A stretch of DNA of 64,000 nucleotides. Source: Polytrichum commune (Eukaryota > Streptophyta > Polytrichopsida > Polytrichales > Polytrichaceae). This document shows positions 1-64,000 of the stretch, one piece after another. The DNA lies in the NCBI GenBank assembly GCA_950295325.1, contig OX485805.1:34397501-34461500 (forward strand), read 5' to 3'. The notes beneath the pieces are model-generated. The model saw only the letters and a program-made list of their open reading frames with translations. It ran no database searches and was not told where the DNA came from. The translations under genes were made by a program, and so were the position numbers. How positions within the stretch are numbered: position 1 is the first letter of the stretch; the number at the start of each line of letters is the position of its first letter.

Positions 1-370
1 TGTGTAAGAGACTGGTATTAGGTCTGGATCAACCCGGGTTCGAATCCGGTTGGTTACATTGACTGGTGCTATCCCAAATTGAGCTAGTGATAAAGCAGGA
101 ATAATCTATAGGCGGATACCAAGAAGACGTTACTACGCGGATGTGCGTAGAATCTTCTTAATTATTTTTTATTTTTAGAAACATGTTATTATTTATCCGT
201 GTGAATCAATCAAACCACACATGGTTGGGTCGCAGTCTAAATAAAAATGAAGTTACTGAATCATTTGAAATACTTTCAGTCCACTGTTAATTTTTATTAT
301 AATAATCCAAACCAAAACATGTCATTTATTGACATTCAAATATATGTTGCTTAATAGAACACTTGCAATA
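1..370. other. Intergenic, no gene seen
   Basis: AT-rich sequence downstream of the minus-strand MULE pseudogene. A tRNA T-arm-like string lies near base 35 but no cloverleaf can be drawn. I see no coding exon and no recognisable terminal inverted repeat of the element. Confidence 0.5.
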
Positions 371-3300
371 CTACTCACATTCTACAATACCAGCAAGTTC
401 AAGTAGTCGCATGACCTCATTATAGGTATATGTAGGTGCATGAATGAACTTGTCACTCTCGTAATTCACCTTGCACAAAATCCTAAACACATAATAAAGA
501 TGTTTACAATACACTCATTTTCCTTTCTTTCCCAATGCATGAGAGGACATTTTCGTGAAATCTGGACATGTGCAATGCGGGATATCGCCAATTGTGACAT
601 GGTAGGTGATATCCTTCTTGGAGACAATGTTGATTATCACTCCAAAGCCCGGATATGGAATGGCAGTGATCCCAACCACATAGTAACCTAACATGAGTCC
701 GGCGCTCTCCCATTTGTTTTTGTGATCCGCCAGAGGTGCTGTTGGATTACGATGAACTGTCTTCCCAAATCTGAATGTAGGGTGGGCGTCTGGGTTTGGT
801 GGCATAGAAAAATGCGAGCGAGGGATGGGAAGAGTTGCGATTGTTGAAAGCCTACGACGAGGAGACAATGCCTCCCTCTGCTGTAGTTGAAATCCAGCAT
901 CTTCAAGTGCCAAAACCTCCTCTCTCGATAGATTGGTACGTATCTTCACTGGCCACGTGTTGGGTACTACAGGCCAATCCAACACATATTTCTTCTTACT
1001 GCCACTCACACAACGTTTGATGTCGTCAGGACAAAACCAAAATTCATACTCCACATTGTTGGGAGAGCGAAATTCCTTCCTGAGCCCTTTGTATGTTGGA
1101 GCAGGTGTGCCATGTTTCCCAGTCCCGACTTTGGCATTGTACATAGTCCCTGTAATGGCCTGCAGTGCCCAACAACGTTTGGCTGAGTTGGGTGGCAATC
1201 TTGCAATGTGCCACTTAGAAGCAAGACAATCAGTCTCTAACACGGATGTAGTATGAGCCACACCATGAATTGTAGAACTCAACGATTCCTTTATGCGTTG
1301 ACGAGTTGCTCGGGTGTTGGGACGAGGAATGGAATAGTTCATTTTGTCGGGTCGATGAGAGTCACAATCAGTACCCGGTGGTAAGTTGAGTTTGCGTTTG
1401 GTGGAACCAAAGAGCTCTGACCCTTCCAATGCACAATCTCTCGTGTTGACGTCTTCTGCCCCTGGATAAGACTTCATGGCATCGGCCAACATTTTTGGAT
1501 CTCCACACCTGGCAGCCGCTTTGAATTTTAAGGATGCCGAATCAGGACCTTTACCATCAGACCCCCCTTTCAACCATGTCCGGTAATTTGCAATTTGCAT
1601 GAAGGCACGAATCATGTCGTCCACTATAGCTTCATATAAACAAATCATCTTGTTGCCGGACTGTTGGAGCCATTTGTTGTGTACAGTCTCTGCAAGGTTG
1701 CATGTAGGCATTTCCGCACGTTCTTCTATTGTCATATCCTATGAACAACACACAAATATGAGGATAAGAAAAATAGAAGATATATATAACAGTGGAAGAA
1801 AAATGAATGACATTGAAGAATGAAATTTGATATGTACTTACAAATAGCATATGACCACCCCATTGTCTGTAACGAAATTGCCAAAAACCCAACCACTCTG
1901 AAACGCCAAGGATGTCTTCTTCTGAGGCAGCTCCGGATGACAACCACCAAGAACGAATCACATGATACTTAGTCTCGGCGTAGTCCATCGTTTTTGCGTC
2001 TTTGTAATCCTTGCATATTTGCTTGTGTTAAAACTGCAAGGATGGTTTGATATACTTTTGGGTCACCTTATCCAAGCTCGCAAACCAATGGAAAAGACAT
2101 GTACGCTCACGTGCAACCATGGGTAGACTTGGATCACCATCCCTGTAAACCGCCCTCACCGCATTCCAATTAGCTTGAGCACTATCAGCCATAAACCCTT
2201 TGAAATTTACGTTTGGTACACCATTTTCTGCCATGACATTATTCAAATTTTCCCAAAAGAGAATTTATGCTGCATCATCTTCAGATTGCATGTCACAACA
2301 CGCAATAGTCAACACTTTACAGTATCGACTGTCGTACACATGGCAAGCCATGGTTGTCCAGTCCTTCAAACGTTTGATATGGTCAAACATAATCCATGAA
2401 TTCTCCATGTCCCTACCGACTTGCATCCTCTTCACAAGCTCCACACCACTACCTGTAAGGTCTACAGACATCTTGAAAACAAACACTTTGTCCTTTGACT
2501 GCCCTGGAAACCGACTACCATGGACGAACTTAAAAGCAGAGTGGTCTTTGAGTGCCATAATACTATCCATAGTTCCCATTCCACTACGCAAAAAACGCTT
2601 TGATCCGGATACAAAGTTACGACAATTCGGGGACGTAAGAGTGCTGAATTTGTCCATGACGACCTCTAGGGATGAACCAACCAAGTGATGGCCTTCGACA
2701 TTTGCGGGAGATTTGAAAAGGTAATCGGCCAAGAATTGTTTGCTTGCTGCCATAACTATGGCTGAATTTTTGGCTGTGGGTGTTTTCAATACTTTATTTG
2801 CAACGCACTGGTATGCCATGTCCAATGACTCACGGCATGTGCCATTGGCCACAGGGTGATCATGTACACCGATATGAATGCAAGCCCTGGACATTCCAAC
2901 AGATGTGGAATGGATGTATAGGATTCGAGCATGACATAAAGCAATGCACACAGGTGTGGAACGACATACCTTACACTCGACAATGGACCTAGAAGGAGGA
3001 ACATTACCCACAGCAAATGGGAGAGGAATTGAACCGGCCCATTTAGTGTTGTTCCGGAGGCCCCCATTGCGATTCATGTAATCACAGTAGTCATTAGGAC
3101 ATTGGAGATGACCAGCACAAGTGGAGCGCCGGAAGGACAATCCAAAATCATTTTGGATATTGGTGGTTTTGGTGGTGCACCAAGGGTGACCGTCGCACAT
3201 CTTGTCAATGCCGTCCATTGAGCGGCCATATGTACTTGGAGCTTTAAGTGTCACAGGGGGTAAGAGAAACAAAACATCACCATTAAAAAAAGATGGTAAG

Positions 3301-4004
3301 TACTTGACATCATGAACATCTATACTATCAAAATCAATGGATGCGAGATCTGACTTTGATCTTTTTCTAGACTTTGTAAGCTTCAAAGCATCAACAATAG
3401 TCAACCCTATAGATGAAGGTGAATGGTGTAGTGGAGGACGTTGAGAAGGTGAGAGCTGGGGAACCAAACTCTTGTACATAGGACCGCATGGAGATTTGGC
3501 TACATGTATAGGAAGCTGTGAAGAAGTGGAATGAAGACTTTTAAATGGAAACGGCGATGTGTTTGAAAGATCAACAGATGCACAAATGTCATCTTCCGAA
3601 TCTGATAGCACAAACACACGGTCATCAGTGGGTTCAAATTTAACAGGTGCGACATAGGGAATTTGAACGGTGGATGTACCGGATTCGTTTGTCAAGATGA
3701 CAGTTGAAGCTTGCATCTGAGATTCAGAAAAACCTATTACCCTAAATGAACCAGGTCCTAAGATCCACATAAAACCAACCTCGGTTCTGTTTTTTTGAAC
3801 CAAAACCGTTTCATACATCTCTCCATCTGCAGAATACATCTCCTGCTCTAAATACATGGTTCCTATCTGGAGGTTGAATCTCAGACTAAGCAAATCCTCT
3901 GAGACATTGACATGACCATCATCTTGAAGTGGCAAAATGAAGGGAACAAAAGATCCATGAGCTCTAATGGTAGCCATGGAGAAGAAGGAAAAGATGAACA
4001 ACAC
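371..4004 (-). pseudogene. MULE transposase with SWIM zinc finger, nonsense-inactivated
   Basis: Mutator-like (MULE) transposases cut and paste DNA in the nucleus. The reading frame runs from 4004 (or the better-context ATG at 3977, protein beginning MATIRAHGSF) to a TAG at 371-373, with one GT-AG intron at 1739-1841 that keeps phase 0. Order of parts: a variable N-terminal region, a Cys/His-rich segment, the MULE catalytic core (Asp in VYDSRYCKVLTI, then FMADSAQANW, then the C..H string RTCLFHWF), a long C-terminal region, and a SWIM finger (CTCPDF ... YCKH). The frame is broken only by three in-frame stops: TAA 2265-2267, TAA 2028-2030, and TGA 515-517 inside the SWIM finger. All could be transitions (CAA to TAA, TGG or CGA to TGA). 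No terminal inverted repeats were identified. The family call is firm; the exact start is not. Confidence 0.85.
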
Positions 4005-5139
4005 ATGATAATAATCTTAGATCAACATCGCTTTTGTATTGAATGATGGAGAATATAATAATGGATGTAAATTAAAAGAGGTGATACCATAGCATCCAAT
4101 AATACAAAAATAGACAGATCATAATAGTAGACAGAGAATATTTGCAAAGAAGACATAGAATCCTAAACCAGATCTCAAAAAGGATCTCCTTTAGAAACTA
4201 AGCCATAGGAAACTTGAACCCACAAAGGAATTGTCTAATATAAGATTATCACATGGGAGAAATGCGGGCACGGATATCATGGAGAAAACGGCGTCAAATA
4301 ATAAACAAGTTGGCAGAGTTTTAAAATACGACTGTGTAGGCTGGATGTAGATGCAGGAACAATTAAAATTGGCCGGCAAAGTAAATGATTGGCCATTATA
4401 AATAGAACAAAGTCAATGTGGTAGGTTGGGATATCAGAGAAATTTGGCGGATATAATAAAAATAGAAGCAGAGTGAAAGACGCGTTAAAACAACTTGATC
4501 ATTGGACGCCAATTGCAACACTGATGATCGTAATGTGCGACAGGTTTAAGTGAGCTCTAAACACTAAACAAATGTATGAAAGTGGAGCGGTAGAAGATAT
4601 ATCATAGACAGCAATGATAGTGGAACATGTAGAGAGAACACTAGTGAGGCGGAAGACAAGACATAGGAAGGCGGAGGACGATGAAGGTGCAGAGAGCATG
4701 CAGACGATGGTATTTCGGAGTCGGAAATGAAGACGAGTTCACAAAACAGAAGAAACAAAAAGGTAAATCAGCTTCTGAAATTGTTTGATTTGAAATTATT
4801 TTGCTATGTATTCCTTAACAAGATGTTGTTTGTTTATCTTGTTTGAAATATTCATATGGTTGATTGTATATTTTTATTTGTATTATATTATGTATGTATT
4901 TAGTTGGATTATGATGGGTATTAACACATCTATGTTGTCAGGTGCTAGTAATGTGACGTTGGCGATCTTCTTTTGAAGAACCAAAATTTCTAGCAAGTCC
5001 ATCACCTTCACGAAGCCTCCCTATCTATGCTGAGACCGTGGCTTCTATTTGGAGTTCATAAATTTAGTGGCCGAATCATTATTAACATCTATGAAATGCA
5101 TGTTGTTGAGAGTAACAATGCAGTGCAGAGGGTAGTTGA
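4005..5139. other. Intergenic, no gene seen
   Basis: AT-rich sequence with only short open frames lacking domain-like composition. It probably includes the promoter side of the MULE pseudogene. I see no repeat array or RNA gene. Confidence 0.45.
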
Positions 5140-5577
5140 ATGCGTTTAAATGTAAAAGAACGTCATTTATTCATGTTAGCAGTGGTTACTCCAGTGAAGG
5201 GTAGGAAAAAAAGTAGGCGAAAAAGTAGCTTTCGTTTTTCAAGTAAGAGACAATTGTCAAGGGCTAGAATGAATAGACGTATTCCTCGAATGAAAGGAAT
5301 GGACCTATCAGGTACAACAAGGAATTTGACGTACGAAGATATTGTGGCATGCGAAATGATAACGGAAGATGTCTTCGAACACCAAACTCCTACATGTGAA
5401 GCTCAACCACATATCGTCTCTAAATGCAATGAAGAAGATGAAGAGGAGGAAGAGGAGGAAGATTATGATAAAGGCATCGACGAAGAGCAAGCCACACAAT
5501 ACGAAAAAAAAAAACAATCTTCTGAGGCGGAGTTGGAGGTAAGTTGTACGAAAGAAATGATAAGAGAAGAAATTTAA
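5140..5577 (+). CDS. Hypothetical basic/acidic protein (145 aa)
   Basis: An open frame from ATG at 5140 to TAA at 5575-5577 predicts 145 residues. The first half is Lys/Arg-rich and serine-rich (GRKKSRRKSS); the second has a long glutamate/aspartate run (about residues 98-107) and a Lys/Glu tail. There is no domain I recognise and no spliced homologue in the window. The composition fits a nuclear or transposon-associated low-complexity protein, but a chance frame is possible because the acidic run comes from a GAA/GAG-rich tract. It lies about 480 bp upstream of exon 1 of the ParB-methyltransferase gene, with no evidence that the two are linked. Confidence 0.2.
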   Translation: MRLNVKERHLFMLAVVTPVKGRKKSRRKSSFRFSSKRQLSRARMNRRIPRMKGMDLSGTTRNLTYEDIVACEMITEDVFEHQTPTCEAQPHIVSKCNEEDEEEEEEEDYDKGIDEEQATQYEKKKQSSEAELEVSCTKEMIREEI

Positions 5578-6059
5578 AATGAAAATAAATTTAGAGGTAT
5601 ATAATGTATACTATATTGTGCACACCGAAAATACGATTCCAACGGTATATAGCATGAACAAAATAATTTTGTTTTGCATGTTTTAGAGCCAAAAAACAAT
5701 TAGAGCATCTTAGATTCTTCTAAAATCTTCAAAACATGTAGATTTTATGCAGGAAATCTAACCATATTAGTTTTAGTAGACTTTGACGATTTATGTAAAA
5801 TTGATATTATCTCCAATAATTCTGAAAAAAAATGGAATGAATGGCAAGGCTTAAATCTACGCACTAGATTTTTTGTGGAAATAAATTAGGATATTTAAAA
5901 AAGTTATAGCAAAGATTCCATAGACTGAAATCTACCAAATTTTTTTTTTAGAGGCCAACTTACCCTAATCTCTTGAAGCCATACTCTTCGTAATGTCTTC
6001 AGACATCCTCTTTCGAAGTGCGGTGGCAACAACATACGCAAGAAGCAAGAGCACGCACC
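5578..6059. other. Intergenic, upstream of ParB-methyltransferase copy A
   Basis: AT-rich, no gene seen. It would contain the promoter and 5' leader of the gene beginning at 6060; no convincing TATA box could be assigned. Confidence 0.4.
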
Positions 6060-9000
6060 ATGGAGGATGCAGATGCTGGTACAAGTTCCAGGCGGCGACG
6101 TGGGCGCATAGACAAAACAAGCAAGAGCGACAAAGGAGCTGCAACTCCGAAAAGCGACTCAAATGAAGGTGTGTTTCTCTTCCAAATGGGTAGCCGTTAA
6201 CGGCCACCCTTTCTATGATGCCCACTTCTGTGTTGTAGTCTGTGTCATCTAAAAATGTGGCCCTTAACGGCCACCCTTTGTTGCATCTTATATTTCTGAG
6301 TATATGTGTTTCTTTCTTCAAATATACACACATTTCCTTAAATTTTTTGTCCTTGAAATTTCAGACTCTTCTCCATATGTGTTTTTTCTTCGTCAATGCA
6401 CTCCATTGCTTCATTTTTTTTTCCTCCAACAAGGGTGGCCGTTAAAGGCCACCCTTATTCTCATTTTGGATTTTTGTTCATAAGGGTTTCTTTCTACATG
6501 TATACACCCATTTCTCTCATTTTTTTTTCCTTCAATAAAGGTGGCCATTAACGGCCACCCTTATTCTCATTCCAGATTTTTTTTCATAAGGGTTTTTTTT
6601 CTACATGTATACACCCATTTTTCTCATTTTCTGTCCTTCAATAAGGGTGGCCGTTAACGGCCACCCTTATTCTCATTTTGGATTTTTATTCATAAGGGTT
6701 TCTTTCTACATGTACACACCCATTTCTCTCATTTTTTTTCCTTCAATATGGGTGGCCGTTAACGGCCACCCTTATTCTCATTTCACATTTTTGTTCATAA
6801 GGGTTTCTTTCTACATGTATACAGCCATTTCTCTCATTTTTTTTTCCTTCAATAAGGGTGGCCGTTAACGGCCACCCTTATTCATATTTCAAATTTTGTT
6901 TCTACATGTATGCATGCATGTGTGTATACATTCATTTCCTTCATTTTTTTTCTCCAAGAAGAATAGCCGTTAACGGCCACCCATATTCAAAATTTAGACT
7001 TTTTGGGAATATGTGGTTTTCTCTCTTATGTATACTCTCACTTTCCTTAATGTTTTCTCATTTTGTTTTAGTTTGCATATGTGATTTCTTTTATATGTAT
7101 ATATTTCTTTTGATTTATTTTTGTTTTTCAAATGGGTGATATGTTTTGTGCTTTAGATTTGGAAGTTGTACCGCTTTGTGAAGATCAATTGGAGATGCAC
7201 TTGCATGCATTTTTTAAGAAAGAAACTGTCAACACATCTTCCTGTCTTGAACGGTTGAGGTATCAACCAAGGGCAAAATCAAAATTCAACATTCCACTAT
7301 GTCGAATGATTGCATTGCCTGTTGTAAGGCATTTTTTTAAAAATGACGTTATGAACCTGGCTGCATATTTTGTTGCTTGTGGTTATATGGAGGGCAATGG
7401 GGTTTTTTATGTGGCCTTGGAAACAATGAGGGGAAAACAGTAGATGTTACCGATAGTATCATTGAATCTTGGAATGAAAATTGGGTGAGGGCTAATGATG
7501 CTTTTGAAAAAATATTGCAAGCTGATGTGGACCTCAAAGTTTTTTCTGGCAAAATGTTCATGGTGTGGGACGGAAATCACCGTTTGCAAGCATGGTTGTC
7601 CATTATTAATCGAGATCACACATATGATCCGGTTTGGCATTATGCTGTTGAAAGTATTATTTTGGACGTCAAAGGAGATATTGCAATCATGTTGGCAGCT
7701 TTACATGAAGTCAATTGGTAATTACTTCATTCTTTTGTTTTTATTTGTTCGGTTCATTTGGTTTTTTTTTAGTTTATTTTTTTATTGTATATATCTTTTC
7801 TTTGGCTTATCATTGGATGTTTTGTTTTGACAGGAGGAACCAAAAATCCCATGTTTGTACCAATCTTGTTCATAAGCTTTTCCGCATTCAAAGCATTGCT
7901 GGACAACCACTTTCATATTTTGAGAAACTTATTTCCAAAGAAGATCTTACTGCCGCTGATGCCAAACAAAAATCCAAACATAGGATTTGGTTTACTTTGA
8001 CTGTTGAGGCTCTTAATGGATTTCTATACCAGGTTATTTTTTCTAAAGTATTCGTTTTTCACGATTTTTGTTTTCTTGTATATTTTTCTTGTTTCCTTTT
8101 TATTTCGATTTCTATAACTATATTTTTTATTGCATCTTATTTTTGTAGTGTGTGATTATTCATACTCTTATATGTTTTTTCGTTGGTGTAGCAAGAGTTG
8201 GGAGATGCTGCTGCTACTGCTCAAAGGAAATTTTATGAGAAATATCATGATCCTGCGCATTGGACTTCGAGTGCGGTAGATGAATTTGTTTCCAAAGCTG
8301 TTGAGAGGGTGAGATTGACTTCTTATTCGGAATTGAAGAAACAACTTCCCATTGCGGATCCTAAACATTCTCCTATGTTCTTAGAGCAGGTGAAGTGTCA
8401 TTATGAAACTCACGATGAGAACCCTGAGATGACTCAAGAAAAACTTTGGTTGTTAGCAACTTCGGCAATAAACACATCTATGAAGATTAAGTGGCTTGAG
8501 AGGTGGAACAGTTCACCTGCTCTTCGTGAGGCTCTCAAGTTTCCGAAACCAAAATTCAATGATATAGAGTTTCCTAAGTGGCTTCATAAAGCTACTTGGT
8601 GGGCTCAGGTGATAATTTTTGTCCTTCTATTATGTTTGGTTCATTTATTTTTTGTCTATGTTTTTAATTTATTTTAAATATTTTTTTAATCATTTAATTC
8701 TTCTAATTTTTATTTTGTATTTGGCAGTTGGCTATTGAGACCGAGAAGCTCTTTGATGCTACTGTGGCTGATATGCATGTGTCCATCAACTACCTTCCAG
8801 ATGGTATGGATCCTTTGCCCACTATTTTTTATTATGTGGAGGCAATGCGCATATCATTGTGGGATACTGCATTTTTTCGTGAATTCGGTGTGGATAAGGG
8901 AGTTCACAAAAATCATAACATTGACAAGCAACTCAATTTTTATCCGGCCATGCGAAGGGTGTTTTATAGGTACTTCAAATATGTCTTATTTCTTGCGAAA

Positions 9001-11060
9001 ATCATTTTCAAATCTCCCATTTTTTTGGCTAATTATTTGGATATCGAAAGTGAAGAATGCATGTTCACAGAGGGGATCATGAAATCTTGGGATCCTGTGC
9101 ATTTTGAAAAATGTGGGTGGTATTTGGATTATCCTCTTAAATCACCTCCCACTTTTGATATTGCGCTTTGAGATTCCATTCAACCCGCCCTCAAGGGTAC
9201 AACTAAAATTGTTCCCTCTATAATGGATGAGGATGCAGCCAAGATGCCAAAAAAAAGAAAGTCTAAGCCTAAAAGACCAATCCTCCTCATTCATGATAGC
9301 GATGAGGATGCTCCAATTCAAAGCAGTCTCAACAACCTTCTTCTTCAAATCTAGAGGCAACATTTCATACTTCAAAGCGGCAGAAAACAACCCCTTCTCC
9401 TACCTTGGATATGCCTCCCAAGCTTAGAGGTATGATGAATATCTTGCCTCCTTTACCTGCAAATCATACATCTTCGGATTTAATCTTGAATGATTATTTT
9501 GTGAGGATTATCGAGGATAAGAAGCAAACATGTACATTTCGTGCACCATATACGACATTGTGGCTTTTCTATCAAAGGTGAGTTCATTTTATTTTACAGT
9601 TTTTACTTTATTCAAGTTTATAAAGTTTCACTCGTATTTTGTTACGTTATTTCATTTTTTATTTTTAATTGTCGTCTTTATTCATGAATTGTAATATTTA
9701 TATTTTATCTTTGTAGGTTGGTGAAGGTAGACAATTTTTTTTTTATGGCCAATTGCAAAAGAAACCTGCTGTGGACCTCATTATTGCGGATTACCCAGAT
9801 GGTCTTCGGGTTCCAGGTGTCTCGGATCCGCCATCTCAAATTCCCCCTTGGAATGCCAACATTCCAAGTTTTCTCAACATATTGATGGCATTTGCTCTTA
9901 CCTATCTTCATGATGATGGAGCATTCCTTTTGTTTTATCCTGACAGTTCTGCCGTGAAGAGAGAAGTGGCAGGATTCTTCAAGAACTATAAGTTCAAAAT
10001 CAAGGATGAGTGGACTATCATTAATTCCTTGCACTTGGCAAATTCTATGAATCCGTCCAAAAATGTAAGTAGCAATTATGACATTTCATTTTGATTGGTT
10101 CATATTTGAATTTGTTTTTATGTGTTGTATATTTTTTAATTTCAATTTTATATTGACTTTCAGACTTTGAAGTTCAAGGCTTTGTTATTGGTTCGATCAT
10201 TTTCAATTCCCTTTGCGTGGCAACCTCAAGAACTTCTGATCACCATGCATCCTTCAATTCCTGAGGTCGATTTAGCCACAGATAACGTTCTCTTCAACTC
10301 TATTACTATGGAAACTCAATTATGTAGACAAAGAGATGGCAAGCCATAGAGGGGTGCAAAGGAGAAGTCTGAAGTTTTAATGAGGTTATTTGTTCATGAT
10401 TTGAGTCCTGTAGGCGGTATTGTGGCAGACATGACTGCTTCTACATGTATTGTATATTACAGTATCCAATTATTCGTTCATATGTTTTTTAATTCATACT
10501 TTAATGTTCGTATTTTTCTAATTAATGTTTTGCTTCATCCAGGTCCTTCTATTAGAGCGGCTCATTCATCCAATCGTCATATTCTAGCATTAGAAAGTGA
10601 TGCCGAACTCTTTGATGAGGTACTAAAACCTCTTCAAACACCTACAAATGATACCTCATGCGATGGTATGGACTTTGATGATGATACTCCAATAGAAGAT
10701 GCCGCACTTCTTAACTTATGTGAGTAAGTTTTTTCATTGTTTTTTTCTCAACAACTTTAATTGCAAATTCTAGATTTTGTATTCTAATTTGTTGTTACAT
10801 ATTCTAATACATGGTTTGTTGTTTGTAGTTGGATGAATCCATCGCCGATACAAATCTCGTCATTTTATCGGCACCGTAGATTATTAAGAAGCCCCTCTCT
10901 TAGTCCTCAGAGCCTCCCTGTGTATGCTGAGGCTTTAGCTGAAGCTTATGCTAATGCTTCATCTACTTCATCTTCAATTTCACCTTCACCTCGTAGATAT
11001 TACGATACTAGAGTATGTGCTTATTTTGAACTCAGTGCATCTGAGTCCGACGATATTTAA
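6060..11060 (+). pseudogene. ParB-like / DNA methyltransferase-like fusion gene, copy A (decayed)
   Basis: Nine exons: 6060-6168, 7157-7717, 7834-8032, 8192-8608, 8728-9577, 9717-10064, 10164-10446, 10543-10723, 10829-11060, all with GT-AG junctions; phases agree except where noted. Exon 1 encodes an acidic start then RRRRGR. Exon 2 carries a ParB/sulfiredoxin-type signature (DGNHRLQAW). Exons 3-5 encode an unrecognised middle region ending in an NLS-like PKKRKSKPKRP. Exon 6 has DLIIADYPDG where beta-class amino-methyltransferases have motif IV (DPPY). Exons 7-8 hold the motif X/I segment (GGIVADMTASTC) and motif II (LALESD). That order, IV before I, is the permuted N4/N6 methyltransferase order. 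Damage: a frameshift near 7416, TGA 9169-9171, frame changes between about 9330 and 9577, TAG 10347-10349 where copy B has Trp. The SAM motif is degenerate (STC for GTG). Function is inferred from motifs only. Confidence 0.6.
6180..6990. repeat. Array of palindromes (about 106-bp period) filling intron 1
   Basis: Eight copies of a palindrome centred near 6198, 6266, 6444, 6550, 6656, 6761, 6867 and 6972. The last six are spaced 105-106 bp and separated by T-rich spacer. The best copies (6640-6671 and 6851-6882) are perfect 32-bp palindromes with half-site AATAAGGGTGGCCGTT. The array lies wholly inside the 988-bp first intron (6169-7156) of copy A. Confidence 0.9.
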
Positions 11061-12500
11061 GTTTGTATTCATGATTTGATTTTTGAAATTTGATTTCCAA
11101 GAACTTCAACAATTTTAATCTACTACCCGATTTATATCTACAATCCATTTTTGTTGTTCTTTATGTTTTGGACTTCGTAAATGTCACCCTCATGATGGTG
11201 TTATGATGTATTTAAATTTTACATTGATGTGTATTATAGTGAGACATTCTAACATGCTACACTTGTTTTCAACATGACTTTGCTTACACATTGTCTCCAA
11301 TTACATTATTATTATCTCAACAATTAAATGTATATTAGTTCATTTTTAGTACAAAATTGTTATAGCAACATTCTCATTTGTTGTTCATTTGGACTATAGA
11401 CCCTTACATGTAATTCCACAGTCATTGGCCCCCAACGGATTTACAAACCATAACCGGGAAAAAATTAAAGGCTCACATGTTCACGCTCGCATGCTCACAT
11501 ACTAGCAACCCCGAGTCGTGTACATATTGGTCTTTTTCATTGCTCACTACTTGCAATCTAGCATTCATATTATTTGTCCTCCCCAATCTTCTTATTATTG
11601 AACCCTAAAAAATTATTTCTTTAGGCCACGGTTATAGGATACTCGGGGTCCTATTACCAAATATTTTGTTTTCTTCACCGCTCACAAATTACCGCTCATT
11701 GCTCACCGCTCACTGCTCACCGCTCACAAGATAGCACTCCCCACCCTCCACATATGGTTGAAATGGGCCTACACAGTCACCAAGTGAAACAGCAACACCT
11801 CTGTCCTCATCCATAACCCTAGTAGTAGATAGCCCAACCATATAGTGATTAGGTAGCAAAAAATCAATCGAAAAAAGAGAAAGAGTCGACCATAGCCCAA
11901 GATAATATATCCCTGAAAAAGGTGTTTGGCGCCCTTGAGAAACGACCTTCGAAGAAATAGATGATACTCATCCTGTAGAAGACAACGAAAACATACCCGT
12001 TAAAAAATTTTGTTTAAATCAACCAATATTATTGGAAAGTGAGAGCACGGTAATAGGCAAAAAATAGGAATTTTTCAATCTTTAAACCCCTTGGGTCCAC
12101 GGTTATAGGTCTCAAAAATTGACCAAAAATAATGATATTCTTCGAATATTTCTAAAATATATTCCAAACTGCTAAATTTTACGAGCTAAATTTAGCAAAA
12201 ATGTCTATATTTGGATTATGGTCTCCATTTTCTGCTCTCCGCTCTCCAATTCTCCGCTCTCCACTCTCCGCCCATTGCTCGCATACAAGTCTCGTCCCAT
12301 GTAATAAATGCATATTTCTTCAATGGACAATTTAGTCCCAAACTTAATAAAAAAATGAACTTCACATTTATATTGAAATATAGCATTCGCAAGTTCTACC
12401 CAAACTTTGCCCTAATTTTGAAGAGCACACATATGAATAATATATATTCGTAGAATTACATATTACACTATAATCATGCTAACACAATCCTACCAACTTC
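11061..12500. other. Intergenic with transposon-end-like CTCACCGCTC/CTCTCCGCTC tracts
   Basis: No gene seen. Two tracts of short CT-rich repeats (about 11690-11735 and 12222-12290) and the strings ACGGTTATAGG (about 11630 and 12100) recur elsewhere near 21.73, 33.7 and 40.2 kb. They look like subterminal repeats of a DNA transposon family, but ends and target duplications could not be fixed here. Confidence 0.45.
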
Positions 12501-15421
12501 TCATTCAACATGGGTTGCTTCTTCTGCGATCCGAGCAAGGTTGTTTTTTGCAAAAGCTATGTACTTTTGAGGGATGGACACTGATCCACTATGATTTTTC
12601 CGTGGTTTCCATGCTATGAATATGGAATCTGTATCTACCCAAGATGGACCGTGCTCAGAATCCACCTTCCACCGAAAGTGTTGGTTTGTATCCCAGCCTG
12701 TATAATGCCGAACAACATCTTCATTCCGTGTTGTCGGTCGGTAGTACTCTACTTGTATTTGTCGAAAATGAGGGCTAGAAGTTATAAAATTTGGTTTGGA
12801 CAAAGCTCTTGCCACCCACACTAGCTTTGCATATGTCTCATCTCCAGGGCGCAAAATGAGCATATAACCTTCATGACAATCCACTGCAATGTGGAAAGAT
12901 GGTGGCGGACGACTACTAGCAGGCCCCACGTAATGGTCGTCCACATCAAACTCCTCTCGAACCTCTCCATTTTCCAAAAGACTAGCCTCCGAAGGTTGTA
13001 CATTGACACGTGTTTGTGGCCAAAACCCATGCCTTAAAGTAAGGGGTGTATGTGAGGCCAAACCACCCACCCTTAAGCGTCCTAGTCCGGGTGACGGAAT
13101 GGGGATCACATTCATGTTCACATAACTCCCTCTTCCCATGTTTGTACAAATCCATTTCATTCCCCATCAACTCTTGCACACCAATTTATTCCATAATACG
13201 AATACAAGCATTGAAAAATGTTTTTCTATATTTATTCTCTTCCTCCTACATTAATTCACAACCCCCACACTCAAATCCTCACTAAGCTTATCCCCTCATG
13301 ATTATAAACTTAAATGATATAAGTCTAAATAATATAAGTTGAATACAACGAGCTAAGCTCCAAATGCCTCAACCCAAAAACTACTCCTAACAAGTGTCAA
13401 TTAACTTCAATGCTAATTAGTCTTGGTTCTTCACCTCAAGACCTTGCACACACCCGTGCTCCTTTCTTGCTTCCCACACACCCACACTCATAACACGTGG
13501 GGTGCCAAGGAACACAAAGGAAAGAGAGGATGAGAGAGGGAAAAGTGAGGGTTTATATAGTGAGTTGAGAGGGAGTAGGTGAGCACTCCCAAGGCTCAAG
13601 ATAAGCCTTTTGATCCTTTGCTACTTTGTAGGCTCTCATCCTATCCTCTAAGCCTTCAACTCTTAAACCAACAACTTAGGTCCTAATTCAAACATTTAAA
13701 TCAAGAAGCTACCCTTGGTTCACCATACACTACGCTCACCTAACAAAGGAATTTTCTTCACACCCCTTAATTTTTAATCAACTACTCCACACGAGCCTAA
13801 GACCTAAACATAACTTCATTCAAGCTTTTTTTTTTAATATTTTTGTGAATAATCATAAAACATCAAAACATAACTTCTAATGGTTTCGAAGAGTTAAGAA
13901 CACATGTGAGCACCATTTTGGGCTCACAATGTATCTTGATGAAGGTTTGTCAAAGCGCCACGAACACGTGTCCAATATTGTATCCAACTTCCGTAACGAA
14001 GCCAACACAATCCACCAACATCCGCTACCCTCAAACTCTCCCAATATTGTATGAAGCCTGATATGCCTTTACCAATGTCCTCCAAATTCTTCATGGGTAT
14101 TGGTTTGCAAGGCTTAGGCTCTCCGTCAGGCAACATCGTCCTTCCCTCCCCATCAACACGCCATACAAGGAGACCCTCTAGCGGGCTCCAGTCTTGTGAC
14201 GTGCACAACAACTTGTATTGCATGGCGGGGACACCATCGTCACGCACGTAGAACCAAAATTGTTGTGCCTTCGTATGCCCGATCAATCGGTGAGCTCCGC
14301 TTCGAATATACGGTTCTATAAATGCCTTGAAGTCGGGAACCTCCTCGATCATATGGGGGATGACGGGAATGTTCTCCAAATCCATGTACGACTTCATCAA
14401 CAATGGGATCGTTGGAAAATCCTCCTCGCGCAACTTCATGCTCCACCGCCCAAAAGATGCATCCATATCATCGTGCGTGTGGCCTACCAATAGAAAGGAC
14501 ACAAAAACCTCCTTGAAAATGCCTTTCGCAACCAATAACAACCAATATGCAAAAACATATCTACTTTTATTGTCCTTCGTACAATTGTCCAATTGGACAC
14601 GCAGAGTTGGGGGCAAATTCTTGGCAATCACATCTTCACTTGGTGGCTCCGGCAACGAGTGCACGCATACATCTCTTCCATCCAAGACCGCTTCATATAG
14701 AGGTGTTGATCCCGAGTTTTCAAATAACAATCTTGATGAATAGGACGGCGGTTTCTCCAAATCACGTAAAAGCTTTGCAAATGACCCTATCGTGTGGTTT
14801 GAATCCGCCGGATACAAATCAAGAGCAATGAGCATACTTCACATTACCATGTCCATGTGTATTCATTCCTGCAATGCGAACCCAATGGTTTAGTATTCAA
14901 CTATAACACAAAAAAATTCACATGGTGTACATTTGTCGCCCCAAGTACAAACCTAAAAGCACAAAATTGTGTTTAGGTAATGCAATGCAATTGTTATCAA
15001 AATCACCTGTAACCGATACAGGAGGCTTAAAAAGACCGTCCGTGGTTTTGGCATGGTCCATTTTGTCATGGACGATTGTAAGGACCTCCAAAGGCCTAGA
15101 GATGGACAAAGCTCTATTTGTGTAGTAATCATTACGGTGTGCCTCTTGCATGTTCACATGCTTGAAATAGTTCATTTGATGTGCGGCATAGGACTCTGTC
15201 CCCATGGTCTGTGCATCTTGAAGGCGTTTCAACTTCTCGCATTTGGAACAACGGGCAAATTTGTTGCCTCGTCTTTTTGTGATGTATTCGCTAAAGTTCG
15301 ATTTTTTGATTGCATTCAGTTTCGACAATGAAATTGGGTCCAACCCGGCCTTCTCGCCAACTGCGTTTACGTCCAACAATATGTCTTTCCATTTCGTGCA
15401 TGTAGGAAGAACCTTCTCCAC
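12501..15421 (-). pseudogene. DUF7869-like transposon-associated protein, split by an LTR
   Basis: Exon 15421-14953 encodes a Cys-x2-Cys segment (ARCSKCEKLKRL) and DKMDHAKT. An intron (14952-14869) follows, then exon 14868-12501 carrying the hallmark block LLVGHTHDDMDASFGRWS and a long C-terminal region ending at 12501. This resembles DUF7869-containing proteins, abundant, uncharacterised and transposon-like in plants; I infer the family from the GHTHxDxD block. Two lesions are visible: a one-base shift near 14836, where the spliced frame meets a stop, and a solo LTR at 13051-13928 inserted between codons for ...HQDT and PLTLRH.... Deleting the LTR plus one target copy restores a continuous frame across the junction. 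Upstream exons beyond 15421 were not resolved. Confidence 0.65.
13051..13928 (-). mobile_element. Solo LTR (family 1, 878 bp), minus orientation
   Basis: Read on the minus strand it starts TGTGAGCCCAAAATGGTGCT and ends TTTGGCCTCACA, the same ends as the copies at 19091-21488 and 43490-45028. Flanks are GTGTA (13046-13050) and ATGTA (13929-13933), a 5-bp target duplication with one mismatch. No internal gag/pol is present, so it is a solo LTR. It interrupts the DUF7869-like coding exon. Confidence 0.88.
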
Positions 15422-15963
15422 AAAACACTATATTCGTTAAATTAAGACTTTTTGGGCATTTTGAGACATTCACATAAATAAGAACAAGGATAAATGGAAC
15501 ACATATTGGAGAAAGTTGTAAGATGCGAACACTTTGAAGCGGGTGTTTAGACCAAGAACCCCATATATAACTCATATTTGTGATGGTTTAGGTTGGGCAA
15601 CCCAAACCTTAGACCAAATTGAAGGGGAAACCTTAAAACATTCATATTATTGCACACAAAATATTAGAGCTTGTATGAATGTGGTTTAGGTAGGGCAATC
15701 CAAACCATAGATCTTATTGAAGGGTTAATATGTTAACCAATATAATATTACATACAAAATATTCCAAACTCATATTTGTGATGGTTTAGGTAGGGCAATC
15801 CAAACCTTAGACCATATGGAAGGGGAAATCATGTGACACTTATATTATTGCAAATAGAACATACAAAGTATGGCATGTAAAATGCATAGCATGCTAACAC
15901 CACACATCCATTGGATAGTGCGACCCAAAATGATGTTGCCTATGCCCCAAAACCCTACGCCTA
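15422..15963. repeat. Three-copy tandem repeat, about 100-bp unit
   Basis: Between about 15560 and 15865 a unit containing GGTTTAGGTAGGGCAATCCA occurs three times at roughly 100-bp spacing with moderate divergence. It lies upstream (minus-strand sense) of the first visible DUF7869 exon, in sequence that may be an intron. The rest of the stretch shows nothing else. Confidence 0.7.
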
Positions 15964-15970
15964 CTATGGC

Positions 15971-16300
15971 CTATCTAGCCTCGGAGACTGCCTCTTTTTC
16001 TTTTGTTTTTTTTTCTTTTGCCTCTTTTTCTTTTGCTGCGGCTTCTTTTGCTTGCATTGCTTCAACATTCCTGAAAATCTCCGCCCCGCGACTATAGCCA
16101 TTCTTGGGGTGACCGCCATCAATAACACATTTTGGATTCCGTCGGCCGCCCGAATTATACGACGAAGAATTCGAATACGATGAAGTGGACTGTCTTGCAT
16201 TTCTAGTCATGGAGTAGAAACGCTCCAACTCGACGGATGCCCTAGCCTGCATAGGTTTACGGGTGGAAGCAACATGCAACGCGTCAATGCAAGAACACAT
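15971..16300 (-). CDS. Coding-like exon, Lys/Glu-rich C-terminus
   Basis: An open minus-strand frame of 109 codons with serine/asparagine-rich text (SSYSNSSSYNSGG) followed by a Lys/Glu/Ala-rich helix-forming tail (EAAAKEKEAKEKKTKEKEA). It sits between the HAD-like exon and the DUF7869-like gene on the same strand, so it may be an exon of either or of a larger mobile element. I do not recognise the product and the ends are uncertain. Confidence 0.3.
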   Translation of the reverse strand: MCSCIDALHVASTRKPMQARASVELERFYSMTRNARQSTSSYSNSSSYNSGGRRNPKCVIDGGHPKNGYSRGAEIFRNVEAMQAKEAAAKEKEAKEKKTKEKEAVSEAR

Positions 16301-16331
16301 GTGTTAGTTTAGGGAGGAAGACCCAAACGTG

Positions 16332-16790
16332 TCACACGTTCATTTTTAAAGTGCGGGATGATTGTAATGCGCGGTTAACCATGTTTGGGGGGGGGGGGTT
16401 CACCTTGTCACCGGGGGCGTTCCCGTCGGAGTTGGCGAGGAGGGGCAATGCGTCCCGCAAAGGAATAGGAAGGGTGCCACTCTTCACAGGCCGAGCGTCC
16501 ATCCGCAGCCGCCGTTGAGGTGTAATATGGCTGCTGGGTCGAGAGGGGGATGTCCATACGCATTTGCGATCTATGCCCTTGAGCGGCGACAGGGACGCAG
16601 ATCGCCGGAAGATTTGCTTGGGTGGGGGGCTATCGACGACGCCGGCGTCAAGAGGCTCCTTGGAGTAGTCAATGGTGGACGCGGCGTCGTAAACGGTCTC
16701 GTAGAAGAAGCTCCCCAAGTTTGACTCGCTGACGATGTCAATCGAGGGCTCCAAACGCTGGAGCCAAAATTGAAACAAAACAAAACCCAA
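16332..16790 (-). CDS. Coding-like exon downstream of HAD phosphatase-like gene
   Basis: A minus-strand frame with a plausible acceptor just before QRLEPSIDIVSESNLG (about 16760) and a donor near 16403, immediately before a poly-C tract (minus sense). Acidic and Pro/Ser-rich text (VDSPPPKQIFRR) without a known domain. It has the same strand and GC-rich codon use as the HAD-like exon upstream, so it may belong to the same transposon-borne transcription unit. Not recognised. Confidence 0.3.
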   Translation of the reverse strand: MGFVLFQFWLQRLEPSIDIVSESNLGSFFYETVYDAASTIDYSKEPLDAGVVDSPPPKQIFRRSASLSPLKGIDRKCVWTSPSRPSSHITPQRRLRMDARPVKSGTLPIPLRDALPLLANSDGNAPGDKVNPPPPNMVNRALQSSRTLKMNV

Positions 16791-16894
16791 AGGAAAGGGG
16801 GGAGATAGAGCGCATGAAAATCACTATACAAATGAAGCATATATTACACACAGTGGGCGGGCACACACACACACATACAAACACACGTAGTGCC

Positions 16895-17707
16895 TCAAAT
16901 GAGCTTGTTAAATTTTGCGTGTGAGAACAACTCTCTGTACAAATGGTCTCGTGGATCCAAGTATCTCTCGCCTATTGGATTATTCCTAACAAAATTGTTT
17001 ACGGGTAGTCCGCTTCCCCAGAGCGCCTGGAGGTATTTACTAAGGTCTAACAAAAATCGGTCCCGGACCTTCTCGACCGTCCACGTAGGGCAAACTATGA
17101 AGTTGGCCGTCGGGTTCAACATGTTTTTGGCGGCGCTATCGTCCACCATGAGCGTGTTCTCGCGGGTGGGACGGACGTCGTAGGGAACGCCTATCAAGGA
17201 CGGACGCTGGTCCCAAAAAATGGGCTTCAAGACCTTGAGATATTGGGGGGAAGCGGGGTTGTTTGGTTTTTTGACGACTTTGCCGTCCGGTGTGTACAAT
17301 ATTCTACAGGTTTCCTGTGCTAGGACCATGCACGGGGGCTCGATGCCCTTGAAGATGAACTCCACGACGGCATTGGTGTTCTCGGCCTTCATGGAGCTCC
17401 ACACGACCACCCACCATCGTTGTTGGGCGATCTGGAGGAAGGTCCGAAGCCACGGGCGGAGGTGAACTAGCTTGCTCTTTATGAACGTGGGCGGCCCGTC
17501 GTAATTAGCGTCCTCGGGCTTGCAAAAGGGCACCGTGGGGGTCCTAGGGCAATGAACGCATTGGACGAGGACCCCGTTCAGGTCTAACACCAGGAATCGT
17601 TTCTTCGGCAGCGGGCTCGGGGCGGGTAAAACTGGGGGGGCCGCCGTGCTGCCCTCTCCACTCCTTGGAGAAGAGCGTCCGGGAGCCGCTACGCTATGCT
17701 CCGAGCC
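16895..17707 (-). CDS. FCP1/SCP-like HAD phosphatase domain exon
   Basis: The exon begins after a good acceptor at 17708-17709 and ends at a stop at 16895-16897. It contains KKRFLVLDLNGVLVQC, the HAD motif I in its plant DxNG form (the second acidic residue of DxDx is Asn), WVVVWSSMKAENTNAVV (motif II region) and TLMVDDSAAKNMLNP (motif III/IV, double Asp). These features match the plant 'LDxNGLL' branch of NLI-interacting-factor/TIM50-like HAD proteins, which dephosphorylate phosphoproteins when active. It lies among transposon-type ORFs with similar codon use, so it may be a captured or transposon-resident gene. N-terminal exons upstream of 17707 were not found. Confidence 0.6.
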   Translation of the reverse strand, partial: GSEHSVAAPGRSSPRSGEGSTAAPPVLPAPSPLPKKRFLVLDLNGVLVQCVHCPRTPTVPFCKPEDANYDGPPTFIKSKLVHLRPWLRTFLQIAQQRWWVVVWSSMKAENTNAVVEFIFKGIEPPCMVLAQETCRILYTPDGKVVKKPNNPASPQYLKVLKPIFWDQRPSLIGVPYDVRPTRENTLMVDDSAAKNMLNPTANFIVCPTWTVEKVRDRFLLDLSKYLQALWGSGLPVNNFVRNNPIGERYLDPRDHLYRELFSHAKFNKLI

Positions 17708-18173
17708 CTGCGGATACGATCGAGAGAAAACGGTGGGCGACTTATGTCATGCTATGACCAAATGCAACATTAAAAAAACGAGTGTTCTCGGTGCAAACAC
17801 AAAACATTTGATTCATTTTGGAGGGGGTGCAACAAGGGATACAAGGGATACAAGAGCATACAAAATACATTCAAACACAATATACAAGTATATAGGAGTC
17901 AAAAATGATGATTGTATTATATACAATGCTCTATGTACATCTTGATTGGGGGGGAGCCGCGTTGAACGATGCGTTCAAACTAGCCTAGTTCTACATCTAA
18001 CAAAATTTGAAGAGACGCGCCGCTGTGATGAAGACTTCGTCCCAAGCCGGGATAGGTGGACGAACGAATGGTCGTTGGGGGTGACGAAGGGCGCAAGTGC
18101 CGGGGGGGGGGGGGTCGCGTAAGTTCGTCCTAGCTAGGGGACACGACCAAGGCAAGAAGTCAAAGACCCAGGG
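17708..18173. other. Non-coding stretch upstream of HAD-like exon
   Basis: Holds short A-rich simple repeats (ACAAGGGATACAAGGGATAC near 17830), a G run near 18103-18115, and no convincing exon. It may be intron of the HAD-like gene. Confidence 0.4.
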
Positions 18174-18571
18174 AGTTTGGGTCGACCGACCCAAACTGAG
18201 TGGGGTCAGTGCATTACCTCGCCTTGGTCGTGCCTTGACGACGTTGATGCCGGCATCGCGTGCGCTACCCCACCTCTGTCACCGCCGACTCCAACGACGA
18301 CGTCAGCCGCAACCTGCTCCTGCAAAGGCTGACTATCAGGCCTTTGTCCCAACCCAACCTCCGCATGCGCATCATGCATTGGTTCATCGACTGGGTTAGG
18401 AGTAGAGGTATCACTAGGCCCTTGCGGGCCTTCAACATCTAGCATAGGCTCGTCAACCGGGGTCTGATGGGGGACGGGGTTTGGGTCGGCCGACCCAAAC
18501 CCTGCTGCTTAGCTCGGGTCGCTCTGGGATGCTGCAACGTCGGCAATGTTTGGGTCGGACGACCCAAACAT
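18174..18571. repeat. Three copies of a GTTTGGGTCG palindrome in a GC-rich ORF
   Basis: Palindromes at 18174-18197, 18477-18502 and 18546-18571 share the arm GTTTGGGTCG. The second is a perfect 26-bp palindrome (half-site GGGTTTGGGTCGG); the others have a mismatch only at the centre. On the minus strand two of them encode FGS(A/S)DPN in the frame of the surrounding Pro-rich ORF. Confidence 0.85.
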
Positions 18572-19090
18572 GTGGGGATCGTCCCGCTGGTTGTGTGGGG
18601 GCAAGAGGATGGGAGGCTGGAGCGGCGGGGGTGCCAACGAGCTGGACGCTCCGGGGACGCGCCAAAGGTTGGGGTCGTCCACCTGCTGGACAGGCGCGTA
18701 AGGGCGGGCGTGCGGCTGCAACAAATGCGCGAAGCTGAAGGAATGCTCCAACGCCGGCCGCGGGCGGATATCGTATGGAGGGAAGCCTGCGGGCAAGTGA
18801 GGGAATGAACTCGGGGGAGCCATCACCAATCCCTACGCCAGCATGCCCTGGATCACTTGCGTGATGAGCTACGCTTGGGATGGAGGTTGGGCCATCGCCC
18901 TTTGCCGCTCTTGCTCCAACAGGAGAGCCCTCAACTCTGCGACTTCGTTGCGGACCGAGGGTTCCTCGGCGGTGGCCCTCTGCAATCGCAAACGCTGCTC
19001 CTCGTCTCTGAGCATTTTCGCGTTCGCCTCCTCCACGGTGAGGTCCTCCGGTTTCACCCTTACATTCCCGGCGAACGCTCTGGGGGAGGC
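18206..19090 (-). pseudogene. Coiled-coil / Pro-rich ORF, 3' part, broken
   Basis: One minus-strand frame runs through about 880 bp, interrupted by stops at 18869-18871 and about 18833, before 18479 and at 18206. It starts with PRAFAGNVRVKPEDL, then a Glu/Arg/Leu-rich coiled coil (AELRALLLEQERQRAMAQ), then Pro/Gln/His-rich text. Its 5' continuation lies beyond the solo LTR, ending ...AKRLRSDPAS at 21494. Removing the LTR and one GAGGC copy joins the two in frame. The product is not recognised; the layout resembles plant transposon accessory proteins. Confidence 0.5.
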
Positions 19091-21488
19091 TGTGAGGCCA
19101 AACCCACCACCCTTTAGCGTCCTAGTCCGGGTGATGGCTTTGAGAATCACATTCAATTCCTAATATCATAATGTGGATTGTTGTATGGCTCTTATGTCCT
19201 AGGTACTAACTTCAACTCAACTTGCTTTGTTATTGTGAGCATCGTTGCTCGTAGTGGAATTTGATTTCTCAAGGGTCCAACCCGCGGCCTTGGCCACACA
19301 TGCCCTTAAAGAGATCCCTCTAGACTTCTTGATTTTTACTTCCTTTATCTTGTCCTTGCTAGGATCCTCCACATTCTCCATTAATTATGCACGTGATTTA
19401 TTCCAACCAAAGAATACGAGTGTTTAAAAACACTTACCTCAATGGGTAACCACCAACTCATTCAAGAGTCACACACACTTCTACTTTCCTAATGAATCCA
19501 ACTTTACCTAAGAACCAAGATGGCATGAAAAAATCTAGTGTGGTCTAGCAATCCCGCAAGGGATTAGCCTAACTACCCCCCCCCCATAGTAGCCTAACTT
19601 ATTTAAGCTAACGAATTAGCCTTAGGCCCAGCAGAAATACCATCCAGCAGCCTTGGCCCAGCAGAAATACAGTCCAGCAGCCTTGCTATCGTGGCCTTGG
19701 CCCAGCAGAAATACAGTTCAACAGCCTTACTGTCGTGGCTTTGGCCCAGCAGAAATACAATCCAGCAACCTTGGCTCCTTGGCCTTGGCCCAGCAGAAAT
19801 ATAGTCCAGCAGCCTTGCTGCCGTGGCCTTGGCCCAACAGAAATACAGTCCAGCAGCCTTGTTGTAGTGGCCTTGGCCCAGCAGAAATACAGTCCAGCAG
19901 CCTTGCTGCCGTGGCCTTGGCCCACCAGAAATACAGTCCAGCAGCCTTGGCTCCTTGGCCTTGGCCCAGCAAAAATACAGTCCAGCAGCCTTGTTGTCGT
20001 GGCCTTGGCCCAGCAGAAATGCAATCCAGCAACCTTGGCCTTGGCCCAACAGAAATACAGTCCAGCAGCCTTGCTGCCGTGGCCTTGGCCCAGCAGAAAT
20101 ACAGTCAGCAGCCTTGGCTCCTTGGCCTTGGCCCAGCAAAAATACAGTCCAGCAGCCTTGTTGTCGTGGCCTTGGCCCAGCAGAAATGCAATCCAGCAAC
20201 CTTGGCCTTGGCCCAACAGAAATACAGTCCAGCAGCCTTGCTGCCGTGGCCTTGGCCCAGCAGAAATACAGTCAGCAGCCTTGGCTCCTTGGCCTTGGCC
20301 CAGCAAAAATACAGTCCAGCAGCCTTGTTGTCGTGGCCTTGGCCCAGCAGAAATGCAATCCAGCAACCTTGGCCTTGGCCCAACAGAAATACAGTCCAGC
20401 AGCCTTGCTGCCGTGGCCTTGGCCCAGCAGAAATACAGTCCAGCAGCCTTGGCTCCTTGGCCTTGGCCCAGCAAAAATACAGTCCAGCAGCCTTGTTGTC
20501 GTGGCCTTGGCCCAGCAGAAATACAATCTAGCAACCTTGGCTCCTTGGCCTTGGCCCAACAGAAATACAGTCCAGCAGCCTTGCTGCCGTGGCCTTGGCC
20601 CAGCAGAAATACAGTCCAGCAGCCTTGGCTCCTTGGCCTTGGCCCAGCAAAAATACAGTCCAGCAGCCTTGTTGTCGTGGCCTTGGCCCAACAGAAATAC
20701 AATCCAGCAACCTTGGCTCCTTGGCCTTGGCCCAGCAGAAATACAGTCCAGCAGCCTTGCTGCCGTGGCCTTGGCCCAGCAAAAATACAATCCAGCAACC
20801 TTGGCTCCTTGGCCTTGGCCCAGCAGAAATACAGTCCAGCAGCCTAATCTAAGTCATGAACTACTCTAAGTCATGAACTAATCCAACACCCTACTTTCAC
20901 TAACTACCACCTAATCACTACATGCAATCTTAAGCTTTAAGAGCTCACTCACTTGGGAGGCCTTGAGAGAGAGAGCTTAAATAATTGACTTCACTAAAAC
21001 TAATAACCCACACACGTGGCTCAAGCTCTTAGGAGCTTGCTCCCTTGAGAGCGCTTGATGGAGAGAGTGGTAAATGAGAGAGAAAACACCTTAAGTAGCA
21101 AAGAGGGAGAGAGGGAGAGAGAGGTGAGGATAGGGTGAGAGGATTAGCACCTCCAATCACAATCCCTTAACCTTCACCTCCAAAGTAGGGACTAATCCCC
21201 ATCCACCAAGCTTCCTTCTTCCTAAACTAACAAGGTGGATCCAAAAGTGGGCATTTAACCCGCGGAGCTCACCTTGCTTCACCTTACCCCCTACTCACAT
21301 TATCAAGGCATACTCTTATTGAAATCAAACCTTGAAATAATCACACAACACCACCTAATGCCTAAAGTTAAATCCACACCACACTTCACTCTTTTTATGT
21401 TTTGTGAATAATCATAACACATCAAAGTCAAACTAAAATTGGTTTCGAAGAGTTAATCACCACATGTGGGCACCATTTTGGGCTCACA
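19091..21488 (-). mobile_element. Solo LTR (family 1, 2398 bp), minus orientation
   Basis: Plus-strand ends are TGTGAGGCCAAACCCACC and TTTTGGGCTCACA. Flanking 5-mers are GAGGC (19086-19090) and GAGGC (21489-21493), a perfect target duplication. It is much longer than the 878-bp relative at 13051 because of an internal 44-bp minisatellite (19620-20850). It contains no retroviral genes. Confidence 0.92.
19620..20850. repeat. 44-bp minisatellite inside the LTR
   Basis: About 28 copies of a unit containing CCTTGGCCCAGCAGAAATAC, with two alternating variants (GCTGCCGTGG and GCTCCTTGG) and several shortened units. It produces long spurious open frames on both strands. The position is within the transcribed/variable middle of the solo LTR. 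Confidence 0.9.
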
Positions 21489-21493
21489 GAGGC

Positions 21494-21860
21494 AGGATCC
21501 GACCTCAGCCTCTTGGCGAGTTCCATGTCGTCCTCGTCCGTGGAGCTTATTGCGATCGTCTCCTCCACCGCATAGTCGTCGTACAACTTCTTCCCCTTCA
21601 GCCTTCTCCGCTCCCTGAAGGTGGTTGTCGCGTCCCTCGAGTACATGTCCTTCGCGTCGTCCACCGTCAACGCGGGCACCAGCCTGCTCTACGGCGTGGC
21701 AGCCCGCATGGCGGACGAGGCTTGTATGCGAGCGGTGAGCCGAGAGCCGAGAGCCGAGAGCGGCGATTTGGAGAGCGGAGAACGGAAATGTGGTAAAAAT
21801 AGGATAGATTCTGCATTAAATTTAGAATTCCCTAAAATAGTAAAAGAATGTAGTTAGAAT
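21494..21860 (-). pseudogene. Coiled-coil / Pro-rich ORF, 5' part
   Basis: Minus-strand coding-like sequence (TVDDAKDMYSRDATTTFRER, KKLYDDYAVEE, STDEDDMELAKRLRSD) that ends exactly at the LTR insertion and continues in frame at 19090. Its 5' side begins after a CTCTCGGCTC/CTCTCCGCTC repeat tract and the string GCTCGCATAC at 21722-21783, the same tract found beside coding fragments at 40.26 kb. The function is not recognised. Confidence 0.45.
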
Positions 21861-22274
21861 ATTCCAGATTCTGCCAAAAATATAAATTTTTTGGGACCTA
21901 TTTCCGTGGAAAGTGTGGGCACTAAATAAAATAAATGCCTTGAATTTGAAATGGTCTAATTTAGTTTGAGAACCGTGAAGTGCCAAAATGATCGTAAAAT
22001 TGTGATATAATAATTAAGTAGATGATGAAAACCAATGATAATCCCAATATGTATAGAGACACATGATACGGTTGAGTATTGTAATCCAACTTTTTGAGCT
22101 GAATAAAAATAATCCATGGGATTATATTTATTATATTTTTGAGCTGACAATATTTAATTATTCAATGAAAATCTTATATCACTTAGTATATGGTGTACTC
22201 TATTAGACACATGGATGAATAGGCACTACTTCATCTATCATGTTGATGGGAGAAAGGGACACTTAGAGTAAATC
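21861..22274. other. Intergenic, no gene seen
   Basis: AT-rich sequence without open frames of interest or clear repeats, between the split coiled-coil ORF and a solitary SWIM-finger fragment. Confidence 0.45.
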
Positions 22275-22628
22275 CTAGGCCCGATCTAAAGGGTGAGTTA
22301 AAATTCCACTCTCGAGAATAACTTTGACCTCGTTGAAGCTGAAGGTTGGCGCGTGGATGAAAAGGTCTACATCAGGATTGCGATGGCAGACCTTTAAAAA
22401 AATATAGTAAACATGCTTGCAATACGAGAATTGACTCCGCCCTCGAAAGTTTGTCATTGTCTTCTTGGATGCAGGGCAGGTGCAACCCGGGAGGGAACTG
22501 ATGGTGATGTGGTATTCTGTCACGTCGGGTGGCGTCATCGAGTCTAGCGTAATGATGCAGCCATGGCCAGGGTGAGGAATCATCGTCACCGAGCGGAGTT
22601 GAGCTTTGAGGGAATCCGCAGAGCCCAT
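22275..22628 (-). pseudogene. SWIM zinc-finger fragment of a MULE-type protein
   Basis: A 117-codon frame holds a complete SWIM pattern, CTCP ... YCKHVYYIF, with the same flanking text as the C-terminus of the MULE at 371-4004 (ITISSLPGCTCP versus VTIGDIPHCTCP; FIHAPTFSFNEV versus FIHAPTYTYNEV). The catalytic core is absent, so this is a 3'-end remnant of a related element. It lies about 50 bp from the start of the 234-bp palindrome array. Confidence 0.7.
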
Positions 22629-22679
22629 GGATAACCGCTGCTAAGGGTTTGGACGGGTTGCAGTGCGCTTAACGAGCTT

Positions 22680-23674
22680 CCCTTATAAGGATGCACAATA
22701 TACTCATAAATATCAGATTTTGAGGTTGTAATGTGGTGCCCCCGAGAGGTGCCGTTAACGGCACCTCCTTTGGGGGTTTTTTTTTATATTTTTTGGTGCT
22801 TGAAAATGACATGTTTATGCACTCTAAGGTTGAGGGTAAGTCAATATGGCTAGAAATTGCTCGTTGGTCATATATTCGGACCCCCTTAAGTTGATTTTGG
22901 TCTTGGTTGAAGGTCATGTAAGGATGCATAATATACTCATAAATATCAGATTTTGAGGTTGTAATGTGGTGCCCCCGAGAGGTGCCGTTAACGGCACCCC
23001 CCTCGAGGGTTTTTTTTTTTGATTTTTTTGGTGCTTGAAAATGGTCCGTCTACACACTGTAAGGGTGAGGATGAGTCAATATGGCTAGAAATTTTAGGTG
23101 GGTCATATACTCGGACCCCCTTAAGTTGATTTTGGTCTTGGTTGAAGGTCATATAAGGATCTATAATATACTCATAAATATCAGATTGTGAGGATATAAA
23201 GTGGTGCCCCTGAGAGGTGCCCTTGACAGTACCCCCCTCGGGGGTTTTTATTTTTATTTTTCTGGTGCTTGAAAATGGCCTGTCTACACACTGTAAGGTT
23301 GAGGATGAGTCAATATGAATAAAAATTGCAGGTGGGTCATATACTCGGACCCCCTTAAGTTGATTTTGGTCTTGGTTGAAGGTCATATAAGGATGCATAA
23401 TATACTCATAAATATCAGATTTTGAGGTTATAATGTGGTGCCCCTGAGAGGTGCCATTAATGGCACCCCCCCTTGGGGGGTTTTTTTTAATTTTTTTGGT
23501 GCTTGAAAATGACCTCTCTACACACTGTAAGGTTGAGGGTAAGTCAATATGGCTAGAAATTGCTCGTTGGTCATATATTCGGACCCCCTTAAGTTGATGT
23601 TGGTCTTGGTTGTAGGTCATATAAGGATGCAAAATATACTCATAAATATCAGATTTTGATGTTATAATGTGGTG
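22680..23674. repeat. 234-bp tandem array with GGTGCCGTTAACGGCACC palindrome, first part
   Basis: Palindrome centres at about 22757, 22990, 23225 and 23459, spaced 233-235 bp. The 18-bp perfect core is embedded in a wider dyad (CCCCCGAG ... CTCGGGGG) followed by a T run. The third and fourth copies carry mutations, those of the fourth compensatory (CCATTAATGG). The array is cut at 23674 by an LTR-like insertion and resumes at 26514 in register. Confidence 0.92.
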
Positions 23675-26513
23675 TGTGGTACTTTTGGGCCACCCCCTTT
23701 CGAGGGAGCCTAAAAGTATCACACAAGCCCTTCGGTGAAGGTGGCCTGCATTTGCAGGCGCCCAAGCCGAACCCGGATGATAGGTGTATAACGTGAGTAG
23801 TTAGATTTTTAAGGGAGATTAAATATGCGTCGTAGTACCTCCGGAGGTTAGGCCTTAGTTTTTTACTAGTGTGGCTTTAAACTCCACTAACCAATTTCAT
23901 ATCTAGTTCTAACCTTAACCTACAACCTATTCTACGCGCAGACGCACCAGCCTTGAAACCAAGGCAATCCTAATTTGTGAATTGGGATGGTTCTGATACA
24001 CCCAACCGGGTGTGACTCATACCACCCTAACTCAACGAACGGAATAACGACAATTTGATGGACCATTCAATTCTTCCTATTTCTTTATTTAGTTCTATTT
24101 AGTTTTCTAAGCGGGGGAACTTGGCCTAAGTCCCACCCTTCACACAAATTCCTTCTTAATTACTTACTTTTGTTTGCACGTCCTAACTTACTACATTAAC
24201 ATATTAGGCATCACCCCTTACCTCGGGTCTCTTGCCAACAAGGGTTTACGATTTATTTTGTATGTTTTGATTGTTAAATGTGTTTACACTGGATAGACCA
24301 CGAAATGCAACTCAATGGGACCAGGGTGACGGGCGACCTGTAGGTTCAACCTGTTGCGCAATCTTCATAAATTGGGGCCATTACTCCCAATCTATGGGGC
24401 CAACAACATAATAGTGGATTCGCGGGTCATTAACCCCACCTTTCCACCAACAACATTTAGAGTGGTCGTGTCGGTGATTAATCCGACTTACCACACACGA
24501 AACTTGCTAATAAATGAAGCTACTACCACAAAACATACCAAGGGCCCCGAAAACAATGAAATTGGGTATTCCCTTGGCGGTCAAGTGGTCAAGCCACTTG
24601 ACCTTACGAGATAGGTGAGTGGGTTTAGAGATGCGTACCTTAGCCGTGCTCCCTCCAATCCTAAATGGAAGGCTTAAGGTTAGTTAATTTACCTCAATTT
24701 TCCTCGGTTGATTTGGGCTTGATGTAGGCCGAGCCGCTACCTCCTTCCTTGCTCCACTTTCCGAGCGTCGACCTTGCCTCCTTCTTTGTAACTAGTTTGG
24801 TAGTAAGCGTACCTTAGTTAACAATTAAAATATAAAGTGTTATTCTGCCCTGTAATTTAATCCTAAGCATAATATTTATACTTAGTGCACCAAATTATCT
24901 TTCCAATGATCTAAAAATCATTCTAATCGGATAAGAAATGCAAAAGTTATGAGGGTTGGAAGTGTGAGGTCGATTCAACCGACCCTTCCAACCCACCTAT
25001 CTACCTTCTAACTTCAAAAATTCATAGCACATTCCTTACTACTTGGATCTAGGCTTTCCTTATACCATTGGAAAGCTATGAACAAGCTCTAACTAGAAAA
25101 ATTATGACATCAGCAGGTTAAGCTAATAGAAATTCAGCGGACTCCTTGTAACACAGCAGTCAATCAAGAAGGCTTAAACTATGTATCTCGCCTTCAACAA
25201 TTCATATCTAATTCAAATCTTAGTCAAATCAAACGTTCTATATGACCCTGGAGAGATATTAAAAATATGTATTTGATAAAAATATGTGATTAGAAAGGTA
25301 AGCCGAAGTGAACCCAGCAGGTCCTCTGTAATGCAGCAGTCAACCAAAAGTTCTCAAACTATGTGTCCCATCTTGCACAATTCATATCTAATTCAAATCA
25401 TGCTCAAATCAAATGTTCTAAGCCATTTTGGAAAGCTACACAAAAGTTCTACTTGGGAAAAATATAATTTCTTGGAATTAAAATTCCTATTGGGCTCGCA
25501 GGTCTGATCCAGCAGCCGCTACCCACAAGACCACCCAGTTTTTCTACTCCATCTTTGAAAATCCATAACTAATTGTCATCTCAACCAAATCACAAATGGG
25601 AAACGGCTATGAATAGCTATAGGAAATCTCTCTAAGAGAAAAATGATAAGTATCTTGTTCTAGCTTTTGAACTAAGCCTTCAGGGCATTGGCAGATGAGG
25701 TCTATAATGCCTCTACTCAAAACTCTACCATCCAACCTACCTCTACAAAAGAAGGAATAATTTTGTTGGTGTGTTAATAAACACACAACCTAACTAGGAG
25801 AGAGAGAGTAGAGGAGGTTCTCAAGCCTTTCTTTTAGACCATTGAGAATACATGCTAAGGGATTTTTTCCTAACTACATTGAAGCAGGGCTTCGCCCAAA
25901 AACTAGAGAAAGAGAGAGAGCTACAAGGTGGAAGGAGGGGTTTTTAAACCCTCTCACAAAAGGGTTGGACCCCTCCTCCACCGGATCCATTTTTCAAACC
26001 CTTTCCCGAAATTTTGGCTCGGGGGTTTTCCCGGTTGAGGTTGCCACCCTCTCGCCGAGGTGGCTCCGACAAAAAACCTTTAGAAATCTTTCTAATTTTT
26101 CCGCCATCGAGTTGGCAAGGGGGCAAGTGGGCAAGTATCCCCCTTGCTCTCTTTCTTTTTTGTCTTCAAAATTCTTTACGCCGATTTTATCTTCTTACGT
26201 AAAACACCTCCAATAGTCTTGTGTGCCTCACACTAACTAATAAACTAACACTTGCTTAGCTAGCATCTACTAACATTTGCTTAATAACTAGCATCTACTA
26301 ATATTTGCTTAGCTAGTTGTTTTTACTAGCTAGCATATTTTTTCTACTTTGCTATCTTCTAGCACTACTTAGTTTCATTTTGACCTTCCTTCTTCTAGGC
26401 TAAATGCTAAATGAACTAATTTTTCCTAAATTCCCTATCAATTCTAACTTTTAATGCTAACATTCTAACTAAAAGTGATCCCGCAGAGTGGTGGACCACT
26501 CAAAGGGTTCACA
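23675..26513. mobile_element. LTR-like insertion (family 2, 2839 bp) with TGGTG target duplication
   Basis: The element begins TGTGGTACTTTTGGGCC and ends AAAGGGTTCACA (TG...CA). It is flanked by TGGTG at 23670-23674 and 26514-26518. Removing it with one TGGTG restores the 234-bp spacing of the palindrome array exactly. Inside I see no gag, protease, reverse transcriptase or integrase, and no internal LTR pair, so it is either a giant solo LTR or a non-coding retroelement. Three weakly similar segments around 24950-25560 contain AATTCATATCTAATTCAAAT-type text. Confidence 0.85.
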
Positions 26514-27480
26514 TGGTGCCCCCGAGAGGTGCCGTTAACGGCACCCCCCTCGGGGGCTTTATTTTTTATTTTTTTGGTGCTTGAAAATGGCCTGTTTATG
26601 CACTCTTAGGTTGAGGGTAAGTCAATATGGCTAGAAATTGCTGGTTGGTCATATATTCGGACCCCCTTAAGTTGATTTTGGTCTTGGTTGAAGGTCGTAT
26701 AAGGATGCATAATATACTCATAAATATCTGATTTTGAGGTTATAATGTGGTGCCCCTGAGAGGTGCCGTTAACGGCACCCCCCTCGGGGGTTTTTTTTTT
26801 GATTTTTTTGGTGCTTGAAAATGGCCTCTCTACACACTGTAAGGTTGAGGATGAGTCAATATGGCCATAAATATCAGGTGTGTCATATATTCGGACGCCC
26901 TTAAGTTGATTTTGGTCTTGGTTGAAGGTCATATAAGGATGCATAATATACTCATAAATATCAGATTGTGAGGATAAAATGTGGTGCCCCCAAGAGGTGC
27001 CGTTAACGGCACCCCCTTCGGGGGTTTTTATTTTTATTTTTTTGGTGCTTGAATATGGCTTGTTTATGCACTCTAAGGTTGAAGGTAAGTCAATATGGCT
27101 AGAAATTTCAGGTTGGTCATATATTTGGACCCGTTACGGTCATTTAAAGCTTGGTTAATGGTCATATTAGGATGCATAATACACTCATAAATATAAAATT
27201 TTGAGGTTAATATGTGGTGCCCCCGAGAGTTGCCGTTTACGGCACCCCCCTCGGGGGACTTTTATTTTTATTTTTTTGGTGCTCATATATGGCCTGGATA
27301 TGTACTATTAGGTTTAGGATGACCGAATATGGTTAGAAATTTCAGGTTGGTCATATAGGTGGACCCGCTACGTTCATTTAATTCTTGGTTAATGGTCATA
27401 TTAGGATGCTTGATATGGTAATGAAAATCAAATTTTTCGTTAACGGCACCCTCTCGAGATATGCCGTTCACGGGTTTTTT
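26514..27480. repeat. 234-bp palindrome array, second part
   Basis: Palindrome centres at about 26537, 26771, 27005, 27238 and 27442 (spacings 234, 234, 233 and 204). The last unit is shortened, and its T-rich tail directly forms the polypyrimidine tract of the splice acceptor at 27487-27488 of the methyltransferase exon. The array therefore appears to occupy an intron. Confidence 0.9.
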
Positions 27481-27488
27481 CTTTTTAG

Positions 27489-28859
27489 GTTGGAGCATCC
27501 AGGGAATTCTTCTTCTCCGGCAAGGTGTTGCATAAGGCTGCGGTGGACCTCGTCATTGTAGAGTATCCTAATGGTTTGCCTGTCCCAGGAGTTTCTGAAT
27601 TCCCGGGGCAAGTTCCAAATTGGAATAAGCAGGTTCAGAACTTTATCAAGTTCACCATTGGTTTTTGTCAGGACTATCTTCACGACGATGGCGCACTCCT
27701 CTTATTTTATCCTGACAGTGTGCAAATCAAGAAGGAGGTCTTGAGCTTTCTCTACAACAACAACTTGGAGGTCAAGGAGGAATGGACCATCATTAATTCT
27801 CTACACCTCACTCACCCCATGCATAACTCTAAGCGGGTGAGTAATTGTAGCCATTTCCCACTCTTCAAGTTCGAAGTCATTCATATTTTCAATCACATTG
27901 CTAACAATTCGAGGCCTATGTTTGATGTCCAGACTCTGAAATTCAAAGCAATCGTGTTGGTTCGATCTTTCTCCACACCTTTGCTTAGGCCACCCAAGGA
28001 GTTTGTTATTTCTTCCAGTGACAAATTTGAAGATGTTGACCTAGCAAATGATGACGTTCTTTTCAACATTGTCACCTCTGATACTGCATTCAAGCGCAAC
28101 GACGATGACACATTCTGGAGGGGCCCTAAAGAGAAGGCAGTGTCCCTGCTCCAGCTTCTAATCAGTGGCCTTAGCCCTCCAGGCGGGATTATATGTGACC
28201 TCACTGCTGGAACTGGTATGAGTAATTTATGTAACATTCCCATGCCTCTAGACTTAGGCAATTCAATCACCTTCTACTAATTCATTTGTTTTGCTCTTTG
28301 TAGGTGCCTCGGTTCTTGCAGCACAATCTACTAACATGGCAATAGTGGCACTTGAGGGAGACAAGGAATTGTACGAAGAAATTTTGCACCCAATACAGGT
28401 CGCAGCCTCGGAGTCTCTAGGGGTCGATCCAACTCACGTTGTAGACCTTGACGAGGACGACGACGATGCCCTCCCTCAACAGGGTGCAGTTAATCTATGT
28501 GAGTAACTTTGTTGTCATCTTAAACTTAATGTTGAGTATGTTGCATTTGATTGGAAGTATTCTAACAATCGTAATTTCTCCTCTGTTGGTGCAGTCTGAT
28601 GGATCAATACTTCGGCTCGCCGACTAGTCCTACCATGCAACTTCCTTCTTATGCCGAGGATATGGCAGTAGCTTATGCCAAATACTCCTTTAATGTTCTA
28701 GCTAAACTCAAGGATAATATTCCAATCCTTAAGTCTCCAAACTTATCAACTAACTCCGCTAAGTCTTCAAGTTCGCCAATTAAACTCTTAGGTCTTTCAA
28801 TTCCGCCAACTAAGTTCTTAAGTCTTCAAGCTTGCGATGATGCCTTGACGCTCACGTGA
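27489..28859 (+). CDS. DNA methyltransferase-like C-terminal half, copy B1 (intact exons)
   Basis: Four exons, 27489-27836, 27933-28215, 28304-28502 and 28595-28859, with GT-AG junctions and an uninterrupted frame to TGA. The first two are 348 and 283 nt, exactly as in copy A, and all phases match. Exon 1 has the motif IV position VIVEYPNG and the block YLHDDGALLLFYPDS. Exon 2 has the motif X-like stretch WRGPKEKAVSLLQLLI and then GGIICDLTAGTG, which continues ASVLAA in exon 3: a good SAM-binding motif I followed by motif II ALEGD. Exon 4 is an extra C-terminal tail with YAEDMAVAYAKYS, also seen in copy A. The order IV then I identifies beta-class N4/N6 DNA methyltransferases. DPPY is replaced by EYPN, so catalysis is uncertain. 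The 5' half is missing upstream, where the palindrome array lies. Confidence 0.65.
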
Positions 28860-29582
28860 GATATGTCCTAATGATTATGAGGTGCTATAGGGTCTTTTAG
28901 TGCCCCTTTAAATAGGGTGTGAAATCTATCAACTTCCTATTAGGCGGTTAGGCCTTAGTCCCTTATTACCATATGTGCTGATTCGGCTATTTTTAGCCCT
29001 GTATCTATAAATAGTCTAAATTTAGGTTCAGACAGTCTATTAATAGTAACTGCACGTGCCAATTTTAGATGTGCGGATGGAATACATATTGGGGTATGTC
29101 TTGTGCATGTACATGTGCCATTTAGGGGTTGGTTACAACTTCCCCTAATTCTCATTCATCTAAACTCTAACTCTATCCCTCTATGTTTCCATCCCCTCTA
29201 ACTATTTAGCTAATCTACTAAGTAGCTCTCTAACCTGGTAGTGGGAGAGTTTTACTAAAAGGTTCACTAATGGGTAACCCTAAACCTAACGCTCGCTCCC
29301 GATAATACGCTCGGTGGGTCCCATAAAATGTGGTGTCCCGGCCCCTTTCTCTCACAGCCCTCTCGTCTTCCCCTCCTTGTGGGCTCGCAACCTGTCTTCT
29401 CTGGGCTTCCAGCCCTTCCTGCCACGTGGCCTGTCTCTCTCTCTATTGGCCGACTCTCCGTCACCTCCTCCTTGGCCCCCCCCCCTTTGCTCCGCTCTCG
29501 CTCCGAATGGCTCCTCTCCCATCGTCGCTTTGTGTCCCCGAAGTAAATCTCCATTTTGGTCGAATGTTTTCCTGTGTCTACA
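28860..29582. other. Spacer between B1 and a 214-bp array, no gene assigned
   Basis: Contains a CT-rich, GC-richer patch (29310-29560) with overlapping open frames on both strands but no domain. The start resembles part of the 23.7-kb insertion (GGTTAGGCCTTAGT). I see no supported exon. Confidence 0.4.
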
Positions 29583-30370
29583 GGAGGTCCCTAGGTGGCC
29601 TCATTTCAACTTAGAAACTAACACTTTCAAGCCTCGGCTCTACTTTGAGATTTCAAATGCTCACTTTATATGTGTGTAGTTGGCCTCATTTCAAGTTAGA
29701 ATGTAGAATTTGAAGGTGGGCTCTAGGCTTAGATTTCAGGTTCTCATATTATGTGGCTGTCCAATATATGGGGTTCGGGACCGAAACCTTCCTTTGGAGG
29801 TCCCTAGGTGGCCTCATTTCAACTTAGAAACTAACACTTTCAAGCCTCGGCTCTACTTTGAGATTTCACGTGCTCACTTTATATGTGTGTAGTTGGCCTC
29901 ATCTCAAGTTAGAAAATGGAGAATTTGAATTGGGCTCTAGAGTTAGATTTCAGGTTCTCATATTATGTGGCTGTCCAATATATGGGGTTCGGGACCGAAA
30001 CCTTCCTTTGGAGGTCCCTAGGTGGCCTCATTTCAACTTAGAAACTAACACTTTTAAGCCTCGGCTCTACTTTGAGATTTCACGTGCTCACTTTATATGT
30101 GTGTAGTTGGCCTCATTTCAAGTTAGAAAATGGAGAATTTGAATTGGGCTCTAGGCTTAGATTTCAGGTTCTCATATTATGTGGCTGTCCAATATATGGG
30201 GTTCGGGACCGAAACCTTCCTTTGGAGGTCCCTAGGTGGCCTCATTTCAACTTAGAAACTAACACTTTGAATCCTCGGCTCTACTATGAGATTTCAAGTG
30301 CTCACTTTATATATGTGTAGTTGGCCTCATTTCATGTTAGAATCTAGTACTTGAAGATGGGCTATAGGCT
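29583..30370. repeat. 214-bp tandem repeat, about 3.5 copies
   Basis: Units beginning AGGTCCCTAGGTGGCCTCAT recur at about 29585, 29799, 30013 and 30227, spacing 214 bp, near-identical. The array ends shortly before the acceptor (30489-30490) of the ParB-like exon, in the position of intron 1 in copy A. Short frames inside it are repeat artefacts. Confidence 0.92.
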
Positions 30371-30490
30371 AAGATTTTAGGTTCCTTACATTATATGGCT
30401 CTAATGGGTAGAGGTTAATTACAAAGCAACATTATCAATTTGGGTCAAATGATACTTTCTTTCACCTACAATGTGTTGACTCTTTGGTAG

Positions 30491-31429
30491 GTGCATGCTA
30501 TATCTTCGCCACCTTCGACACAAGTATCGGAGGGAAAGCTTCCAGATATGGATATACTAGAGGACGAGCATGAGGTAGAAGAAAAGTCTCTTGGAGATGA
30601 TGCTCACTTTCTAGGTAATGAGGATGAGATTCGGACCAGGCAGAAAGTTAACTCTGTGGCCACGATCACAAGCTTGAGATTTCAACCAAACAGTTCCTCG
30701 CGATTTAATATTCCATTGTGCAGATTGATGGCAATGCCAATGGTACAGCCAACTCTGGCATCCTATCTTGCTAAACTCGAGCAAGAATTTGTGCACGGAT
30801 ACAGGGAAGGCGCTTCGGTCTTTTATGTTACAATCACCAATGAAGACGGAAATACCCATGAAGTGACGGAAGCTGATAAAGCTTCTTGGGGTCCTATTTG
30901 GGACGCCAAAAACGTCATTTTCAACTCATTTCTCCTCTCGGATCCAGCGTTGGCTCCATTTACAAACTTGATTTTTTTGTGTGCGACGGCAACCATAGGC
31001 GTCAAGCTTGGTTAAATCACATTGACAGACTTCACCGAACTGATGAGGATTGGCATTATTTGGTGGATTCAATTCTCCTTGACACAAAGGGGAAAAATGG
31101 ACTTGTTATGCAAGTCATGCACAACATAAACAAGTATGTTCATTCTCTTTTGATATATAATCTTTCATTGAAAATTCAATATGATTTCACTTTCTTTGTT
31201 ACTACGATAATCTAATATCTTCCATTTGATTTTTATATTTAGACATATAGAGGACTCTCATGTGAAGACCAACATTGTCCATACCCTCTTCAGGGTTCAG
31301 AAGTATGGTCTTATGTCAATTGAACAATTCAATGACATTTTGAGTCCAACCGACCTCAAAAAGTGCAAGAAGTCTCAGAAGACTTGGTATTCGTTACCAT
31401 TACATGTGTTTACAAATTTCATATTTCAG
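30491..31429 (+). pseudogene. ParB-like N-terminal half, copy B2 (partial, one frameshift)
   Basis: Two exons, 30491-31133 and 31243-31429, match exons 2 and 3 of copy A: SSRFNIPLCRLMAMPMVQP corresponds to KSKFNIPLCRMIALPVVRH, and CDGNHRRQAWLNHIDR to WDGNHRLQAWLSIINR. Junctions are GT-AG with the same phases. The first exon has a one-base deletion in a T run (30972-30978), which throws the GNHR motif out of frame. Before the ParB block is an acidic segment (DILEDEHEVEEKSLGDDAH). The donor at 31430 leads straight into more tandem repeats and no later exon was found. This half lies downstream of the methyltransferase half B1, so the two are not one collinear gene. Confidence 0.6.
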
Positions 31430-31439
31430 GTGCGTCACG

Positions 31440-32940
31440 GAATAGTCCTAATGATTTTGTGAAATATGTGAACTTTGATGGTGGGCTATAGGTTAAGATT
31501 TCAGGTTCTCACATTTTGTGGATGTCCAATATATAGGGTTCGGGACCGAAACCTTCCTTTTGAGGTCCCTAAGTAGCCTCATTTCAGGTTAGAATCTAAT
31601 ACTTTGAAGCCTCGGCTCTACTTTGATATTTCGGGTGCTCACTTTATATATGTGTGGTTGGCCTCATTTCAGGTTAGAATCTAACACTTTGAAGCCTTGG
31701 CTCTTGTTTGAGATTTCAGGTGCTCACTTTACATAAGTCTAGTTGGCCTTATTTCAGGTTAGAATCTAACACTTTGAAGCCTAGGCTCTAATATGAGAAT
31801 TCGGGTGCTCACTTTATGTTGTTTTAGTTGGCCTCATTTCAGGTTAGAATCTAAGTCTTTGAAAGTGGCCTATAGGCTTAGATATCAGGTTCTCACTTTA
31901 TGTGGGTGTCCAATATATGGGTTTCAGGACCGAAACCTTCCTTTTGAGGTCTAGAGGGTCACACCCTGAAGCCCCGGCTTCAAGGTTCAATTAAAGGTGC
32001 TCACTTTATATATATCTAGTTGGCGTCATTTCAAGTTATAATCTAACACTTTGAAGCCTCGGCTCTAGTTTGATATTTCGGGTGCTCACTTTATATATGT
32101 GTGTTTGGCCTCTTTTTAGGTTAGAATCTAACACTTTGAAGCCTCCGCTCTAGTTTGAGATTTCAGGTGCTCACTTTATATAAGTCTAGTTGCCACATTT
32201 CAAGTTAGAATCTAACATTTTGAAGCCTAGGCTCTAGTATGAGAATTCGGGTGCTCACTTTATGTTGGTTTGGATGGCCTCATTTCAGGTTAGAATCTAA
32301 CACTTTGAAGCCTCGGCTCTAGTTTGATTTTTCACATGCTCACCTTATGTTGGTTTAACTAGCTTCATTTCAGGTTAGAATGTAAATCTTTGAAAGTGGC
32401 CTATAGGCTTAGATTTCAGGGTCTCATTTTATGTGGGTGTCCAATATATGGGTTTCGGGACCGAAACCTTCCTTTGGAGGTCTAGAAGGTCACATTTTGA
32501 AGCCTCGGCTTCAAGTTTCAGATTACATGTGCTCACTTTATATTTATCTAGTTGGCCTCATTTCAGGTTAGAATCTAACAATAAGAGGCCTCGGCTCTAG
32601 GTTCAGATTTAAGGTAAACACTTTATGTTGTTTTAGTTGGCCTCATTTCAAGTTAGACTCTAACTCTAAGTGGCCTCATTTGAACTTAGAAACTGACACT
32701 TTGAAGCTTCCGCTCTAGGTTGAGATTTCAGGTGCTCACTTTATATAAGTCTAGTTGCCACATTTCAAGTTAGAATCTAACATTTTGAAGCCTAGGCTCT
32801 AGTATGAGAATTCGGGTGCTCACTTTATGTTGGTTTGGATGGCCTCATTTCAGGTTAGAATCTAACACTTTGAAGCCTCGGCTCTAGTTTGATTTTTCAC
32901 ATGCTCACTTTATGTTGGTTTAGTTAGCTTCATTTCATTC
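31440..32940. repeat. Degenerate tandem repeat (about 80-bp subunits), same family as the 214-bp array
   Basis: Repeated text GGCCTCATTTCAGGTTAGAA, CTAACACTTTGAAGCCTCGG and GGTGCTCACTTTATAT recurs many times with variable spacing, plus the longer block with GGGTTCGGGACCGAAACCTT. One stretch (about 32170-32350) is repeated almost exactly near 32745-32930. It starts inside the intron-like sequence after the ParB exon. Confidence 0.85.
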
Positions 32941-33274
32941 TATTGACTACCATTGTTTGAAACATGGCATTCAAGTGTCTTTACTAATATCTCTGCATGA
33001 GTATGTTCAACAATGATATGAGGTGCACATCTATATTACACAATGGTCTACAAACACAACTTTGAATAGGATCATACTATACAACTGAAATTCTAGAGGT
33101 GAAATTGGTAAAGTACACTGCCAATGTTTGCTAATCCGGGTGGTTACTTAGATATCTGCACATTGGTCATACGGCTGAATTTGTGTTTGTTTGGGTACGC
33201 TATGTGTTTAATTTGATTTATGGGCTTATGATTTAGTGGCCCCTAGGCAGGTTAGGTTAGGGTGGCAGATTATA
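32941..33274. other. Intergenic, no gene seen
   Basis: AT-rich unique-looking sequence between the degenerate array and the duplicated segment; nothing recognised. Confidence 0.4.
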
Positions 33275-33741
33275 CATGAAGGGCAACCTGGAATGGGGTG
33301 CCGTTGCAGGCACCCCCCTGCAATGATTTTTTTTCATTGAGTTTATGGGTCAAAAGGCAAAATCCTTGTTTGTTTTGGTAGGCTAAGTGTTTAACTTCAC
33401 ACTTATAGAGGGTGTACTGTATGTGGAGAAATTTTATTAAGAGACCTCCTTCGTGTTTACTTCAAATAGTACATGTTTTTAATTTACAGTAATATGTACT
33501 ATAGTATACGTGTTTGGATATTGAATTGGTGACGTCATACTGATGTAAGCCCTAATGTTGTATTTTATTAAAATGTTGGCCTATTTCCATGGTAATAGAC
33601 TACCTAACCATTAAAATTTTCTAAAAATAGTTAGATGTTTTTCATTCATTCCCGCGGTTATAGGTGCATTTTCCCTCTCATTTCATGTCTCAAATTGAGT
33701 TCTCCGCTCTCCGCTCTCTGCTCGCATACTAACTTTCCCCT
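33275..33741 (+). repeat. Duplicated transposon-end-like segment, copy 1
   Basis: About 465 bp nearly identical to 39771-40263. It starts with ATGAAGGGCAACCTGGAATG, holds a hairpin (GGGTGCCGTTGCAGGCACCC, about 33299) followed by a T run, and ends with a CTCTCCGCTC tract and GCTCGCATAC. The layout suggests the end of a DNA transposon, but termini are not proven. Confidence 0.7.
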
Positions 33742-34591
33742 TATTACATGCACTTTGTATGTTGCAATGTCTATATTTTATTGACCATGCTAATAATAGA
33801 AAATAAATTTATATATATTTTTGGGTGAAACTAGTTTGGAGTGCTCTACCCAAAGTGTTTTTGTTGATGAAGTTGGTGTTGAGTGCTCTACCATATGTGC
33901 TTATGTCCACACATAATAGATTTGGGATATTAGAACATATAATATATTTGAGATTGTTCTCAATATAATTTCGGAACACGGAATGTTGTTTGATCCATAT
34001 ATTAATTTGAGACTAGAGAAAGTCTCAATTTAACGAATATAGTGTTTAAAGTGTTTGTTCGTAAGACGTCCTAAGCCATACCCCAGGGTATTGGTGTTGG
34101 ATGTAATACTACTTCACCCTTTATAGGGGCCGGGGATTCGTGGCACTCAAGTAAAGTCATCCGGTGACAAAAATTGGATGAGTCCATCAAGAAGCTCGGA
34201 TGGAGCTAACTTTAGTGAAACACCTCCGAGTTGGCATGTAAGACCTATTTTCTCATTTATAGCTATTGTAAATTACTAGCTATTTTGCAAATATCAATTA
34301 GTTGGCAAGGGACAATGATGTGGCCTTGGATGCTCTAAGCCTATTTTCTAACCTCCCATGAATTGTTTCCAAGGCCATGATGTGGCTTTGACTTCTACAT
34401 GGTTATTTTGATAAATATCGCAAGATATCAACGTGTGCAACATATAATTACGACGTGTTGTCATAGACATTTATTTTGTTCATAATTCATTTATTTTGCA
34501 CGGGTTTGATTGTGTGGGAACACACGAACACCAAAATATCCGGATTGGCGTTTTTAAGTGCCTAATCCGGTTTTGTCCGGATGACCCTATA
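33742..34591. other. Intergenic, no gene seen
   Basis: AT-rich, without open frames or arrays of note. TCCGGA/TCCGG words begin to appear near 34540. Confidence 0.4.
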
Positions 34592-35350
34592 TGAGCCCAA
34601 AATGAGTGCACATATTTGTTTTATGTTTAGAATTTAATTAGAATTGCAATTGGAGTGTTATTGAAACAATCAAAAGTATAAAAAGAATGAGGCTTGGTGT
34701 GGATTTATGTTTAGGCCTTAAGCCATTTTGTGTGGTGAATTAGAAGCTTAGTGACATTAGGGAGTGTTTTGATTAGAGGAGTAGTGCTTGATGAGGCAAG
34801 GGGAAGTGCCTTTGACTTAATTGTTTGAATTAGAACGTGTTCTTGTTGGTTTAGGGGTTGAAGGGTTAGCGGAGAGGATGAGGTCCTACTAAGGGGGAGA
34901 AGGTTAAGGGGTTGTGATTGAATGCCCTATCTCTCCTCTTCCTCCCTTATCCTCTTTTCTCCTTAAGTTCCCTCTCTTTACCTTTTCTTCTCTCTTCTTC
35001 AAAATCATTCTCTCTCATTCTCAACCTCTCCCTCTTAGAGGTGTGTGTGGGAGGATGTGTGTATGTGAGTGTGGGTGTGTGTATGTGTGTTGTAGTGTGG
35101 TAGAAAATAATTTTGATTAGGGAGGAACTTAGAAAGATAGTTGATTAAGGTAGTTAGTAGTTAGTAGTTAGTAGTTTATTAGGATTAGTAAGGCTTGGTT
35201 AGATTAATTAGCTAGGGGTGGTTTGTTAGAGATGTAATAGCAGAGCTGAGAGTTGGGTATAAGCTGCTGCCACTGCAGAGCCGAGAGCTGGGTATTAGCT
35301 GCTGCCACCACAGAGCTGGGAGCTGGGTATAAGCTGTTGCCACTACAGAC
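34592..35350 (+). mobile_element. Diverged family-1 LTR-like segment with minisatellite
   Basis: It starts with TGAGCCCAAAATG, then shows the same order of text as the family-1 LTRs (AAAAAGAATG, GGTGTGGATTTA, a CT-rich tract). A 35-bp minisatellite (CAGAGCTGAGAGTTGGGTAT type, about 3 copies, 35240-35345) sits where other copies carry different minisatellites. No 3' end or target duplication was found, so the boundaries are approximate. Confidence 0.5.
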
Positions 35351-37266
35351 TAGTATCGTCCAGGGATTCTGTGAAGTGTAGGAGGTCGAGAACTCCCCGT
35401 ACCCGCTTATCTTCCACTCCTTAGCCGAATTTCCGGAAACCCCGGTTTCCAGCCTTCCGGTCTTTTGGAAACTCTTCCTCCTCTGGAGTTTGCCTTTCCG
35501 GATTGTATCTTTAGGTCCTAATTATAATACTTACTCACCCCTATGGTCCAGATTTACCCCTCTAGAATAGTTGGTTTCTTCCGGTGAAGACGTCCCTTAT
35601 AAGATTGGGATCCGGATATTCCCTCACAACCAATCCGGATTGGCCAAATCCGTCTTGGTAGGTCACACAGGGAAATCCGGATTATATCTTAGGACTACAA
35701 CGACCGGAGTATTCCGGATTCCACCCGAAGATCTGACTCGACGGGATAAGTGGGTGATCCGTACCACTTTCCGGATTGTCCCGTCCAAAAGCGGTGAGAC
35801 CTCTTCAGAAGATCAGATTGGCGCAAGTCCGGATCCCTTCCGGATCTTTACCCAGTCCTCCCCACGGCTATCTCACCTAGACGTTACCCAGACATCCGGA
35901 ACAATGAGGTCCCCTTCCCACTACACTCCGGAGATGGCCTCCGACCCGGAATCCTAACTGTTCCGGTCCTTCCCTCCTCCTTCTGACGGATCGATCCGGC
36001 TACCACTACCTTGGACTCTACTCAATCTGAGCTAACTGGGCGATCCGTACCACTTTCCGGATTGGTCCGTCTAAGGGCGGTGGGACCTTTTCAAAAGCTC
36101 GGACGACGCAAGTCCGGATCCCTTCCGGATCTCACCCAATCCTCCCAGCGGCTATCCCACCTAGACGTTACTCAACCATCCGGAATAGTGAGGTTTCCCT
36201 CCCACTACACACAGAGAGGATCCGCAAGGCAATAACTAGATCTGATCCGGGTCTCTTCCCCCATGTCCTATCCGGAACTCCTATCCCCTCATGCTCTCTC
36301 TCCTCCGCTAACGATCTCCGAATCATTCGTACACAAAATCAATCAAGGAAAGTCAAGGAGTGAGAAATCAAGGAGTTTATTAGAGTAGGAGCAATCAAAA
36401 TACAACAATGGAGAAGGAACCCCTCTCCAGCTCCTTATTCAGCCTTAAGTAGAGGCCCAAAATCCCTAATTTGAAGGCGGCAGCCCCTAAAAAAAACCCT
36501 AACTGCTTCCGTCCTCCCGGATTTCCCGGATCAAGATCCGGATTTTCCGCTGACAAAACCCAAGGGAGAATTTTATTCCTCAACTTCAAAAACTCTTAAG
36601 TCCTATCTTCCTATCCCTATTCTGCCTAACTAATCTAACTACCGTCCTAAGCTAAGAAGAGCGGTGCTTCTTCTGAGCTGCTCCCTCCTTCGAATGGCTG
36701 CCAAGGCCGCTGACGGCGGATGAGCCCCCTCCCGGCGATGCCTTCTGTAGTCGCGTAAGCATCCTCCTCATGTTTGGAGAAGGGGCAATCTCGTCCTCCG
36801 AGTCCCCTGCTCCTTCTGTCCGTGGTGTTCCGGAACCTGGTGTTCCGGAAATTGTATTTCCCTTCCGGACGCTCCGGATCGGGGAAGGATCGCTTCCGGT
36901 GGCTGTTCCGGATTCTGTCCGCTCGATATCGAGGTAGTCTGCGGATCCCTGGTGGAGGCTCGGGGGGGGTAGTCATTGGTTGGAGTAGCAATATACGTGC
37001 GAACAAATGATAGGGTATTTTAAAAACATGGGGGCTAAAAATTATAAATGGACTTAAGAGTAATATAGGGTATCAAATATGGCACTGGACATCTTTAAAG
37101 TACTATAGGGTATGGAATAATAGGTAATTTGGAATTATAAGTAATGCAAGCCATTTTTCTATTAACCCAAAGTAGAAATTTATATAATGATAGCATGTGA
37201 AAAAAAAATTCGAAAGTAATACCCCCCTATAAAATAGTGGTTGTTCGCACCTATATCCTTAACTTT
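35351..37266. other. TCCGGA-rich non-coding part of a retroelement
   Basis: Dense in TCCGGA/TTCCGG words. A segment containing GATCCGTACCACTTTCCGGA is tandemly duplicated (about 35755-35940 and 36042-36225, offset about 287 bp). Several short open frames on both strands show no conserved domain. It lies next to the gag-like ORF, which has the same composition, so it is probably the untranslated part of that element. Confidence 0.5.
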
Positions 37267-39041
37267 TTAACACACTGCCCCCCCCCCCCCCGAGGGTGGA
37301 GGAGGGAATGTATTCACCATTTGGTAGTCCGGAGGAGACGACGGCGAGGCTTGGGCCATAGGGGCTTTACCCCTATTCGGAGTTGCCTCTCGATCCGGAG
37401 TTCGGTGCCTTATAGGGGTCCGAGCTCTGTCCGGAGTCCGGGACCGATCCGAGGTCCGCGGAAAAGGGGACTGGCCTCGTCCGGATCTAACAGACCCGGT
37501 GCTCTTCCGCCTCACTTGGGGAGAGCGGATCCTTTCCGGAGCTCTTCCGGAACTGGCAGGCCGAGAGCCGCCTCCCTGCTGGCTGGGTCCTGCAGCCGTT
37601 GGTGGATTCTGGACCAGGGCGACTTCACCAACTACCTCGTAGAGGGTTCCGGTTGGTGACCCAGGTGGACCCGGATAGAGTACCCGCCGGGGTGTTCCGC
37701 TTGGCGGAACCACTTTCTGGATTTCCGCCAGGAGATCCTTCATCGTCCGTGAGTATTTCACGAGGATGGGGAGGGCCTGCCTAGCGGAAGCCGGTTCTCC
37801 GGACTCCATCATCCAGTCGTAGAGATGCGCCTTGTTGACGATCTCTGCCAGATGCCCCACCAGCTCCCGAATCCGGCTGAAGACCACTGCCTGCTCCGCA
37901 TGGTACTTCCGGATTTCCTCGCTATTCTGACTCAGCTCCTGAGTCATGGCCGCTGCCTGCGCGGTGAGGTGAGCGTTTTCCGTCTTGGCTTGCTCGAGCT
38001 CCTTCCTGTCCGCCTTCTTCGCCAACTCCCGGAGAATATTTCCGGGTCCGCAGTTGTCCAGGGCCTGATTCGCTCCCCGGGCGATGTGTTCCAGCCGGAA
38101 GTACTGGTTTTGCAGATCCTCCAGCCCCTCCTGGACCCGCTTGAAGGGATTTTCCGGAAAGTCCCAAGCGGAGAGATCCACGTTCCGCCAAGTGGTCTCC
38201 CGGCTGGGTCCGGCTTCCGGATGATAATGAGGGGGAGGAGAGGTTGGTCTCTGGAGGGTCGGCGGCGGACTTCCAGGTGAAGAGGGAGGCGCTTCCGGAA
38301 TGATGGGGTCGCTTGAGGTTTCTGTCTCGATGTCTCCGACTTCCGGATGGAGCTTGTAGGTGATTTCGTCCGCCGCTATAGTCAGCATGTCCTCCTCGGC
38401 CGTGATGCAGTCAAAGTGTTGATAGAGGTGTACAATGAAGGGGGAGAGGAAGAGGGTTTCCGGCCTACATTGGGGAGGGCCCGCCCTACTACCTCGTGAA
38501 TTATCAACCCCCAATTCACGGGCCGGACTCCGGACATAGCACCGAACAGGGTGTTAGCCATGGTAAGGCTGATCCGCTTAGGCTTGTCCGGGTTAAGGAT
38601 GGGCATGAGGAACTCTAATACCCTCCGCTCTCTAAGGTTCCAGCAGTTCCCGGGGTGGTAGCCGTCTTTCGGGTCCGCGTCTTCTCTAAACTTTCCGGCG
38701 AACAAGCCATCGCGGCGGCCGGCCCATCCCTCTGCAATTCCTCTCGGAAACCCGTAAACCCTATTCCAAACTTCCGGAGTCCAACTATCCGGATCCCTCC
38801 TTTTAGTTCCCAGCCACTGATTCCCTCTCTCGAACTTGAATTCCCGGAGGGTATCTTCCGCTCGGAGGTTCCAAGGTTTGGCGAGCAAACCCTCGCAACC
38901 CATAACCCGGAGATCCTCCGCTAGGTCCTGCATCTCCCCATCCTCCCTTGGAATTGCAGGGATGAGGGCTTTGAACGGAATCGGGATGGGTTCCCTCCGA
39001 TCCTCTTCCCGTGCTTCCGGCATTTTCCTTTCTTCTCTCAA
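37267..39041 (-). pseudogene. Retroelement gag-like / plant mobile ORF (frameshifted)
   Basis: Two overlapping minus-strand frames, 39041-38382 and 38514-37267, join by a frame change at about 38460-38480. The N-terminal part has the order seen in plant retrotransposon ORF1 proteins: PEVWNRVYGFPRG, ISLTMANTLFGAMSG, VNWGLIIHEVV, SPFIVHLYQHFDCITAEE. The C-terminal part has a coiled coil (ELAKKADRKELEQAKTENAH) and an Arg/Ser/Pro-rich tail (SRTPDRARTPIRHRTPDRE). No reverse transcriptase or integrase is found in the window. I infer a structural (gag-like) role; the family assignment is by pattern, not search. Confidence 0.55.
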
Positions 39042-39350
39042 CTTCAGTCACAACTACGGAAATTCTCTCCCCTCCGGGTTCCCTCTCTTCCGCTTAATTG
39101 CTACGGAGTCCCGGCAGGCCAACTGCCGGTAACTAGAAATTGCGGAGTCCCAACAATCCAACTGCTGGCGGCTCGAAAAACAGCCTCACCACTCGTTCTC
39201 TCAAAAAAAATTCCTCTTGCGAAAAAGTGGGGAGGAGAAGGAAAGGACCCTTAAATATCCTTCCTCCCTTTTCCTTCCCCTGTTACCGTTCGTTTTAACG
39301 GAAAACGGTTGCCAACCGTCTTCCGACGGTTTACCACCGGTTTCCCCCAA
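39042..39350. other. Leader of the gag-like element, no gene
   Basis: Short sequence 5' of the gag-like ORF on the minus strand, containing two similar strings GGAGTCCCGGCAGGCCAACT and GGAGTCCCAACAATCCAACT and AACGG-rich text. It ends where the truncated LTR begins. Nothing else is seen. Confidence 0.4.
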
Positions 39351-39746
39351 TGTGAGCCCAAAATGGTGCCCACATGTGGTGATTAACTCTTTGAAACCAA
39401 TTTTAGTTTGACTTTGATGTGTTATGATTATTCACAAAACATAAAAAGAATGAAATGTGGTGTGGATTTAACTTTAGGCATTAGGTGGTGTTGTGTGATT
39501 ATTTCAAGGTTTGATTTCAATAAGAGAATGCCTTGATTATGTCAGTAGGGGGTAAGGTGAGGCAAGGTGAGCTCTGCGGGTTAAATGCCCACTTTTGGAT
39601 CCACCTTGTTGGTTTAGGAATGAGAAGGTTTTGTGGATGGGGATTAGTCCCTACTTTGGAGGAGAGGGTTAAAGGATTGTGATTGGAGGTGCTAATCCTC
39701 TCACCCTATCCTCACCTCTCTCCCTCTCTCTCCCTCTCTCCCTCTT
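39351..39746 (+). mobile_element. Truncated family-1 LTR
   Basis: It starts TGTGAGCCCAAAATGGTGCC like the complete copies and follows the same text for about 395 bp, up to the CT-rich tract. There it is replaced by a partial, then a full start of the duplicated segment (GAAGGGCAACCTGGAATGGG). No 3' end is present. Confidence 0.8.
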
Positions 39747-39770
39747 GAAGGGCAACCTGGAATGGGCAAC

Positions 39771-40263
39771 ATGAAGGGCAACCTGGAATGGGGTGCCGTT
39801 GCAGGCACCCCCCTACAATGATTTTTTTTCATTGAGTTTATGGGTCAAAAGGCAAAATCCTTGTTTGTTTGGGTAGGTTAAATGTTTAACTTCACACTTA
39901 TAGAGGGTGTACTGTATGTGGAGAAATTTTATTAAGAGACCTCCTTCGTGTTTACTTCAAATAGCACATGTTTTTAATTTATAGTAATATGTACTATAGT
40001 ATACGTGTTTGGATATTGAATTGGTGACGTCATACTGATGTAAGCCCTAATGTTGTATTTTATTAAAATGTTGGCCTATTTCCATGGTAATAAACTACCT
40101 AACCATTAAAATTTTCTAAAAATAGTTAGATGTTTTTCATTCATTCCCGCGGTTATAGGTGCATTTTTCCTCTCATTTCATGTCTCAAATCGAGTTCTCC
40201 GCTCTCCGCTCTTCGCTCACTGCTCTCTGCTCACCGCTCTCCGCTCGCATACTAACTTTCCCC
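39771..40263 (+). repeat. Duplicated transposon-end-like segment, copy 2
   Basis: Near-identical to 33275-33741 with a few substitutions and a longer CTCTCCGCTC/CTCACCGCTC tract (about 40196-40250). It contains the hairpin GGGTGCCGTTGCAGGCACCC at about 39791. A short extra fragment of its start lies at 39746-39770, as if the end was joined twice. Confidence 0.75.
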
Positions 40264-40395
40264 CCCCCTCCAGTGCGCCTCGTCGACCTCTCCGTCCACG
40301 ATGAGCTTCTTCTCGGGCACCAGCTTGTGCAGCTCCTGGACGATGGTCGTCTTCTTCTTCCTGTTCTCCGTCCATTCCTTCATGGTGTAGCATGA
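40264..40395 (-). pseudogene. Short GC-rich coding fragment beside the CTCTCCGCTC tract
   Basis: The minus strand reads MKEWTENRKKKTTIVQELHK then LVPEKKLIVDGEVDEAHW, about 40 codons, ending at a C-rich run next to GCTCGCATAC. It is GC-rich in an AT-rich setting, like the coding fragment at 21.5-21.8 kb that sits beside the same tract. The family is not recognised; probably an internal remnant of the same transposon type. Confidence 0.35.
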
Positions 40396-43300
40396 AGGGA
40401 CGAGTGCCCTAGATGATGAACCAAATTAATGCCTAAGAGACCCTATTGTCCTCATACGAGCAGGGTAAAATACAGTAAATGGATCCGTATTTCCGTATTT
40501 CCGTAGAATATTGGGCTCCCACATATTGCTCAAACATTTGTAATATATCAAAATAATATATATCACCTTATGGTAGATTGGTGAACTCAAAAATCAATTC
40601 AATAAAATTAATAAAATAGTTTTAACATAATCAATATATATCATGTGATTTAAAAGATTATACAATATGTGATGAGGATAAAATATTACAATAATTCAGA
40701 TAGGCTATATAGTCAGAAACTTATGATTTTCTAAGTATACCCCATCCATAACGTTGTCCCACAAGTCTAATGCCAAATAACATACCATTTATTTATACCT
40801 CATATTATATTATCTAAAAAATAAAATTGATTTCTATATAATCTTTTTGTTATATGTTCTATATTCTATCTTCATTATTTCATTTTGGTCATCTTATGAA
40901 CACTTGTACTAATCTATTATTAGAATGACAAAGATAATGGAAAATGGTAAGTCACAAAATTATAACCTCAATATTAATGAGGATTTTGTAATGTTTTTGA
41001 CCTCCAAGTTAATTAAGTGCTTGATTGATGGTTTCACTTCCGGAATGAAATCCCAATCAATTGCTTATTTACTCTTTGGAAGTGCACATATATATATTGG
41101 ATTTTAGACCTTGAAGGTGAAGTGCATTCAATATGGGATTTGTAGTCAAGCAGCCTTCAAGAATGCAAGGGCAATGTTTTTTTCGAAATTACGCGGGATG
41201 GCCAACAGTTTGTGAGGGGGTATTTAACGTCCACTCATATTAATTTCTTTAAAATAACCAGACTAGTAACGATAGATTGGCAACGCATGATGCACCCACT
41301 TGCTTCTATATGAGGCATTTTATTTTTATGTCTAACACCCTTTATATTATTGCCTTAAGTATTAGATTAGATTGGGATTATTTAGAACTACTAAAACTTG
41401 GTATTTTTGAAACCCTTGAGACAAGGAGCCAAAGACGGAAGATAGTGTCTAAAGTGGTTCATCTCATCCGCAAAGATGAATGAACTTACACTAATGAAAA
41501 TACATGAGTGCCACGAATCCCTGGCCGAATTCCACCCTTGGATACGGTATTTAGTATTTTGTCAAAATTCCAAAAGTCCGAATGCTCTTCTCCATGGTCA
41601 TGGATGAGCCATGATGCAAAACATGACAAGCACTTGGGTTCCATACTGGACACCATACTTTGGTTTAAGAAATTCGATTGAATTCTATGTGCTGATTTAG
41701 CTTGCAATTAGTTCCAAATTTTGATTCAACTGAAGCAGATTTGAAGGGCTGAATGATTTCCTCCTGTAAAGCTCCTACTCTCCTTCTTAATCAGAATGTA
41801 ATTTGTGATAGCTCACCTTCTAATTTTTGCTCAGTCTAGAAACGGAGCACATATCGCAGCGGAGGTGCTGAGGGTGCAAGAGATTGAAAGGGAGTTTATA
41901 ACCTCTGAATGAATAATTAATTACCTTGGTGTGTATGTGGCTTCACGCACCTAATAACTAGAATGACCAATATAATTGTAATTCCCTCGGACTGTGTTGT
42001 TTGAAGGTGTACTTTAAGGAAAGATCTAATACTGTACCAATTGTTCTATAAGAGATACAAATGAACTACAAAATGTTGTGTTTTAGTGCCAAATGGTGTT
42101 TCATGTCACTGTGGTAACTTTTCTAAATTCAATTCCATGAACAAGTTTACAAGTATCGTCATCCCAACTTCATTCGAATGCCAACTATTGAAGCGAAGAT
42201 TGATATATTTTGCATCCTTATACGTTTGCAATGAGACATTGTCATGGATGTTTGAAATTTGGATGAAATATCACTTCTAGCAAGTGACAATAAATGAAAT
42301 ATTGTAATTTGTTGATGCCAAATGTTTTTACGAGGAATGACAGATATTGTTAGTTTTACATTTAGTGTTGGTGGCACTAAATACAATATTTAGTGTACTT
42401 GGAAATTATCAAAACATCATCCACTTGACATATGATATCCATCATTTTTGAGTGGTTGGAGAAGGCAAGTGCGCCTAACTCAAATACATATCTTGATTGA
42501 GCACCTATATTTGAGTGGTGTGTGGTTAGGTGTGGATATAAAAACGGACAACTAAAAGACACGTGTCTTAAAAAAATGGACCATGTGCTCAATTTTTATT
42601 ATTATTTATATGTTGAATAGTCAACAAAATTGAATGGACTTATTGGAGCGGCAAGGGCTAGATACCCACCTCTTTGAGTTGGGCCTCACCACTAAAGGGT
42701 GCAAGCACCGTAAAGTGGATAACTCAGGATCCATGCCTAATGTTCAGTGAAAGTGATTCAAAACTATACATTAACTTTGGATTTTGTGAAGAAAAAAAGC
42801 CTAGACATTTTTAAAACATACTAATCTACAAAGCCAAGCAAACTATGATGACCAAAAAATTTCCAAGAAGAGTCTACATATTTTAGAAGACAGTGCAAGT
42901 GGTGTGCAAGTAAGTGATATTGAACAAGTGACTGTCTAAAATTTGTTTAAAGTACAATAAAATTACATTACATTGAAAGTTTTCCACAAAGTTTTGTGTT
43001 GATGCCCTCAAGTAGATAATGAATTCAAGGAAGATGCAAGAAAGTTCCAACTTCAAAATAGTTAAGGTCATGAAATCTATGTCCAAAATCAGACTCAACC
43101 ATTTGCTTTTGAGCATCCTTTTTAATGATAAGTATTGAAGATGTCAACTTAATTTCCTACATTCAAGTATTCAACACAACAACAAAAGTCAGCATGAAAA
43201 GAAATCCAATTTAAACAATGCTTTCTTACTACTTTTAGGCCTTTGACCAAAAATATTATGGTTCTAGTATACCGGACCACTTTACCATGCACCCTACTAT

Positions 43301-43489
43301 CCAAAGTGAAAATGCAATCATTTACATTAGAGCCAAATTTTCTTTCTTTTTTGAAGTAAGGCAACCCCATAATTGGCACCAAAGACCCCAAATTATTCTA
43401 CAAAGATCCAATTGAGATGAATTAACCATAAGTTATCGGATTCATGCTTTTGCTAGACCTCCTTTTACATGGTAACAATGGTGGAGGAC
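40396..43489. other. Intergenic, no gene seen
   Basis: Three kilobases of AT-rich sequence with only short scattered open frames, none with a recognisable domain or splice-consistent neighbours. A solo LTR is inserted at its right edge (target AGGAC). No array or RNA gene was found. Confidence 0.45.
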
Positions 43490-45028
43490 TGTGAGCCCAA
43501 AATGGTGCCAACATGTGGTGATTAACTCTTTGAAACCAATTTTAGTTAGACTTTGAAGTGTTATGATTGTTCACAAAAATATAAAAAGAGTGAAGTGTGG
43601 TGTGGATTTAACTTTAGACATTAGGGGGTGTTGTGTGATTGTTTCAAGGTTTAAGTTCAATTAGAGAATGCCTTGATTATGTGAGTAGGGGGTAAGGTGA
43701 GGCAAGGTGAGCTCCGCGGGTTAAATGCCCACATTAAGAACCACCTTGTTAGTTTAGGAAGGGAAGGCCTTGTGGATGGGGTGAGTCCCTACTTAGGAGG
43801 AAGGGATTAAGGGGTTGTGATTGGAGGTGCTAATCCTCTCACCCTATCCTTACCTCATGACCTCTCTCTCTCTTTGCTACTTAAGGCCTCCCTCTCTCAT
43901 TTTTGCTCTCTCTCTCTCTCAATCTCTCTCATGTGGAGGGAGCCCTTAGAATGATTAGAAAAACACGTGTGATTAGTTGTTAACTTGATGAAATTAGTAG
44001 GAGGATAGGTTAATTATGAGTTGATAGATTAGAGGAATGTTAAGTTAATTACTAGGAGTGAGAATGGTTTGTAGAACTCATTAGACTTTTGTCCAAGCAC
44101 TGCTGGAACTGGGCTAGTTGCTGGAGTAACCGAAGGGCCTGAACTGGGTTAGTTGCTGGAGCAGCCAAGGGCCTGAACTGGGCTAGTTGCTGGAGCAGCC
44201 GAGGGCCTGAACTGGGCTAGTTGCTGGAGCAGCCGAGGGCCTGAACTGGGCTAGTTGCTGGAGCAGCCGAGGGCCTGAACTGGGCTAGTTGCTGGAGCAG
44301 CCGAGGGCCTGAACTGGGCTAGTTGCTGGAGTAACCGAAGGGCCTGAACTGGGTTAGTTGCTGGAGCAGCCGAGGGCCTGAACTAGGCTAGTTGCTGGAG
44401 CAGCCGAGGGCCTGAACTGGGCTAGTTGCTGGAGCAGCCGAGGGACTGAACTAAGCTAGTTGCTGGAGCAGCCGAGGATGGTTGGGTCTCAAGAAGTAGT
44501 GGGTAGTGGGGAGCATGCTTGGGTGACCAAAGCTTAGCTCAAATTGAGTACTATCACTCAAACTAAGCATAGGTCAAGTTAGGCATTTTAGATTATTCTA
44601 GCACATATGTAAGTGTTATTAGGCTAATTAGTGTGAGGTGTGGCTTGCTAGTAAATGTAATTGGGGTGGATCATCAAGAACAGTGTTTTTAAACACTTGC
44701 ATCTTCTTGGTCAAAATAAGTTACTTGTTCAAGAATGGAGAATGTGGTTGATCCTAGCAATGGCAAGGCAAAGGAAGTAAAGATTAAGGGTGCTAGGGGA
44801 ATGTCTTTACAAGGATGCGTGGCCAAAGCCGCGGGATGGACCTTTGAGAAGGCTAATGCCTCATCTGTTCAAGAAACAAGTATTAATAAAACATCATGAA
44901 CTTTAGAACTAGAAAGTTCACTGAGATGAAGGATATTTCTTATATCATTGAGATTTGATACTACGCATGTGATTCACAAACCCATCATCCGGACTAGGAC
45001 GCTTAAGGGTGGTGGGTTTGGCCTCACA
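43490..45028 (+). mobile_element. Solo LTR (family 1, 1539 bp), complete
   Basis: It begins TGTGAGCCCAAAATGGTGCC and ends GGGTTTGGCCTCACA. It is flanked by AGGAC (43485-43489) and AGGAC (45029-45033), a perfect 5-bp target duplication. The ends form the short inverted repeat TGTGAG/CTCACA. It contains a 34-bp minisatellite and no coding region. Confidence 0.94.
44110..44480. repeat. 34-bp minisatellite inside the solo LTR
   Basis: About 11 copies of a unit containing GCTAGTTGCTGGAGCAGCCG and GAGGGCCTGAACTGG, mostly identical, the ends more diverged. Confidence 0.92.
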
Positions 45029-46525
45029 AGGACCCAACTCAAAGAGGGGTGTATAGCCTTGGCCCTATATGATCATTGAAATTGAAAGAGAATCATATGA
45101 GCTCAAAAAATTATGAGAAATTGGCAACGGCCTCCACCTAGATTTGTTAATCATCTTGTATCATTTAGGTTGATGCTATACTCAAGGCTGGATTGAGGGC
45201 TGCCCCAAACTTTGAGAATTTTAACCAATAGGATTGCTCGGCTTCATCAAATCCGGCCCAAGGGCTTTATATTAGGGTTGGGCCCAAACATTTCCTCATC
45301 TAGGTGGCATCCTAGGCGGCAAAATTTGGCACCAAATCTTTGGGTTGGCTTGAAAGAATCGGGACGAGGTTTCCCTTGACCCAAACTATCAACATGGGAT
45401 TGGGCTCGTGCATTGGATAATGAACATCTCTACTACTAATGCATGAAAAGGTTAATTCTCTTCCCTAATTTTTCACCTCAAAAACATCAAGATCTAAAAT
45501 CAAGCCTCATCACTTTACATGTGACAAGGATGGGCCCAATTTTTTTTGATAAAATTGGACCAGATTGAGGGTTGAATGCTTGACAATTGGGCTGGTGCTC
45601 AAGCCAGCCCCGGGCCATGTATAAAGTCACCCTAAATATCCTAGGAAAAGTGGGCTAATCAGAAAAGGTAACCATTTTAGACCCGTATTGCTTAGGTCAA
45701 GATCACTCATTCATTATGATTCATGGCGGCCTTATGAAGAATCTGCTGTACTTACATTTAGGAGCATGAAATTGCAGTGAACATTCCAAAGCCAGACTTC
45801 CAGAAATCACAGTATGCAACCTGAATAAATTACATATCATCAAAAGTCAAAAAAGTTCAATTCCTTTACTTGGCTGGACATTGAGAGGCCCAACTCCAGA
45901 CAAGTTCCTACTTAGAATGCCTTTGACCTTCGACTGTTGACACATGTGTGGATCCATTTAAACTGCTGTCTGGATTTCCAGTTTATTGTTTACAACAGTA
46001 TCCGTTGTCCAAGTTTCAGATCAATTCCAGGAGTACGAATGTGCCTTCAAGGTGGGCTGCATAAACATTCAATGTACGAGGTCGGATCTGCTCACCTGGT
46101 ATCATATTGTAATTTGATTAGACTCTTTTATTGTCAACCTCGTCCTCTGTTACGCTTTATCATGCAAGATATCAGAGAACCACTTCAACCATAGTCAAAT
46201 TCAAAACAAGTGTGCTTATAGAGAGGCTGCTGCCGGCAATTTGTACATACACTGTTACCAGGATAATCGTATATCTTTATTTGGAATAATCAAATCCAGC
46301 ATAGTACAAATCATGAATATTCAACAGAGATTGAATCTAGAAATACAAGACTTTCATTCTTATGCACAAATTTAGCTGTAGATCAACACAATTTGTTCCT
46401 TTGGAGAGATGGGTTAGCTTGGCCAGATGATCAGTAAAGCAGCGAATCATCTTCTCCATCTATGAGCTCCCCACATCCAAACCTGGCCTATCCTGACCTG
46501 TGTGATTTGGCTTACAAAACTTCTT
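45029..46525. other. Intergenic and 3' flank of the GFS12 homologue
   Basis: No gene seen. The right end would be the 3' untranslated region of the minus-strand GFS12 homologue. Short frames near 45937-46194 lack any support. Confidence 0.45.
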
Positions 46526-49500
46526 CTAAGTGCATACTTTGAGAAAGCCATCCTCAGTTCCCAACAGAAAGAGTCTGGAATAAGGGAGAACTCTAATGCT
46601 GACGATGTGGGAGTATGACCGTGTGTTCCATTGTGCCGTGTAAAGTTTCTGTGGTTGGACCACTTGTCTTTCTTGCCCCTGCACAAACATGCCACATTAA
46701 CGTGAACATAAAAACAATATATTTGGTAAGAATAGATTAAAGCACTGACAGACATGTAAAATGTACAGTATCCAACTCCGTTTCAAAACAGTTGGCTCCA
46801 CAGTGATTCTTGAGGATGGTAAGGTGCAGATATAAGATGCTTACGGATTGTGGAGACTTGGAAAGAGAAGAAAGACCAATCTTGTTTCCACCAGCCGACA
46901 GCATGTCAGTACCCCACAGAGCAAAACTTGTCACACCATCTAAGTGGCCCCGGAATGATTGGAGCTGAGTTGGTAAACCCCTGCACATTCAGCGTGACTC
47001 ATTAATCCTTTGTGATTAAAATAATTCAAGCTGACATAGTGTGAATTTGTAGATGTGCACACCACTTCCTGTATAGACCTCAAAATGTCAAAAGGGCACT
47101 TGGAAAACATGGGTTTAGGAACCCTAAACCTGTGAACCCTGAAACCCTGGCCGTAGACAAGATAAGGCAATTGCAGAGGATGGTACCTTCGTAGGTCCCA
47201 AAGGCTGAGTGTCCTGTCAATAGAGCTGGACACCAAGTAATTTTCATCCAGCACATCCAGCTGCATACCCACAAATTGGAGAAGTCATTTCAAAGCAACC
47301 AAAACTGTCTGCTGCAGCTCAACTGAAATGAAGAATATAAGTGTATCTGGTGCTTCAGTGATTAATGACAAGGGTGCAGAATCACTTCAACTTCATGTGA
47401 GCCCCATAACTGTGAAATATAACAATCTTGTTGCACCACATACTTTAAAGGATTCTATATAGAACATACTGTACATTATCGCTCAATCCTAGATGCACCT
47501 GTGGTTTTGGAGTTACGAAGGAGTACCTTGGTGATGGAGGCATCATGGGCACGCCAGTTTACCACCAGATTTCCACTTCTGTAGTCCAGCAGTCGACACT
47601 CCCCAGAATTGAAACCAACAGCCACCCATGCAGAAGGCAGTGCATACTTAGTGCTGCTATCATGCCATTTCCTCTGTCCTGAGGAGGTTATTGCAGACAC
47701 ATATGATGATATAGAGCTCTCGCCTGGCTTGCAACGCCACATAAATAGTCTTCGCCCCTCCACTATGTCAAAGAATCTGTCAAGTACAGTTTCAATACTT
47801 GAGATATTTTACCTTTCCCTTCATTTTATCAGCACAATGAACAAAGGACCCTTGGTCTGAAGCACATGGTATTCCTGGAAACAGAATCTAGCATGCACAA
47901 ATTACTATACTTCCTAGTAAACAAGCCCCTTTGGCCAATCCAAAATATCACCTGACATTAGACATGTCTAATGAACTTCATAAATGACCACTTTAATACT
48001 ACAAGAACATTTCAATGATACACCTTTGAGAAATCCCATCTTCAAGCAAGGTGGTCCAAGAAGCAAAGAAGAGTTTCAATTTGTCTCTTCTGTCAAATGT
48101 AAACATACTGGTTTTAAGGAAGGTCAACTTAGGTGCACTAGTAAAGAAGATTACCGTAAAGATCCATGAATAGTGCCAGTCACAAGCCTTTCTTCTACTT
48201 CCATGGAGTGCAGGCATGTATATACATGGCCCCCACTGAGACTGGCACTTAAACCACCGATAGCCGAAGTTCCACCTAACGAGTTCCTACCGTTGGAGGG
48301 CAGTCTACCACCTTCAATTGAGCTATTCATGAGGTTCGTGATCACAGTGGATGGAGTGGCAGTTGGCATTTCATCAAAGACAGCCAATTGCTCTCCTGTT
48401 TGTGCACTCCACAAGTGCAGTGAACCATCACAGGATGCTACTCGATTTCCTGGTAACAAGCAGATGTCTACCACAGCCTGCACCCCCCGGGAAAAAAGGA
48501 GTAGCCCACTTAGTGAAAATCACCTGAAAATTACTTTGGTTCTCTGAAGCGAGAACCATACATAACACAGGATGCTGAAGTTAGCATTCACTATGAGGAT
48601 GCTCACAGAAACTAAAAATAATTACTATGAGATTGACAGAGCAGTTTGCAATTGTGCAAACAATAGAGCACACAGAAGACTGTTCAGAATGTAAGATCTG
48701 GACAAAGCAAAAACATGCTTTGAGCTTGTTGAGCTAACCTCCTGATGACCACTATACTCCATGCAACACTCAGAAGTTCCCAACTTCCATTGGCGCACAA
48801 CTGAGCCACCTCTAGAGCCTCCTCCTCCTCCTCCTCCTCCTCCTCCTCCTCCTCCTGTAAAGACCGTGTTTTCATCCTCCATAACAGCAATACTTCTCAT
48901 TGCACCACTGTGCACCCGGAAGGAGTGTAGGATCACTGCATTCAACTCCCAGGGCTGCTCATCTTTGGCTAATCCTAATCCACCCCTTGTGAAAGACTCC
49001 AGAGAACCCAAGTTTTCTGCCTTGCCAGGGACCCAAAACCAAGGCTCCTCCTCATTTGATGAAGTTTCTATATCTCCACTTTGTAGACTATCCGAGTTAG
49101 TATCTGATTGTGAATGAACAATCTTCCGTGACCTCTTCCACTTTTGTGCCTGCGACTGGGGAATTGACCAACCCACACCATCTAGCAGCAGATTGGCTGG
49201 GTTGCGATGAGAGAGGAACTCCAACCTTGCATCTGCATTTGGAGTGAGTATTTCTTTGGACTTAGGTTGCCCACTGCCAATGTCTCCCCACTGTTGTACA
49301 ACCTCCACATTGCATGTCTTAGTGAACCTTTTGATACTTATTTTGCACATTACATCCATGCTATAACAGCATGCTTAGTAAACTGTGCGTCCTTGGTTGG
49401 AACAATAAACATGTAGAATTAACATTTATTTCTATGACTAAGACGTGGCATTTTTGGTTCAATGGTGAAGAGCATATTTATGTCAAATTATTTTGTATAA

Positions 49501-52500
49501 TAAAGTCCACAACCTGCAGTTGTACAGAGCATCCTAAGCCAAGGTATTTAATGTGTCACTGTCTGAACTCAGTGGTTGCTTAGATGTTTCGGTATATCTG
49601 CTGCAAGTGGATGATTTAAACTCTATAGCATATTGCCAGTAAGTAGATTTAATTCCAGGTTGCAAATATCAACTCAAGTTGTTGAAAAAACAAAAGGTGT
49701 ATCGTGGTAGGACAATTATTGTCTGATAATGAAACAAACCTTCCAGTTGAAGTACTTCAAAAGGGCCTGCTCCAATAGGAGCCAGGTGATTAGACACTGA
49801 CGCAGCTTCTCTATCCCCAGCAGCAAAGCCAAACCTGGATACAGAATGTGTCTGGACAAACCAACCCTCCACACTATCAATATGGAAGATGTTCTATTCT
49901 GTAAATTTTATGCACTTTTTCATATGCCCACTCAGTAGCCATTCTACAGCTCATAGAGAATACAAATTATTGCAAAAGAAGTTTACAGACAAACATGTTT
50001 CCAGATCATGCATATCAAAAAGTTGTTCTTCCACTAAACACCATAAGCAAAGGCTATGAACCATCCCTTAAAGTCAAGAGACTCACACAAGAGCTGCTCT
50101 GTCTATGCGTATTGAGTGAGATGTCACCTCCACATTTGAGCAAGTGGAGATTCTAGAGGCAGATTTGTCCGCTTCAAGTAGAGGTTGGGATCTCTGAGGT
50201 GAGGAGGTGTTCATGTTCTTTCTCTGAGCGGTTGAACTTTCCAGTGAGTTCTCATGCCCAAATGCCACTTCATTAAACAGAGGTATCAATTGAGGCAATA
50301 CACAGTCCACCGTAATATCTGGACCCACATGCTGGCACACCAATAGCAAGGCGTTGGCTGCACACTATCCACAAACGTAAGTTGTTTTGTTAGGAAAAAC
50401 GATTAAGATAAGAGAATAACCGATTAGGCAAACATGTTTGAAAAACTGGTGTTCGAAAATAAAATTTATGTACCTTTAGCAAGTTCAAGCTCATCTTGGG
50501 CTGCATTATAATGCGTGTATATACATTGTGAGGATCCTACATAACCATGTGACACACAGATAAGTACAAAGCCACAAGAATTTGTTGAGCTGATGCCTTG
50601 AAATGCCACCTGCCCAAAGAAATCTACAGACTGCAATGTGAATCTTACGTCCTCAGAAGCATAATTTGATACAACTTCCATTTCTGTTCACAGTTATGTT
50701 GAAAGAAACTTCTTGCACAATAACATGCACATCACTCAATCAAAGACATGATTTTAACTGCAGGGTACAAGAAAACATTGAATATAGGTCAAAGTGGTAC
50801 GGAGTGCATACCTGCAACAACTCAGGAAGTAACACCGAGGGAGGAAGAAGCACAATAATGCGGTCTAAGACAGACATGGCATCAATCATAGCTGAAGGGC
50901 GGGATGAAAGTTCAAGGCCCACAGAAAGAATGGAACGTACAGAAGGCAGAATGTGTTCCACCAGCACCCTCTCCCCCAACCGCTCTCCTGTATACACAAC
51001 CAGAGAGCTTGTTACCTTAAGTTCCCTAGGAGATAAGATGACAAGTTTCATGTCTAAACATGCACATCTGTAGCCTGTTAAGACATTGTAAGCATGGCAT
51101 AAATGTCTAGAACTTGGAAACAACCTATTGGTGCATGACCCAGAGGGTATCACTTGTTCACAGTTGGCCATTTAGGCTGTTCTTGGACATTGAATATTTT
51201 CAAATGTACTTATATTCCAATCTAAATTAGTTGTCTAAGGATAGAAAGAGGAAGTACTCACCAATTTCTACAAGAGCATCTATTCCAGTCATTGTCATTT
51301 CTCGACCAAGAGAAAGCATCAATGGTGTCAGTGTCTGCAACCCCACATAGGCAACCCCTTATATAAGCTCTGGCTCCTGGACCACCAATTTCAAAGCATC
51401 AACGATTCTTAGAAATTGTAACTAGTTGATTATTTGAGCAGGCTAATATTATGGTTGTGATTCTTGTCCAGCATATGAATTTTCTTTCAGAAAGGACAAT
51501 TGCATAAGCAATGGAAGGGAACCTGATGCAGTGTGATGGGCAGTCCAAGGTGTGGGCTCATGCTGATCAATACTTCAGCTGCAGGTTCTTCTAAGCGACC
51601 ATCAGGAGACCGCCGTAGATTAGCCAGGACCAGGAAGTGGAGATGCTCAAGATACCCAGCTGTGCCAACAACCTTCGCTACCTCTCTCAAGAAGTCAGGC
51701 TGAAGTACAGCAAGTTGCAGAGTTGGAAAATCCTGACCCTGCAAAGATTCAATTCCATTTCAAGAAAGTACAAGACTAGAAAAACCAAATGAAAGCAGCA
51801 CCTTGGGCTGAGATTCTCACACCCAATATAATTCTATCATTCATTCACTTTGAGCTCAAACATGTGCATTTGAGTTACAGAGAGTACAGAATTCAATGCT
51901 ACTACAAATTCTTCTATCCAAATTCCTAAATAAGATATCGCAGCATTAGGCCAAATCAGGGCCATTCAATTTTCCAGCTACTTCTTACATCCTGCTCTAG
52001 CATAGCACTTGCTCATCTGCTAGCATCTTAACAAAATGGGGTACAGTAAGGGATGCAGAGGAATACCTGCAAGAGCTGTTGAATGACTGGAACAAGCAGT
52101 TCTTTCACAGCATGAGGTTGCATTGCCCGAAGTAACCCTCTCAATAAACACACCACCTCTGTAGGGTCAATGCTTGGACAAGGTGAAACTACTAATGAGA
52201 GGCAGCAAGGTGCAACCATCTGTGTTGCTGCACAGCCTAAGTTTTGAAATGCGCCAAGCTCTGCCATTGTTGCTGCATATTGGAGGCGTTCATGTTGATG
52301 CTCTAAAGAATGAAGAGGTGCCAAAAAGCTATATACAGCCCTAATTTGATTGGAGAAAAAAGGCGACTTTAAAAGCATTTCTGCACTTGGTCGTCTGCAT
52401 CAAACAAAGAAAAAAACTTGATGGTTGGTAATCTAACTTAGAAATTTGATCCTGTAAGAAATGCTTTACATATTGAACTGCAAACCTTTTTTTACTTGTT

Positions 52501-55500
52501 TAACTATTGTCAGAAGACTAAGATGCTTTCTTATCCAGTGGACACATCTTCATCAACTACACATGCAATTCCAAACGAGTTCATGCCTATACCCAGCACA
52601 TTTGGATTACTTTGCTGTTGCAAAAATCGGTACATACAAGGCCTATTATTGGATTGAGAATCTGCAACCACAAGATATCACATGCAACACTATTCTAAAG
52701 GAGTAATAGCAACATGAGCTGCCAAGATGCATAAGCATAAATTGATTCTCCTCTGCATTCGTGCAAGCTGTTTACATGGTCAACTCCAACAAATCCTTGG
52801 TACTACAATCGGCAGCTTGGAGAATATCAAAGTGCTTTAGTCCTTACAGCTGAAAATCTGGATGAAGAGCTGGTTTTACAAGTGACAGCACAGATGGAGG
52901 TAGCTGCTCCAAACTTCCAGGGAGAACTCCAGTGGCTTCGAAAGCAGCCATAGAGACAGGATCAAAAAGTGGCTTCCGCAAATAAATCTCTGCAATAATA
53001 CAACCTGCTGCAAAAATGTCCACAGCTTCAACCTCTGAGCATGGACTTTCCTGCAGTCTAAGTGCCTCCCACCACACCAGATACTTTAGATTGCGATCAT
53101 CTTCACTCTCCTCAAGCTTAAGAATGTTTACCAGTTGATGCAGATCTCCCGACCTGATCTGTGCCAGTCTGTGAACTTGAAATAGCAAAGACGATGCCCA
53201 TGGTGCACATTCATCCTTGTTTGGAAGACCCAAAGAAGTTGCACGTGACAATTTGTTTTGAGCTTTATCTAATGAGCCCTGTACAGGAATGTTTTCCAAT
53301 GAATCAGATGGTAGAAGGCTAGCTCTCACTGGAAAGTAACAAGGTGAAAGATGTCGAGCTGACTCGCAAAAGAATGTAGACTCCACAAGTTCCTCTAGTG
53401 GAGCTACTCGTCGAAAATGATCACTTGCCCGCTCAAAAGTTCCACTGCTTTGATGGTTTGGTGTATCACCCAAAGATCTCCTACGGGCTCTTTGGACAGC
53501 CTGCTCCTCTTCAAACAGTTTTTTCCCTACTCCCAATGTGGATGTGGGCACAGATTCTCTTTGTGAATCACGTTCCTTCACCGTACATTTTGATACTGAG
53601 GGTGTATTATTTTTCTCCCTTCGCCTGGGATGAGGTGTGCAAAAGAGCTGACAACGGCCACTACACCTAGGCACTGTTGGGCTAGAACTTACTAAGGTCA
53701 CATTTTTGGCATCAATTGCAGCCTGACCTGATAGTTTGTACCCAAATGTAAGATCTATCCAGTGGTGCAACTGCTGGGATACACGATCACTTTCTAGTGC
53801 TTCTCGATGCAAATAGATGAACTCTTCAGCACCCTGTGACCATGATGGGACAGCTAGGTTATTCATTCCTGCATGAATGGACTGGAATACATCAGGATCA
53901 CTGTAAAATTCAGGAATACATTCATCCGGTGTCCACTGATACAAACGCTTCATGCTGGCAGGATACTCATTGGGTTCATAAACAGATCGCACAATTTGGC
54001 GGAGCACTAGCAGCGGCAGTCTCCGGGCTTTATAAATACAGACAGCTAATTCTGAGAGGCATTCATCTGAGACATGGTGAGGCATTTCTGCACTGGCATA
54101 GGTGAAGTCTAACTGCTCGTCTCCCTTGGCAAGACGCCACTTGCTCTTGCTAAGGTCCCGCCATCCTTTTGAAATACTGAACACAAAGAAAAGTGGGACA
54201 ATGACCAGTAAGTTTGGTATCTTCAAGCTTACTTTCAACTGAAAATAGCAAGAACTAGGAAGAGATTGTCAAAAGAAGGAAAATTAAAACCAAATAGTCA
54301 ACTTAGCACAAAGGTGCTCCACACCACGAGACAAATAGATTTGGTCAAAGGCGGAGTATGTACCCAGCATCAGGTTTTGCACTAAAATCAATGACCCAGG
54401 GCATGACCGTGTGGAAGCATCTATCACCCCAGCGACGCCCAGCAAGCTTGTTCAGGAAGAGCAGGTAATCATAGTTACTGAGCTCCCCAGCCCACCATCT
54501 CTTGAACACTACCCTCCAATCCTTATTTTTTGATAGCCTCGCCTCTGCTAGAAGACTGCTGCCTTTATAATCAACAAGACTACCACCAGCTGAAATGGAG
54601 TATTCAGATTCTAAGTTACAAGTTGAATGGACACTATTCAGATTGATAAGTCCCCCTCGACCGCTGATGCAGTTCAATTCAGTTTTTTCAGCTAAGCTAG
54701 AAACTAAGATCCTCTCCATGCATTCTTCTCTTTTGACAGCCTGTCCTTGTGGTAGGCATTTTCCAAAACCCGTCAACCAGCACCATGTCGAGTCTCTTAT
54801 GAGTACATTCCATGGTCTCAAATTACCATGGTTAACTTGTAGGCTATGACAGTGGGCCAATGATGACAAAATTTCAAACAGTAGGAGACGAATATGGTCT
54901 TCACTCCTGAGTGCACTGGGACTGAAGTGCAATATAGACTCTAATGAAACAGGAGCAGGGGGGTATAGGAGATATATTACACCCTCACCCTTATATGCTC
55001 CTATCAAGGGGACAAGATTAGGGTGTCTTGCATCTGCAGATCTCAATAATTCTTCCAAAGTTGTGTGTTCTCTAGTTGAAATTGCTGATGCAATGAGTGG
55101 AAGCTCAGCTCTTACTTCCTCCACACTGCTTCCTGCGGACACTTCCTCATCATGATTCTGATATTTTTCAACATCATGGATTAACTGTTCGAAAGATACA
55201 GGTGAAATGGACACTGCTGGAGCTAACTTGGCAATAAGTTTTTGCACAGATTGTCCAATGAAAGAAATAAGCCGAGCATTTTCTTCTGGGCAAGAACGAT
55301 TGGTTGCTTGTTGGTCCTGGACATAAACAGCAAGTAGGAATCAGACTTAGCACAGCATTCTTCAGGATACTCCCAACTGAAAATTCTTATTCTAAAACTA
55401 ATGACAACCTCCATGAGTGGCTTCAATCAGCGTTGTGTTGCCATTACCTCACTGACATCCACAAAGATGTTGTCCTGATGTGGATCCAGATCTGCGAAAG

Positions 55501-57435
55501 TGCCATCCACTGTCCCATACGACTCTTTCTCTTTAACTTCCTTCAGAGGCTCCTCATTGCCCCTAATAAACCCAGAATAAAACCACATACATCAGATGTC
55601 CAAGTATATTGCTGCAATAACCCTCAAGTTTGTATAGTGACAGACTTGTAAACAGTGACTCTAGATCAATAATTGCTCATATAATAACCACTTTATATAC
55701 CTGAGCTCAGAAGACTGTTTGGCAGGTTCATCATCCAGTATAATTACTTGGAAGACAAGAGCTGTTCCAGCTTCACTTCTGCAACACAAAGGTTTTAGTA
55801 TGTTATGTACTCAGAACTGATTTGATTCTAATGCTCCAAACAATAATGCATCCAACTCATTTGCACATATCAGACTTCTGACAGATGTCAAATAAAGTAA
55901 CGTAGTTGGCACAGAGAAACAATTATAGCTAGCCAGTTTAATCACAAATATGTGGATGAGGTACCTTGGTTTAAGGCCGACCTCTCCTGTGAAATCCACC
56001 TGCATTGCAAGAATTATGATCAGTTTCAAAAGGTGATGGCTCGGAAACATCTCTGCTTTATGTATAATTCATCAAAAGAGAGATGACGTTGGCTCAGTGC
56101 AAGCATGAACAAGAGCCGTTTATCAGTTGGATCCACGACCAGGATGTAAAACCGAGACAGTCTTACATTTCTGACAAGTCATGTCACCAGAGTCAAACTG
56201 GATGCTTGGTTTTGTAACCAGCAAAGATATGAGGATTAAAATCAGAGTCTCTACTATCTAGAGACCACTACATTACTTGTTGCTTTTTAAAGACAGTTAC
56301 ATCATTTGAGCAGCAAAGAGTTCCTGAACATGTCATTTGTAGATGAGCAAAATGTGCCCAAAAAAAAAAAAACAGTCACTAATTTTTGGATGACAAGAAT
56401 CGCAAGCTGATTGGTCCCAAAATCCTTGATTGGGAATTTGAATCCTGAACATCGGCTGTAATTTATACCAATATAACGGCAAAGTGATTAAAGTCACCAT
56501 TTGGACATTTCATCCAACATCCATATCCAATGTCTACACATTTTCTCTCTGTGGTTCTCCAAATTAGAATATATTTTTCCTATCCACAGTAAGTAGAAGC
56601 TCAAAATCTTTCAAGTTTCAGCAGAGGCGAGATTTTATGAATTAAAGAATCTATTTGGAAAGTACTGCACCAAGGAAGCTGAAACTGTCGCTGGAGCCAA
56701 GTTGTTCTCCATGCCACTTTATCTCAAGTTCAGTACTTGAACTTCTTAGAGAAGTCCAGTAAACAGCACATGCAAACCTCTACAGAATCACCGAGAAACA
56801 CAATTCACACTAGGCCGAAGTGAATCATATGTCTTTGAAAGAACTACACTAAATATCTGCTTAAGTGTGGCCCACACTATCCATCATCGAACCACATTAA
56901 ATGTCTTGCAATCACAGGAGGCAACTAGAGAGGATGTGATATGGCAATCGGTGCTACATGACAAGTCACAAAGACCACTCTAATCAACATAGCACACCAA
57001 TTTTAATGCCACGTTAAATCACCTGTTAAGTGTACGGGGCATTACAAGGGTGCGTACTGAAACTAAGAGACCGAGACAATGTGGCGTAATGGACACTTTT
57101 GAAATATCACAGAATGAGCTTAGCAGTTTCTTGTGCACAGGCGCTCAGCTGGATTTCTGGAATTCGTTAAAGAACCTCACATCACTATTAAATAATAACT
57201 ACAAAGCAGAATTTACACGTAAATAGCTCAACTGAAGGTACGATTTTATTTACAATCATTCCTGTACGTTTCTGATTCAATGCAGGGAAGTGTAGGGATT
57301 TTCACAAACCTCGCACAGCAAGTAGGATCCCGCGGGGTAAGGCGAGTGGAAGAGGCCATGCGAGAGAAGCAGGCGTGAGGAGAAATCGCGCTCCACATAC
57401 CGTTGCGCAGCTTCCAGCGATGCTGCCTGCCCCAT
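46526..57435 (-). CDS. GFS12: GFS12 / WDR81-type pseudokinase-BEACH-WD40 protein
   Basis: WDR81-type proteins act at endosomal membranes; Arabidopsis GFS12 affects vacuolar trafficking. About 19 exons: 57310-57435, 55965-55999, 55701-55778, 55448-55562, 54364-55316, 52848-54176, 52067-52394, 51523-51738, 51262-51334, 50812-50987, 50474-50536, 50087-50364, 49740-49873, about 48739-49320, 48155-48477, 47527-47776, 47187-47260, 46845-46980, 46526-46678 (TAG). Phases agree at every junction except around 49.3-49.74 kb, where an acceptor or a small exon is unresolved. Start is ATG 57435 (MGQAASLEAAQRY). Exon 5 holds a kinase-like lobe with NHGNLRPWNVL and TGFG instead of HRD and DFG, so it is predicted inactive. 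Exon 6 holds the BEACH domain (WRDLSKSKWRL; YQWTPDECIPEFYSDP) and then the kinase C-lobe (VDIFAAGCIIAEIYLRKPLF). Helical repeats follow, then WD40 blades from exon 14. About 1,790 residues; no damage seen. Confidence 0.93.
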
Positions 57436-58268
57436 TGCAACTGCAATCCCGGCGTTGCACACATCGGTCTTTCTAGTTCTCAATTGCTCGCTCGATCCAC
57501 TTCCGACGATGCCGAATTCTGCTCACCATCGCCAATGAAACCCCAATCATGAAACCCTAATCCTGTTTCATATGATTGAATCAACCAAAGTCCCCTGTGT
57601 CTATTGTAGGAGACTCTATTGCCGCGCATTTAAGAGCATCCCCACCAATGCACGTCAAACAACCCTCCATCCTAAGGCACCTTATTAGAGTCCAGTGATG
57701 CAACCTCATTTACCGTTGGGCAACCTCTATTTGGTCACTCGACCCTATTGCCGCGCATCTGAAGAGCATCCCCACCAATGCACGTCAAACAACCCTCCAT
57801 CCTAAGGCACCTTATTAGAGTCCAGTGATGCAACCTCATTTACCGTTGGGCAACCTCTATTTGGTCACTCGACCCTATTGCCGCGCATCTGAAGAGCATC
57901 ACCTACCAACGCCCGTCAAATAACCCTCTATCCTAAGGTACCTTATTACACTTTGTTGAAACTTTATTTAATCCTGTTTCAATCAGGATTAAATTGCACA
58001 AACTTGATTTTTTACTCGATCCACTTCCAATGCGGGATTTGGGCTATACCATCGTCAATGAAACCCCGATCGTGATGGAAAGACTAATTGTTGTTTCATA
58101 TTGAAGAAAAGAATGGATGATAAACTTACATTAAGTCATGGGAGGATCACTCCCTTGTAGTTCTGAACCACTTATGTAATGAAGTATTTTCAAGGTTGCT
58201 ATGAAATAATGCGCATATTCATGATATATTTCACACAATTGATGAATATTATTGGAGTGTACTTAGTA
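57436..58268. repeat. 130-bp tandem repeat upstream of GFS12
   Basis: A unit containing CTATTGCCGCGCAT and AGAGCATCCCCACCAATGCA starts at about 57616, 57745 and 57875 (spacing 129-130 bp). The first two are nearly identical and the third is partial and diverged. It lies 180-530 bp upstream of the GFS12 start codon, within its likely promoter. The rest of the stretch is unremarkable. Confidence 0.85.
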
Positions 58269-59627
58269 CAGTCTAACCCTTGATAATGTCACCCTTGTTA
58301 ATAGAACACCTTGATATTGTCACCTAAAAGTTTGAAACCGATTTTCATAGTGTAAAACTCCCTCGTTATTATTCCTATCACCCTTGGTAATGTCACTATT
58401 TTTTTCCAAAATCCGTAGTGTAAATGTGATAATACCAAGTATGGTTGGATTGTATGTGATGGTTGGATGGACATATTACTTAGTTTACAGATTCTGCTAA
58501 ACAAAATCGGGGATCTCCCTCTACTTCCCAAATGTGAGTACCTTCCAGAAACCCCAATTCTAGCACCGTGAAGCAAAATTCCTTGGTTTCTTCTTGTGCC
58601 CACATGCGTGAACACCGTGAAAAGACACACAGTTGAACACATGTGACGGAAGGTGGGGTGCATAGAGGCCGAGAAGTCTTGACAGCGCCGTGAAAAGACA
58701 ACACCTTTGAGTGCCATGTATAGACAACACCATTCAAGGTTGGTGCACGATCAAGTTCCAAGAATAGCATTGCATTTATCACAGGGGCGGCGCATGACCC
58801 TGTCGGCATGGCATGAAGTAGATGATCAAACCATTAGAAATTGTTGGAGAAAGTCTGCCATATTGCCTATAGAGTGGAATGCAAATATCAACAATTTTGA
58901 TGAACGTATGAAGTCCAAAATGGAGGAAGCAGCTTTGGAATTGGGCAATCTCATCGCCGCATTGAATTTGGGTTTGGATGTCGAAGGCAAGCCTGTAGAA
59001 AAGCTTTGTCCTTTGGAGTACATAAACATGGAAGGTGAAGATGATTTTGAGGTGGAATATTCTATTGAGGAGCTTGTGCAATAAGTGTAAGATGGCGAAC
59101 AAGTTCTTGATTCCATGGAAGTAGACCCATTGATTGTTGATAGCAATGATGATGAGTCTAAAGTAGTGAAGCTAAGTGATGCACAAAAATATGCGAAAGA
59201 TGTTTTGAATTTTATGGCTAGCCAAGGTTCTCATATTTTCAACACTCTGGAGTTGTTAGGAATGGAAAAAATCCATGACAAGCTCATTAGAATTGGTGTT
59301 GCACATTTAACATCAACAAAACAATGTGACATTAGAAGCTTCTTTGTCTCTAGTGAGAGGTCTTTACCTGATCTCAATGACACATTATGATGTGCTCTTG
59401 TTGTTATTCATAATTTTGGATTAGATTTTGCATTCAAAAACATTGAAGTCTCGTATTTGTTATTTTCTTTTTTACATTGTAATTTTATTTTGATTTTCTA
59501 CCTATTTTTTTGATAATGTCACATTATGCACAAATCTTCAAAATGTGACATTATCAAATATGTCACACCTTGTTTATATCACTCTTTTTGGTGAAACGGA
59601 TGGTGTGACATTATCAAGGTTAGATTG
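58269..59627. mobile_element. Pogo/Tigger-like DNA transposon, decayed
   Basis: The left end, CAGTCTAACCCTTGATAATG then TCAC (58269-58292), is an inverted copy of the right end (59605-59627, with one substitution and one base fewer). TA dinucleotides flank both ends (58267-58268 and 59628-59629), as expected for Tc1/mariner/pogo insertion. Subterminal repeats of TGATAATGTCAC occur several more times inside both ends. It carries a 3' transposase remnant and is 1359 bp long, too short for an autonomous element. Confidence 0.88.
58707..59390 (+). pseudogene. DDE-1 (Pogo/Tigger/CENP-B-like) transposase, C-terminal remnant
   Basis: The frame contains TLSAWHEVDDQTIRNCWRKS then AILP, the typical block downstream of the DDE catalytic core in Tigger/Jerky-type transposases (W..V...TI.NCW.K..I). 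Acidic text follows, and the same frame continues past two stops (TAA 59082-59084 and 59088-59090) to 59390. The DNA-binding and catalytic parts are missing. It lies wholly inside the element with TIRs and TA duplication, which supports the assignment. Confidence 0.75.
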
Positions 59628-60471
59628 TATGCCCTCAAAATGCATTTTCAATATCATGATTTCTTTATTGCTTTTATAATTTTAATTCTAAACATTAATA
59701 AGACCCTATATTTCATAGCATTAATCAAGACCCTACTTATTTTAAGTAGTTACATATTGTGACATCTTCACATGGTGGTGTGCCTCTCATGGAGCCCCAA
59801 GTCACTTAGGTTGATTGAATCTTACAAATGAATCATCTCAGAATAAGGGGAACACTAAGCCCAACTTGACATTACATTTCCAACAAGGCATTAGTTACCC
59901 CAAGCACAAAATTCCGAATGATATGTAATAAACAATGTTTCATGCTCTCTAGATTTTGCAGCAATCTCAAAACACCTCAAAACACAAAATTGGAAGATCA
60001 TGACACTTCAAAATCTCACAACTCTCAACACAAGTCTTGAGCCTCACCTCCAAAAAATGTTGCCATGTGGGCATCCATGTCATACTTGGGACTTTTATTA
60101 GGACTTGGAACCCCGTGTGAAGCGGCCCTTACAGAACCCGCCATTTGAAACCCAACAACAGGAGAGAAGGGTGGAAAACCCTAAATCTTCGACACTTGAA
60201 TGGTTGCAGGGTTGCACTCGCAAGCCCTGATCGTCCACCATAGCCATCCACCGCGAATCTTGAAGTGTTTGAGTTTTGAATCTGTAAGAGCAACAATGTC
60301 TGATCGCATATTGGAGGCTTTTTGGAGCAATGCGGGGAAGTGTATGCTGTAGAAATGGTCGCAGTAGAGTAGTCGCTCCCTGTATGGGCAGAACCAACAA
60401 CAACGACAAGATTTGGTGCAGAGAGTAGGAATTAGAAGACAGTAAGGAATAATAATGCAGAGGGTTAGGCA
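59628..60471. other. Intergenic, upstream of mS29/DAP3
   Basis: No gene seen. AT-rich sequence that would include the promoter and 5' leader of the gene starting at 60472. Open frames on the opposite strand (60098-60561) overlap exon 1 and have no domain. Confidence 0.45.
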
Positions 60472-63403
60472 ATGCCAACGGCTATGGCGCCTCGCCGTCT
60501 CCACACTGCATCCTGTCGTCGCACAACCGCTCCCCACTCTGCTCCCGAGTCCTCTCGCCACTCCGATCGGTGGGATTCCTTTGAGCTTGATGTTGTGTTT
60601 ATGTTGATGTGTACTATAGTATGTGGCATCGTCTTACCTGGTTTAGGGTTTAAGGGTTCATGTGTCGATCTAGAAGAGCACAACAGGTTTCCATGTATAT
60701 TATTTTGTCTCGCAATTTAGGGATTCACGATGACATCATCATGTTTGCAATCCTGCAGTGAAGAAAGGTAATTCAGTTAAGGATTACCGAGAGAAATGGT
60801 GAAGGAATTTGACGTCACAAAAGCTAGTTCTGGTTTTGGGTTTAGTGTTTAGTGTTTAAGGGTTTTAGGGTTTATCTAATTGGAGCATTTTATCTGCAGG
60901 CTACACCTGGAGGCGAACATTATGCAGTTCAACCGGTTCATCAACCCTAGTGGAGGGTCTAGGGTCGATTTCGAATTTAGTTGGTGTCACAGGCGAGGAT
61001 GTCTTCAAGTACATCACTTTTAGGTAATAGAAGGGCTAACAATTGACATGTCTAACACAAGATGTTTTATTTTTTTTCGATTTCTTAGTGTTGTCTGCTA
61101 CCAGCTTCAGGAGCTTTTGAAATACGTAAGTGAAATTGCTAAGTTGAAGGAATATTTTGTCTATGAGTTGTGATTGTTGAGAGGAATGGTGCTTATGGCA
61201 ATACGTGGGTCACTTTTGACCATCAGGCAGGTTTTCAGGTTGTCTGTTTGAAGTGGATGTTTGGTTGCTGACAATCCTTTTAGCAGCGAGTACACTTTTC
61301 AGTGTCGATCTAGAAGTGTACAAATTCTACAGCAGGGTTCAGTGGATATTATTTTGTCTCACAATTTAGACGTATATGATAACATCATCATGTTTGCAAA
61401 CCTGCAGTGAAGAGGATCAAGCAAAGTATTTCGGTGAAGGACTACCGAGAGGAATGGTCAAGGAGTTCGACGTCACGAAATCTAGTTCTGTGATGATAAG
61501 ACCTAGAGTATTACATCTATGCCATCTCTTGGAAAAGAATGTCACTGGCAAATCAACCTTTGAATTGCGTGCAGAAGATGCAATTGGTAAGTTTTACATT
61601 GTTGTAACTTAAATAGCAGGTACATTTGCTGATGTCGTAATTATGTGAGGTATCAGTAATGCAGGTGCTGGGCACAAATTTGCATCAAATCTGCTCTTTC
61701 TGAGGAGGTGTAGAAAGATTGATAGGAAAATGGGAGGAGAGAGATTTTATCTATTTACCTCTTGAAGTTGAAAAAGTGAAGAAGCGTCATTTAGTGTTCG
61801 ATTGTGATTCTTCTTCTGCAGCTACCAGACAAAGGAGACACTTCATTATAGATGGGCCAGTAGGCAGTGGGAAAAGTGTGGCATTGGCCATGATTGTCCA
61901 ATGGGCACGTGCTAAAGGGTGGCTCGTTTTTTACATTCCAAATGGAAAGGAATGGACACATGGGAGCTTGTACTATAAGAATGAAGATACAGGACTTGTT
62001 GACACTCCAAATACTGCTCAAATGGCACTAGAGGTACGAGTAACTTGCACAATTTAGTGAATCACCTGAAAGCATCCTTGTGTTCTCCATACAATCCATT
62101 AAGGACAAGCGCATCTGATATTCTTACACTTCCCATTGTTTGCTTATCTAAGAGCTGTCCATTTCCTTCTTGGCTTTGATTTGCAGTGCAGTTCTTCTAG
62201 TATTGTTCAAGGTGGAAACTGTGCAAGTTATGTCCTTTGAATAATTGTGGATTGTCTTAATAGAACCTGTACATTTGGTGATCTAGGGTTTCCTCAAAAG
62301 TCATGGAGATCTGCTGGAAACTCTGCCGTGCCTTGTTTCTGACCCAGTACCTCTCGGGGAAGGAGCTGGTGTGCCTCGTGTACGAGGTGCACAAGAGTTT
62401 ACATTACCTGAAGGAGCAACTTTGAAGCAGTTGGTTGAGAAAGGGTTATCCATGTCTCATGCAGGAGTAGGTACAGTTGTGAGATTGAGGAAAGAGCTCT
62501 CACTCATTAAGGACATCCCTGTTCTGATTGCAATAGATGATGTAAGTCTTAATCAACCTCAAGAATTTCTACTTATAATTTCCAGCAGCATCATTTCGTA
62601 TGACCTTTCTTTTCTCCAAGGAACTCACGAGTTTGTGTTTCCTTGACTTGACTTGCAGTATAATAGTTGGTTTGTTTTCAGCCAGTATGGTGTGCGAGCC
62701 AAGAAACCCATACATGCTTCAAAATTGGCAATGGTAAGATGCAAAGTTTGATGTTTATTAATGAATATACTTTCTTTAATACATTTAATGCATTTCAGTG
62801 TCTGCAAGATTTGAAGACTTAGCTGGCACTCACATTAGATCTTGGAATGGTTTGCTATGACAGGTTCATGCTTTCCGACCAATGGAAGGGTCTAGTGAAA
62901 TGATGGTTACAGCATTCTCGCATTCAATTGCAGTTGGCAAGCTACCTGTGCAACTTCCTGATGTTCCCAGGGGTGTTCGATTCGACTTCACTCGATACAG
63001 TCCTGTTGAGGCAATGACAGCTCTTGAATATTATCACAGGTATGGTTTTCTCAAACAAGCTCTGTATGACTTCCTGCAGTAGACATGTTTGATGTCCAAC
63101 ATGTCTATTGGTCCTCTTTGGAGAAGACTTGTCTCATATTTAAAGCTTAACATATGTCTATAGGCGCCTTTTGTAGCTGACAAGCACTTTTGAGCTTTCT
63201 CAGAGGTCCCCTATGAGCACCCTTTGACCTGCAGTCTTATTTCCTCTGTTTTCTGGTGAGTCTAATATCAGATTGTATGTCTTATTTTGAATGACAGCAA
63301 GAATGTGACAATTGAGAAGCCAGCCGAAGCTGATGTGATCAGGCTACACTACCTCACAAATGGAAATGGGAATGAGATCAGGAATCTTGCTCGATTTATT
63401 TGA
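60472..63403 (+). CDS. MRPS29: Mitochondrial ribosomal protein mS29 (DAP3), small-subunit P-loop protein
   Basis: mS29/DAP3 is a GTP-binding P-loop protein of the mitochondrial ribosome small subunit. Seven exons: 60472-60569, 61408-61586, 61822-62033, 62287-62541, 62659-62733, 62864-63039, 63298-63403 (TGA). All have GT-AG junctions, phases match, and the total is 1101 nt (366 residues). The N-terminus (MPTAMAPRRLHTASCRR) is Arg/Ser/Thr-rich without early acidic residues, like a mitochondrial presequence; the ATG at 60484 is an alternative start. Exon 3 has the Walker A DGPVGSGKSVALA and GWLVFYIPNGKEWTHG. Exon 4 has DPVPLGEGAG and VVRLRKELSLIKDIPVLIAI (Walker B region). Exon 5 continues YNSWFVFSQYG. 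These blocks match plant mS29 strongly. A partial copy of exon 2 lies within intron 1. An extra small exon between 61586 and 61822 cannot be excluded. Confidence 0.92.
60659..60837 (+). repeat. Duplicated exon-2 segment in mS29 intron 1
   Basis: This segment and 61302-61486 share GTGTCGATCTAGAAG, ATATTATTTTGTCTC, CATCATCATGTTTGCAA, then CCTGCAG plus the start of exon 2. The upstream copy has lost about 15 bases after AGTGAAGA and several substitutions, and would not keep the frame, so it is a pseudo-exon. Confidence 0.8.
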
Positions 63404-64000
63404 TGTTCCAAATTCACTGGTAGATAGTTTGAGCCAGAAGGTTCCCAAGAGGAACATTTGAAAAATTGCAGGTGAATGCAGGTATAGGGCAGAACTAGTA
63501 CAATTAGTGGATGATCCTCTTCAATTTATCTTCTTAAATTCAGATAGGACACATGGCTCTACTTCTTTTGAAAGAGGTTATTTTAATTTGGAGGAAGGTT
63601 CTTAAATCCTTGATCTTTCCACATCTTTGATTGGAATGGTTAACTGGGTACCTGTAACTTTTTCATATGGAGAACAAGAACAGAAAATGATGTAGTCATA
63701 AGTATGTACGCCCATTTGGAAAGTCAATCCTACACTATCAGTCAATTGCAGTTGTTTGTTTGTAAAAGGTATGTTACCTTTACAAACAACAATGCAGCTT
63801 TTATATTGAAGTTACTTATATTGAGCTTCCCAATACAATTTCTTCATGTGCTGTGAGTTGTGGAAGCTTTTACAGTCAGTAGTTTGTTGTCAAGGGAGAG
63901 GGAATTATTGTATACGAGCGTCCTCTCACTCATCCAATATCAAGCCCTGAAATAGTGTGCATTACAGAGGTCTCTATTTTGAATCTATTTGACTCCAGAA
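63404..64000. other. 3' flank of mS29/DAP3
   Basis: Untranslated and intergenic AT-rich sequence. No further coding exon was supported before the window ends. Confidence 0.45.

Follow-up and report, generated by a model that had tools for sequence, protein, structure and literature searches.

What does the spliced locus at positions 6060-11060 of this Polytrichum commune DNA encode, and is the gene intact? It had been annotated as a ParB-like domain fused to a DNA amino-methyltransferase, an arrangement for which there is a precedent: the accessible text of PMC12704722 describes ParB-N6_N4_Mtase fusions and places them more frequently in phages. We analysed the locus (hereafter copy B) within a 64-kb window, the whole stretch of DNA under study, from whose first letter all positions are counted. 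On balance we lean towards copy B being a decayed member of a spliced eukaryotic family that derives from a bacterial or phage class-beta amino-methyltransferase, probably with a ParB/Srx-like NTP-binding module in front, and whose intact members would be pseudo-enzymes.

Copy B has nine exons, all on the + strand, with GT..AG boundaries at eight of eight introns and a length of about 1060 codons as counted from the exon coordinates. Exon 1 (6060..6168) begins with the ATG at 6060, encodes a basic N-terminus and ends at a phase 1 donor, GTGTGT, whose splicing joins DLEVVPL. Exon 2 (7157..7717) carries DGNHRLQAW and is followed by exon 3 (7834..8032). Exons 4 (8192..8608) and 5 (8728..9577) form a middle region; exon 4 matches no Pfam family at E up to 10, nor any other part of the window credibly. 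Exon 6 (9717..10064) holds the methyltransferase motif IV region, DLIIADYPDG; exon 7 (10164..10446) runs up to motif I (GGIVADMTA); exon 8 (10543..10723) contains ALESD and ALESDAELFDEVLKPL, the acidic motif downstream of motif I; and exon 9 (10829..11060) ends in the TAA at 11058-11060. Introns 7 and 8 each offer several candidate GT sites, among which we took the frame-preserving one. The annotated nine-exon gene was thus recovered with its introns and all its motifs, but it is not intact: frame changes and in-frame stops interrupt it. The window contains no tRNAs and no Rfam matches at gathering scores.

Two partial copies on the same strand place copy B in a family. Copy A (27489-28859) represents the C-terminal part. 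Its motif IV exon (27489..27836; DLVIVEYPNG; donor GTGAGT, phase 0) is followed by an exon ending at motif I (27933..28215; CDLTAGTG once spliced), an exon with VALEGDKELYEEIL (28304..28502) and a last exon (28595..28859) that stops at the TGA at 28857-28859. Copy C (30491-31429) represents the N-terminal part: a first stretch (30491..31133) carries CDGNHRRQAW and has a frame change near 30968, its position 30491 being the start of an open frame and unproven as an exon start, and a second (31243..31429) matches exon 3 of copy B. By tblastn, the methyltransferase exons of copies A and B are 55.3% (over 94 residues, motif IV exon) and 48.9% identical (E 6e-35 and 7e-25), and the N-terminal parts of copies B and C 50.9%, 41.8% and, in exon 3, 32.8% identical (E 1e-15, 9e-16 and 9e-10). 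Intron position and phase are identical in five of the five comparable introns (introns 2 and 3 in B and C, introns 6 to 8 in A and B), copy C contributing only the donor side to the comparison of intron 3. Moreover, differences at codon positions 1, 2 and 3 number 82, 48 and 127 between A and B (209 codons) and 85, 61 and 109 between C and B (172 codons), with Fisher values for position 2 against position 3 of 4e-15 and 3e-7. Because introns are shared in position and phase and differences fall mostly at third codon positions, this is a genuine spliced protein family, with two related methyltransferase copies, and it has been under past protein-level selection. The annotated intron-bearing, multi-copy family is confirmed, with at least three copies in the 64-kb window.

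Is the N-terminal half ParB-like? Box II of the ParB/Srx fold is defined as GxxR in the accessible text of PMC12704722, and copies B and C both have it as DGNHR, within DGNHR(L/R)QAW. The N-terminal part matches no ParB, DGQHR or DndB profile in Pfam, NCBIfam or the PDB; in Pfam it matches DUF5531 alone, below that family's cut-off of 25 bits (E 0.022-0.031; 15.1 and 14.6 bits). Motif-keeping shuffles equalled the HMM scores of copies B and C in 251, 278, 610, 478, 519 and 313 of 1000 trials. In profile comparisons they did so in 2/120, 29/120 and 38/120, the first of these having an hhalign probability of 94.2. The DGNHR set behind these tests went from 53 stretches to 29 open frames, 19 of them used for the HMM and 18 for profile comparison; the DGQHR set went from at least 120 stretches to 99 frames, with 94 and 91 used; the third profile in the comparison consisted of 4 sequences. 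A Pfam scan of 10 of the 29 DGNHR frames found ParB_N in two, PF01555 in one and no family (E up to 0.01) in eight. The AlphaFold model of the N-terminal part (99 residues; pLDDT 46.0) is all-helical and uninformative.

The DGQHR/DndB/GmrS group of the ParB/Srx fold offers a comparison: excerpts of PMC4619093 give it a DGxHR pentapeptide and an FxxxN motif. Our proteins share the pentapeptide, and their LHEVN/MHNIN resembles FxxxN. They match no profile of that group in Pfam or NCBIfam, however, and an HMM of 94 DGQHR viral proteins scored them no better than shuffles. Sulfiredoxin is the commonest ParB-fold protein in eukaryotes according to the accessible text of PMC12704722.

A plausible alternative, though one we do not favour, is that the N-terminal half is not a ParB/Srx domain and that its DGNHR arose independently. 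The want of a ParB-type profile or PDB match, the shuffles that score equally in most tests and the all-helical, low-confidence model are all consistent with this. Against it, DGNHR follows a hydrophobic stretch and is kept in copies B and C, which are 41% identical overall, one of the three profile comparisons was reached by only 2 of 120 shuffles, and the same motif is fused to PF01555 in a 476-aa protein from a viral contig (L177: VDGNHRLQAL; ParB_N E 0.0064, below the cut-off; PF01555 E 3e-27). Of the annotated ParB half, then, the GxxR motif stands, without a profile match and with most scores no better than those of motif-keeping shuffles.

We rejected DGNHRxQAW as a bacterial hallmark: the pattern occurs in 0 stretches of viral contigs and 10 of GTDB contigs, where it lies in an open stretch in 6/10 and where none looks ParB-like by eye. 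Weak matches of the N-terminal part were to PHROG 17902 (E 0.087) and PHROG 33364 (E 0.3), both of unknown function, for copy C, and to TIGR01975 (E 0.096) for copy B, besides unrelated PDB chains from E 0.15.

Within the window copy B alone has both parts at one locus, and it is broken between them; copies A and C have one part each. Three defects fall at this junction: a TGA at 9169-9171, a shift of frame somewhere within about 9306-9351, and a break in phase at the start of the methyltransferase part, with exon 5 ending in phase 2 and exon 6 requiring phase 0. As 8192-9577 has no counterpart copy, the TGA and this frame change were judged from the open frames of copy B alone. The locus could therefore be read as two adjoining genes, a DGNHR gene ending near 9169 and a methyltransferase-derived gene starting at about 9400, with copies A and C as separate genes too; that copy A has only a methyltransferase part and copy C only an N-terminal part fits such a reading. 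We think it rather unlikely. In copy B the same open frame continues on either side of 9169, and the N-terminal part precedes the methyltransferase part just as in phage fusions. Furthermore, the first recognised exon of copy A is preceded by AG at the same place as exon 6 of copy B, so upstream exons were apparently once present. Of the annotated fusion, copy B shows both parts at one locus but not in one continuous reading frame, and no copy spans the two parts intact.

Copy B also has damage away from the junction, and it looks like a pseudogene. Its exon 2 changes frame near 7420, where the equivalent open frame of copy C is unbroken. Exon 7 has an in-frame TAG at 10347-10349, which is TGG in copy A, and the spliced motif I reads DMTASTC, its glycines lost, against DLTAGTG in copy A. 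Could copy B instead be intact, its damage an assembly error, and encode an active DNA amino-methyltransferase? The frame change in copy C sits at a run of seven T and that in copy B at GGAAACAATG, three A in a row, so a lost base is possible and sequencing errors might account for some of the frame changes. However, an error in run length would not produce the two in-frame stops, the two lost glycines of motif I or the non-canonical motif IV, all of which are base differences, and motif IV is changed in copy A as well. We consider an intact, active copy B improbable.

Sequence comparison supports a class-beta amino-methyltransferase domain of PF01555 type as the probable identity of the C-terminal part. 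PF01555 is the sole Pfam family that the methyltransferase parts match at E up to 10, both below the cut-off of 26.7 bits (spliced copy A, E 6e-5, 23.5 bits; copy B, E 0.0085, 16.5 bits). PHROG 3008, a DNA methyltransferase family, matches copy A at E 1.3e-9 and copy B at E 1e-4, and PADLOC MTase_II matches copy A at E 4.6e-6. An hhalign comparison with six phage and plasmid enzymes (a set that omits the EmiRose, Streptomyces and Miltoncostaea proteins) aligned columns 173-241 at a probability of 96.8 and E 2.3e-10. Taken by itself, the motif IV half scored 24.7 against nine enzymes (ten proteins minus EmiRose), a value reached by 0/200 column shuffles (mean 13.0, maximum 21.0); hhalign's own figures here are a probability of 8.2 and E 0.0041, and it is the shuffles that carry the case. 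In both copies motif IV lies ahead of motif I, as had been annotated, and the Pfam, PHROG, hhalign and Foldseek results together support the annotated methyltransferase half.

The catalytic [DNS]PP[YFW] is absent. Copy A has EYPN and copy B DYPD, both aligned on DPPY; among ten phage, plasmid and viral-contig proteins, DPPY or DPPF is present in 8/10 and DLPY or DIPY in 2/10. PDB sequence searches gave nothing significant (DpnA, E 0.12; best E 0.19 in another search). The AlphaFold model of this part has a low pLDDT (37.7) and includes some residues from an in-frame intron of copy A, yet its order of strands and helices agrees with the Rossmann methyltransferase fold. Foldseek with this model ranked M1.HpyAVI, CcrM, MboIIA and M.BceJIV at the top (best E 1.6e-3, with 0 matches at E up to 0.001). 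A eukaryotic MT-A70 (METTL3/14-like) relationship, for which the Foldseek ranks of MTA1 (14) and METTL3/METTL14 (22 onwards) might speak, is highly improbable: bacterial enzymes come first, PF01555 is the only Pfam family, and both PHROG and PADLOC point to DNA methyltransferases.

How does the family compare with known systems? Like the phage and bacterial ParB-N6_N4_Mtase fusions (L177), it has GxxR within DGNHRLQA in front, a PF01555-type domain behind and motif IV before motif I. Unlike them, it is spliced and about 1060 codons long, and its long middle region belongs to no known family; its catalytic motif is changed, its ParB resemblance is confined to the motif and no intact copy was seen. 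In the literature found, few bacterial-type amino-methyltransferases are reported from eukaryotic nuclei, namely in Marchantia and bdelloid rotifers. Marchantia polymorpha MpDN4MT1a/b are, in the accessible sections of PMC8566409 and PMC8885841, active bacterial-type 4mC methyltransferases without extra N- or C-terminal domains. By description, not by sequence, they resemble copy B as bacterial-type amino-methyltransferases in a plant nucleus, and they differ in being active and in lacking an N-terminal part. Bdelloid N4CMT, horizontally acquired, bacterial-type and active, has SPPY and a chromodomain (PMC8885841, accessible sections). It too joins such an enzyme to an added domain, and the A. 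vaga protein stands at Foldseek rank 36; our copies differ in having EYPN or DYPD, and Pfam scans found no chromodomain. The initial annotation knew of no plant system of this kind. That holds for ParB-methyltransferase fusions, none of which we found in literature searches that included plant-directed ones and covered subscription journals thinly; it does not hold for bacterial-type 4mC methyltransferases, given those of Marchantia.

Searches for relatives used scans that reach close relatives only. The A/B and B/C alignments gave 125 and 74 stretches in viral contigs, and 38 stretches came from GTDB contigs, with 0 relatives among them; patterns from exons 4 and 5 gave 190 and 5 stretches in viral contigs, again with 0 relatives. 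The N-terminal part had no tblastn match in phage and plasmid sequences.

For the decayed, methyltransferase-derived family that we favour, we infer a ParB fold, a fusion in intact members, an origin and a function. In the ancestor, the N-terminal GxxR module would have bound nucleotide and loaded the protein on DNA or chromatin, and the C-terminal domain would have bound S-adenosylmethionine and flipped out a base. With EYPN or DYPD in place of [DNS]PP[YFW], methyl transfer is expected to be lost or changed. METTL14, a pseudo-methyltransferase subunit, follows a comparable logic, and intact members may likewise serve as SAM- or DNA-binding subunits; copy A would keep a SAM-type motif I that copy B has lost. 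If this is true, such a family, spliced, duplicated and altered in its catalytic motif, would show how an enzyme of this type becomes something else, and its intact members would be testable.

Repeats accompany the genes. We rejected copy B as a transposon: comparison of its flanks (4000-7150 against 9700-15000) revealed no terminal repeats among the 40 matches listed, of which the top one (E 0.014) spans 21 bases and the longest no more than 27. Intron 1 of copy B holds eight palindrome cores, GCCGTTAACGGC, between 6193 and 6977 (five exact, three with one mismatch); six lie within a tandem array of about 106-bp units at 6403-6988 and two ahead of it. The same core occurs directly upstream of the first exon of copy A, at 26514..27474, a stretch made up of a tandem array with a 234-bp unit (26514-27416) and its trailing bases. 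It is tempting to see here a phage-fusion-derived, multi-copy plant-nuclear family selected as a non-catalytic DNA-binding clamp, with a fixed [DE]YP[ND]G, that binds the GCCGTTAACGGC arrays in the introns and upstream regions of its own genes in parS-like self-recognition; we hold this to be very unlikely. An array related to the 234-bp one lies at 22684-23674.

The window is eukaryotic in style, and its gene at 6060-11060 (+), hereafter copy B, has the nine exons that the initial annotation assigned to it, with all eight introns bounded by GT..AG. A tblastn search of the window with pieces of copy B revealed two partial copies: copy A (27489-28859), which holds the methyltransferase part and tail, and copy C (30491-31429), which holds the N-terminal part. 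The methyltransferase exons of A and B are 55.3% and 48.9% identical (E 6e-35 and 7e-25); over the N-terminal exons, copies B and C show 50.9%, 41.8% and 32.8%. Intron position and phase match across copies in all five comparable introns (donor side only for intron 3 of copy C), with some splice sites picked from several GTs so that the reading frame holds. Codon differences affect third positions most, both between A and B (82, 48 and 127 at positions 1-3; 209 codons) and between C and B (85, 61 and 109; 172 codons). The family was therefore spliced, and the codon pattern suggests that protein-level selection acted on it during much of the divergence of its copies.

As had been proposed, a class-beta amino-methyltransferase domain forms the C-terminal part, with motif IV (the catalytic tetrapeptide) before motif I (the SAM-binding glycine motif). 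PF01555 is the sole Pfam family matched at E up to 10 (A 6e-5, B 0.0085; both below the curated cut-off), PHROG 3008 matches copy A at E 1.3e-9, and PADLOC MTase_II is matched at E 4.6e-6; the best NCBIfam match has E 0.0057. A profile of A and B matches six phage and plasmid enzymes at E 2.3e-10, spanning the motif I end. Searching the PDB with this part gave nothing significant (DpnA, E 0.12; best E 0.19 in a second search). Without motif I, the motif IV half scores 24.7 against nine enzymes, a value reached by none of 200 column shuffles (mean 13.0, maximum 21.0), although hhalign itself assigns this match a probability of just 8.2; EYPN aligns on DPPY. In a structural comparison by Foldseek, M1.HpyAVI, CcrM, MboIIA and M.BceJIV ranked at the top (best E 1.6e-3), but no match reached E 0.001, and the AlphaFold model, assembled from window pieces and containing residues translated from an in-frame intron of copy A, is poor (pLDDT 37.7). 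Its strand and helix order agrees with a methyltransferase.

The catalytic tetrapeptide is EYPN in copy A and DYPD in copy B; ten phage, plasmid and viral-contig proteins carry DPPY, DPPF, DLPY or DIPY there. To judge from sequence, this alteration speaks against catalytic activity of A and B and, being common to both, probably predates their split. We think that the ancestral family was a SAM-dependent amino-methyltransferase, which an NTP-binding ParB-like module would have carried to DNA. Because the changed motif is common to A and B, we propose that intact members may now be pseudo-methyltransferase subunits.

As a ParB-like sign, the N-terminal part offers a motif only. In copies B and C, DGNHR(L/R)QAW follows a hydrophobic stretch, and the available text of two papers gives GxxR as Box II of the ParB fold (PMC12704722) and DGQHR plus FxxxN as marks of the DndB/GmrS group (PMC4619093); LHEVN and MHNIN here resemble FxxxN. 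The GxxR-type motif of the ParB claim is there, but no ParB-type profile in Pfam, NCBIfam or the PDB fits, and the sole Pfam match is DUF5531 (E 0.022-0.031, below its cut-off). With HMMs built from 19 DGNHR viral proteins, 94 DGQHR viral proteins and both sets combined, B and C do not beat motif-keeping shuffles, of which 251 and 278, 610 and 478, and 519 and 313 per 1000, respectively, reached their scores. In three profile comparisons of the N-terminal part, 2, 29 and 38 of 120 shuffles did as well. A 99-residue model is helical (pLDDT 46).

The N-terminal and methyltransferase parts share an array in copy B alone, and there the break falls between them; two adjacent genes are therefore a possible alternative to a single fusion. 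A parallel for the fusion comes from a viral contig, where a protein of 476 residues carries VDGNHRLQAL together with ParB_N (E 0.0064, below cut-off) and PF01555 (E 3e-27); it agrees with excerpts of PMC12704722 that report such fusions as more frequent in phages. The family may have come from a bacterial or phage-type gene that entered the plant nucleus, gained introns and spread. Scans of IMG/VR and GTDB contigs, able to reach close relatives only, found no relatives. Corynebacterium phage EmiRose had the lowest E (1e-3) among 30 of 402 phage records listed, and Gloeobacter morelensis (5e-4) among 20 of 2446 plasmids listed, both at the motif I end only. The initial annotation knew of no such plant system; the portions available of PMC8566409 and PMC8885841 already describe bacterial-type amino-methyltransferases MpDN4MT1a/b in the Marchantia nucleus, and those of PMC8885841 also N4CMT (motif SPPY) in bdelloid rotifers. 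A changed motif, the middle region and a possible ParB-like front set the moss family apart from both.

Copy B is broken. Its frame shifts twice, once near 7420 and once at a point from about 9306 to 9351, exon 5 exits in phase 2 where exon 6 requires phase 0, and in-frame stops lie at 9169 (TGA) and 10347 (TAG; TGG in copy A). Because no other copy covers 8192-9577, the TGA and the second frame change were recognised from the open frames of copy B only. Spliced motif I reads DMTASTC in copy B versus DLTAGTG in copy A. Sequencing error may explain the frame changes near 7420 (at a run of three A) and near 30968 in copy C (at a run of seven T); the stops and the loss of motif I glycines come from base differences. 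In its present state copy B most likely has no function. A candidate last-exon remnant of a possible fourth copy lies at 4957-5058 (E 0.026 against the exon of B and 0.073 against that of A), where SPSPSRSLPIYAETVAS resembles SPSLSPQSLPVYAEALAE.

The window contains 18 palindromes with the core GCCGTTAACGGC when up to two mismatches are allowed, where 0.87 would be expected, an excess that is overstated because palindromes inside one array are not independent events. Intron 1 of copy B, with its tandem array of about 106-bp units, has eight of them (6193-6977); another nine fall within or directly behind two 234-bp arrays (22684-23674 and 26514-27474) that lie upstream of copy A, and one is elsewhere; the repeat units around the core differ between the two array types. 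Related arrays flank copy C (29583-30400, about 214 bp; 31576-32937, about 85 bp), and the core was not found in them. A 44/88-bp array at 19650-20845 has several frames open on both strands.

Two long open frames at 515-4016 (-) resemble an old transposase; Pfam gave no family for them at E up to 0.1, and CTCPDF in one resembles a SWIM-type zinc finger. A DUF7869 gene (13924-14838 (-), E 2.5e-37) is probably a mobile-element gene. Direct repeats of 444 bp with 98% identity (33274-33717 and 39769-40212) are possibly the LTRs of a young retrotransposon; between them, a long frame (37267-39047 (-)) is gag-like by eye, without a supporting family match. A BEACH plus kinase gene, which suggests a plant host, lies at about 52844-55340 (-); its layout resembles that of plant GFS12.
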